Assembly: GCA_016186045.1 (NCBI GenBank)
Contig: JACPMJ010000008.1
Location: 1 to 37,408, forward strand
Source: Candidatus Uhrbacteria bacterium
GTDB lineage: Bacteria > Patescibacteriota > Patescibacteriia > JACQRZ01
Length of the DNA: 37,408 nucleotides
Reading direction: 5' to 3'
Shown here: in pieces, positions 1 to 37,408 of the stretch
Position numbering within the stretch: position 1 is the first letter of the stretch
How the letters are laid out: each line of letters begins with the position of its first letter
Notes under the pieces: generated by a model
Databases searched by the model: none
Seen by the model: only the letters and a program-made list of their open reading frames with translations
What the model was told of the DNA's origin: nothing
Translations under genes and position numbers: made by a program

Positions 1-19
1 AGAAGCTCATAAGACAGAC

Positions 20-883
20 TCAATATAGTTCCACGAGAAAACCTTCTGAACGTTGTATCGTATAGTCATCATACAATATACAGTACTCAAACGAAAAATC
101 TTTACAAAAATTCTCCGGATCACAGAGAAATAAACAAGTCGCAAGCCCATCGGCGAGCAGTGCCCTGTCGGCGCGTACCCATGTTGCGAGGATATTTTTT
201 GGCGAGTTCAAAGAATATGGATCAACAATATGATAATATACTCCCCATGCCCGCCTGTTTCCTCCTGATCCGCATATCGCGCCGTCAGTCACTGATACGA
301 CACCGATAGCTTTTTCGAAATCTTTCGGATCTTCCAAACCGACACGAATCTCCTCACCTGTTCCGCTATAAAAAAGATCACCGCTTCCATCCACTAAAAA
401 TCGCTCACATCCTCTCGCGCGCAGAAAATGAGAAAGCATATCTATCGCATATCCTTTCCCTACAGCGCCGATATCAAAAGATACTTTTTCTTTCAGCTCA
501 ATTGACCGCTCATCAATAATAAAAACCGCCTTATCAAAATCAGGTGGCTCTGAAATATTTTTTTGCGCAATCAACGAGTACTCCCTGTCATATCCAAGAT
601 CTTGTAACACTGATCCGATAAGCGGAGTACATTTTTTTTCAGAGAGCGTGTATAGTTTTTTATATACAACAAGTATTTCAAAAAAATCCCGAGGAATCTC
701 TACAACGCCAATCCTATCCGTGAGTGATGAAAGCCATGATGTTTTTATAAACCGAGAGTAGGTATCTTCGAATAATCGTATCTGCCGTATAATGATACGT
801 TCCATCTCAGGAGTGGCATGATCCCAAAGTGTGATCTTCCATACGGTTCCCATCGCGGTAAAAGAAAAAATGACAGGATTCAT
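20..883 (-). CDS. apbE: FAD:protein FMN transferase (ApbE family)
   Basis: 287 aa, normal for the family. ApbE covalently attaches FMN to a threonine of target proteins, usually on the outer face of the membrane. Family signatures are visible: an N-terminal AMGT motif (about residues 10-13), DIGAVGKGYAID at 137-148 (flavin/Mg-binding block), DGSGD at 165-169, HIVDP at 218-222 and ADGLAT at 244-249. No signal peptide or lipobox is obvious, so the site of action is unclear. It is the last visible gene of the operon, 13 bases downstream of the RnfD/FNR fusion, which suggests that protein or a neighbour beyond the left edge as target. The fusion lacks the usual flavinylation motif (see findings). 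No Shine-Dalgarno sequence precedes the ATG. Confidence 0.9.
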   Translation of the reverse strand: MNPVIFSFTAMGTVWKITLWDHATPEMERIIIRQIRLFEDTYSRFIKTSWLSSLTDRIGVVEIPRDFFEILVVYKKLYTLSEKKCTPLIGSVLQDLGYDREYSLIAQKNISEPPDFDKAVFIIDERSIELKEKVSFDIGAVGKGYAIDMLSHFLRARGCERFLVDGSGDLFYSGTGEEIRVGLEDPKDFEKAIGVVSVTDGAICGSGGNRRAWGVYYHIVDPYSLNSPKNILATWVRADRALLADGLATCLFLCDPENFCKDFSFEYCILYDDYTIQRSEGFLVELY

Positions 884-896
884 ACTATCTTTATTA

Positions 897-2414
897 TCAT
901 GCGAATCCGGGGAAATAGTCCGTCATGATATGATCTTTTTTTATACCCATGCCGATGAGTATTTTTTTATAGGAAGATACCATGCTGCTTGGACCAGAAA
1001 GATACCACAACCGCTCAAGGACATCGGCTGCGTATTTCTCAAGAATCTGTGCCGTAAGATATCCGACCTCACCATTCCATGGTGATTCTCCAGATGTACT
1101 CACGAGATAGACCGTACGGAGATTGAAAACGCTTTTTCCTTTATCACAAAGATCTTTATAGGCGATATCCTGGGGCTTTTTATTTTGATAAAATAATATG
1201 ACATCACGCCTACTTTTGGTATCAACAAGATACTGTATCATACTTCGAAACGGAGTGATGCCAATACCGCCCGCGATAAATCCAAGCTTTTTTTCCTCAT
1301 GAGCAGGAAGCGTAAAATCACCGCATAGTTGAGTCGCCCAGATACGTTCACCTTCTCCGAGTGTTTGAAGCTTTTTTTTGAAACTGCTCAAGGGATTGCT
1401 AAATTTCGTACCCAGACATATCGCCGCCTCCGTAGGAGAAGACGCGATCGTAAAATATCGGCGAATGCCGCGCGTGTCGGGATGTTCGTGCGGAAGCGTC
1501 CACTCCAAATACTGTCCCGGAGAAAAAGAAAGTCCGCCGCCGTTTTGAAATACAAATTCATAGGTATCCTGCGCAATACATTTTTTTTCAGTAAGTCGGA
1601 GATGAAGCCGCTCATGCATACTCACCGCGTACGAACATATATTCCCCAGCACCAAGGCGAGCTCAGGAGTGAAATAGAGCGGACCAATATGAAGGGAAAT
1701 ATTTGAGAACACACCAATAAAGGCGCCATACAATATGCGAAGCTCATGGGTTGGCGGTGTGGTAAGCGGCTCGGTTACCATGACTGAGGCAAAAAATATG
1801 ACTGGCGACGAGGCGATGTATTGGATGAGAATATCGCCGACACTCAAACTGTTCGTCAGTCCAAACACCAGTGTGGGAAATGCGCCTGTGATGACAGTAG
1901 TGAGAAAAAGAGAGAGTCGCCGAATCTTTTTTATAATGCAGTATCCAGCACACATGACTGCGGGTAGCATGGCTAAAGACCCGATCCACCATAAAACGCC
2001 ACCCCCCATCAATCCGAGAATAACAGCGGAAAACGCCGCAGGATTAAATATCTGGCGATCCTTGAAGGCAAGGACATATTTTGACAGCATTGCGATTGTC
2101 GCGCCAAGGACGAGAAACAGTGCATCAGAAGAGGTGCCGATGGGCGCAAGAAGGAAAAAGAGAATGAGCGCGGTGATGAGAGCCGATTCGGTATGTGCTG
2201 GTCTTTTTGTCAGGAATGAACATAGGGTATTTACTATGAAACACAAGCCTACAAGCAGTGTCAGAGAAATCGCAAGAAAAAATCCGTTATACGGCAAGAT
2301 GCCAAAAAAAGAAAGCAGGATCGCATATCCCGCGAGTGCACTCAACGCATACATGACAACGCGATACATCGTCGTCGCGTCTATCATGTGATCCAATCGC
2401 TGTCTGATGGACAT
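897..2414 (-). CDS. RnfD/NqrB-like membrane domain fused to an FAD/NAD(P)H ferredoxin-reductase-type domain
   Basis: 505 aa. Residues 1-265 are multi-spanning membrane sequence with RnfD/NqrB hallmarks: TESALITAL (75-83), NPAAFSAVILG (124-134) and TEPLTTPP (214-221). Residues 270-505 form a ferredoxin-NADP reductase-type module with the FAD motif RYFT (319-322), the nucleotide-binding GGIGITPF (382-389), and a late LSGPSSMV followed by a typical DYFPGF C-terminus. The expected role is electron transfer from NAD(P)H through FAD into a membrane flavoprotein or quinone, as in Rnf/Nqr-type redox proteins. The periplasmic loop that holds the [S/D]GAT-type FMN-threonine motif of RnfD appears to be missing between NPAA and the next helix. 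The gene lies between a 163-aa unknown (3-base gap) and apbE (13-base gap), so one transcript is likely. Confidence 0.85.
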   Translation of the reverse strand: MSIRQRLDHMIDATTMYRVVMYALSALAGYAILLSFFGILPYNGFFLAISLTLLVGLCFIVNTLCSFLTKRPAHTESALITALILFFLLAPIGTSSDALFLVLGATIAMLSKYVLAFKDRQIFNPAAFSAVILGLMGGGVLWWIGSLAMLPAVMCAGYCIIKKIRRLSLFLTTVITGAFPTLVFGLTNSLSVGDILIQYIASSPVIFFASVMVTEPLTTPPTHELRILYGAFIGVFSNISLHIGPLYFTPELALVLGNICSYAVSMHERLHLRLTEKKCIAQDTYEFVFQNGGGLSFSPGQYLEWTLPHEHPDTRGIRRYFTIASSPTEAAICLGTKFSNPLSSFKKKLQTLGEGERIWATQLCGDFTLPAHEEKKLGFIAGGIGITPFRSMIQYLVDTKSRRDVILFYQNKKPQDIAYKDLCDKGKSVFNLRTVYLVSTSGESPWNGEVGYLTAQILEKYAADVLERLWYLSGPSSMVSSYKKILIGMGIKKDHIMTDYFPGFA

Positions 2415-2417
2415 ACG

Positions 2418-2909
2418 TTACTTTTCTTCGTCAGTATCTTTCGGCAAAACATAATACCATTCCGGCGCATAATCAAGAGCCACACCGCCAAAACTCACCG
2501 CCGAATGCTGTGCTTTTGCTTGAGCGGCAAAGATAGTACTATCAAAAAGAAACTTTTTCATAAATTCCAAATTTTCTTTTTCCTCCGCATCTGTACTCTT
2601 TTCTAATTCTTCATTCAAAAATGCATCGTATTCCTCATTGATTTTTTCTTTCAGATAATGGCTCACGCCATATTTCCCGCTCGCGGTATTCAGATCTCTG
2701 ATTGTTTTTTCTATTCCATCAACTTCTTTTTGCCAACCAAGAGAATGTATCTGTTTAAGTCTCTCAATAAGCCATGCGACACTCACTTTTTCTGCAGTTA
2801 TAATACGCATATCAGGAACCTCTTTGATGGCTGACATGACCGCTTGATATTTCTGTGTCGGTGAAAAAATATCAGTCTCTATTTTTGATTTGTTATTTTC
2901 TTCAAACAT
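2418..2909 (-). CDS. Hypothetical protein, 163 aa
   Basis: I do not recognise this family. The protein is soluble, charged and mostly helical in appearance, with no signal peptide, membrane segment or metal motif. A central stretch rich in Trp, Leu and Lys (about residues 45-75) is followed by a Glu/Lys-rich helix (about 90-120) and a C-terminus with an aromatic EWYY cluster. It sits 15 bases downstream of the HD-domain gene and 3 bases upstream of the RnfD/FNR fusion, so it is almost certainly co-transcribed with both. The start is the first ATG in frame; no Shine-Dalgarno sequence is seen, as for most genes here. Confidence 0.6.
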   Translation of the reverse strand: MFEENNKSKIETDIFSPTQKYQAVMSAIKEVPDMRIITAEKVSVAWLIERLKQIHSLGWQKEVDGIEKTIRDLNTASGKYGVSHYLKEKINEEYDAFLNEELEKSTDAEEKENLEFMKKFLFDSTIFAAQAKAQHSAVSFGGVALDYAPEWYYVLPKDTDEEK

Positions 2910-2924
2910 ATGCAGAACATATAG

Positions 2925-5090
2925 TTAGATTGCTAAAAATTCTTTTTCTCTCTTCGTAAGAAAGCTCTTCAGTCCGCTCAAGGATTCTTGAAAAACTTTA
3001 TCATCAGAACTATTAAGACCGCTAAACAGTTCGGAAACCTTTTGTTTTTCTCCATAATCCATTTTTTTTGATCCTAAAAGCGTTCCGACACTTGCACGAA
3101 TTTTATCCACGTCTTCTGTGTGATCTTGCGAGCTTTCAAGCTCGGTGATGATTTGACTTATTTCACTTCTTATACTTATACTGTTCCATTCCTTTTCCGT
3201 TTTTGCCAATGTTTCCCTGACGCTTTTGTCGCGCTCACTCTCCTCGCCTCCCTCTTTTGGCGGATGAAACTCAAATCGAAGACTCTTTTCACTACCTCCT
3301 CCCGGCGGTAATTCTATATACCGTATACCATTCTCATCCTTAGCATATTCTTCTTCAAATTTCTTATCCATTTTTTTCAGATCAATACCATAACTATCCA
3401 ACAGTTTAACAAATTGTTTATTCTCAAGATGGAAGAGGTCATGTATCTGCGCATGCATATCAGACTCCCTAAGCTTTACCACCATCTGTGCACCTTTCAT
3501 CTCATATCCCTCCAGCTTGCCCGCGAACATACCAAGATTGAATTCTGGCGTTGTTTTGTTAATTTCTCCGGCCGCCTTAAGAAGCGCCGTCCGCATAGAT
3601 TCATCAACTCCTCCCTGCCCCTGTATGCTTTTAACTAATTCTTTTTGCAGTCCCCCGATATCCTGTCCCGCTTCTCGTGCAATATAAATTTTTTGCAACA
3701 ACGCCAAATTTTCCGTATTCGTATACAAAATTGCTGGCAGTTTCGTGTCTTGAAAAAGACCCAGATTATCACTCAACCGGACAATTGATTCGAGAGCTTT
3801 CTCTGGACTGGTAAAATCAGTTTCTGACCTATCGTGCGTCTTTATTATCTCACCCATCTGACCGAGGTCTTTACCGGTAAAGACCTTATCATATATTGCG
3901 CTATCACTCTCAAAAAGTTTTTTACTGAAGGACGGGTGACCGGCTGTTGATTCAAAGCCTGTCCTGTTGATACTCGCCGTATACCCCATATCATGATTAT
4001 AGTGGACGGTCATGATTTTTAATTTGTCGAATGCAGAAAGTTTCTGGTCTGGATGAGCCTTATTGTATTCTTCGACCATCTTCATCGCCTCGGTGATATT
4101 ACCATCAATAATATGCCGGACACCGTGATCGCCAAGCGCGCGCTTCAGTGTTTCTTTTTCCTGATATGCAAGTTTTTCGACAATATCCACTACCAATATT
4201 TGAGCGTCTCCCGCTTTTAATTCGCGGCTCAATCCGCCTTCTTTTTGCGCTTCGCTGATAAGATCAATATATATTCCCAGATTCTCTGTAATCTTCTTTT
4301 TGTGTTCTGCACTGATACCCTCATAGGATGCGATCAGCACATCCACATCTCTCTTTATTCTTTCACTGTTTTTTAAAAAACTCTCATCTTCCCCGAATTT
4401 TTCCAATGCAGGTTTTTCTTTTTTTGGATACAAAGATTCCGCCATCTCACGTCGTACTTCATCCGGGTTACAAAACGATAATCTTTCATCGACTGAAAGT
4501 ACTTTCCCGCCATCCACTCTCTTCTCATCCCATATTTGACGAGCGGTTGACTCTACCGTTAGTGTGTCCTCTTTACTCAATGACCCTCCTCCGATGGCAC
4601 TTAAGAGTTCACCTTTAAGATCCACTGACCCTTGCGCTATATTTTTATTCAGTGACTCAAGCGCATGATCTATTTCTTCTTTTTCTTTTTGACTTGGTGA
4701 ATTTTTTCCCGAATCCTTCAGTCTATCTTTCAATGCGCTCCTTTCTTTTTGCATTTTTTTAACTTCTTCTCCCTGTCTTTTGATTTCAAGCATTTTTTCC
4801 GCCATCTCCATTTTTTCCTTAAGTTCTTTTTGGATAGCACCCGCTTGTTTTTCTACCGAAGAAAGACTACTCTCGAGAGAAGACGCCTCTGATGCAGAAA
4901 CCCCTAAATCTTTCGCTTTTTCCATACCATGTTTTCCTGCTTCAATGAGACTCGTAGTCTGTAAGAGAATCTCTCTCTCCTTTTTTGATTTAAACGTATC
5001 TAATTGTTTTTCCGTAACCGGACCTTTTTCCGCATTCGATCTCTCCGGCTTTTCATGCTGTTCGATTCTTCTTTTTTCAATTTTTGCCAT
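2925..5090 (-). CDS. Coiled-coil protein with a central HD-type phosphohydrolase domain
   Basis: 721 aa. The N-terminal 150 residues are Lys/Glu-rich and look like a long coiled coil. The centre carries an ordered set of HD-superfamily metal ligands: H322 (GDHGVRH), H366-D367 (HYNHDMGY), H385 (AGHP), H419-D420 (KTHD) and D441 (RLSDNLG). HD domains hydrolyse phosphate esters such as nucleotides or cyclic dinucleotides; the substrate here is unknown. The last 150 residues are again charged and helical. No signal peptide or membrane segment is seen, so it is probably cytoplasmic. It is the second gene of the operon ending in apbE. The long flanking helices suggest a scaffold or a partner-binding protein rather than a free enzyme. 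Confidence 0.7.
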   Translation of the reverse strand: MAKIEKRRIEQHEKPERSNAEKGPVTEKQLDTFKSKKEREILLQTTSLIEAGKHGMEKAKDLGVSASEASSLESSLSSVEKQAGAIQKELKEKMEMAEKMLEIKRQGEEVKKMQKERSALKDRLKDSGKNSPSQKEKEEIDHALESLNKNIAQGSVDLKGELLSAIGGGSLSKEDTLTVESTARQIWDEKRVDGGKVLSVDERLSFCNPDEVRREMAESLYPKKEKPALEKFGEDESFLKNSERIKRDVDVLIASYEGISAEHKKKITENLGIYIDLISEAQKEGGLSRELKAGDAQILVVDIVEKLAYQEKETLKRALGDHGVRHIIDGNITEAMKMVEEYNKAHPDQKLSAFDKLKIMTVHYNHDMGYTASINRTGFESTAGHPSFSKKLFESDSAIYDKVFTGKDLGQMGEIIKTHDRSETDFTSPEKALESIVRLSDNLGLFQDTKLPAILYTNTENLALLQKIYIAREAGQDIGGLQKELVKSIQGQGGVDESMRTALLKAAGEINKTTPEFNLGMFAGKLEGYEMKGAQMVVKLRESDMHAQIHDLFHLENKQFVKLLDSYGIDLKKMDKKFEEEYAKDENGIRYIELPPGGGSEKSLRFEFHPPKEGGEESERDKSVRETLAKTEKEWNSISIRSEISQIITELESSQDHTEDVDKIRASVGTLLGSKKMDYGEKQKVSELFSGLNSSDDKVFQESLSGLKSFLTKREKEFLAI

Positions 5091-5094
5091 ATGT

Positions 5095-5286
5095 CTATTT
5101 TTTAAAACTCTTTATGCGCTGTTTGAGTTCTTCTATTTTTTTCTGTTCCAATTTCTTTATGCATTCGTCAATAATATTCGCTTGTTTTTTCTTTAACGTC
5201 AATAGCTTTTTCATGTATTCCTTATAAATCTTCTCTATTTCTTCTGCTCTTTTTTTAATATGCTCTCCAGAAAGCTCTTGTGACAT
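5095..5286 (-). CDS. Small coiled-coil protein, 63 aa
   Basis: A short, strongly charged protein made almost entirely of Lys, Glu, Ile and Leu, consistent with a single long amphipathic or coiled-coil helix. It ends 4 bases before the 721-aa HD-domain gene starts. The frame is open further upstream to a TTG at 5331, but the ATG at 5284-5286 gives a cleaner start. Neither has a well-spaced Shine-Dalgarno sequence, so the start is uncertain. Lys/Glu composition alone can keep a frame open by chance; the tight spacing in the operon is the main support for a real gene. No function can be assigned. Confidence 0.5.
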   Translation of the reverse strand: MSQELSGEHIKKRAEEIEKIYKEYMKKLLTLKKKQANIIDECIKKLEQKKIEELKQRIKSFKK

Positions 5287-5380
5287 ATAAATATTTTTAT
5301 AGTGAAATACGGACTCTTGTAATGATATCAACTCCCGAGAAAACCATCAATAATAAATTGTCAATAATCGGCATAGGAAA

Positions 5381-5409
5381 TTGACGAAAAGAAAAGAGCG
5401 TAGTATTAT
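5381..5409 (+). promoter_or_regulatory. Sigma70-type promoter for the HD-GYP-like gene
   Basis: TTGACG at 5381-5386 and TATTAT at 5404-5409 are separated by exactly 17 bases. The start codon lies 41 bases after the -10 box. Confidence 0.75.
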
Positions 5410-5437
5410 GCATATCCGTTCCTTAACAATGACCAAG

Positions 5438-5444
5438 AAGGAGG
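5438..5444 (+). promoter_or_regulatory. Strong Shine-Dalgarno sequence preceding a GTG start
   Basis: AAGGAGG lies 6 bases before GTG at 5451-5453. It fixes the GTG as start codon and is one of only two convincing ribosome binding sites seen in the window. Confidence 0.85.
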
Positions 5445-5450
5445 CAGATC

Positions 5451-6149
5451 GTGGATATATTCTCGCAATATCTTGATCCGCGCGTCACGCTCGAAGAACG
5501 GCTTCGCCATGCGTTTGACAGACTTCTCATCCCCGATAATGAGAGAGCTATCCTCACGGCATTCCTTGAACCATTGCGATCAAAGAGTCCGGTTACCCGA
5601 GCGCACTACGAGCATAGCATCCGCGTAGCTCTGCTCGCCCGGCACATCGCCCAGTTCATGCATTTGAATGAAAAACCGGCATTCACTGCCGGACTTATGC
5701 ATGATATTGGCAAATGCCAGGTAGACCTCGGTACCCTTGGGAAAACGGAAGGATGGACAGAGGCGGATACGGAAGCCATCAAGGCGCACGTCATAGATGG
5801 TTACCGATTCTTAAGGAATTGTCTAGACTTCACTGCCGAGATCGTTGTACTCCATCATCGCTTTCAAAAAGGCGACTACCCGGATGAACTGCCGCCACAC
5901 CTTCATAATTACAGCGAAGAAACAAAGGCGATGATTGCGCTGTACGGACGCATTCTTGCTTTAGCCGATACGTATGACGCGCTTCATCGTGTCAATGACA
6001 AATTCGGTGCCTGTACTACGCTCAGCGGTGAGGAGATCAAGGAAAAAATGATCGAGCTAAACATTGACCAGCATCGCCTCATCTCCCAGCTCTACGATAT
6101 AGGGATCTTCACAACCGCGCTCATCGCAGAAAAAAGCATTTCGCAATGA
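5451..6149 (+). CDS. HD-domain (HD-GYP-like) phosphohydrolase
   Basis: 232 aa. HD ligands occur in canonical order: H55 (YEHS), H84-D85 (LMHDIGK), H113, H135-H136 (LHHR) and D173 (LADTYDAL). HHRFQKGDYPDEL resembles the HHE...GYP signature of HD-GYP proteins, which hydrolyse cyclic di-GMP, but GYP itself is not conserved, so the substrate is uncertain. No sensor, receiver or membrane domain is attached; the protein should be soluble. The gene is a single transcription unit with its own promoter, a strong Shine-Dalgarno sequence, a GTG start and an intrinsic terminator. It starts about 165 bases from the divergent operon. Confidence 0.85.
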   Translation: MDIFSQYLDPRVTLEERLRHAFDRLLIPDNERAILTAFLEPLRSKSPVTRAHYEHSIRVALLARHIAQFMHLNEKPAFTAGLMHDIGKCQVDLGTLGKTEGWTEADTEAIKAHVIDGYRFLRNCLDFTAEIVVLHHRFQKGDYPDELPPHLHNYSEETKAMIALYGRILALADTYDALHRVNDKFGACTTLSGEEIKEKMIELNIDQHRLISQLYDIGIFTTALIAEKSISQ

Positions 6150-6160
6150 CAGCAATCAAT

Positions 6161-6196
6161 GTCCGCTTTTAAATAGAAACAGGAGCGGACTTTTTT
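6161..6196 (+). terminator. Intrinsic terminator after the HD-GYP-like gene
   Basis: A 7-bp stem GTCCGCT (6161-6167) / AGCGGAC (6184-6190) is followed by six T residues. It lies 11 bases after the stop codon. Confidence 0.85.
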
Positions 6197-6201
6197 ATTA
6201 T

Positions 6202-6303
6202 TTAAAAAGACGCTATAGTCTCCCTCGTTGCCACCAACCCGGATATAATCTTCACAACCATCAAATCAGATTTTTTAGTGTTGTTGACGATTTCCTTTGA
6301 CAT
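6202..6303 (-). CDS. Possible 33-aa small ORF downstream of the ATPase gene
   Basis: An ATG 4 bases after the ATPase stop opens a 33-codon frame (begins MSKEIVNNTKK, ends TAA at 6202-6204). It has no Shine-Dalgarno sequence and no recognisable motif. Only its position at the end of the ATPase transcript supports it; it may equally be a remnant or chance frame. Confidence 0.2.
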   Translation of the reverse strand: MSKEIVNNTKKSDLMVVKIISGLVATRETIASF

Positions 6304-6307
6304 AAAT

Positions 6308-7591
6308 TTACTCTTGAGTTCTCTCAAGTAACCACTCCCATAGCGATCTAAGTTGTATAACACTTCCGTCTTTTTTTATCTCTCGCTTTTCATCCCATGT
6401 GAGCACTGTCATTTTTTTAACTTTCAACTCACCGCTTGCTTCAAGTAGTGCCTTTATTTCTCTTTGTTCGACATCCGAAGTTACTGATTCATAGCAAACT
6501 TGTATAAGTTCCGTGACCTCTGTTCCTTTTTTTACAATAAAATCAACTTCACGATCGTTTCGCGTTTTGTAATAAAACAGATCTCTATTTGGCTTAACGC
6601 CACGTTTTATAAGTTCGGTAAAAACAAGGTTCTCCATGAGTTTGCCTTTGTCCGGAGAGTGCTGGATAGCCTTCGCGCTTATAAAACCATTATCAACAGC
6701 ATAGACTTTCCGAGGTGATTTTATTCGCTGTACGGACTTAGGAGAGTATCGGAGTAAAGAAAATATGAGATACGCTTCTTCCAGATATTTTATGTACTTC
6801 TCCGTGGTGGACGCGCTCCTCAGGTTTAAAATCTCGAGCAACTTGCGTACCGTATATAGACTGGCAAAACTATTTATTAAATGCGCTCCAAGATTTCCTA
6901 TTTGAGTTGCAAATTTAACTTTATGTCTCTTAACCACATCTTTGAAGAGTAAGGCATCAAACAAAACCTCAAGGTAATCCCTTGGATCAAGATTACTCAC
7001 CACAACTTCAGGAAATCCACCGCTCCGTAAATAACTTTCCATGAGATTCAGAAGCTCGCCATGTTTTTGCGGCAGGGCGCTATATTCAACATCTATTTGA
7101 AACTTCTTCGCGCGGAGAAATTCATTAAAATCGAATGGCAGTATTTCTATGGGCATATGCCTGCCAGTCAAATGTGTGGCGAGTTCTTTTGAAAGCAGAT
7201 GAGCATTAGAGCCGGTAAGCACCAAATTATATCCTTCCCGGTGCAGTCGATTGACAAACAACTCCCAGTTCGGAAGATTTTGTATTTCATCAAAAAGGAT
7301 GGTCTTTACCTGTCCATACGCGGCGTGCAATTCCTTCATGAGTTCATTAGTAGCTATACCGCCTGCGCTCAACAAGATCTCGTCATCAAAATTGAAATAC
7401 ATAAACGGACGATCCTTTAAAAGCATGAGGGAAAATACCGACTTGCCAGCCCTACGAGGTCCTAAAACGACTTTTATCAAATCCGAATCCAGCCATTTCT
7501 TAGCAAATGGCTCTTTGGTTCGCTCTATGTAGAAAAGAGCTATAAGTTGCTCTTTCTGCAGTTTTTGATTAGAAACTATGTCTTTAAGCAT
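6308..7591 (-). CDS. AAA-family ATPase with C-terminal DUF4143 domain
   Basis: 427 aa, typical length. The Walker A motif GPRRAGKS is at 44-51, the Walker B ILFDEIQN occurs near residue 98, and a sensor-like LTGSNA follows. The C-terminal part contains YYKTRNDREVDFIV followed by a Glu and Gln-containing strand, the PD-(D/E)XK nuclease-like core of DUF4143 proteins. These ATPases are common in bacteria and archaea, often mobile and toxin/antitoxin- or restriction-like in behaviour, but their physiological role is not established. The gene has its own promoter, with repeated motifs around it that could allow autoregulation. It is flanked by single-gene units on both sides. Confidence 0.85.
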   Translation of the reverse strand: MLKDIVSNQKLQKEQLIALFYIERTKEPFAKKWLDSDLIKVVLGPRRAGKSVFSLMLLKDRPFMYFNFDDEILLSAGGIATNELMKELHAAYGQVKTILFDEIQNLPNWELFVNRLHREGYNLVLTGSNAHLLSKELATHLTGRHMPIEILPFDFNEFLRAKKFQIDVEYSALPQKHGELLNLMESYLRSGGFPEVVVSNLDPRDYLEVLFDALLFKDVVKRHKVKFATQIGNLGAHLINSFASLYTVRKLLEILNLRSASTTEKYIKYLEEAYLIFSLLRYSPKSVQRIKSPRKVYAVDNGFISAKAIQHSPDKGKLMENLVFTELIKRGVKPNRDLFYYKTRNDREVDFIVKKGTEVTELIQVCYESVTSDVEQREIKALLEASGELKVKKMTVLTWDEKREIKKDGSVIQLRSLWEWLLERTQE

Positions 7592-7608
7592 AATATTTAT
7601 CTTTCATC

Positions 7609-7658
7609 GGACAGGATAGGTTGTTTTTGTCCAATATAAGCAGTATACTGGACAGGAT
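7609..7658 (-). promoter_or_regulatory. Candidate operator repeats around the ATPase promoter
   Basis: GGACAGGAT occurs twice in direct orientation (7609-7617 and 7650-7658). A TGTCCA (7628-7633) forms an inverted repeat with TGGACA (7649-7654), enclosing the -10 box. Three copies of a GGACA/TGTCC core in 50 bases at a promoter suggest a repressor site; the binding protein is unknown. Confidence 0.45.
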
Positions 7659-7670
7659 CAGTAAAGTCAA
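7642..7670 (-). promoter_or_regulatory. Sigma70-type promoter for the AAA/DUF4143 ATPase gene
   Basis: On the minus strand, TTGACT (7665-7670) and TATACT (7642-7647) are separated by 17 bases. The ATG follows about 50 bases downstream. Confidence 0.8.
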
Positions 7671-7712
7671 GAATATGGATAATAGAGAAACATCACCAGA
7701 ATACAAGGATAA

Positions 7713-7749
7713 ATTTAAAAAGACGCCGTACCCGTAAGGTCGTGCGTCT
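7713..7749 (-). terminator. Intrinsic terminator after the GtrA-family gene
   Basis: Read on the minus strand, AGACGC (7744-7749) pairs with GCGTCT (7721-7726) and is followed by a T-rich tract (7711-7720). It lies about 60 bases after the GtrA stop codon. Confidence 0.65.
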
Positions 7750-7809
7750 GTTGGATAGTATCGACTTGTGCCGATCAATCAATGGGATAGTTGGGTTTTG
7801 CCTCAGATC

Positions 7810-8202
7810 TTATGAGGGCTTAAAGATCTTTTTGGATATACCAAAGCTCAGAATAGAAATGACCACGGTAAGAATTATCTGCGCTCCGATATACCACATG
7901 TGCAGATACTGCACCATGAAGTACAGAGATGCGGTGTTGCCAATGAGTAAGGCAACGGTCATGGTGACATACAGCACAAGCTGACGACCGATCATGTCCG
8001 TTCCTTTATCCTGAAATGTCCAGAGTTTTTGAGACATGAAATTCAACCCTGTGTTCAGGATAAATCCGATTACCGCGGAAGCGACATACCAAACTCCCAG
8101 ATATTCCGTAAGGCCGTATAGCGCTATGTAATATACTAGAACGCCGATAGCTCCTGCTATACAGAATCGCGAAATTTGCGCGAATTCAGGTATTCGTAGC
8201 AT
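7810..8202 (-). CDS. GtrA-family membrane protein
   Basis: 130 aa with four hydrophobic segments (about 10-30, 35-55, 70-92 and 97-120), the size and topology of GtrA/DPMS-like proteins. The conserved FxxNxxxNFxxxxxWTF pattern of the family is visible around residues 46-62 (GFILNTGLNFMSQKLWTF). Family members are thought to help move polyprenyl-linked sugars across the membrane for surface glycan synthesis. No glycosyltransferase lies next to it; the nearest is the GT4 gene about 3 kb away. It is a single-gene unit with its own promoter and terminator. AGGAGGG at 8207-8213 just upstream of the ATG decides the start and is rare in this window. Confidence 0.9.
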   Translation of the reverse strand: MLRIPEFAQISRFCIAGAIGVLVYYIALYGLTEYLGVWYVASAVIGFILNTGLNFMSQKLWTFQDKGTDMIGRQLVLYVTMTVALLIGNTASLYFMVQYLHMWYIGAQIILTVVISILSFGISKKIFKPS

Positions 8203-8254
8203 TCAACCCTCCTCACTCTGACTTATCGTGCAATTCAAAGAACTATTAACCATG

Positions 8255-8283
8255 ATATTAGTACTCCACATCTACCCTGTCAA
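8255..8283 (-). promoter_or_regulatory. Sigma70-type promoter for the GtrA-family gene
   Basis: On the minus strand, consensus TTGACA (8278-8283) and TAATAT (8255-8260) are separated by 17 bases. Confidence 0.8.
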
Positions 8284-8301
8284 GGATGAATCTCTGGAAA
8301 T

Positions 8302-8323
8302 AAAAAAAACGACGTCAGTCGCT
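8302..8323 (-). terminator. Intrinsic terminator after the riboswitch-controlled gene
   Basis: On the minus strand, AGCGAC (8318-8323) pairs with GTCGTT (8308-8313) around a 4-base loop, with one G-T pair. A run of eight T residues follows. It lies about 35 bases after the stop codon. Confidence 0.75.
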
Positions 8324-8357
8324 TTCTTATTTTCTACGATTATTCAGTACAGAACAT

Positions 8358-9035
8358 TCAAAATAGCATATCTATGCTACTAGTTATTCCCAAAGCCGTG
8401 AAGTGGGAAAAAAACATATCCCAGTTCCCGCCGAAGGCCATACCGGCAGATGTATCACCGCAATATTTAGTACCAATATAAGATTGTCTATCTATATCGT
8501 AAACAATCTCTGCCCAAAAATACCGTTTAATATCTACGTTGTTATAGTATTTCATTTTTTTCTTAACTCCTTCCCATGTAAAGGTTGAAAGGTCAGGCTC
8601 ATATACAGATGTTACGTATCTTTCCACGTTATTATCATTAATGGTTACGGCGCCAAATGCGATATTAAACGGAAAATTATTCAGTTCCGGACGGTTAGGA
8701 ATTTCTAAACGTTTAGGAACAAACATAATTTTTTTATCCGAAAAACGCTCATAAAAAGCAACAGTAACATATGATTCAGTTTCGAGTTTAACTTTCTTTA
8801 TTGCTTCAGACATCATCTTCTCCATTCTCTCATTCTGGATAACACTGTACCCATACACTCTATGCCAAAAATCATCTTTATGTTTTAGTCCTAATGTCAC
8901 GCAGTAATCTATGCTTACTCCAATCGCCAATCCGAGAGAGTGATATTTATATCTATCTTTCTCTTCTAATTCGTAAATTTCTTTTTCTTCTTTATTGCCA
9001 CCATCGGTAACGTGATTGATCTTTATTGTGTTCAT
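8358..9035 (-). CDS. Unknown protein (225 aa) under SAM-I riboswitch control
   Basis: I do not recognise this family. The protein has no signal peptide, no clear membrane span and no methyltransferase, methionine-synthesis or transporter motif. It is rich in Tyr, Phe, Trp and charged residues, with a glycine-rich stretch CGDTSAGMAFGGNW near the C-terminus. The frame is open to an ATG at 9074, but that codon lies in the loop of the riboswitch terminator. The ATG at 9033-9035, just after the T-tract, is therefore the likely start. The gene has its own promoter, S-box leader and terminator. By established S-box logic it should be expressed when S-adenosylmethionine is low, pointing to a role in methionine/SAM supply or use; that is inference from the leader alone. 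Confidence 0.8.
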   Translation of the reverse strand: MNTIKINHVTDGGNKEEKEIYELEEKDRYKYHSLGLAIGVSIDYCVTLGLKHKDDFWHRVYGYSVIQNERMEKMMSEAIKKVKLETESYVTVAFYERFSDKKIMFVPKRLEIPNRPELNNFPFNIAFGAVTINDNNVERYVTSVYEPDLSTFTWEGVKKKMKYYNNVDIKRYFWAEIVYDIDRQSYIGTKYCGDTSAGMAFGGNWDMFFSHFTALGITSSIDMLF

Positions 9036-9045
9036 AATTTTATCG

Positions 9046-9085
9046 TTAAAAATAAAAAACTCTTTCCCGAACATAAAGAAAGAGT
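9046..9085 (-). terminator. Riboswitch expression platform: regulated intrinsic terminator
   Basis: On the minus strand, ACTCTTTC (9078-9085) pairs with GAAAGAGT (9059-9066), followed by a T-rich tract (9046-9058). The competing antiterminator pairs GAAAGA at 9097-9102, next to the P1 3' strand, with TCTTTC at 9078-9083 of the terminator stem. SAM binding would stabilise P1 and favour termination. Confidence 0.85.
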
Positions 9086-9093
9086 GACGACCA

Positions 9094-9190
9094 TTATCTT
9101 TCCCCTGTTGGGGCTGGACTTAGCACCTTCTCGTTTCCGAGGGTTGCCGGTGGGTCATTGAGCCAGTTGCTCTCGCCACGCTCTTGATAA
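9094..9190 (-). promoter_or_regulatory. SAM-I (S-box) riboswitch aptamer
   Basis: Read on the minus strand, the S-box signatures occur in order. P1 is TTATC (9186-9190) pairing with GATAA (9094-9098). AAGAG follows directly, then the kink-turn region with CTGGCTCAATGA, then CCGGCAACC. The P3 hairpin has a GAAA tetraloop closed by CTCG/CGAG, followed by GGTGCTAAGTCC. P4 is CCCC-AACA-GGGG (9102-9113), leading into GAAAGATAA. This matches the SAM-I consensus throughout, including GCTAAxTCC and the tail that re-forms P1. Confidence 0.95.
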
Positions 9191-9212
9191 CTAACTATTC
9201 AATTGTAATTTT

Positions 9213-9241
9213 ATTATAGCCGATTATGTTTTATTAGTCAA
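9213..9241 (-). promoter_or_regulatory. Promoter of the SAM riboswitch transcript
   Basis: On the minus strand, TTGACT (9236-9241) and consensus TATAAT (9213-9218) are separated by 17 bases. Transcription should start about 15-20 bases before the aptamer. Confidence 0.85.
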
Positions 9242-9270
9242 TACTCTTTTATAAATAAATATCTCATCCT

Positions 9271-9354
9271 TGCCGCGGGAGGGAGTCGAACCCTCATGGG
9301 AGTAAACCCGACGGGTTTTGAATCCGTTGCGTCTGCCAGTTCCGCCACCGCGGC
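9271..9354 (-). tRNA. tRNA-Leu (anticodon CAA)
   Basis: Class II tRNA on the minus strand. The acceptor stem is GCCGCGG (9348-9354) / CCGCGGC (9272-9278) with discriminator A at 9271. The anticodon loop TTCAAAA gives CAA, which reads UUG. The variable arm is long (GGGTTTACTCCC region), and the T arm is GAGGG-TTCGACT-CCCTC. The 3' CCA is not encoded. The innermost anticodon-stem pair is an A-C mismatch. The gene has its own promoter and lies about 30 bases upstream of the riboswitch promoter, so read-through into that unit is possible. Confidence 0.95.
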
Positions 9355-9365
9355 ATATACAGTGA

Positions 9366-9394
9366 ATACTACGTCTTTTTCTCATTGCCGTCAA
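9366..9394 (-). promoter_or_regulatory. Promoter of tRNA-Leu
   Basis: On the minus strand, TTGACG (9389-9394) and TAGTAT (9366-9371) are separated by 17 bases, ending 11 bases before the tRNA 5' end. Confidence 0.8.
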
Positions 9395-9413
9395 TGGAGC
9401 GGCATGATACAAT
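9385..9413 (+). promoter_or_regulatory. Promoter of gpmI
   Basis: TTGCCG (9385-9390) and TACAAT (9408-9413) are separated by 17 bases. Its -35 box overlaps the -35 box of the divergent tRNA promoter. Confidence 0.7.
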
Positions 9414-9463
9414 AATGAAAGTTCAGACTCCCAAAGATTCATTTCATTTAGTATCTATTTTTT

Positions 9464-11047
9464 ATGCCTAGAAAACCAATTCTCCTTATCGCCATTGACG
9501 GATTTGGCATCAGCGCCATTGATGAAAACAATCCCGTGGTCATGGCAAAAAAACCAAACATGGATGAGATTATGGCACACTATCCCTATGGTATCTTAGA
9601 CGCGTCCGGTATCGCGGTGGGCTTGCCATGGGGAGAGGTGGGAAACTCCGAGGTGGGACATCTGAATCTCGGCGCGGGACTGGTGGTCTATCAAAACCTT
9701 CCTCGTATCAACATCTCCATCGAAAATAAAAGTTTTTTTTCAAACGACGTTTTTCTCAAGGCGGTCACGCACGTACAAAAAAACAAATCCAAACTCCATT
9801 TTTATGGTATTACAAGCACTGGAGGCGTGCATGGCCATATTGATCACCTAAAAGCGCTCATCCAATTCGCTCAACAGAAAAAGATTAAAGATGCCTATAT
9901 TCACTGCATTACGGATGGCCGCGACTCTCCCGCGCAAGGAAGCCTCGTGTTTCTTAAAGATCTGCAGGAGACGATGAAAAAATCCAAGACCGGAATGATC
10001 GCGTCACTGTGCGGACGATATTGGGCGATGGATAGAAACAACGCGTGGGACCGGACACAACGCGCGTATGACGTACTCACGCTTGGCAAGGGAAATAAAA
10101 ACCGGGATGTGTTTGATGCGCTAAAAAAATCATACGTCGCAAAACAAGATGATGAGATGCTGGAGCCGGTCATCATTACAGACAAAAAAGACAATCCGCT
10201 TGCACTCATCGGCGATAACGATGCTGTTATCTTCTTTAATTTCCGAGAAGACCGCGCGCGCCAAATCGCAAAAGGATTTGTGGAAAAAGATTTCAAAAAT
10301 TTCCCCAAAGAAAAAGTTCCACAAAATCTCTTCTTCGCAACATTCACGGAATACGAAGCTGGGCTCGAGACAGAAGTCGCCTTCCCTCCACAGCATATCG
10401 CGCATCCGTTTGGATCGCTCGTCTCAGAAGCGGGACTCAAACAACTCCGCATTGCCGAAACGGAAAAATACGCGCACGTTACCTACTTCTTCAATGGCGG
10501 AGCGGAAGAGACATACAAAGATGAAGATAGGGTCCTCGTAGAATCACCAAAAGTAAAAACATACGACATGAAGCCGGAGATGAGCGCGTACGGCGTCACG
10601 GAAAAACTCATCCCTCTGATTGAAAAAAAAATCTACGACTTTATCTTAGTCAATTACGCAAATCCAGATATGGTGGGTCATACTGGAAACCTCTCAGCGA
10701 CCGTGAAGGGAGTAGAGGCGGTTGATGAGTGTATTGGAAAAATAGTTGAGGTAAACAGAAAAATCGGCGGCATTACCGCGATCACTGCGGATCACGGAAA
10801 TGCTGAGATAAAAGTAGATATCCTTAAGCACACTATCAGCAAAGAGCACTCCACGAGCCCGGTGCCGTTTATGCTTATTCGCGAGGATATGAAAAAAAAT
10901 AGGACTCCCGAAGAAATTGAAGTACTAAAGAAAAATATCAATCCTATCGGCATTCTTGCAGATGTCGCTCCGACACTCCTTGAGCTTATGGAGCTCAAAC
11001 CAAGTCCGGATATGACGGGACGAAGCCTGCTGAATGATTTGTTATAA
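9464..11047 (+). CDS. gpmI: 2,3-bisphosphoglycerate-independent phosphoglycerate mutase
   Basis: 527 aa, close to the usual 510-530. It interconverts 3- and 2-phosphoglycerate in glycolysis, with two Mn ions and a phosphoserine intermediate, in the cytoplasm. Alkaline-phosphatase superfamily motifs are clear: metal Asp in AIDGFG (residues 10-15), catalytic Ser62 in GNSEVGH, GGVHGHIDH, DGRDSP, MDRNNAWDRT, FFNFREDRARQ, PDMVGHTGN and the C-terminal metal site TADHGNAE. The ATG has no Shine-Dalgarno sequence. The gene stands alone, driven by a promoter that overlaps the tRNA-Leu promoter, and ends 1 base before a large inverted repeat. Confidence 0.97.
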   Translation: MPRKPILLIAIDGFGISAIDENNPVVMAKKPNMDEIMAHYPYGILDASGIAVGLPWGEVGNSEVGHLNLGAGLVVYQNLPRINISIENKSFFSNDVFLKAVTHVQKNKSKLHFYGITSTGGVHGHIDHLKALIQFAQQKKIKDAYIHCITDGRDSPAQGSLVFLKDLQETMKKSKTGMIASLCGRYWAMDRNNAWDRTQRAYDVLTLGKGNKNRDVFDALKKSYVAKQDDEMLEPVIITDKKDNPLALIGDNDAVIFFNFREDRARQIAKGFVEKDFKNFPKEKVPQNLFFATFTEYEAGLETEVAFPPQHIAHPFGSLVSEAGLKQLRIAETEKYAHVTYFFNGGAEETYKDEDRVLVESPKVKTYDMKPEMSAYGVTEKLIPLIEKKIYDFILVNYANPDMVGHTGNLSATVKGVEAVDECIGKIVEVNRKIGGITAITADHGNAEIKVDILKHTISKEHSTSPVPFMLIREDMKKNRTPEEIEVLKKNINPIGILADVAPTLLELMELKPSPDMTGRSLLNDLL

Positions 11048-11048
11048 T

Positions 11049-11223
11049 CTGAGTCTGGTAAAAAATAGCTTCCGGGTCATTTCTGAGTCAATTTTGCCAT
11101 AAAACGGATGATGAATGCGAAGGAACAGCAAGCTATTCCGACAAGTTCAGCGCCGTTTTAGGGCGAAATTTGCCAGAAATGAGCCGGGAGAAAGTAGCAC
11201 CTGATATTTTTCACCAGACTCAG
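11049..11223. repeat. 175-bp imperfect inverted repeat filling a convergent intergenic space
   Basis: The ends are a perfect 11-bp inverted repeat, CTGAGTCTGGT (11049-11059) / ACCAGACTCAG (11213-11223). Complementarity continues inward through matched blocks: AAAAAT, CCGG, TCATTTCTG, AATTT, GCC, TAAAACGG, and finally GGAA/TTCC near the centre, with one gap of about 9-11 bases. The whole stretch between the gpmI and glycosyltransferase stop codons can fold into one long hairpin. It may be a bidirectional terminator, a MITE-like insertion or an RNA element. No strong T-tract follows either arm. Confidence 0.8.
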
Positions 11224-11224
11224 T

Positions 11225-12442
11225 CTACTTCTGAAACACTTTTGTATACACGTTCAACGTATTTTGTGCGGATGTTTTCCATGAAAAATTCCGCGCATGT
11301 GTATCGCCTGCCGCACGCAACCGCTCACGCAGGTCTTTTTTTGTCAGTACATCATGAAGCGCTGACTGAATCTCGCCTGTGCTGTTTGGGTCGACGAAAT
11401 AGGCGGCATTATCCGCAATCTCTACGAGTGAACGGATACGTGACGCAATCACCGGCACCCCGTATTCCATCGCCTTAAGGGGCGTAGAACAAAATCCCTC
11501 ATAAAAGGAAGGGTACGCAAAACATGCCGCATTCCGCAGAAAAAGAAACTTATCCTGATATGGAACAAACCCAAGGTAGCGTATCTGCTCTCGCACGTGT
11601 GCAATTCCACGTTTCTCAAGATCCTTATTGCAAAAATCAATGGTTTCAAAAAGCTCATCGCACTTTGCACCGCCTCGTTTCTCGCCAACAAGCAAAAGCT
11701 GGTTGCGCACAAGTTCCGGATGTTCCAAAAGTAATTGATAATATGCCTGCACTAATCCGTGCAAATTTTTCCGCGGCTCAATGCTACCAATGAAAAAAAC
11801 ATATGGCTGTGTAATGCCAAATCGCGCGGACAATTCTTCTGCGTCATCTGTTGTTCGAAACTGTTCATCCGTATCAATGCCCGGATACACCACGGAAATT
11901 TTTTCCGCAGGTATGCGAAACACTTTTGCGACATCTCTTTTGGTGTCTTTTGAAAATGTGATTACTTTATCGGCTTTTTTGATATTCTGTGGCAAAAGTT
12001 TTTTCATGGTAAAAAGCGTACGGGAAAAAAGCTCCGGCGGCACCGGTGGAAAATATTCATGGCGAAACCACTCCGGATGCTTGAACACGGACATGTTCCG
12101 AATAGTGATGATAAACTTTCCTTTATACAAGAGCGGAATGGTGTGCGCGGGAGAATGCAGAATATCCAATTTTTCTCTGTTCAAAAAGCTCGCCATAAGC
12201 AGATGTGAATATGCAAACGGCAGATACTGGCGATAATAAGAAAACGGGAAATACCGCACTGATACGTTCGGCTGTTTGAACCTATCGGCATCTTTTACCA
12301 AATGATCAAAAAAGAGAACATAATCGTTCTCTCTATCAATAGCAAAAAGGTGTTTGATAAGTGAGTAGGTGTAGTATTCTATGCCGCCCCGTTCTTCGTG
12401 AGGCAATGCCATCAAGGAACGGCAATCTATTCCTATCCGCAT
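11225..12442 (-). CDS. Glycosyltransferase family 4 (GT-B fold)
   Basis: 405 aa, normal for the family. The N-terminal domain begins MRIGIDCRSL and contains a GGIEYY sugar/acceptor-loop motif. The C-terminal domain carries the nucleotide-sugar site: FIGSIEPRKN (phosphate/ribose binding), then YPSFYEGFCSTPLKAMEYG with the E-x7-E pattern, followed by PVIAS. Such enzymes transfer sugars from nucleotide donors onto lipid, polysaccharide or cell-wall acceptors at the cytoplasmic face of the membrane; the acceptor cannot be told from sequence. It is the last gene of the minus-strand operon, 11 bases after the M16 protease, and ends 1 base from the inverted repeat. Confidence 0.92.
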   Translation of the reverse strand: MRIGIDCRSLMALPHEERGGIEYYTYSLIKHLFAIDRENDYVLFFDHLVKDADRFKQPNVSVRYFPFSYYRQYLPFAYSHLLMASFLNREKLDILHSPAHTIPLLYKGKFIITIRNMSVFKHPEWFRHEYFPPVPPELFSRTLFTMKKLLPQNIKKADKVITFSKDTKRDVAKVFRIPAEKISVVYPGIDTDEQFRTTDDAEELSARFGITQPYVFFIGSIEPRKNLHGLVQAYYQLLLEHPELVRNQLLLVGEKRGGAKCDELFETIDFCNKDLEKRGIAHVREQIRYLGFVPYQDKFLFLRNAACFAYPSFYEGFCSTPLKAMEYGVPVIASRIRSLVEIADNAAYFVDPNSTGEIQSALHDVLTKKDLRERLRAAGDTHARNFSWKTSAQNTLNVYTKVFQK

Positions 12443-12453
12443 ATTTTTCTTCC

Positions 12454-13740
12454 CTATGTCATAACAAAAAGCGGGTCAAATTCTTTTGAGTCACGATACG
12501 GGCCAATCACTGCAAGATGGAGCGCGTTCTGCTGGAATATCTCTTGTGCAACCCGCAAAACATCGTCTCCTGTTACTGCATATATCTTAGCGAGTTTTTC
12601 CTGCGGTGTCAACATGTTTTTAGTGAGAATTTCCTGCGTGCTATACCATGAAACGACATGTTCGGAGTCTTCCAGTTGGATTGCCATGCGCCCCTTGGTA
12701 TTGTCTTTTGCGCGCTGAAGCTCGCTGTCAGTAATGCCTTCACGTTTTATCTTTTCAATTTCTTTCAAAATAACAGGGATCGCTTCCCGTATCCTGCTCT
12801 TGTCAAGCCCTGCCTGCACATAAAAATTCCCCGTATCCTGATACGGTTGATGTGTTGCTCGAATATAATAACACAGACCAAGGCGCTCTCGAACAGAGAT
12901 AAAAAGCCGCGAGCTCATGGTGCCGCCCAAGATATTTGCAAGGACGGACAGTGCATAACTATCCGGATGAAGATATTTATATCCATACCACCCAAGCGCC
13001 AGCTGTACCTGCTCTGTTTCTTTAAAATGCGTCAATACGCACGGCCCGGATGCCACTTCAGACTGATAAAATGTCTCATAACTCGGCAATACAGCTCCTG
13101 CCGGCGCAGATGGAAACTGCGAAAATAATTTCTGTACCTCTTCACGCGCCTTTTCACTATCAAAATTTCCCGCAATGCCAATAACCGTATTTTCCGGACG
13201 ATAATGCGAGCGCATATATGATATGACCGCATCGCGATCAAACGCGGACACTGTTTCCACATCACCGGCAATATCCCATCCCAAACTTGACGGCAAAAAC
13301 ATCACTTGCTCCAAAAGATTGTCCACGTACATCATGGGATTATCTCGGTACATACGAATTTCCTCTGCAATGACTTTTTTCTCACGCTCCATTTCTTCCG
13401 CGTCAAATTTGGAATGAAAAAGCATGTCAGACACCACGTCAAGCGCTAAAGATAATTGTTCATAATTCACCTTCACATAATAGCCGGTGTGATCTTTTCC
13501 GGTATAGGCATTGTATTCCGCGCCTACCGCATCAAGCTCTTTCGAAATTGCGAGCGAGTTCGGCCGCTTGTCTGTGCCTTTAAACATGAGATGCTCAATA
13601 AAATGCGATGAGCCATTCAGCTCTTTTTTTTCATATCTGGATCCCACGCCAAATAGCGCGAGCACAGTCACGGTCTGTGTATCTTTGAGTGGCGCCAATA
13701 CTACTCGAACGCCATTTGGTAGTGTGAAGGTTGCGTACAT
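12454..13740 (-). CDS. M16 (pitrilysin/processing-peptidase) family zinc protease
   Basis: 428 aa, the length of the single-chain bacterial M16B peptidases. The inverted zinc motif HFIEH is at 46-50, with the third ligand Glu about 77 residues later in VIAEEIRMYRDNP (E126/E127). The second half repeats the fold and carries the R/Y-containing LFISVRERLGLCYYIRA block, typical of the inactive C-terminal lobe. Such enzymes degrade short or unfolded peptides, including signal peptides. No signal sequence is present, so it is probably cytoplasmic. The gene follows the glycyl-tRNA synthetase by 35 bases in the same operon. Confidence 0.92.
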   Translation of the reverse strand: MYATFTLPNGVRVVLAPLKDTQTVTVLALFGVGSRYEKKELNGSSHFIEHLMFKGTDKRPNSLAISKELDAVGAEYNAYTGKDHTGYYVKVNYEQLSLALDVVSDMLFHSKFDAEEMEREKKVIAEEIRMYRDNPMMYVDNLLEQVMFLPSSLGWDIAGDVETVSAFDRDAVISYMRSHYRPENTVIGIAGNFDSEKAREEVQKLFSQFPSAPAGAVLPSYETFYQSEVASGPCVLTHFKETEQVQLALGWYGYKYLHPDSYALSVLANILGGTMSSRLFISVRERLGLCYYIRATHQPYQDTGNFYVQAGLDKSRIREAIPVILKEIEKIKREGITDSELQRAKDNTKGRMAIQLEDSEHVVSWYSTQEILTKNMLTPQEKLAKIYAVTGDDVLRVAQEIFQQNALHLAVIGPYRDSKEFDPLFVMT

Positions 13741-13775
13741 AAGTATGTGGAGGAATAAAGGGGGGTCTTTTTTCT

Positions 13776-15161
13776 TTATATTAATTTTTCTTTTAAATAA
13801 CTCTTGATGTCTTGGATCGCGACTCTCTCCTGTTGCATGGTATCCCGATCACGAACGGTCACTGCTCTGTCTTCCAATGAATCAAAATCCACGGTCACAC
13901 AATAGGGCGTTCCTATCTCATCTTGTCTGCGATACCGTTTTCCGATGCTTTGCGTCTCATCATATTCAGTAAAAAACTCTCCGCGCAATTCTTCATACAG
14001 CGGTCTGGCAACTGCTGAAAGCTCTTGCTTTTTTGAAAGCGGCAATACCGCAACCTTTATCGGCGCAAGACGCGTATCAAGGGCAAGAACAGTCCGAGTT
14101 TCACCATCCACCTCTTCTTCTTTATATGCACTATCAATAAACATAAAGAAAAATCTATTGAGTCCTGCGGATGTTTCCACGATATGCGGAATAAAACGTT
14201 CCTTTGTGGCATCATCATAGTATGTCAAATCCACACCTGAAAACTGTGCATGCTGTGACAAATCCCAGTCTCCCCGGGCGTGAATACCTTCCACCTCTTT
14301 GAATCCGCCGAGAGACTCAAAGCCATACTCCACATCATATGCTTCAGACGCATAATGCGCAAGTTTCTCATGCTTGTACCACCGGAGGTCCTCCTGCGCT
14401 ATGCCATACTCCCTATACCATGCATACCGCGCTTCTTTCCACATATCAACCATTTCTTTTGTCTGTTTTGGATGCAAGAAATATTGCATTTCCATCTGTT
14501 CAAACTCTCGTGTGCGAAAAATAAACTGCCGCGCAACGATTTCATTTCTAAATGCCTTGCCAACCTGCGCAATGCCAAACGGCAGTTTTGGATGCAGAGA
14601 ATCAAGGATATTTTTATACTCCAAATAAATGCCGCCACATGTTTCAGGGCGTAGATACACAACATTCTCCTCGCTGAATGCATCGGTGGGAGATCCCAGA
14701 TTGGACTTTACCATCAGGGAAAACCGTTTCGCGTCTGTCAAATCTTTTGATCCGCATACTGCGCATTTCAGCTTCCCTGCATCACGAAGCACATTCAGCT
14801 GTTCATTGATAAATTCCAACGTTTCCTTATCTGCGGAAATATCGAATTCTTCCAAAAGTTGATCCGCGCGAAAACGATTCTTGCATGACCGGCAATCCAC
14901 CTGCGGATCATCAAAACTTCCCACATGACCGGATGCGATCCACGTGGTAGGATGCATAAAAATTGCACTGTCCAGACCTACAACATCATCGCGCAACTGC
15001 ACCATATGACGCCACCATGCGTCCCGAATATTTTGTTTAAGCAGTGTCCCGTAATGCCCATAATCATACACTGCCGCAAATCCGCCGTATATTTCCGAAG
15101 AAGGAAAGACAAACCCCCTTCGTTTGCATAATGATATGATTTTTTCCATGCTATTTGTCAT
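13776..15161 (-). CDS. glyS: Glycyl-tRNA synthetase, alpha2 (eukaryote/archaea-like) type
   Basis: 461 aa, matching the short dimeric GlyRS of many bacteria rather than the alpha2-beta2 form. It is a class II synthetase charging tRNA-Gly. Visible signatures are KRRGFVFPSSEIYGG at the N-terminus, paired CxxC motifs (C90/C93 and C133/C136) that may bind zinc, LRPETCGGIYLEYKN, motif 2 in FRNEI...FRTREFEQMEMQYF, and the anticodon-binding domain beginning APIKVAVLPL. ATG at residue 1 and a second ATG four codons on are both possible starts. It lies 6 bases after pheT. Confidence 0.95.
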   Translation of the reverse strand: MTNSMEKIISLCKRRGFVFPSSEIYGGFAAVYDYGHYGTLLKQNIRDAWWRHMVQLRDDVVGLDSAIFMHPTTWIASGHVGSFDDPQVDCRSCKNRFRADQLLEEFDISADKETLEFINEQLNVLRDAGKLKCAVCGSKDLTDAKRFSLMVKSNLGSPTDAFSEENVVYLRPETCGGIYLEYKNILDSLHPKLPFGIAQVGKAFRNEIVARQFIFRTREFEQMEMQYFLHPKQTKEMVDMWKEARYAWYREYGIAQEDLRWYKHEKLAHYASEAYDVEYGFESLGGFKEVEGIHARGDWDLSQHAQFSGVDLTYYDDATKERFIPHIVETSAGLNRFFFMFIDSAYKEEEVDGETRTVLALDTRLAPIKVAVLPLSKKQELSAVARPLYEELRGEFFTEYDETQSIGKRYRRQDEIGTPYCVTVDFDSLEDRAVTVRDRDTMQQERVAIQDIKSYLKEKLI

Positions 15162-15167
15162 AGAATG

Positions 15168-17261
15168 TTATCGCATTTCTGCGGAAAATGTCTTTTGTAA
15201 TGTCTCCCGTACGCATACATGCAAGGCATCTACCTCTTCTGCGAGAAGTGTCCGCTCAAGCGACTGATAGGTAATATGCAGTGCGAGGCTCCTTTTTCCC
15301 TTGCCAAGTTTCTCACTCTCAAATACGTCGAAAAGCTCAACGGAAACAATAAGAGGATTAATCTTGCGTACCGCTGACATGAGGGCTTCGTATGATTGCG
15401 TTATATCGCTCACAAATGCGACATCGCGCACTGCCGAAGGATATTTAGGGATAGGGACAAATACCCTTGACACGCTTCTGTGAGCCAACACCGTTTGAAG
15501 ATCAATTTCAAACGCGGCACATGCGGTCTTGATACCCATGGCGGTCAGCACATCTTGACGCGGTATGCCGCAAAATCCGATACGTTTGTCATGAAAAAAC
15601 AATGCGACGGATTTTTCCCGATCAAAAAATTGATGGCCTTCCATAAGCGGCACAAAACGCATAGTAAAAATTGTATCTGAAAACCATTCACGCGTCAACA
15701 CCTCGCATACTCCCTTGATGTCCCGATAGATATCAATTTCTTTTTTCTTCTCCATACAAACCCCGGAAAGGAACGTCTGTTCCTGCGGCAGAGTATTTTT
15801 TTTAGGAATGTATATCTTGCTTAATTCAAAAAGAAAAAGTTTCTCCCGCTTATGCTCGTTATCGCTTATCGCCTGAAGAATTCCCGGAAAAAGGCTCGGC
15901 CGCATATACTCAAAATCGCTGGAAAGCGGATTCACGACTTTCAGGGAATGCGTCGGATCAAAACCGCAGGATTCCAAAAGTTTTTTACTTATCATGGAAT
16001 ATGTCATGACCTCTGTCCATCCCCTGTCTCGCATACTCGCTTTTGTCTGCTGTTCAAACATATATGTCTGATCCAGAGGAGAATATGGTGTCTCTCCGCG
16101 CAATGCTTGTGGGGAAAACGTATGATACCCTACCATACGTCCGATCTCTTCCACGAGATCAATACTTCCTCGCACGTCTGCGCCTCTCCAAAACGGAACG
16201 CCAACATTTATATCTTTTCCTTTTATCTGCACTGAAAATCCAAGAAGCGCAAGTATACGCTTGATATCGCGCACCTGGACAGATACGCCAAGTATTCGTT
16301 TCAAAAGAGAGGTGTCAAACGCAATAGTCACCGCATGTTCACGGATCGGATATGCGTCATTCACCGGCGTTGCAACGTGTGCGTCGGTGTATTCTTTAAG
16401 AAGCTCTATCATGCGGAAAAGCGCAGGAAGCGGATATTCGCTGCTGAGATTTTTCTCAAACCGCGCAGATGAATCTGTTCGGATGTTCAACGCGCGGGAT
16501 GAGGCGCGTATATTCACCGGATCAAAGCTTGCCGCTTCCAAAATAATTGTTTTTGTCGTATCGCTGATTTCAGCACCGCGACACCCCTTGATACCAGCCA
16601 ACGCAAGCACCTGCGTATCATCGGCAATAACGAGTACAGAGGGATCAAGGATTTTCTTTTCGTTGTCCAAAGTAACTGCCGATTCCTGTTTCCGCGCGTT
16701 CCGTATGACAATTTTTTTATATGTTCCCCGCGTATTTGCAGTCTGGTGCGATATGACTTTCTCCGCGTCAAATGCATGGAGCGGCTGGCCGTACTCCAGC
16801 ATGACATAATTGGTAATATCCACCACTGCGCTGATCGGCCGCAATCCGCATGCGATCAGCCGCTTCTGCATCCACTCGGGAGATTTGCCATTTCTAACAT
16901 TGTCCATGATAATCCCGCAGTATCTCCGGCATAATGACGAATGTTGGATGTCAATATCAAGACGAAACTGCGCACTGCCGGAAAACCGATGTTTTTCTTT
17001 TTGTTTTTGAATATGTTTTTGTATAAACCGCTCGTGAAAGGGGACGTTCAGGATCGCAGCAACTTCACGGCTAAACCCATACACCGCGTACGCATCAGGA
17101 CGATTCGTAGTGATTTCAACGTCATAGATCGTATCGCCGTTTTCATCATAAATGCGGTCAATAGACGGACCGCTTTGCGAAACCCGCCGTGCAATGTCAT
17201 ATGGAGAAAGTTTTGGTGAGACGTAGTCAGTAAGCCAGGAATGAGGAATACGAATGTTCAT
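15168..17261 (-). CDS. pheT: Phenylalanyl-tRNA synthetase beta chain, short form
   Basis: 697 aa, about 100 shorter than E. coli PheT. After a typical N-terminus (NIRIPHSWLTDYV), the sequence passes directly from SGPSIDRI to YDVEITTNRPDAYAVYGFSRE. The EMAP/OB-fold tRNA-binding domain that normally sits between these blocks is absent. The B3/4 editing domain (around DITNYVMLEYGQPLHAFD), the B5 domain (around RILGVSVQVRDIKRIL), the synthetase-like core and the C-terminal FDX-ACB anticodon-binding domain (from about 605, YPSAVRDVAFV) are present. PheT works with PheS in an alpha2-beta2 enzyme; pheS is not adjacent and not in the window. The gene lies between pilT-like (13-base gap) and glyS (6-base gap). 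Confidence 0.95.
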   Translation of the reverse strand: MNIRIPHSWLTDYVSPKLSPYDIARRVSQSGPSIDRIYDENGDTIYDVEITTNRPDAYAVYGFSREVAAILNVPFHERFIQKHIQKQKEKHRFSGSAQFRLDIDIQHSSLCRRYCGIIMDNVRNGKSPEWMQKRLIACGLRPISAVVDITNYVMLEYGQPLHAFDAEKVISHQTANTRGTYKKIVIRNARKQESAVTLDNEKKILDPSVLVIADDTQVLALAGIKGCRGAEISDTTKTIILEAASFDPVNIRASSRALNIRTDSSARFEKNLSSEYPLPALFRMIELLKEYTDAHVATPVNDAYPIREHAVTIAFDTSLLKRILGVSVQVRDIKRILALLGFSVQIKGKDINVGVPFWRGADVRGSIDLVEEIGRMVGYHTFSPQALRGETPYSPLDQTYMFEQQTKASMRDRGWTEVMTYSMISKKLLESCGFDPTHSLKVVNPLSSDFEYMRPSLFPGILQAISDNEHKREKLFLFELSKIYIPKKNTLPQEQTFLSGVCMEKKKEIDIYRDIKGVCEVLTREWFSDTIFTMRFVPLMEGHQFFDREKSVALFFHDKRIGFCGIPRQDVLTAMGIKTACAAFEIDLQTVLAHRSVSRVFVPIPKYPSAVRDVAFVSDITQSYEALMSAVRKINPLIVSVELFDVFESEKLGKGKRSLALHITYQSLERTLLAEEVDALHVCVRETLQKTFSAEMR

Positions 17262-17274
17262 AAAACTTTTGTCA

Positions 17275-18348
17275 TTATGTGCGCATAAGCGTGTCCAATG
17301 TCTGTTGATCTTGCGCGATCATGCGCGCATGTTCGGGAAGAATCTCGTTATTGCGGATGCGTAGCGCAAGCTCATGATCAATACTCGTCATGCCTTCTGC
17401 GCGCGATACCTTGATAAGCTGGCTGATTTGATTGAGCTTGTCAGACATGATAAGCGTCTTGGCTGACGCGTTGTTCAAGAGAACCTCATGGATGCCTACA
17501 ACGCCGCCGCCAATCTTTGGCAAAAGAAATTGGACGATCACGCCCTTCAGGGATTCAGCGACCAGATTTCTGATATGCGGCTGTTCATTTGACCCGAAAA
17601 ATGAGACAATTTTTTCAAGCGCCATGGCAGATGAATCGGTATTAAACACGACAATCACGAACATGCCGCTATTTGCCAATTCAAGAATTGCGCGCATCTG
17701 ATCCGCATGTTTTACGTCACTCACATAGAGGATATCCACGTCTTCCTGCCCCGCGCCGGAGAGCCCATTTTCGATCGTGGGAACATCGCTTCCCACCTCC
17801 CGCTGGACAATCATACTCCGATTGCCATTGAGATTATACTCGATAGGATCTTCAATGGTCATGATATGCACACTTTGGGTTCGGTTGATATGTTCCAAAA
17901 TACCAACAGTCAATGTGGTTCGTCCGGACCCGCGCGGACCCGTGATGATCAAAAGGCCGCTCTTTGCGGAAACGAAGCGTTCAACATTCAAGTCAATGCC
18001 AAGCTCCTGCGGCGTCTGCACTGTCATGGAAAAAAAATGAAACGAAAGCACAGGAAATCCCTCCTGATAAAACACATGAACCTTGCTTCGAATTTTCTCA
18101 TCAAACACCGTAGTGAACACCACATCACGATCGCGAGTCAGTCGCTCCTTGTGCGCAGGATTCAAAATACTCTCAATGACAGTATTCACATACTGCTCTG
18201 TGATAATTTCTTCGCTGGAAAGCGGCCGTAGCAGTCCGTCAACGCGCACCATGGGATATGCTCCAATGGTGAGATGGACGTCAGACGCGCCACGCTTTAC
18301 TGCTTCAGTAAGGAGTTTTCTAAATGCGAGCGATTGTGCGGTATCCAT
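17275..18348 (-). CDS. PilT-like type IV pilus ATPase with degenerate catalytic motifs
   Basis: 357 aa, PilT size. N-terminal PilT features are present (GASDVHLTIGAYPMVRVDG), as is the Asp box IEDPIEY (165-171). The catalytic motifs have changed. Walker A reads GPRGSGRT (137-144), with Arg143 where Lys is expected. The Walker B region reads DILYVSDVKH where PilT has a VGEMRD-type sequence, so the key Glu is Asp or lost. The His box (usually LHT) reads FNT. Active PilT retracts type IV pili; this copy may bind but not hydrolyse ATP efficiently, and could be a regulator or a partner of another PilT. It follows pilB across a terminator and a possible promoter. Confidence 0.85.
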   Translation of the reverse strand: MDTAQSLAFRKLLTEAVKRGASDVHLTIGAYPMVRVDGLLRPLSSEEIITEQYVNTVIESILNPAHKERLTRDRDVVFTTVFDEKIRSKVHVFYQEGFPVLSFHFFSMTVQTPQELGIDLNVERFVSAKSGLLIITGPRGSGRTTLTVGILEHINRTQSVHIMTIEDPIEYNLNGNRSMIVQREVGSDVPTIENGLSGAGQEDVDILYVSDVKHADQMRAILELANSGMFVIVVFNTDSSAMALEKIVSFFGSNEQPHIRNLVAESLKGVIVQFLLPKIGGGVVGIHEVLLNNASAKTLIMSDKLNQISQLIKVSRAEGMTSIDHELALRIRNNEILPEHARMIAQDQQTLDTLMRT

Positions 18349-18381
18349 AAAAAAATAGATTAAAGGTGAAAGAATTTTTCC

Positions 18382-18410
18382 AAAAAAACAAGGAAGTATT
18401 CACTTCCTTG
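18382..18410 (-). terminator. Intrinsic terminator between pilB and pilT-like
   Basis: On the minus strand, a perfect 9-bp stem CAAGGAAGT (18402-18410) / ACTTCCTTG (18389-18397) has a 4-base loop and is followed by seven T residues (18382-18388). Confidence 0.9.
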
Positions 18411-18439
18411 AGTATAACTTACCTATGGGATAGAATCAA
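18411..18439 (-). promoter_or_regulatory. Promoter-like sequence abutting the terminator, upstream of pilT-like
   Basis: On the minus strand, TTGATT (18434-18439) and TATACT (18411-18416) are separated by 17 bases. The -10 box touches the terminator stem, so a transcript from it would begin inside that hairpin. Confidence 0.5.
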
Positions 18440-18459
18440 GTACGTTTCATCACTATGTA

Positions 18460-20187
18460 CTACTCCCGTGTCACGCGTAAAACCTCCTCAAGAGATGTTA
18501 GCCCCTGCAAGGCCTTTACGATCGCATCCTGCTTCAGAGTCATATTCCCTTGTTTTTTCATCTCCTTCGCAAGATCGTCAATGGAATATTTTCCTGTGAG
18601 CGCATTCTGGACGCTTTCTGTCATTTGAAACGCTTCCGCAACCACAGACCTGCCTTTGTATCCTGTTCCTCCGCAGTTATCACATCCTTCTGATCGATAG
18701 AATACCAGCTTCTTCCCTGCGGCAACAAATTTTTCTATCACTGTCGGATCTGGCAAATGATCCAGCTCCTGGGATACTTCTTTTTCCAACCCCTGAGGAA
18801 TGGTTACCGTCTTTTTGCATTTTTGGCATAAGAGCCGCACCAACCGCTGAGAGATAAGCGTATTCACTGCCGCTGAAATGAGAAATGGCTCAACATGCAT
18901 ATCAGTCAAGCGCGGGATCACGCCCATCACGTCTTTTGCGTGAATGGTTGAAAGCATAAAATGTCCGGTCAATGCCGCATGAATAGCTAATTCCGCAGTT
19001 TCATTATCGCGAATTTCACCTACCATTACCACATTGGGATCTTGACGCAAGACAGCGCGCAGTCCGGACGCAAATGTCAATCCAACGTCAGGATTGATCT
19101 GCACTTGGTTGATTCCGGGAATATAATACTCAACCGGGTCTTCAAGCGTGATAATATTGACCGTCTCCTTATTTAACGCACCGACAATGGAAGAGAGTGT
19201 GGTAGATTTACCGGATCCAGTCGGTCCACTAACGAGTACCACTCCGGTGGGACGCGCGATAATGCCCTTTAAGATATCAAGGGTCTTGCCAATAAATCCC
19301 AACTGTTCCAATGTAATGGTCTTTGTTTCAGTGGGAAGAATACGCATCACCACTTTTTCATTCCCGGAAACCGGCAGTGTTGATACGCGCAAGTTGATAT
19401 CTCGTCCGTCAATGGTGACCTTGATGCGGCCATCCTGCGGAATGCGTGTTTCGTCCATTTTCAAATTCGCAAGCACCTTAATACGCGCAATAAGAGATGA
19501 GTGGAGATGAAATGGCAAGGTTAGATACACATGCAGAATGCCGTCAATGCGGTAGCGAATACGTGTTTCCCGCACTCCCGGCTCCATGTGGATATCTGAT
19601 GCCCCCGCATTCACTGCTTCTGAAATAATCAAAGAGACAATCCGCGCAACCGGCGCTTTTCGAATGATTTCAATGAGTTTTCCCTTGCGCTCTCCACGTG
19701 ACTCCTCCAGACGCTGGGCCTCCAAGGATTCGATAGCTTCTCCGATTTCTTTCCGAAATGGTGAGTAATTCTTTACGGCATTTTGGAATCCTAACTGCGT
19801 TGTGACGTGGAGGTGCAAGGTAAATCCTTCTTCTTTCGCCCAAAAATTAATCGCCTCTATCGCGCGATAATCATTCGGATGCACCAACGCCACACTCACA
19901 TCGTTTCCTTTCTTTTCAAACACAACCAGCTGATAATTTTCCGCAACGGTCTGTGGTATGACTATGAGAATGTCATAGGGAACTTCCGTGCGCTCCAAAT
20001 CAACAAACGGCAAACCATAGAGCTCGCCCTGCACTTTGACCAATTCTTTTTCAGAAATAAGGTTTTTGTCCCGCAGATATTCGTCCGGATCCACAGAATG
20101 TCGCGTTGCTTCTGCAAGAACATGCTTCGCTTCTTCTTCCTTGAGAAGCCCTTTTGTAATCAATGCCTTGATGAGCTTGCTTTGCAT
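18460..20187 (-). CDS. pilB: Type IV pilus assembly ATPase PilB (GspE family)
   Basis: 575 aa, typical. Residues 1-150 form the MshEN/GspE N-terminal domain. The motor domain has all catalytic motifs intact: Walker A GPTGSGKST (321-329), Asp box ITLEDPVEY, Walker B VMVGEIRD (387-394) and His box STIHAKD. The tetracysteine zinc site (C454, C457, C502, C505) is complete. PilB hydrolyses ATP at the inner membrane to extend pili, working with PilC, PilM, PilN and PilO. It lies 1 base after the 97-aa membrane protein gene and is the last gene before the terminator. Its intact motifs contrast with the neighbouring PilT-like protein. Confidence 0.96.
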   Translation of the reverse strand: MQSKLIKALITKGLLKEEEAKHVLAEATRHSVDPDEYLRDKNLISEKELVKVQGELYGLPFVDLERTEVPYDILIVIPQTVAENYQLVVFEKKGNDVSVALVHPNDYRAIEAINFWAKEEGFTLHLHVTTQLGFQNAVKNYSPFRKEIGEAIESLEAQRLEESRGERKGKLIEIIRKAPVARIVSLIISEAVNAGASDIHMEPGVRETRIRYRIDGILHVYLTLPFHLHSSLIARIKVLANLKMDETRIPQDGRIKVTIDGRDINLRVSTLPVSGNEKVVMRILPTETKTITLEQLGFIGKTLDILKGIIARPTGVVLVSGPTGSGKSTTLSSIVGALNKETVNIITLEDPVEYYIPGINQVQINPDVGLTFASGLRAVLRQDPNVVMVGEIRDNETAELAIHAALTGHFMLSTIHAKDVMGVIPRLTDMHVEPFLISAAVNTLISQRLVRLLCQKCKKTVTIPQGLEKEVSQELDHLPDPTVIEKFVAAGKKLVFYRSEGCDNCGGTGYKGRSVVAEAFQMTESVQNALTGKYSIDDLAKEMKKQGNMTLKQDAIVKALQGLTSLEEVLRVTRE

Positions 20188-20188
20188 A

Positions 20189-20482
20189 TTATTTTTTCTT
20201 TGTCACGAACGGCTCTTTATTTCCAATTTTATCCACAGTCATCTGCGTTGGCATCTGTTCTTTCAATGAAAGAAAAAACGGATCTTCATAGACGGTTTTT
20301 TCCCAATCAATTTTCTTGATGGGAAGTTTTTTCTTTTCTACGACAATTGAAACAGGCGCCGAGGACTTGGGTCCGTATATCTGATAAAAATAATACCCCG
20401 CGTACCCGGCGAGAAGCACGAATATCACACCAAGCGCGGCGCTATTTGTCCGTTTCTTTTTTTGTAATGGTTGTGGGGACAT
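20189..20482 (-). CDS. 97-aa single-span membrane protein between PilO-like and PilB
   Basis: A short basic N-terminus (SPQPLQKKKR) is followed by one membrane helix (about residues 14-34) and an extracytoplasmic-looking tail that ends in a KKK run. The frame is open further upstream within the pilO-like gene, but the ATG at 20480-20482 gives a sensible membrane protein; it overlaps the end of the pilO-like gene by 41 bases. No PilP lipobox is present. Its place between PilO-like and PilB suggests an accessory role in the pilus platform, like PilP in position but not in recognisable sequence. Confidence 0.7.
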   Translation of the reverse strand: MSPQPLQKKKRTNSAALGVIFVLLAGYAGYYFYQIYGPKSSAPVSIVVEKKKLPIKKIDWEKTVYEDPFFLSLKEQMPTQMTVDKIGNKEPFVTKKK

Positions 20483-21068
20483 AGTCTTCTTGATAATACG
20501 TCTTAATAACGAAGCTTGCGCTGCCGCTTGCAGGATCTGCGTCAATAGACTGAACATCAAGGATCCTGCGATTCGTCTCAAATATATTAAGGAGTGTCTT
20601 GAGTTTTTTATAATCAACTTTGGTGAATTTTGCAGCTATCACAAGTTCTTTGAGCGATCCTTTTTCCTTTTCTTTTTTCTTATCTTCAACGCCTTTTGGG
20701 GGGGTGATACTGACGACCTCAAGGCCCAAGCCAAGATCGGCGGCAATTTTTTCAAATCCTGCGAAAAATCCGGGGGATTCAGGATATTTCGGCACCGTGC
20801 CTGCGAGCACGTCAGCGCCTCCTGTTCGCTTTTGGTACAATGAATAAAAATTTCCAAGCTCTTTGAGATATTTCTGCTGTTCAGCAAGCTTTACCTGTTC
20901 CGTAGTGACATGAAATTCGCCGCCGGGCAAATATTTTTGAAGCTCTATCTGTATGAATGACACATACATATACCACAGCACGCCCGCAATGATACCTATA
21001 ACAAGAACGGGCTCTATCTTATCCAATATGAATGAGAATCTAATTTTTCTTTTCTCAATCTGCGGCAT
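20442..21068 (-). CDS. PilO-like pilus alignment protein
   Basis: 208 aa from the ATG at 21066-21068; a TTG at 21095 would add 9 residues but overlaps pilN-like more. The layout is that of PilO: a short basic cytoplasmic N-terminus (EKRKIRF), one membrane helix (roughly 18-39), a coiled stretch, and a small periplasmic ferredoxin-like domain. The assignment rests on this architecture and on position after PilM- and PilN-like genes; sequence conservation of PilO is low. PilO pairs with PilN to link the PilM ring and the platform. The gene overlaps the pilN-like stop by 14 bases, suggesting translational coupling. Confidence 0.75.
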   Translation of the reverse strand: MPQIEKRKIRFSFILDKIEPVLVIGIIAGVLWYMYVSFIQIELQKYLPGGEFHVTTEQVKLAEQQKYLKELGNFYSLYQKRTGGADVLAGTVPKYPESPGFFAGFEKIAADLGLGLEVVSITPPKGVEDKKKEKEKGSLKELVIAAKFTKVDYKKLKTLLNIFETNRRILDVQSIDADPASGSASFVIKTYYQEDYVPTTITKKETDK

Positions 21069-21726
21069 ATGTTTTTGTAATGACAGCGGGATCAATCTCC
21101 AATCGAACGGAAAAATTCACGCCTGTACTCACGCCTGTTGGCGAAAGCACGGCATTTGCAGACGTAATCTCCACATTAGTAACAAACGACGATGCATCCT
21201 GAAACGCGATGAGCTGTTTTGCGACAGATGCATAATCCGTGGTATGTGCGGAAAGCGACGTAACGTAGTTTGTGGAAATGGAAATGGAATCATACGCCAC
21301 GTTTGGGAGTGTATGTTTCTCAAGCTCTTCAAAAAATTGCGTCCAATACAAATGATTCTTGAAAAGATTGTTAAAAGCGGTCAGCTTCGTCTGATATGCC
21401 AAAAGCGCTGTCTTGTTTTTCTCTATGGACATAATCTGCTCCTCAACCGCCGCGCGCGCAATCCGAACATCTTGTATGGCTTCGCGCGCCTTACCCCCAT
21501 ACAGATATACAGCGCCCCATGCCGCAGATCCCAAAATCACGCTTATCGCAAAAGAGACTATCAATTGCGTGATGTCTTTACGTTCAATGCGCTGAAACAT
21601 CCGATCCAACGTGTCCTGGGTAATAAGATTCAACCCAACTTTATCTACAGATGCTCTCTTTCCCTTCCCCTGTTTTTCTTTTTCGTCCTTGGACGATTGA
21701 GCTCCAAGAAAATTCGGGCCTGGCAT
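21055..21726 (-). CDS. PilN-like pilus assembly protein
   Basis: 223 aa. A cytoplasmic N-terminus of about 55 residues contains VGLNLI, resembling the conserved INLLP-type peptide through which PilN binds PilM. One membrane helix follows (about 57-77), then a coiled coil (about 85-115) and a ferredoxin-like periplasmic domain. The gene is placed canonically between pilM and pilO-like. The extra charged residues (KDEKEKQGKGKR) ahead of the PilM-binding peptide are longer than in typical PilN. Confidence 0.8.
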   Translation of the reverse strand: MPGPNFLGAQSSKDEKEKQGKGKRASVDKVGLNLITQDTLDRMFQRIERKDITQLIVSFAISVILGSAAWGAVYLYGGKAREAIQDVRIARAAVEEQIMSIEKNKTALLAYQTKLTAFNNLFKNHLYWTQFFEELEKHTLPNVAYDSISISTNYVTSLSAHTTDYASVAKQLIAFQDASSFVTNVEITSANAVLSPTGVSTGVNFSVRLEIDPAVITKTYAAD

Positions 21727-21746
21727 ATGTGCTTTTTATAGAATTT

Positions 21747-22865
21747 TTACTCTTTTTCCTCACGCAAGGCAAGTCCCGCAGCAACTGAAAATTTCGGCCC
21801 AATGCTTGTAAGGATCGGGCGCAAATCTTCCGGATATGCGATGCGCGCCCACGGATCACCAAGATATGCTCGTATGTCTAATTCTTTTGAAAAATATTCC
21901 GCAATATGTGGTAGAAGCGCCGCACCGCCGGTAAGGATAATTTTTTCAATAGTGCCGGTGGTAAAACCTGATGGCGTAATTTGATGATTTTTATAGAGAT
22001 CCAGGGTATATCTGATCTCATGTATAATCGGCTCAAGCGCAGATTTCAGAATATCCGGAATGCCGCCACCCTCTGCGCCGACCGTGAGGATACCCACATC
22101 CCGTTTCACCTGTTCAGCGCGCTTTTCATTGATATTCAAACTTGCCATAATGGCATGCGTCATAGCGTCCCCTCCCACCTCAATGCTTCTGCCGATAAAT
22201 GGAATGCCATTTTCCACCACGATGATATCTGTGAGAGACGAGCCGATCTCCACGATCATGATCTCTCCTATTTCCGTACCTACCAATGACCGTGCAAGCG
22301 CAAACATCTCTGTTTCTAAGCTCGTCAAGGTAAGCCCGCTTTCCTGAAAAATCTCCGAATACCGCTCAACTGTTTCCCGCGCCGCGCCGGTAATAAGCAC
22401 TTTCATCTCCTTTTTCTTTTTCTCATGCTCCTCTTTTTTCCCTAACGACAGGGAAAATCCTTTTTTTTCTGGCTGATTTAATATGCGGTAATCCAAAATA
22501 ATATCTTCCAATGGCAAGGGAATGATTTTTTTCGCCTCCCAATGTATCGCGGCGTCCAGCTCATTTTGCGCTACCGGTGGAAAACTCACCAACGAGACAA
22601 AGACCGAGTACGTTGGAAGCGCCGCAGTTGCCGTGGCTGTGGTGAATTTCGTCTTTTCCCGCAATGCTTTGATATATCCGCCAAGCCGCGTAGCCTCTTC
22701 TTTTCGGGTCTTTCCTTTTGGATCTCGATGAATGTTTTCGGCAAACGCGTAATTTACCAAAGTATGTGTTCCATCTTTATTTTTCGCAAGCTCAACCAAT
22801 TTAATGCTTGACGTTCCAATATCAACACCAAGAATGCTGTTTTCTTTTTTCTGAAACAGGGGCAT
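21747..22865 (-). CDS. pilM: Type IV pilus assembly protein PilM (actin-like ATPase)
   Basis: 372 aa, normal. The actin/FtsA-like phosphate-1 motif is GVDIGTSSIKLVEL (about 14-27). Further nucleotide-site strands occur at IMIVEIGSSLTDIIVVENG and the adenosine-motif ILTGGAALLPH. A charged insertion (KKEEHEKKKKEM, about 150) is unusual. PilM forms a cytoplasmic ring bound to the PilN N-terminus and PilB. It begins the pilM-N-O block; the ATG at 22863-22865 lacks a Shine-Dalgarno sequence. Confidence 0.95.
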   Translation of the reverse strand: MPLFQKKENSILGVDIGTSSIKLVELAKNKDGTHTLVNYAFAENIHRDPKGKTRKEEATRLGGYIKALREKTKFTTATATAALPTYSVFVSLVSFPPVAQNELDAAIHWEAKKIIPLPLEDIILDYRILNQPEKKGFSLSLGKKEEHEKKKKEMKVLITGAARETVERYSEIFQESGLTLTSLETEMFALARSLVGTEIGEIMIVEIGSSLTDIIVVENGIPFIGRSIEVGGDAMTHAIMASLNINEKRAEQVKRDVGILTVGAEGGGIPDILKSALEPIIHEIRYTLDLYKNHQITPSGFTTGTIEKIILTGGAALLPHIAEYFSKELDIRAYLGDPWARIAYPEDLRPILTSIGPKFSVAAGLALREEKE

Positions 22866-22905
22866 GAAGCGTGTTTTACTAAGATTTCATGAGTTCACCT
22901 TAAAA

Positions 22906-22911
22906 AGTATA
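22906..22911 (-). promoter_or_regulatory. Possible -10 box upstream of pilM
   Basis: TATACT on the minus strand, about 40 bases before the pilM ATG. No good -35 box stands at 16-18 bases, so support is weak. Confidence 0.35.
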
Positions 22912-22948
22912 CCATGTTTACAGGTTTCTCTATAGTGGATATCTTCAT

Positions 22949-25399
22949 TTACCACAAGGGGAGCGATTTTAAAATATCCCCAAGGCCTGGTGGCGTATTT
23001 GCAGTTGCGCGACCAGTATCCTGTATAAATTCTGACGCGATGTTCAAATCCGGATCTCCGCTATAGATACGCTGGAACATGAATTTTCTCGCTATGAGCA
23101 TGCCATCAATATAGAGTGGAATATCATTAGAAAAACGACATGCGCCTGCGTCGCCATCTCCGGTTGTGATAGTCCCTTCTGCAAAAAATATGCCCACGAC
23201 AGGAGCAACTTCTTGGCTAATACGCGCTGTGGGAGTTTTTATCGTCATTGAAACGGCAGGAATGCATGGGTCAAAAATAATATTTCCTCCTTTACCGTTT
23301 TTCTCAAGGACAATCCATGCGACTGAAGCAAGGCTTCGTATGTCAGAAACGCTACCCGATTCATATTGTATCGAGCGGTAAATATATAAATTCCCTCCAT
23401 CCACGATGATAGTGCCTTGTCCTGCTTTTCCCGGAATCCCGTTTTTAAACTCAAAAAGATTGCGCGTGGAATTTGACCCTATGGAAAGATCTCCGTTATT
23501 CCGTACGAATATCCTGTCATCCAATCCTTCAGTCATCACATCAAGAATGCCCTGTTCATTTTCAATGGAAACAACTTTATACCCATGGACATTTCTTGAT
23601 TGTGCGACATTGGGATTCTCAATAAGTTTGTCAATATCCAAAGATCCAAGCGTATTGCGCCGAATATTCCCAATTTTCTGAGAGAATGCAACATCAGGAC
23701 GCTGCTCCCGCTTTAATGCGTCTGTTTTTTTAAGATCTGTGCCGCTCTTTCTCCCTACCTGCTTACACGCGCTTTCAGACTCATCACACGCACTTGTCCA
23801 GTTTGTTATGGAGCCTACAATTCTCTTTTCCGATGAAAGCGCGGTTTTCAACTGGGAAGAAAGTTCGCTATCATCATCTTTTTTTAATGATCCATTTGTT
23901 TTTTTCACAGTCACGCTGGCGTTTGCATCCATACCTGTATCATCTTTTTTTAAAGAAGCATAGAGCGAATAGACCATGCGCACCTCCACGTCATTATCTT
24001 TTTTCTTGAGCCGACGCTCTTCTCCCTCCAATAAGCCGGAAAATGCGGTATTCAAATCAGAGGCCGCATCTGATGCGCCGGATCCGGATTTCTTCTTTAT
24101 TTTTCCTCCTTGTTTTACGATCCGAATTTCACCTCCACCGGAAAGATCGCCGTACGACTGGTTTGCGATGATTTGAGGTTTGCCAATCTTTGTAACGCTT
24201 ACCGTATCATCTGTGCAACATGAGAGCTCAAGTTTTTCTCCCTCACGCAAGTCATCTTCTAATGTTATACCCCCTGAATATAACAAATACTGAACGTTTT
24301 TCCCTGTTGCCGCGCTCGCCCCGCCAAAACCTTTGCGTGAAAACACGCTCCCGCCCGCCGTCTGTATCCATGGGCTTAATAATTGCGTTTTCCATGTGCT
24401 TTTCTCTGTTTCAACATTATAGCTTATCGTACACCCTTTTTGACAGGCAGACTCGTCATACACGTCAACAGTATCCCACTCACTTTGAGGAACTTGCCGA
24501 AGGGTACTGCTGTCAGGAGCGCCCTCAGCATCTCTTTTGAACTCATTGACTCTGTCAATAATATATTTTGCGGAGTCCGAGGGGTCTTTTTTTATGATAT
24601 AATTCCATTCCAATCTATTCTTCTTTTTGATGATAATCAAAAATTCTCCAAACTGCTGCTCAACAACGTCATACCATTTCTCATCGCCTTCTGCATCAGT
24701 CACTTTTGCGTACCGATACGGCGTAGAATACAGCGTCTGTCCGCTGAATACTGTCCAGCCAAGTTTTGGACTCCATGCCCATCCACGAAACTCTTTATGA
24801 TCGGGATCATACGCAACACCGTATTCCTTATCTTTATCAGGACAATCTGTCATATTCTGCGGGCATTGCACTACTCCCCGTAAGCTCATCCATCCGTCAT
24901 CTTTCAATCCGATAGCCTTTATCCAGCCGCTGACCAAAAATGCATATGCGCCGCTGGGGGTTGTTGTTACTGCTTCTATACTGACATCAGGCTCAACTTG
25001 CAAAGAAACACCGTCAGTCTCTACTGTCGGTTTGTCATTTCCGTATGTTTCAGTATCCCTCAGATCTCGCGTCACCGCCCCAGTACATGTCTTGCCCCAG
25101 CATATCCAGCCGTAATTTGGGGACCATGACCAGCCAGCCACCTCCCCTGCCGCATTTTTCGCAATGCCGTATGTTCCGGTTGTCTGTCCTCCTGCCACTA
25201 TTGAACCGCGCTGTGACATCCATCCCATGTTGTCGTTCCATGCCCAGCCGGAAATAGCAACCTCCTTCCCAACTCCTAATTTCTTTTGTATGTCGCTTGG
25301 AAGCTCATTCTGTGGAATACCTGCGTACGCGCGCGGCGCACTGAACAGCATCACCGCGCCCATACACACCATACATATAAAAAAAATAATAGATCGCAT
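22949..25399 (-). CDS. Large secreted protein with GWxWSxxxGW repeats
   Basis: 816 aa. A signal peptide (1-26, ending AYA) directs export. Four Trp-rich repeats follow: GWAWNDNMGW (51-60), GWSWSPNYGW (89-98), a divergent GWIKAIGLKDDGW (158-170) and GWAWSPKLGW (206-215). The middle is Lys/Ser/Asp-rich with several Cys pairs. The last 200 residues are Gly- and Ile-rich, alternating polar and hydrophobic as in beta-solenoids (GTIIVDGGNLYIY, GNIIFDP, GIFFAEGTITTGDG), and end with a Pro/Gly motif NTPPGLGDILKSLPLW. I know such GWAWS repeats from CPR secreted proteins, but no function is established. Its place directly upstream of pilM suggests a surface or pilus-associated role. Confidence 0.8.
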   Translation of the reverse strand: MRSIIFFICMVCMGAVMLFSAPRAYAGIPQNELPSDIQKKLGVGKEVAISGWAWNDNMGWMSQRGSIVAGGQTTGTYGIAKNAAGEVAGWSWSPNYGWICWGKTCTGAVTRDLRDTETYGNDKPTVETDGVSLQVEPDVSIEAVTTTPSGAYAFLVSGWIKAIGLKDDGWMSLRGVVQCPQNMTDCPDKDKEYGVAYDPDHKEFRGWAWSPKLGWTVFSGQTLYSTPYRYAKVTDAEGDEKWYDVVEQQFGEFLIIIKKKNRLEWNYIIKKDPSDSAKYIIDRVNEFKRDAEGAPDSSTLRQVPQSEWDTVDVYDESACQKGCTISYNVETEKSTWKTQLLSPWIQTAGGSVFSRKGFGGASAATGKNVQYLLYSGGITLEDDLREGEKLELSCCTDDTVSVTKIGKPQIIANQSYGDLSGGGEIRIVKQGGKIKKKSGSGASDAASDLNTAFSGLLEGEERRLKKKDNDVEVRMVYSLYASLKKDDTGMDANASVTVKKTNGSLKKDDDSELSSQLKTALSSEKRIVGSITNWTSACDESESACKQVGRKSGTDLKKTDALKREQRPDVAFSQKIGNIRRNTLGSLDIDKLIENPNVAQSRNVHGYKVVSIENEQGILDVMTEGLDDRIFVRNNGDLSIGSNSTRNLFEFKNGIPGKAGQGTIIVDGGNLYIYRSIQYESGSVSDIRSLASVAWIVLEKNGKGGNIIFDPCIPAVSMTIKTPTARISQEVAPVVGIFFAEGTITTGDGDAGACRFSNDIPLYIDGMLIARKFMFQRIYSGDPDLNIASEFIQDTGRATANTPPGLGDILKSLPLW

Positions 25400-25418
25400 A
25401 CTTCCATGAAAAAATGTT

Positions 25419-25447
25419 TTGACGATTCGCTATCTCTATTATATACT
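25419..25447 (+). promoter_or_regulatory. Promoter of the clpC-like gene
   Basis: TTGACG (25419-25424) and TATACT (25442-25447) are separated by 17 bases. The ATG at 25482 follows 34 bases later. A TATAAT on the opposite strand (25438-25443) overlaps and may serve the divergent 816-aa gene, although it lacks a good -35 box. Confidence 0.8.
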
Positions 25448-25481
25448 ATCCTTAGTGAAACTCCTACATTATTTTCCTCAT

Positions 25482-26252
25482 ATGGAAGATACCGCAAAAA
25501 ATTTTACTCACAATCTCCTACGCGTACTGGCACAAGCCGCCCAGCTTGCAACTGCGGAAGGGAAAAACAGGATTGAACCAATCCACCTTTTTTACGGACT
25601 CACAGACCAGGCAGAGCCGTTTTTAACAAACCATTCCTTCAAAAAAAAGCACGCACGCATTCCACAGGCGCATATGCCGCTGATAACACTTTCCCTGTCC
25701 GCAAAAAAAATCATCCTTGACGCGGCAGACATTGCCCATAGTTATAATCAATCCTACGTTGGCACCGAACATCTTCTCGCAAGCCTTTTGGAACACCAAA
25801 ATCACGAACTTCAAAAAATGATCAGTAGGATGAACATCAACCCAAAAGAGATGCGCCAAAGCCTTGCGACGCGACTCAAAACTTCCGCGCATATTGTAGA
25901 CATTTTAGAATCCCTCTTTCCGCCACAGGATCTCCCTACGGACGCGCCACCGCACACTCATGAGGAGCCGAGTGCCGCTCAGCCGACACCACGCCAAAAA
26001 AAAATTTCCGCACTTGAGTACTTTGGCTGCAATATCACGAACCACACGCATGCGCAAAACCTGGATCCGTGCATTGGCCGCGAAATAGAGATGAATCGCC
26101 TCGTCAGAATCTTATGCCGTCGCACCAAAACAATCCGGTGCTTGTTGGCGCTCCGGGAGTGGGAAAAACCGCCATTGTTGAGGGACTCGCAAAAAAAATC
26201 TCCAGCGGAGATGTGCCGTCGGTGCCCCGCGGAAAAAAAATCTATTCCTTAA
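25482..26252 (+). CDS. clpC: ClpC-like ATPase, N-terminal fragment (frameshifted gene)
   Basis: The 5' part of a ClpA/B/C-type unfoldase. Residues 1-140 form the double Clp N-domain ([13 protein letters not shown] is the second repeat). A linker follows, then the start of AAA1 ([19 protein letters not shown]). After that Lys the frame departs from the family and ends at 26252. The family sequence continues with [14 protein letters not shown] in another frame. Inserting one A in the A-run at 26127-26130 restores a single 809-codon frame, the normal ClpC length. Start chosen at ATG 25482 because the frame upstream lies inside the promoter. This is a recent mutation or a sequencing/assembly error. 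Confidence 0.85.
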
Positions 26253-27910
26253 GTCTCACATCACTTACCGCAGGCAGTGCATTTCGTGGAGAACTGGAGA
26301 TGCGCTTCAAGCAAATTCTTGAGGAGGTAAAAGCTGACCCGTCTGTTATTATTTTCATTGATGAAATTCATAATCTTGTGGGCGCTGGTTCGTCAAACGG
26401 ATCTTTGGACGCGGGCAATATCCTGAAGCCGGCGCTTGCGCGCGGAGAATTGCGCTGTATTGGCGCAACCACGTTTGCGGAATACAAAAAATTCATTGAA
26501 GATGATCCCGCATTGGAGCGCAGATTCCAGATGATCGCGGTACGGCCGTCTTCCTGTGAAGAATCCGAGTCCATTATCCTCGGCCTTCGGCCATACTATG
26601 AGGCGTACCACCGAGTAAAAATTACACCCGAGGCGGTGTCTGCGGCAGTTCACCTGAGCGACCGGTATATCACGGAAAAATGCCTTCCGGACAAGGCGAT
26701 AGACCTCATTGACGAAGCCGCGGCAAAAATGAAGGTGGAAACAGGCTGTTTAGAAACAAAACAGCAGAAATCCGGCAATGGATGGGAACACTCTCTTGCG
26801 GCATACACCGAACGGCAATCGCCTCAAAACCATGCATATTCGTCTCCTCTTTTTGAATCCCCATTTTTCAAAGAACACAAAGCTCCATACATAGGAACAC
26901 TTGTGGAATCCCATATCATCCAAATCGTCTCTGAAATAACCGGCATCCCCAGCACACGCCTGGCATATGGCGAACGCGAGAAGCTCCGCGTGCTTGAGAC
27001 GACACTTTCAGAAAAAATCGTCGGACAAGAGCATGTGAAAAAAACCGTGGCAAATTTCATCCGACGCGCGCGAAGCGGACTCACAAAAAAAGGCAGGCCA
27101 TTGGCGTCATTTGCATTCCTGGGTCCGAGTGGCGTAGGAAAAACAGAGCTTGCGAAAACGCTTGCGCAGGAAATTTTTGGTCCTGATGGCATGATAAAAT
27201 TGGATATGTCTGAATTTTCCGAAAGCTTTACCATCTCACGGCTCATTGGCGCGCCCAGCGGATACATTGGATACAAAGAGGGCGGCAAACTGACTGAGAG
27301 CGTGCGTCAACGGCCATATTCACTCATACTTTTTGACGAGATAGAAAAAGCGCACCCAAAGATCCTCCAGCTCCTGCTCCAGATTCTTGAGGATGGGACC
27401 CTCACGGATGCCGCGGGAAAAAAGGTTGATTTTTCAAACACGATCATTGTACTTACCTCAAATATCGGATCGAATAAGCTTATCTCCGGTAATACACTAG
27501 GATTTTCAGAGACAGAACAAGTATCTTCCCATGCGCAGGAAACCATTCTCAAGGAACTTAAGGAGTTCATGAACCCGGAACTTTTGAACAGGATTGACGC
27601 GTCATGTATCTTTCATTCGCTCACGGATCGAGATATTCGCGCGATCACAGACCTCCAACTTTCCGAGCTGAAAGAAAAAATGCAGAGTCAGCACATCACG
27701 CTTCGCATTACTAAACGAGCAATATGCTTTATTGCCACGCGATCATACCACCCCACGGCGGGCGCGCGCCATATCCGGCACACCATTGAACAGCTCATAG
27801 AGCACGCTCTTGCCGATACTCTTCTCTCATCTGAAAAAAAACCGTATACTATATGTGTGGATATGAAAAAGAATGCGATCGTCTGCACAAGCTCCCATAT
27901 TCCATGCTAA
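26114..27910 (+). CDS. clpC: ClpC-like ATPase, C-terminal fragment (frameshifted gene)
   Basis: The 3' part of the split gene; homology begins at NNPVLVG, near 26131. AAA1 has Walker A GAPGVGKT, Walker [10 protein letters not shown] and the arginine-finger region ERRFQ. The middle-domain position holds a Ser/Pro/His-rich stretch of about 60 residues instead of the coiled coil expected in ClpC. AAA2 has Walker A GPSGVGKT, Walker [18 protein letters not shown] and the sensor-2 GARHIRH. The protein would unfold substrates for ClpP or act as a disaggregase; clpP is not in the window. The first codons from ATG 26114 overlap the upstream fragment in another frame. The gene ends 9 bases before the next gene. 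Confidence 0.85.
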
Positions 27911-27919
27911 CCCTTTTAT

Positions 27920-28291
27920 ATGGGGAATCCAATCGGGAATAAAATGAAATCAGGGATGGTTTCAGTAAGTCTTAGCGCCTTAGGAGGTGCGCTTATGTCT
28001 TTTAATCCTCTCTTAATCATCACGGTAGGTACATCTTTTGTTTTTCTGCTCTGGGTAAATTTCATCGGCTGGAATCTTCTTCCTATGTTGCGGCCACTTT
28101 TAGTAGAACCAGGGAATGAGCTTGTGTTTTTTTCCAGTGAATTCCGCGGACTCCTTCACATATTCGCGCTTATATTCTTTACTTTTATCTACCTTCTTGA
28201 GATCATGTTTTTTATCGCAGTCATCATTTTTATCATTAACACTATCCAGGGACTACTTCCACCGCCCCTTGATTCACTTTTCAAATTTTAA
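27920..28291 (+). CDS. Small membrane protein, 123 aa
   Basis: I do not recognise this family. There are three hydrophobic segments (about 18-37, 38-58 and 77-108, the last perhaps two helices). The N-terminus MGNPIGNKMKSG is basic; there is no cleavable signal peptide. It lies 9 bases after the clpC-like gene and 19 bases before the propeller gene, so it is probably co-transcribed with both. Its closeness to the VirB2-like array makes a role in the same envelope complex possible, but nothing in the sequence proves it. Confidence 0.65.
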   Translation: MGNPIGNKMKSGMVSVSLSALGGALMSFNPLLIITVGTSFVFLLWVNFIGWNLLPMLRPLLVEPGNELVFFSSEFRGLLHIFALIFFTFIYLLEIMFFIAVIIFIINTIQGLLPPPLDSLFKF

Positions 28292-28310
28292 ACTATTTCT
28301 CAAAAAAATT

Positions 28311-29615
28311 ATGAAAAATTTTGACTGGAAACGCATCGCGCTTATCATCGGATTTATTTTTCTTGTGTTTCTTTTTGCGTTTCTTCTCTATCGGTTCTTT
28401 TTTGCTCCTTCTCCTCCACCACCACCTCCACCACCATCGCCAAAAGAGCTCCCGATACCAACCGGACTCAAGACCGGAAAAGAACGCATTGTGCCTCCCG
28501 GTATAAAAAAACCGCCAAAACCACCGCCCGGGCCAAATGAACCAATTATCACTCCCATTGGAGAGCCGTCTCCGACTTTTATATCAGAAAAAAAGCCAGT
28601 GCAGGAAATGGCTCGAGATCCGCTCAATAATCCTCTTCCGGTCAAGCAAGTCCAGGAGGACCGCAATATCAATCCTCAGATCGCGCCTGACGGCAAAGGA
28701 GTGCAAACGTTTGACAGCTATACCGGAGAATTTCTCCATATCAAACCGGACGGAACTTCGGAAAAACTGACAGACAAAATATTCGTAGGGGCGGAAAAGG
28801 TGACATGGTCTCCGCAAGGAGACAAAGCGGTCATGAAATTCATTGATCTTTCCACGGTACTGTATGACTTTGAAAAGAAAAAACAGTATGTGCTTCCGGA
28901 ACACTGGAACGAGTTCAAATTCTCTCCGGATGGGGAAAAAATTGCGTTCAAAAGCGTTCCAAAAGCTCCTGAAAATCGCTGGATCGTCACCACCAACCCG
29001 GATGGAAGCGGACCCCAGCTCATTGCGCCCATGAGTGACAGAAACGGAACATTTGAAATCTCGTGGTCACCATCTGACCAAATCGTCGCATACTATCGCG
29101 TGGGAGAAGACGCAAGTCGGCAAAAAATCTATTTTGTGGGAAAAAATGACGAAAATTTCAAGTCTATGATTGTCAACGGCCGTGACATCGTAAGTCAATG
29201 GTCTCCAAACGGCGATCGACTGCTGTACAGCGGATATACCATGGATTCAGGTCTCAAGCCTGACCTTTGGATCGTGGATGCGCTTGGAGACTCCATCGGA
29301 GGAAATCAACGATTCTTGGGTGTGCAGACATGGGCTGATAAATGCACGTTTGCGAGCAACACCATCCTCTATTGCGCGGTTCCAAAAGAACTTGTCCGCG
29401 GAGCAGGCGTTCTCCGCACCGTTGGCGATGCCGGAGAAGATGATATTTACAAAATCAATACGTTCAGCGGATACAAGGAGCTTATCGCGACATTTGACAC
29501 CAAACATACCATAAGCAAACTTATGCTTTCAGACGACCAGTCCATCCTCTACTTTACGGAAAAAGATTCCGGTACTATTTTCCAAGTTCAGCTTTATCAG
29601 CGTCCGCAGTCATAA
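28311..29615 (+). CDS. Membrane-anchored TolB/WD40-like beta-propeller protein
   Basis: 434 aa from the ATG at 28311. A short cytoplasmic N-terminus leads into one membrane helix (about 9-28). A proline-rich linker follows (about 33-90, including eight consecutive Pro). From about 110 to the end, repeated PD40/TolB-type blades occur: INPQIAPDGKG, VTWSPQGDKAVM, FKFSPDGEKIAF, ISWSPSDQIVAY, SQWSPNGDRLLYSG, LMLSDDQSILYF. The propeller should face outward and bind a partner or ligand rather than catalyse. A frame extends upstream over the preceding gene, but the ATG just before the membrane helix is the sensible start. An intrinsic terminator follows. Confidence 0.85.
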   Translation: MKNFDWKRIALIIGFIFLVFLFAFLLYRFFFAPSPPPPPPPPSPKELPIPTGLKTGKERIVPPGIKKPPKPPPGPNEPIITPIGEPSPTFISEKKPVQEMARDPLNNPLPVKQVQEDRNINPQIAPDGKGVQTFDSYTGEFLHIKPDGTSEKLTDKIFVGAEKVTWSPQGDKAVMKFIDLSTVLYDFEKKKQYVLPEHWNEFKFSPDGEKIAFKSVPKAPENRWIVTTNPDGSGPQLIAPMSDRNGTFEISWSPSDQIVAYYRVGEDASRQKIYFVGKNDENFKSMIVNGRDIVSQWSPNGDRLLYSGYTMDSGLKPDLWIVDALGDSIGGNQRFLGVQTWADKCTFASNTILYCAVPKELVRGAGVLRTVGDAGEDDIYKINTFSGYKELIATFDTKHTISKLMLSDDQSILYFTEKDSGTIFQVQLYQRPQS

Positions 29616-29624
29616 TGCCGAATA

Positions 29625-29660
29625 CAAAAAACCAATCCATTCCCCAAGGGTTGGTTTTTT
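29625..29660 (+). terminator. Intrinsic terminator after the propeller gene
   Basis: AAAAAACCAA (29625-29634) pairs with TTGGTTTTTT (29651-29660), which also supplies the T-tract. The A-run on the other arm makes it symmetrical, so it could work in both directions. It separates the propeller gene from the VirB2-like array. Confidence 0.85.
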
Positions 29661-29707
29661 GATATACTGATATCAGTAGGAAGTTCTCGGTTGTCAATTC
29701 AGGGCAT

Positions 29708-30241
29708 ATGAAAAAAATCACGTTGCATTCTTTTTTTGCACTCTGGATATGCGCTCTTTTTTTTATTTCCGCGACAGGAGCAGGCGCGCAAGGAGACATC
29801 CGGTCAAGCAGCCAGATCCCGGATCTCAAACTACAAATACCCATTGACAAGATCATCGGCGCCGGCAATACCCAGCTCCAATCCAGCGCCACTACGCCAC
29901 ATCCAAACGCGCGCCTTCCAGTGGGCAAACTCTCACAAATCGCAGGAAATGAACTCGCACAAGGAGGCGGACTGGGTACGTATGTTTCTGTACTTTCTCA
30001 ATGGCTTGTGGGCGCCATTTCACTGCTCGCGGTGATCTTTCTCATGGCTGGCGGCATTGTCTGGCTGACTGCGGCTGGAAATTCGCAACAAGTAAATTTC
30101 GCAAAAAAACTTATCACAGATACTCTCGTGGCGCTTCTCATTACTTTGTCAATATACATTATTCTTTCAACAATCAGTAAAAATCTTGTGGAGTTGCGGC
30201 TTCTCGCACCAGGAGGAATATCCACTGTGCAGAAAAAATAA
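29708..30241 (+). CDS. VirB2/TrbC-like two-helix protein, array member 1
   Basis: 177 aa. It has a signal peptide (1-27, cleavage likely after AGA), the LQIPID motif (42-47), and a spacer of about 50 residues longer than in the other members. The hairpin follows: helix 1 about 99-122 (WLVGAISLLAVIFLMAGGIVWLTA), a basic loop with FAKKLITD, and helix 2 about 138-157. The tail is short and ends STVQKK, as in member 2. Size and topology match VirB2/TrbC pilins (two helices, both ends outside after cleavage), which polymerise into conjugative pili. Whether this one polymerises is unknown. It is the first of five tandem homologues. Confidence 0.85.
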   Translation: MKKITLHSFFALWICALFFISATGAGAQGDIRSSSQIPDLKLQIPIDKIIGAGNTQLQSSATTPHPNARLPVGKLSQIAGNELAQGGGLGTYVSVLSQWLVGAISLLAVIFLMAGGIVWLTAAGNSQQVNFAKKLITDTLVALLITLSIYIILSTISKNLVELRLLAPGGISTVQKK

Positions 30242-30255
30242 TTTTCTTAAAAACC

Positions 30256-30693
30256 ATGGCACATAAAAATAAAAAAGGTACATATACTATTCCTGTTCTT
30301 TTTTTCGCGATCTGTTTTTTATTTTTTCTTCATACATCTTATGCGCTTGCCCAAGTAAAACTCCAAATACCGGTAGATAAGCTTGCGGAAGTCTCACAGG
30401 CGGAAATGAATCAAGGCAAAGGCATCATAGTATACTTAGTGGCAATCTATACATGGCTTGTGGGAGTCATCTCTCTACTCGCGGTGATCTTTCTCATGGT
30501 TGGCGGACTTATCTGGCTCACGGCGCGAGGATCACAAAAACAACTGGGGTTTGCAAAAAAACTTATTTTGGATTCGCTTTGGGGTCTTGGGATTGCTTTG
30601 GGATCTTTTTTGTTTCTTTCCGCTATTAATCCAAATCTTGTAAAATTTGGTGACATTACATTGGAGAAAACATCTACCGTACAGAAAAAATAA
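30256..30693 (+). CDS. VirB2/TrbC-like two-helix protein, array member 2
   Basis: 145 aa, the most pilin-like member. It has a signal peptide (1-32, ending ALA), then VKLQIPVDK and a short spacer. Helix 1 (about 66-90) contains WLVGVISLLAVIFLMVGGLIWLTA, the basic loop is RGSQKQLGFAKKLILD, and helix 2 (about 105-123) is followed by INPNLVKF. The tail ends STVQKK. Fifty-five bases in the loop region are nearly identical to member 3, which points to a recent duplication or gene conversion. It lies 14 bases after member 1. It could be the structural subunit that the longer, hydrolase-bearing members join. Confidence 0.87.
   Translation: MAHKNKKGTYTIPVLFFAICFLFFLHTSYALAQVKLQIPVDKLAEVSQAEMNQGKGIIVYLVAIYTWLVGVISLLAVIFLMVGGLIWLTARGSQKQLGFAKKLILDSLWGLGIALGSFLFLSAINPNLVKFGDITLEKTSTVQKK
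30512..30566 (+). repeat. 55-bp direct repeat, copy 1 (in array member 2)
   Basis: 54 of 55 bases match the copy at 30971-31025. The repeat encodes WLTARGSQKQLGFAKKL, the end of helix 1 and the cytoplasmic loop. Confidence 0.9.
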
Positions 30694-30711
30694 TCTTACT
30701 CCTTACCTATC

Positions 30712-31749
30712 ATGCGTTCCATAAGAAACATACTCCTTCTTGCCTGTATTCCCTTCATGATTGTTTGGGGGATATTATTCATGCCGCTCATTCCCACTTT
30801 TGCCCAAGAGGTGCGGCTTCAGATTCCCATTCCGGGATTGAATGCTTCAATAAAGGCGTGCGAAGGCGCGCTGTGCTTTGGCGTTGCGCAATATATTGTC
30901 GCAATCGCGAAGTGGCTCGTGGGCGTCATTTCATTGCTCGCAGTGATTTTTATTATGGTTGGCGGTATCGTCTGGCTCACGGCGCGAGGATCGCAAAAAC
31001 AACTGGGGTTTGCAAAAAAACTTATCAAAGATTCTTTCGTAGGACTTGGGATTGCCATAGGATCATATTTTATACTCTTCATGATAAATCCGAATCTGGT
31101 GAACTTTGCGGGGTTTGGTGTGGAGAAGATTGAAGGAATTGATTTTCAGCTTCCAGAGGCAAATCCCACAGATATTCAAGATGGTGGAGATAGTAATGAA
31201 AAAGCTAAAATACCTACAAACTTATCCTCAAACAGCATTTATTGCCCAAAATCAGGAGGCGCTAAAGAATTTGAAAAAATTATCAAAAGTTTTAAAGGCA
31301 AGGTAGCGTATCGATTCGGCGGAAAAGGTGGCTCTCCACCATATAAAGAAACAAATCCTGATTATATGAAGTATAATACTTACTGTCCTCCTGGTAATGA
31401 ATGTTTTGATTGCTCTGGATTTGTAAATATTGTTTTTTTATGTGCCGGACTTCAGTCACCTGGTGGAGGTACAGACGATATTTTTTCAGGTACTGAAAAA
31501 ATTATTTCTTGGGACGTCGCAAAACAAACGATCAATGACAAAGAACTTAAACCTGGCGATCTTATCGGTTATCTAAAAAGTGAAACAACGCATCCGGCCG
31601 GTCATGTACTTTTATATGCTGGGGGTGGTCTTTTTATCCAAACAACAAGCTCAGGTGGGCATCCAGGTCGCCAACCAGGCGCAAATCCAAAACAGAGTTC
31701 GATGTCTCATGTGCCCATGAAAGATTACAAACACATAAAGCGCTTATGA
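30712..31749 (+). CDS. VirB2/TrbC-like hairpin fused to an NlpC/P60 endopeptidase, array member 3
   Basis: 345 aa. It has a signal peptide (1-31, ending TFA), VRLQIPI (35-41), a Cys pair (C50, C55), helix 1 (about 68-91), a basic loop, helix 2 (about 108-124) and INPNLVNF. A polar linker (about 140-195) leads to an NlpC/P60 domain: AYRFGGKG (199-206), catalytic Cys234 in DCSGF, and His298 in GHVLLYAGGG. Such enzymes cleave D-Glu-gamma-diaminoacyl bonds in peptidoglycan stems. By the positive-inside rule, the loop is cytoplasmic and the enzyme faces outward. The stop overlaps the next start (ATGA at 31746-31749), so the two are translationally coupled. Confidence 0.9.
   Translation: MRSIRNILLLACIPFMIVWGILFMPLIPTFAQEVRLQIPIPGLNASIKACEGALCFGVAQYIVAIAKWLVGVISLLAVIFIMVGGIVWLTARGSQKQLGFAKKLIKDSFVGLGIAIGSYFILFMINPNLVNFAGFGVEKIEGIDFQLPEANPTDIQDGGDSNEKAKIPTNLSSNSIYCPKSGGAKEFEKIIKSFKGKVAYRFGGKGGSPPYKETNPDYMKYNTYCPPGNECFDCSGFVNIVFLCAGLQSPGGGTDDIFSGTEKIISWDVAKQTINDKELKPGDLIGYLKSETTHPAGHVLLYAGGGLFIQTTSSGGHPGRQPGANPKQSSMSHVPMKDYKHIKRL
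30971..31025 (+). repeat. 55-bp direct repeat, copy 2 (in array member 3)
   Basis: Differs from the copy at 30512-30566 by a single A/G substitution, which is silent (both codons Ser). Confidence 0.9.
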
Positions 31750-32705
31750 AAAAATCTTTCAACAGGAAAATACTTGTCTTCTCTTTCTTCGTCATCCTCC
31801 TTGGTGTATTTGCCGTATTTCAATCTGCTCTTGCGCAAGATGTCACACTTCAAATTCCCCTATTAGGCATCAGTAAAATATCAGGTATTGGAGAATACGT
31901 TATTACTATCGCCAAATGGATTGTGGGAACATTGTCTTTACTCGCAGTGATTTTCATCATGGTCGGCGGACTTATCTGGCTCACGGCGCAAGGATCACGC
32001 AAACATGTTGAATTTGCAAAAAAACTTGTCACTGACTCCCTCTGGGGTCTCATACTCGCGCTCGGATCATACATGCTCCTCGCGGCTATCAGTCCATCAC
32101 TCGTGAATTTTGAAAAAATACATCTTGAGGAAATTACAAATATTGATTTTACTGTCAATCAACAAAAATTCTCAGAAGAATTTGAAAAATTAAATATCCC
32201 TCCCGGTCAAAAAACAAAAAGGGTTTGTAGCAATATCATGCGAAGCAGTCACCTTGCTACATACAAAAAAATAGGCGCGGAGCTTAATTTTCCGTGGGAA
32301 ATCCTTGCCGCGACTCATTATCGCGAATGTAATTTGGAAAATTTTATGGGATCCGAATGTGGAAATAATCAAATGCAATTTTGGAAAAGTACAAAATTCG
32401 GAACTGGATGTCTCCAATCATTTGAGGAAAACCTTCGATGCGCAATCACCAAACAAATCAGGGGTGAGCAGGGAATGAAAAATATTGTTACAGATACTAC
32501 AGACTCCAATCTTATCGGACGAATGTTCGTAAGATATAATGGAAGCAAGACATACGCCTATAACGACCCTGACCATGGTGAGACCGGTACGATAGGCGGA
32601 TGGATAGAACGTCCGGATGGTTCAAAATACAAAATGAAACAAACCACAGATTCGCGCCCCGGAGCGCTTCCCGTTTTTCTTGCGTTAAAAAATAATTGTC
32701 AATAA
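31746..32705 (+). CDS. VirB2/TrbC-like hairpin fused to a lysozyme/transglycosylase-like domain, array member 4
   Basis: 319 aa. It has a signal peptide (1-30, ending ALA), VTLQIPL, helix 1 (about 58-81), loop QGSRKHVEFAKKLVTD, helix 2 (about 99-115) and ISPSLVNF. The C-terminal domain (about 160-319) begins with CSNIMRSSHLATYKKIGAELNFPWEILAATHYRECN. FPWEILAATHYRE is the glutamate-containing helix of lysozyme-like muramidases/transglycosylases, with Glu194 as candidate acid, and FVRYNGS..AYNDP fits the later part of that fold. Seven Cys in this domain suggest disulfides and an oxidising outer location. The expected bond is MurNAc-GlcNAc. The exact family is less certain than for members 3 and 5. 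Confidence 0.82.
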   Translation: MKKSFNRKILVFSFFVILLGVFAVFQSALAQDVTLQIPLLGISKISGIGEYVITIAKWIVGTLSLLAVIFIMVGGLIWLTAQGSRKHVEFAKKLVTDSLWGLILALGSYMLLAAISPSLVNFEKIHLEEITNIDFTVNQQKFSEEFEKLNIPPGQKTKRVCSNIMRSSHLATYKKIGAELNFPWEILAATHYRECNLENFMGSECGNNQMQFWKSTKFGTGCLQSFEENLRCAITKQIRGEQGMKNIVTDTTDSNLIGRMFVRYNGSKTYAYNDPDHGETGTIGGWIERPDGSKYKMKQTTDSRPGALPVFLALKNNCQ

Positions 32706-32714
32706 ACCCGACGT

Positions 32715-33653
32715 ATGAACGGATTCAGAAAATTTTTTTCCACTTTCTTAGTTGCAAGTATTTTTTATGTTTTTCTTATCTCCTCTCTTCCTGTTTTCGC
32801 CCAATCCGTGACACTGCAAATCCCTATTGGAGAGACGAAGAGCGTCACCGTCTGTTCTGGCGGACTCTGTCACGGCATCGCGCTCTATATCGTGGAATTT
32901 GCAAAATGGCTTGTGGGCACAATTTCGCTTGCCGCGGTCATTGCCATCATGTTCGGCGGCATTGTCTTGCTTACCTCGCGGGCAAATCAAAACCAGCTCG
33001 CATTTGCAAAAAAACTTATCAGTGATTCGCTGATTGGGCTGGGAATTACGATCGGATCATATCTCCTCCTTTCGGTTATCAGTCCGGATTTGATTAATTT
33101 CAAAAATTTAGCACTCGATACAATACAAACCATCGGTTTTGAACTGGATGTAACAGCTGAACAATATGCGGTACCTTCTGGTACTTCTGCCGGAAAAGTG
33201 AATCTTGGCGCGGCAAATTCCGGAGATCTTGTGAAATATGTGCCTCATACCAATCTTAGCACACGAGCGACAGGTCAACTGCGGCAATCTACTGCCGAAG
33301 TTCTTCGTAAGGCAGCAGATATTTGCGCAAAAAAAGGAAAAAAAATTATCGTAGGAAGCGATTTTCGAAGTTTTGACGGTCAAGTCGCGGCATATAAAAG
33401 ATATTTAGCCGGGGGGAATCTCGCATGCAACCCGGGAACCGACCCAAAGCATGTGAGATGTCCGCACACGTCAGGCCAAGCTGTTGACCTTGATACTTCC
33501 GCTCACTGTCAAGGCAGAAAACCAGATCCTGTCACCGCTCAATGTATGAAAGAAGCAGGCTTTGACTGTGTTCTTATGAATGGCGGAGAATGTTGGCATT
33601 ATGAATACCCATCACTTTCGGGAGCATGTGTTGACCCTGCAAAATATTTTTGA
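32715..33653 (+). CDS. VirB2/TrbC-like hairpin fused to an M15 (VanY-like) peptidase, array member 5
   Basis: 312 aa. It has a signal peptide (1-29, ending VFA), VTLQIPIG, a Cys pair (C47, C52) matching member 3, helix 1 (about 66-88), loop RANQNQLAFAKKLISD, helix 2 (about 107-122) and ISPDLINF. A linker leads to an M15-type zinc peptidase: SDFRS (215-219, equivalent of SGYRS), HTSGQAVDLD with H251 and D258, and CWHYEY with H295. These are the three zinc ligands of VanY/DacY-type D,D- or L,D-carboxypeptidases acting on peptidoglycan stems. This hairpin is the most diverged of the five. The stop is 6 bases before radA. Confidence 0.9.
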   Translation: MNGFRKFFSTFLVASIFYVFLISSLPVFAQSVTLQIPIGETKSVTVCSGGLCHGIALYIVEFAKWLVGTISLAAVIAIMFGGIVLLTSRANQNQLAFAKKLISDSLIGLGITIGSYLLLSVISPDLINFKNLALDTIQTIGFELDVTAEQYAVPSGTSAGKVNLGAANSGDLVKYVPHTNLSTRATGQLRQSTAEVLRKAADICAKKGKKIIVGSDFRSFDGQVAAYKRYLAGGNLACNPGTDPKHVRCPHTSGQAVDLDTSAHCQGRKPDPVTAQCMKEAGFDCVLMNGGECWHYEYPSLSGACVDPAKYF

Positions 33654-33659
33654 TTGAAT

Positions 33660-35015
33660 ATGCATAAATCATCAATCATCTTTGAGTGCACCTCCTGCGG
33701 CGGCCAAAGCCCAAAATGGTCCGGCCGGTGTCTTCTGTGTGGCGCGTGGGGTACGCTGGAAAAAACTCTCGAGGCGGCTGTCGCAAAAAAAGAACGTGAA
33801 AAGAATACTCCCTCCGCGCATGCGCTTCCTTTTTCACACATCGGATCGCAGGATTTTCCGTCCGTACAGACCGGCATGACGGAAGTGGATCAAGTGCTTG
33901 GCGGAGGTATCGTCCCGGGAAGTCTTTTGCTTATCGGCGGAGAACCGGGTATAGGAAAGTCGACCCTACTCGGACAGATAGCTCTTTCAATAACTACATA
34001 TACAAAAAAGAACGTTCTCTACTGCTCGGGCGAGGAGTCCGGACATCAGGTTAAGCGCCGATTAGAGCGGCTCGCCACGGCACACTCCCCCATACCGGAC
34101 GCCCTCCTCTTTGCGTCTGAAACAGACGTGGACAAAATCTGCGCGACTATCCGGGAGAAAAAACCATTTCTCGCTATTGTGGATTCTATCCAAACCATTC
34201 ATACATCGGATGTTCCGTCCGAGGCGGGCGCGGTCGCGCAAGTGCGCGCGTGTACCGTAAAACTTCTCGAGACGGCAAAAACCACAAACACCGCCATCAT
34301 TATTGTAGGACATGTGACGAAAGAAGGCATGGTTGCCGGACCAAAGACGCTCGAACATCTTGTGGATACCGTCCTCTATCTTGAGGGCGATCAAAGCCAG
34401 TGTTACCGGCTCTTGAAGACCGTAAAAAATCGTTTTGGTTCCACGAATGAGATCGGTGTTTTCGAAATGACCGGCATGGGACTCGAAGAAGTTTCAAATC
34501 CCTCTGCGGCATTCCTCTCAAAAGAATCCTCACGCATGCCCGGCACCGCGGCAACTGCCGTTCTGGAAGGGTCTCGCGCTTTTCTCGCGGAGGTACAGGC
34601 GCTTACCACTAAGACATATTTTGGGTATCCCCAGCGCCGTACCACAGGTTTTGATGTAAATCGCCTCCAGCTCCTTATTGCGGTCCTCACAAAACGGCTC
34701 GGTGTAAACCTTGGAGATCAGGATATCCATCTCAATATCGTAGGAGGATTCAAAATATCCGAACCGGCAATTGATCTTGCGGTGTGTGCGAGTATTCTTT
34801 CCGCGTATAAAAATAAATCGCTTGAAAGTGGCACATTATTCATAGGAGAGGTGGGACTTACGGGAGAGATTCGCCCCGTGGCACAAATCGAAAAACGACT
34901 CAAAGAGGCGGAAAAACTCGGATTCACGAGCGCGTATATCCCAAAAACAGATAAAAAAATTGAGTCAAAGCTTAAACTTTATCCACTGAAACATTTGCAA
35001 GAGATGGAGATATAA
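33660..35015 (+). CDS. radA: DNA repair protein RadA (Sms)
   Basis: 451 aa from ATG 33660, normal length; a TTG two codons earlier abuts the previous stop and is less likely. The N-terminal zinc finger has C10, C13, C24 and C27. The RecA-like motor has Walker A GEPGIGKST (about 94-102) and the RadA-specific KNRFG motif. The C-terminal Lon-like domain has the GEVGLTGEIRPV block. RadA drives branch migration during homologous recombination in the cytoplasm. It lies directly after the VirB2-like array without its own clear promoter, so it may share that transcript. Confidence 0.97.
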   Translation: MHKSSIIFECTSCGGQSPKWSGRCLLCGAWGTLEKTLEAAVAKKEREKNTPSAHALPFSHIGSQDFPSVQTGMTEVDQVLGGGIVPGSLLLIGGEPGIGKSTLLGQIALSITTYTKKNVLYCSGEESGHQVKRRLERLATAHSPIPDALLFASETDVDKICATIREKKPFLAIVDSIQTIHTSDVPSEAGAVAQVRACTVKLLETAKTTNTAIIIVGHVTKEGMVAGPKTLEHLVDTVLYLEGDQSQCYRLLKTVKNRFGSTNEIGVFEMTGMGLEEVSNPSAAFLSKESSRMPGTAATAVLEGSRAFLAEVQALTTKTYFGYPQRRTTGFDVNRLQLLIAVLTKRLGVNLGDQDIHLNIVGGFKISEPAIDLAVCASILSAYKNKSLESGTLFIGEVGLTGEIRPVAQIEKRLKEAEKLGFTSAYIPKTDKKIESKLKLYPLKHLQEMEI

Positions 35016-35018
35016 CAA

Positions 35019-35050
35019 AAGTCAAAGGAGTCTTTTGACTCCTTCGACTT
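35019..35050 (-). terminator. Hairpin terminator between convergent radA and recG
   Basis: A near-perfect 14-bp stem, AAGTCAAAGGAGTC (35019-35032) / GACTCCTTCGACTT (35037-35050), has one mismatch and a TTTT loop. On the minus strand it is followed by TTTTGTT, so it should end recG transcription. On the plus strand there is no T-tract. Confidence 0.8.
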
Positions 35051-35055
35051 CACCA

Positions 35056-35985
35056 TTACTCCAAATGCACCTCCCTTTCAAACGACTGAATACGTTTTTG
35101 AATCTCCGGATATTTTTCTATTTGTTCGATCACTACGCTCGCCCATTCGCGGGCTTTTTTTATCATCGCAATATCACTGACATCCGCAATTTTCAATTCA
35201 ATCATGCCTGACTGCTGTTTCCCAAATACCTCCCCGGGGCCTCGTAGTTCCAAATCTTTTTCCGCGAGTTCAAATCCGTTTGCGCATGACACGAGCGCCT
35301 TGAGCCGTTGTTCATCTTCCTGCTCTTCCGACGTGGGAAGTAAAAAACAATATGACTGATGTTGTGATCTTCCTACGCGGCCGCGGAACTGGTGCAACTG
35401 CGCCAATCCAAACCGCTCTGCGCCTTCAATGGCCATCACGGTCGCATGAGGAATATCCACTCCTACCTCCACCACGGATGTTGCCACAAGGATATCCGCT
35501 TCTCCAGAAAGCATCGCGCGCATGACTTCTTGTTTTTTCTCCACATTCATTTTCCCATGTAGCATATACAGTCTGCGACTGGGGAATATGTCTTTTGAAA
35601 GATGTTCGTATTCTTTCGTTACGGACCTCACTCCCAAGGCATCAGACTGGTCTATGGTAGGACAGATAATAATCGCCTGATGCCCTTTTTTGATTTCTTT
35701 TTCAATGAAATCATATGTCCACTGCCGATAGCGCACGGGAACTATTTTTGTGACGATTTCTTTCCGCCCTTTTGGAAGTTCATCCAATAGGGAGATGTCC
35801 AGATCCCCATAGAGCGTCAACGCAAGCGAACGCGGGATCGGCGTGGCAGTCAGGGAAAGTAGATGTGGCATGACGGCGACAACACCGCTTTTTTCCCGAA
35901 GCGTTTTTCTCTGCGCCACGCCAAAGCGATGCTGTTCATCAATGATGACAAGCCCAAGACAACGGAAAAAAATCTTCTCCTCCAA
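35056..35985 (-). CDS. recG: RecG helicase, C-terminal fragment (broken gene)
   Basis: 309 codons from a TTG. It begins at the end of helicase motif Ib/II, with family-like LEEKIFFRCLGLVIIDEQHRFGVAQRK (DEQH = motif II). Motifs III-VI follow: SLTATPIPRSLALTLYGDLD, VVEVGVDIPHATVMAIEGAERFGLAQLHQFRGRVGR and the TRG-type C-terminal region. The upstream fragment ends its homology about 26 residues before this one resumes, so the gene has lost a piece. The frame extends a little upstream in THA-L, fitting the IVIGTHAL block of RecG. The TTG is probably not a natural start; the fragment alone would lack Walker A. Confidence 0.85.
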   Translation of the reverse strand: MEEKIFFRCLGLVIIDEQHRFGVAQRKTLREKSGVVAVMPHLLSLTATPIPRSLALTLYGDLDISLLDELPKGRKEIVTKIVPVRYRQWTYDFIEKEIKKGHQAIIICPTIDQSDALGVRSVTKEYEHLSKDIFPSRRLYMLHGKMNVEKKQEVMRAMLSGEADILVATSVVEVGVDIPHATVMAIEGAERFGLAQLHQFRGRVGRSQHQSYCFLLPTSEEQEDEQRLKALVSCANGFELAEKDLELRGPGEVFGKQQSGMIELKIADVSDIAMIKKAREWASVVIEQIEKYPEIQKRIQSFEREVHLE

Positions 35986-37036
35986 AAGCGCGTGCGTGTA
36001 TCAAGACGACAGATATTCCCTGCGGCTCCAGATAGGTGAAAAGCGTCTGGAAATGCTGGCGCGCCAGAATTTCCGTGGGCGCCATATACGCCACTTGGCA
36101 TCCGGCTTTGACCGCATTCAATATCGCAATTGCCGCAACCGCTGTTTTGCCGGATCCCACATCCCCTTCCAAAAGCCTGTTCATGGGCGTGCTTTTTTGG
36201 CAATCTTTCAAAATTTCCCACGCGGACCTGCGCTGTGCCTCTGTGATCTGAAACGGCAGCCCCGCCACGAAATCCTTTGTTTCTTTTTCAAAAAAATGCA
36301 GAGGAAGAGCGCGAATGCTCTGAAGGGATCTCCGCATCTGTAAAGCATACAGCTGAAGAAAAAAAAGTTCCTCAAATTGAAACCGTTTTTTTGCAGACTC
36401 CCATTCCTCCTGAGAGTCCGGAAAATGAATGTTCATGAGCGCGCGACGAATATCCTTGAATGCTTCACGCACCATCATCTCCTGTGGAAGCCATTCAGTT
36501 ATACTCGGCATGCATGCATCAAGCCCTGATTTTATGAGCGTGCGAAACTGCTTTTGCGTTATTTTTTCCGTCAACGAATATACCGGCACAAGCCGGGCGG
36601 TATGCACACTCTCACGGCCTGCATGCACCTTTTCATACTGCGGGCTGACAAGCTGGAGATCAAAAAGATAGCTGTGTATCTTTCCGGAAAGGCTGACCAT
36701 ATCCCCAACCGCAAGATTTTTTGTGAGAAACGGCTGGTTGAACCAAACCACTTTTACTGTACCGCTTGCGTCTGATATAAGTGCTTCGGTCAGCATCTTT
36801 CTCTGCCGCGGAGAACGACGGTTTGCGATAAGCGTAATTTTCCCCTGTATTGTCGCGGACATCCCCGGTTGCAGGGCACTGATGGGGATAATCGCGGAAA
36901 AATCGTCAAAACGATAGGGGAAATAAAAAATAAGATCCCACCACGTCCGGATCCCGAGCAGTATAAGCTGTTTTTCACATTTCGTACCAATGCCGCAGAG
37001 CGCGCGCACTGGAGTATCAAGCTGTATCATAGGCAT
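35939..37036 (-). CDS. recG: RecG helicase, N-terminal fragment (broken gene)
   Basis: 365 codons. RecG remodels stalled replication forks and branched DNA. Present are the N-terminal helix-hairpin segment (VRALCGIGTKCEKQLILLGIRTWWDLIFYFPYRFDD), the wedge OB-fold (about 50-150), and helicase domain 1 with the Q-like LPFQITEAQRRS, Walker A EGDVGSGKTAVA and motif Ia APTEILARQHF. After GISVVLI the frame runs into unrelated sequence and stops at 35939. About 26 residues (the LTG...DIVIG segment) are missing compared with family members. The missing length must be 2 modulo 3 bases, so this is a deletion of about 77-80 bases, not a single-base error. An AGAGG lies 5 bases before the ATG. Confidence 0.88.
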   Translation of the reverse strand: MPMIQLDTPVRALCGIGTKCEKQLILLGIRTWWDLIFYFPYRFDDFSAIIPISALQPGMSATIQGKITLIANRRSPRQRKMLTEALISDASGTVKVVWFNQPFLTKNLAVGDMVSLSGKIHSYLFDLQLVSPQYEKVHAGRESVHTARLVPVYSLTEKITQKQFRTLIKSGLDACMPSITEWLPQEMMVREAFKDIRRALMNIHFPDSQEEWESAKKRFQFEELFFLQLYALQMRRSLQSIRALPLHFFEKETKDFVAGLPFQITEAQRRSAWEILKDCQKSTPMNRLLEGDVGSGKTAVAAIAILNAVKAGCQVAYMAPTEILARQHFQTLFTYLEPQGISVVLIHARAFGGEDFFPLSWACHH

Positions 37037-37064
37037 GTCTGCCTCTTATCTTTCTCTTGTATTT

Positions 37065-37092
37065 ATTGTACCAAGCTCGAACCTACTTTCAA
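37065..37092 (-). promoter_or_regulatory. Promoter of recG
   Basis: On the minus strand, TTGAAA (37087-37092) and TACAAT (37065-37070) are separated by 16 bases, about 29 bases before the ATG. The first palindrome starts 17 bases upstream of the -35 box. Confidence 0.65.
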
Positions 37093-37109
37093 AACAAATG
37101 ATTCGGGGA

Positions 37110-37261
37110 AAGCCCCACGCACTGGCGAGTACGCCAGCAACCCCAAAGAAAAATGTCTCTTGCTTTTTTGATTTGGCGGGGGTGAATTTTTTCTTGAAAA
37201 TGGAAAGGACATTTTTCTTTGGGGTTCTGCCCTCCAAGTATTCGGGCAGTGCGTGGGGCTT
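37110..37261. repeat. 152-bp multi-branched palindrome
   Basis: The outer arms are a perfect 15-bp inverted repeat (37110-37124 / 37247-37261, AAGCCCCACGCACTG and complement). The inner arms are a perfect 19-bp inverted repeat (37139-37157 / 37208-37226, starting AACCCCAAAG). Between outer and inner arms each side carries its own small hairpin: TGGCG-AGTA-CGCCA (37123-37136) and CTGCCC...GGGCAG (37227-37249). The central loop is 50 bases. The element is non-coding in appearance; a frame of 72 codons crosses it but looks accidental. It could be a MITE-like or REP-like element. Confidence 0.85.
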
Positions 37262-37273
37262 CAATACGGACTC

Positions 37274-37322
37274 GGCAAAACGAAAATCTGTTTTTCTGGG
37301 GGAAATGATTTTTCGTTTTGCC
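37274..37322. repeat. 49-bp palindrome
   Basis: GGCAAAACGAAAATC (37274-37288) is complementary to GATTTTTCGTTTTGCC (37307-37322) except for one extra T. The loop is 18 bases. It is the second of three successive inverted repeats in the 370-bp gene-free right end. Confidence 0.8.
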
Positions 37323-37332
37323 TCGACTGATT

Positions 37333-37373
37333 TCCCGCCCGCAGGAGGGGTCTGGGGAGGAATGCGGGCGGGA
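37333..37373. repeat. 41-bp GC-rich palindrome
   Basis: TCCCGCCCGCA (37333-37343) / TGCGGGCGGGA (37363-37373) is a perfect 11-bp stem with a purine-rich 19-base loop (GGAGGGG...GGGGAGGA). No T-tract follows on the plus strand within 10 bases. The remaining bases to 37408 show nothing recognisable. Confidence 0.8.
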
Positions 37374-37408
37374 TTCCGGATTGGCCCTTTTTCAAAATCG
37401 CCGCCATT

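Follow-up and report, generated by a model that had tools for sequence, protein, structure and literature searches.

Riboswitches of the SAM-I (S-box) class, RF00162, are known to control genes for the biosynthesis or transport of methionine and SAM. In the textbook S-box antiterminator the J4/1-P1 3' strand pairs with the 5' arm of the terminator. Within Patescibacteria the closest counterpart of the locus studied here is the S-box that controls metK; no relevant paper came up when the literature was searched for riboswitches or SAM in this group. The present study deals with an S-box unit in a window (the whole stretch of DNA that was analysed, 37,408 nucleotides) from a Candidatus Uhrbacteria genome. 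With RF00162 riboswitches this unit shares a covariance match over the full length, the expected SAM contacts (all invariant), a terminator platform linked to P1 and a sigma-70 promoter, and with the S-box-controlled metK of Patescibacteria it shares the aptamer class and the layout of the platform. On the other hand its target is a soluble protein of no recognised family, without similarity to MetK, in a genome in which no metK was found. One contig carries a gene for one module of this protein, the C-module, as the second gene of an S-box-controlled metK operon.

All elements of the unit at 8358-9241 lie on the minus strand and form one compact transcription unit (Table 1), preceded on the same strand by a tRNA gene at 9354-9271. 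The reading frame of the protein, P0001, runs from an ATG at 9035 to a stop codon at 8358-8360 and encodes 225 aa. An alternative longer frame from an ATG at 9074 would start inside the terminator and is therefore unlikely. The hairpin at 9085-9059 is the sole terminator-like site of the region; the palindrome at the 3' end of the gene, together with the TTTT behind it, reads as a possible weak terminator. The assembly holding the window is a draft of 928 kb in 32 contigs, and only one S-box was detected in the whole of it with RF00162. Elsewhere in the window, at 29708-33653, five consecutive genes encode similar N-terminal membrane segments (LQIPI...WLVGVISLLAVIFLMVGG), and three of the five have extra C-terminal domains which by eye are NlpC/P60-like, lysozyme-like and peptidase-like.

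Table 1. Features of the S-box unit in the window, and loci of the cysteine-rich small protein described in the text
Feature	Position	Strand	Evidence
Sigma-70-type promoter, TTGACT-17 nt-TATAAT	9213..9241	-	Consensus scan, 11/12 matches, best of region
SAM-I (S-box) aptamer, complete	9091..9193	-	RF00162, 67.6 bits, E 7.6e-14
Intrinsic terminator hairpin, then T-run	9059..9085	-	10-bp stem, loop 7; ACTCTTTC-loop-GAAAGAGT
P0001, 225-aa S-box-controlled protein, stop included	8358..9035	-	Translation; homologues in 16 other loci
N-module, aa 1-100	8736..9035	-	Alignment A6, profile search, AlphaFold pLDDT 82
C-module, aa 101-225 (conserved ~107-217)	8361..8735	-	Alignment A5, AlphaFold model
Palindrome TAGCATAGATATGCTA then TTTT, 3' end of P0001 gene	8364..8379	-	Sequence reading
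Cysteine-rich small protein loci	L003 181-453; L105 2711-2983; L112 2398-2691; L029 1685-1978

The first-pass annotation of this stretch had proposed a promoter and a SAM-I riboswitch, and both are real. RF00162 covers 9193-9091 end to end (model positions 1-108) and its score lies well over the gathering score of 44.4 bits, while the promoter agrees with the consensus as listed in Table 1. In an alignment of 19 sequences the expected SAM-contact residues are invariant in the window and in all sister aptamers. These are the UAU of P1, the G of CAAGAG, the CA of GGCAACC, the U of GGUGC and the AU of GAU in P1, which we take to be the contacting residues from the T. tengcongensis structure. When the full leader was folded, the terminator was present in the minimum-free-energy structure. 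In an RNA ending before the 3' arm of the terminator, its 5' arm was predicted to pair with the 5' side of the aptamer, and such re-pairing is the mutually exclusive arrangement that an attenuator needs. The same annotation had claimed a mutually exclusive terminator and antiterminator. The terminator was confirmed and the antiterminator stands in part: a competing pairing is predicted, and the simple duplex GAAAGA/UCUUUC is present but does not rise above shuffled sequences, 27 of 200 being equally good. Among the 16 leaders scored, the antiterminator duplex beats nearly all shuffles in 10 (at most 5 of 200 as good), and a hairpin with a U-rich tail is found in 15, although it is weak (<2 kcal/mol) in G224 and G109. 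The leader without a terminator is that of L109, where the start codon lies 7 nt behind the aptamer. From the layout of the leader and the known behaviour of S-boxes we infer that the gene would be switched off with SAM. The window RNA appears to be an ordinary, well-formed SAM-I riboswitch of an already known class; it is the target family that appears new.

The target had been described as belonging to no known family, and this could be upheld. P0001 gave no credible match in Pfam, NCBIfam, PADLOC or the PDB sequences, and PHROGs returned only weak matches to families of unknown function. The MetK domains PF00438, PF02772 and PF02773 are absent from P0001. Matches to a mevalonate-3-kinase C-domain (E 0.77; 0.03 for the protein of G109) and, for a sister protein, to JmjC (E 0.058) are far under the cut-off and were taken as chance. 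From the alignments, P0001 consists of two fused parts, an N-module (aa 1-100) and a C-module (about 101-220), and both are also encoded separately elsewhere. In G039, G258, G305 and G109 the N-module stands by itself or is joined to other domains, and the C-module is on its own in 11 other loci. Across both modules P0001 is 52% identical to the protein of L112, compared with 28-42% identity to other C-modules. The AlphaFold model has two domains and is confident (pLDDT 85), the packing of the domains being unsure at a pTM of 0.57. The N-module is modelled as an alpha/beta domain and the C-module as a largely antiparallel beta fold plus a C-terminal helix. In these features the C-module resembles calycin/lipocalin-like small beta-barrels, and in the fold search it matches generic barrels weakly; it has no sequence similarity to them, and its best match (Z 6.1, 93 residues, rmsd 4.2) falls among scores typical of unspecific matches. 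The N-module gave weak matches to the YdgH/DUF1471 fold (Z 4.5, 60 residues, rmsd 3.0) and to the dodecin type (Z 4.4, 58 residues, rmsd 4.1), but had no sequence match to either, and with a best Foldseek E of 0.45 these serve as a lead only. Fold scores in this unspecific range assign no function, nor do they indicate a new fold.

Whether homologues also sit behind S-boxes was a check proposed with the first-pass annotation, and the outcome was strongly positive. Homologues of P0001 were found in 8 other genomes among 380 genomes of the class, and in each of the 8 an RF00162 search of these genomes found an S-box immediately 5' of the homologue in the same orientation. A separate scan of genome_contigs gave 10 loci, all with an upstream RF00162 match over the gathering score; four of them are those of G205, G148, G115 and G224 (duplicates merged) and 6 are new. 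Their titles are Parcubacteria, Wolfebacteria, Moraniibacteriota, Peregrinibacteria, Kuenenbacteria and other Patescibacteria; two loci carry other titles, Lysobacteraceae and Gastranaerophilales, which may be binning errors. One further genome, G305, was added by a profile search with the N-module. After merging of duplicates, the gene lies behind a co-oriented S-box in 16 of 17 distinct loci including the window (15 of 16 further loci). Only G305 departs from this; it retains a terminator-like hairpin but has no detectable S-box or aptamer. In its contig, L129, this hairpin lies upstream of the N-module and a GACTACGCTCAGGAC-type repeat just upstream again, which could mark an insertion through which the S-box was lost. 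Since S-boxes occur in 104 of the 380 genomes, usually one in each, this adjacency is far beyond chance, although independence of the loci is not given, as a gene may have spread together with its leader. The flanking genes vary from locus to locus. Among the loci compared, the family is the largest group of S-box targets other than metK. A profile match in G075 was dismissed on reading its sequence as an antisense chance match, and those in G085, G107 and G231 (E about 0.005) were judged from their translations to be chance. In a phylum-wide sample of 379 genomes only the window copy was found. From the sequences, the target appears to be a modular protein family, apparently new, patchily distributed and almost always S-box-controlled, in Patescibacteria.

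At first reading it had been called unexpected that a CPR bacterium has a gene regulated by an S-box; the frequency in the class, 104 of 380 genomes, does not support this. About half of the S-box loci of the class lie before metK, which is the commonest target (49 loci by our count). Other targets are a methylenetetrahydrofolate reductase-like gene (L068), a class I methyltransferase (L072) and, from reading of the sequence, a C5 DNA methyltransferase (L081). In L104, from Wolfebacteria, an S-box is followed by metK and, after a gap of 20 nt, by a C-module gene; this operon favours a role of the family related to SAM. In G109 a DNA N6/N4 methyltransferase gene follows the N-module gene. There (L009/L054) the S-box is followed by an N-module protein with an extra N-terminal domain (KYQIFIDDNFHYMDGD...), the methyltransferase and a likely restriction gene. 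An HD-domain hydrolase lies 30 nt behind the S-box-controlled C-module gene of L107 (2774-4190), and a very similar HD gene is directly upstream of the S-box in L111. Many S-boxes of the class (e.g. L022, L026, L029, L050, L075, L080, L088, L089, L090, L101, L102) precede small proteins of no clear family, which differ from each other and several of which are cysteine-rich. One cysteine-rich small protein (CxxCG...CxC) recurs behind S-boxes, adjoining or fused with C- or N-modules (Table 1). Two complete SAM-I aptamers stand in tandem in G018 and G205 (L017 330-634, L018 1311-1616) before a small gene of no assigned family with a zinc-ribbon-like CPGCG motif, which in G018 lies behind another ORF; the tandem arrangement suggests a steeper response. 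Judging by these loci, the S-boxes of Patescibacteria seem to control far more than metK.

Pairs of homologues gave a dN/dS of about 0.15-0.2, with dS saturated for more distant pairs. The proteins are thus made and kept under purifying selection. The P0001 gene has a GC content of 0.351, as compared to 0.449 (sd 0.034) for 28 other genes of the window (z -2.9), and no copy is present in ten other genomes from its taxonomic family. By its GC content and its absence from these ten genomes the single-gene unit was probably acquired horizontally, as had been suggested earlier. The nearest relative of the gene is a fusion from Kuenenbacteria (52% identity; tree support 99/98). Decayed copies also exist: one in L109 is truncated and has an S-box of its own, and in G224 a broken C-module lies upstream of an intact fusion. 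In L109 (1948-2981, Peregrinibacteria) an S-box with the truncated C-module is followed by an antitoxin-like/PIN-like pair and then by a second S-box with an intact copy, which reads as a duplicated unit with an insertion between the copies. Duplicated and decayed copies, patchiness and the AT-rich window copy would fit horizontal spread of the S-box-gene unit. No homologues were found in phage records, plasmid records or viral contigs.

A search for metK with PF00438, the archaeal PF01941 and a CPR MetK query gave no match in the window genome (G000) or in G039, G148, G180, G205 and G224, whereas G109, G115 and G258, which also hold the family, possess metK. The window assembly is 91.6% complete and its metK could lie in the missing part. 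Absence of metK in 6 of 9 holders compares with absence in 16 of the 35 S-box-free genomes sampled, and is thus not special to holders of the family. Because no metK was found in the window genome or in 5 of the 8 other holders, the window riboswitch probably reads imported SAM and not SAM made by the cell. EamA was tried as a candidate SAM importer and was uninformative.

The locus would be a stand-alone transcription unit under a transcription-attenuating SAM-I riboswitch. With SAM plentiful the aptamer would close, the downstream terminator would form and the gene would be off; with SAM scarce an alternative pairing would capture the 5' arm of the terminator and a small soluble two-module protein would be made. 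This protein would represent an undescribed, patchy and probably horizontally spread family of Patescibacteria, whose N- and C-modules are found singly, as fusions or within operons. As the family has no annotated relative, its role is deduced from regulation alone, and our best guess is a soluble protein responding to scarcity of SAM or methionine. It would most likely be a small ligand- or partner-binding protein that helps bacteria which are mostly without MetK, and would depend on imported SAM, to economise on SAM or methionine or to salvage them. An attenuated stand-alone unit encoding such a scarcity-response protein is the best explanation of the locus as a whole, and we regard it as somewhat probable.

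The main rival is that S-box and gene form a mobile regulatory cassette, in which the protein is accessory cargo for host interaction, competition or defence and SAM serves as a proxy for the nutritional state of epibiont or host. The patchy distribution, the AT-rich insert adjoining a tRNA gene and the duplicated unit flanking a toxin-antitoxin-like pair in L109 would all suit such a cassette, as would the S-boxes with identical scores at two contig ends in G039, the DNA methyltransferase gene after the target in G109 and the many other unrelated small ORFs behind S-boxes of the class. It has to be set against this that a C-module gene follows metK in L104, that none of the 16 family members tested matches a PADLOC defence model and that the phage, plasmid and viral searches were empty. 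Mobile cargo is a serious possibility, though on balance we think it unlikely.

The S-box could also be a remnant of a metK operon that was lost, now acting on whichever gene happened to drift into place behind it, as metK is the commonest target in the class and was not found in this assembly. The association already contradicts such drift, with the same family behind S-boxes in 16 of 17 loci, in many lineages and between different flanks, and both the aptamer residues and the terminators are retained; a leftover is thus very improbable. A binning or assembly artefact, by which the unit would come from another organism, is if anything still more improbable. The deviating GC content of the gene and the draft state of the assembly might hint at it, but the unit sits within a contig of 37 kb, where its neighbours are ordinary chromosomal genes and a tRNA gene of the same orientation, and the contigs with homologues are likewise typical of Patescibacteria.

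For the scarcity-response reading there is a further, more speculative form, to which we give a rather low probability: the family could be dedicated to SAM starvation in SAM-auxotrophic epibionts, the riboswitch would monitor SAM taken up from the host and the protein would offer a new way to obtain, hold or spare SAM when the supply fails. Many genes of Patescibacteria are of unknown function and there are few handles on them, and a riboswitch names the controlling metabolite without prior annotation. Both the RNA (by SAM binding) and the protein (by its ligand and a SAM-starvation phenotype) are open to testing in vitro or in laboratory strains. A family that is almost always S-box-controlled, also where no metK was found, would give a directly testable entry to the handling of a cofactor by epibionts unable to make it.

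Follow-up and report, generated by a model that had tools for sequence, protein, structure and literature searches.

Tandem type IV secretion pilin-like hairpins in a Patescibacteria genome of class ABY1, three of them extended by known or candidate wall-active domains

The window analysed here is a stretch of 37,408 nucleotides, contig C6 of a Candidatus Uhrbacteria genome (928 kb, 92% complete) assigned, from the names of relatives and from the comF, recG and radA neighbourhood published for ABY1, to class ABY1 of the Patescibacteria, whose many members are tiny and mostly depend on a host. Five co-directional open reading frames, all on the + strand, occupy positions 29708-33653. Members 1 to 3 are spaced by 14 and 18 nt, members 3 and 4 overlap by 4 nt, and 9 nt separate members 4 and 5. 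The array is preceded by a beta-propeller gene, which adjoins it in relatives too, and followed by radA:

28167..29615, + strand: membrane-anchored TolB-like beta-propeller, directly upstream of the array (TIGR02800, 5.2e-6)
29708..30241, + strand: member 1, signal peptide and hairpin without a C-terminal module (PF18895 T4SS_pilin at 21.4 bits against a cut-off of 26.6)
30256..30693, + strand: member 2, signal peptide and hairpin without a C-terminal module (PF18895, 18.4 bits)
30712..31749, + strand: member 3, hairpin and NlpC/P60 (PF00877, 1.2e-10; PF18895, 20.8 bits)
31306..31656, + strand: NlpC/P60 domain of member 3, with C234 and H298 as predicted catalytic residues
31746..32705, + strand: member 4, hairpin and a domain with an invariant HYxE motif (E194)
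32154..32702, + strand: C-terminal domain of member 4, assigned to no fold by searches
32715..33653, + strand: member 5, hairpin and VanY/M15 peptidase (PF02557, 1e-3; motif residues invariant in 7 relatives)
33276..33599, + strand: VanY/M15 domain of member 5, with H251, D258, E292 and H295
33660..35015, + strand: radA, directly downstream of the array and in relatives a synteny marker toward recG, comF and virB4

Elsewhere in the window, clpC (25419-26252 and 26069-27910) and recG (35056-35985 and 35939-37036) each appear as two overlapping open reading frames in different frames. These splits look like single-base indels, whether true frameshifts or errors of assembly. At 17275-22865, at least about 7 kb upstream of the array, the window has genes of a type IV pilus, for PilM and for ATPases of the PilB and PilT types.

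All five members have a signal peptide (called from sequence alone), an LQIP motif and a two-helix hairpin. These common features agree with the original prediction, which also named a WLVG helix and a FAKKL loop. An alignment of the five hairpins spans their full length; in it, identity to member 3 is 41-52% and 32 columns, including LQIP, WxVG and FAKKL, are invariant. Because this likeness spans the full length of five adjacent genes, chance similarity is of no concern. Members 1 and 2, with 10 and 2 residues beyond the hairpin, have the pilin trait of being small proteins without a further domain; members 3, 4 and 5, which continue for 199, 183 and 169 residues, do not. The source genome also contains hairpins outside the window, where the first reading could not have seen them. 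Contig C30 carries a further tandem cluster (L009, 982-6050) of about ten plain T4SS_pilin genes, one of which encodes two hairpins. This second pilin type in the genome is followed by small HicB-like and helix-turn-helix genes and, further on, by Cys-rich proteins. One hairpin with a Cys-rich extension is found on contig C23.

The C-terminal module of member 3 matches NlpC/P60 above the Pfam cut-off, as had been predicted, and its C234 and H298 are conserved in relatives. The M15 peptidase proposed for member 5 is recognised by VanY below the cut-off, and the residues of its zinc-site motifs (HxxxxxxD and ExxH) are invariant in the 7 relatives compared. The residue numbers given for members 3, 4 and 5 were all correct, and E194 of member 4 is also conserved in relatives, within the invariant HYxE motif. 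By contrast, the lysozyme-like nature ascribed to member 4 is suggested by the HYxE motif only, as no identification was obtained from Pfam, from a PDB profile search or from AlphaFold on the single sequence (mean pLDDT 45, uninformative). Profile comparison with SLT aligns the E194 region with the SLT Glu region at a level that is not significant (P 0.12), and calling this module a lysozyme is a guess. The domain was found in four genera of one family only, the source and three others, always on a hairpin, and none was found in viral contigs. Thus, of the “complete wall-cutting set” originally proposed, the NlpC/P60 and VanY/M15 parts are present, whereas the set as a whole is unproven because member 4 is not established as a lysozyme. 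In the source assembly, member 3 is the sole NlpC/P60 match and member 5 the sole VanY match, and profile search found no SLT match. A phage origin of the NlpC module was considered and is not claimed, as the PHROGs tail-lysin match comes only through the shared domain.

Among 58 ABY1 hairpins, PF18895 (T4SS_pilin) matches 54 at E<=0.01 (best 9.9e-12), PF04956 (TrbC/VirB2) matches 3 at the same threshold, and NF045849, the Mbov_0395 family of pilin-like conjugal transfer proteins, matches 41. Members 1-3 of the window match PF18895 below the Pfam cut-off. Pfam recognises no hairpin in members 4 and 5, which are placed with the T4SS_pilin hairpins by their alignment with members 1-3. Profile matches therefore place the hairpin in the T4SS_pilin family, in agreement with the VirB2/TrbC-type relation first suggested. 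Hydropathy and charge over the 58 sequences indicate two hydrophobic helices joined by a short loop, in which one position is K or R in 86%, with no hydrophobic segment after the second helix. In the AlphaFold model of member 3, the helices span residues 58-90 and 95-125, mostly with pLDDT above 90, and block means of pLDDT are 83-96 except at the first and last residues. The positive-inside rule, applied to the basic loop, places both ends of the hairpin outside. The predicted topology thus supports a cytoplasmic loop, extracellular N and C ends and an outward-facing ectodomain and, with the conserved catalytic residues, is consistent with the C-terminal hydrolases being displayed outside, as originally envisaged. 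A Foldseek search of the full-length member 3 model against PDB gave no significant match (best pilus hit 8dfu, TMt 0.63, E 3.8), and the hairpin profile found only spurious matches to designed Pizza proteins among PDB profiles.

The hairpin extends far beyond the source genome, with similar hairpins in 143 of 144 ABY1 genomes and in 368 of 380 genomes of the phylum. Each outcome that the first reading named as refuting it was checked, and none was observed. Contigs with class-typical hairpins come mostly from Candidatus Uhrbacteria, Falkowbacteria, Magasanikbacteria, Kerfeldbacteria and Komeilibacteria, with a few from Moranbacteria, Azambacteria and Nomurabacteria, names that we take to be members of class ABY1. 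The fusion partners found C-terminally in the loci examined include varied hydrolases, Cys-rich domains, PKD and dockerin. Among 94 ABY1 C-tails of at least about 90 residues, Pfam recognised SLT (10), amidase_2 (6), C39-like (5), VanY (5), M15 (4), NlpC/P60 (3), 3D (3), M15_4 (2), M23 (2), GDSL (2) and phage lysozyme (1), where some proteins match more than one domain and the proportions are biased because the loci were chosen by hairpin similarity to the source array. Many of the remaining tails are Cys-rich. The C39-like modules are candidate wall enzymes. The set of enzymes carried on hairpins differs between genera of a single family. At 20 loci outside ABY1, the 26 tails taken contain, among others, SLT (3), C39-like (3), PKD (3) and dockerin (1).

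Some further observations concern these fusions. The idea that SLT is exclusive to hairpins in ABY1 was rejected by comparing coordinates, since most SLT domains lie elsewhere and at least 14 of 64 are on hairpin proteins. Outside ABY1, the hairpin is fused to PKD-rich adhesin-like tails or is C-terminal on proteins of at least about 1000 residues (L216:288-8398; L215:4546-8295). At L048:4924-12824, two fused-hairpin genes recur as a perfect copy in inverted orientation, which is probably a palindrome created by the assembly.

A VirB4-like ATPase was detected with PF19044 in 131 of 144 ABY1 genomes; PF03135, also tried, has no match in the source genome, and PF19044 is the right model. The link to virB4 and virB6, named at the outset as something to check, was found as conserved synteny, the order in the family being clpC, propeller, hairpin array, radA, recG, comF and virB4, and then virB4N, prgI, a gene for a 1020-aa protein and one for a VirB6-like polytopic protein. 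In the source genome, a contig break interrupts this order, which runs to the right end of C6 and resumes at the left end of C2. Pfam confirms PrgI and VirB4, while the term “VirB6-like” reflects position and hydrophobicity alone. The array lies 9-19 kb from virB4 in the family, in a separate operon; elsewhere in ABY1, families often have a hairpin protein no more than 3 kb from virB4, those examined being mostly of the Cys-rich type. On 15 of the 16 large contigs with both genes, virB4 and a hairpin are at most 20 kb apart, with a naive p of 8e-7 that is optimistic because the contigs were selected for carrying the two together. Twelve of the 13 PF19044-negative ABY1 genomes, most of them fragmented, also have no match to the source VirB4, yet they keep hairpins, several of them long. 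In the single-contig genome among these (G138), a plain array is kept and there are no strong matches of the fused type, a single case in line with fused hairpins going together with VirB4.

Near virB4, a hairpin protein with a Cys-rich ectodomain recurs in several ABY1 families and looks like a conserved separate paralogue. At some loci, VirB4 itself is of about double length, with two homologous blocks and an insert between them, which in G006 carries intein splicing and LAGLIDADG domains:

L049:6912-7988: Cys-rich hairpin near virB4
L054:6819-7709: Cys-rich hairpin near virB4
L057:5385-6755: Cys-rich hairpin near virB4
L058:7453-8673: Cys-rich hairpin near virB4
L063:6056-7261: Cys-rich hairpin near virB4
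L086:8688-9956: Cys-rich hairpin near virB4
L067:12819-16694: double-length VirB4 (G006)
L083:3452-7306: double-length VirB4 (G008)
L082:49-3732: double-length VirB4 (G001)

In a nearest-neighbour test with 71 hairpins and 48 C-terminal modules from 28 genomes or loci, the nearest hairpin was in the same genome for 57 of 71 (1.4 expected by chance), whereas the nearest module was in another genome for 42 of 48, a discordance of 30:0 (p 2e-9). Within-genome homogenisation of the hairpins and swapping of the modules follow from this pattern. In the hairpin tree of the family, the five hairpins of the source genome group together as a clade (100/98), most other genomes show the same for their own hairpins, and genome labels change 10 times on this tree while module labels change 19 times. 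When hairpins with the same module were forced into a clade, the constraint was rejected for five of six classes (member-4-type, VanY, C39, NlpC and M15-type; p 0.015 to below 1e-50) and was not rejected for the amidase_2 hairpins (p 0.42). Additionally, DNA identity in some pairs is 86-100% in the hairpin core and 45-60% beyond it, a drop that is as expected from gene conversion. Judged from these sequence comparisons, hairpins homogenised within a genome while their enzymes are swapped would fit co-assembly with interchangeable cargo. We infer that the hairpin is one shared slot with exchangeable cargo, presumably in a polymer or complex.

VirB2-like pilin arrays are already known in the Patescibacteria. 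The available parts of two studies (Quinonero-Coronel 2025, PMC12102498; Wang 2023, PMC10633639) describe tandem PF18895 genes, 2-11 per array, with divergent copies and near a type IV secretion system (T4SS), and mention ABY1 T4SS loci with comF, recG and radA. The arrays have been published, as have their variability and the requirement for them in epibiotic growth (PMC12102498, PMC10633639, PMC12857230). The source array resembles them as tandem PF18895 genes near a T4SS, but C-terminal hydrolase modules are not mentioned in those parts. Conjugative T4SSs also encode peptidoglycan hydrolases, namely VirB1, PrgK and TraG (TrsG). However, these are separate proteins (of the SLT plus CHAP type in monoderms), whereas in the array the enzyme, which varies in type, forms the C-terminal part of a pilin-like hairpin protein. 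The array accordingly lacks the VirB1-type trait of a separate soluble or anchored SLT(+CHAP) protein, its enzymes being fused to the hairpin in an assembly with no SLT. The Mbov_0395 family (NF045849), from a monoderm conjugative element, is likewise a pilin-like hairpin, but its model has 80 residues and no ectodomain, and the window members score below its cut-off. In the searchable literature, which leaves aside subscription papers, preprints and supplementary tables, no report of hydrolase fusions to pilin hairpins was found. Pilin arrays in the Patescibacteria are thus known, while the fusions appear to be new. In a published survey, pilin arrays were detected but wall enzymes of the VirB1 kind were few, for which hydrolase-bearing hairpins offer another reading in ABY1.

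Our leading explanation, to which we give slightly better than even chances, is that the five proteins are VirB2/TrbC-like T4SS pilin subunits, which serve the T4SS and three of which bear, at their extracellular C-terminus, an enzyme that is wall-active or a candidate for such activity. The subunits would be exported by Sec and adopt a hairpin in the cytoplasmic membrane, with the basic loop in the cytoplasm and both ends outside. Their near-uniform hairpins would bring them together with the VirB4/PrgI/VirB6-like machine encoded nearby, and the swappable ectodomains would cut or prepare peptidoglycan where this machine meets the wall, taking the role of the separate VirB1 hydrolase of other systems. 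The array may indeed replace a VirB1-type enzyme, since the assembly has its sole NlpC/P60 and VanY matches on the array and no SLT. The predicted hairpin fold, family membership, conserved catalytic residues, linkage and module swapping are the established parts of this explanation; from here we infer co-assembly, use by the T4SS, catalytic activity and the target wall.

As for the target, turnover of modules between related genera implies varied targets and so favours host walls, whereas the general role of VirB1 favours the bacterium's own wall; the data fit both and do not decide. The turnover of enzyme sets between genera suggests that varied host walls are at least part of the target. 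A sub-case of the leading explanation, a real possibility although short of probable, drops the own-wall target altogether, so that pilus or surface subunits cut host peptidoglycan with modules that track the host wall. The strong module turnover on a constant stalk speaks for it, as does the finding that cultivated Saccharibacteria are epibionts and depend on T4SS pilins to grow on their host (PMC10633639), but the domain list is equally compatible with own-wall use. Tentatively, and with somewhat more doubt, one may picture a surface scaffold or type IV pilus of composite make-up, its VirB2-like hairpins homogenised and its peptidoglycan hydrolases exchangeable and specific to each genome. 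Just as speculatively, this would be a principle of VirB1-VirB2 fusion by which an epibiont opens the wall of its host at the contact site.

Two other explanations dispense with a secretion pilin. The hydrolases could serve growth and division of the cell's own wall without any T4SS, on hairpins that are plain anchors and resemble one another through neutral gene conversion. Two-helix anchors are indeed common, gene conversion among tandem copies is expected and can be neutral, hairpins are kept in genomes without detectable virB4, and the lack of any other NlpC/P60, VanY or SLT match in the assembly would allow these to be the housekeeping enzymes. We nevertheless think this rather unlikely, as the hairpin matches the T4SS_pilin family and is syntenic with the T4SS, the enzyme set varies between genera of one family, unlike that of housekeeping wall enzymes, and PKD and dockerin domains are found on the same hairpin outside ABY1. 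That the hairpin is a Patescibacteria-specific anchor, pilin-like by hydrophobicity alone and not a VirB2 relative, would agree with the sub-threshold or missing Pfam hairpin matches of the window members and with the structure search. It is highly improbable, however, given the relatives that match PF18895, TrbC/VirB2 and the conjugal pilin-like family.

Cultivated Saccharibacteria need a T4SS for growth on their hosts, in a role that is so far unexplained. Wall enzymes on pilin-like subunits, as in the leading explanation, would answer this directly, and in a form open to testing, for ABY1 and, as far as a small sample shows, also for other classes. The fusions may explain how a T4SS can cross walls with no stand-alone hydrolase of the usual kind. 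Additionally, the pattern of homogenised hairpins and swapped modules provides an evolutionary test for co-assembly that does not depend on culture.
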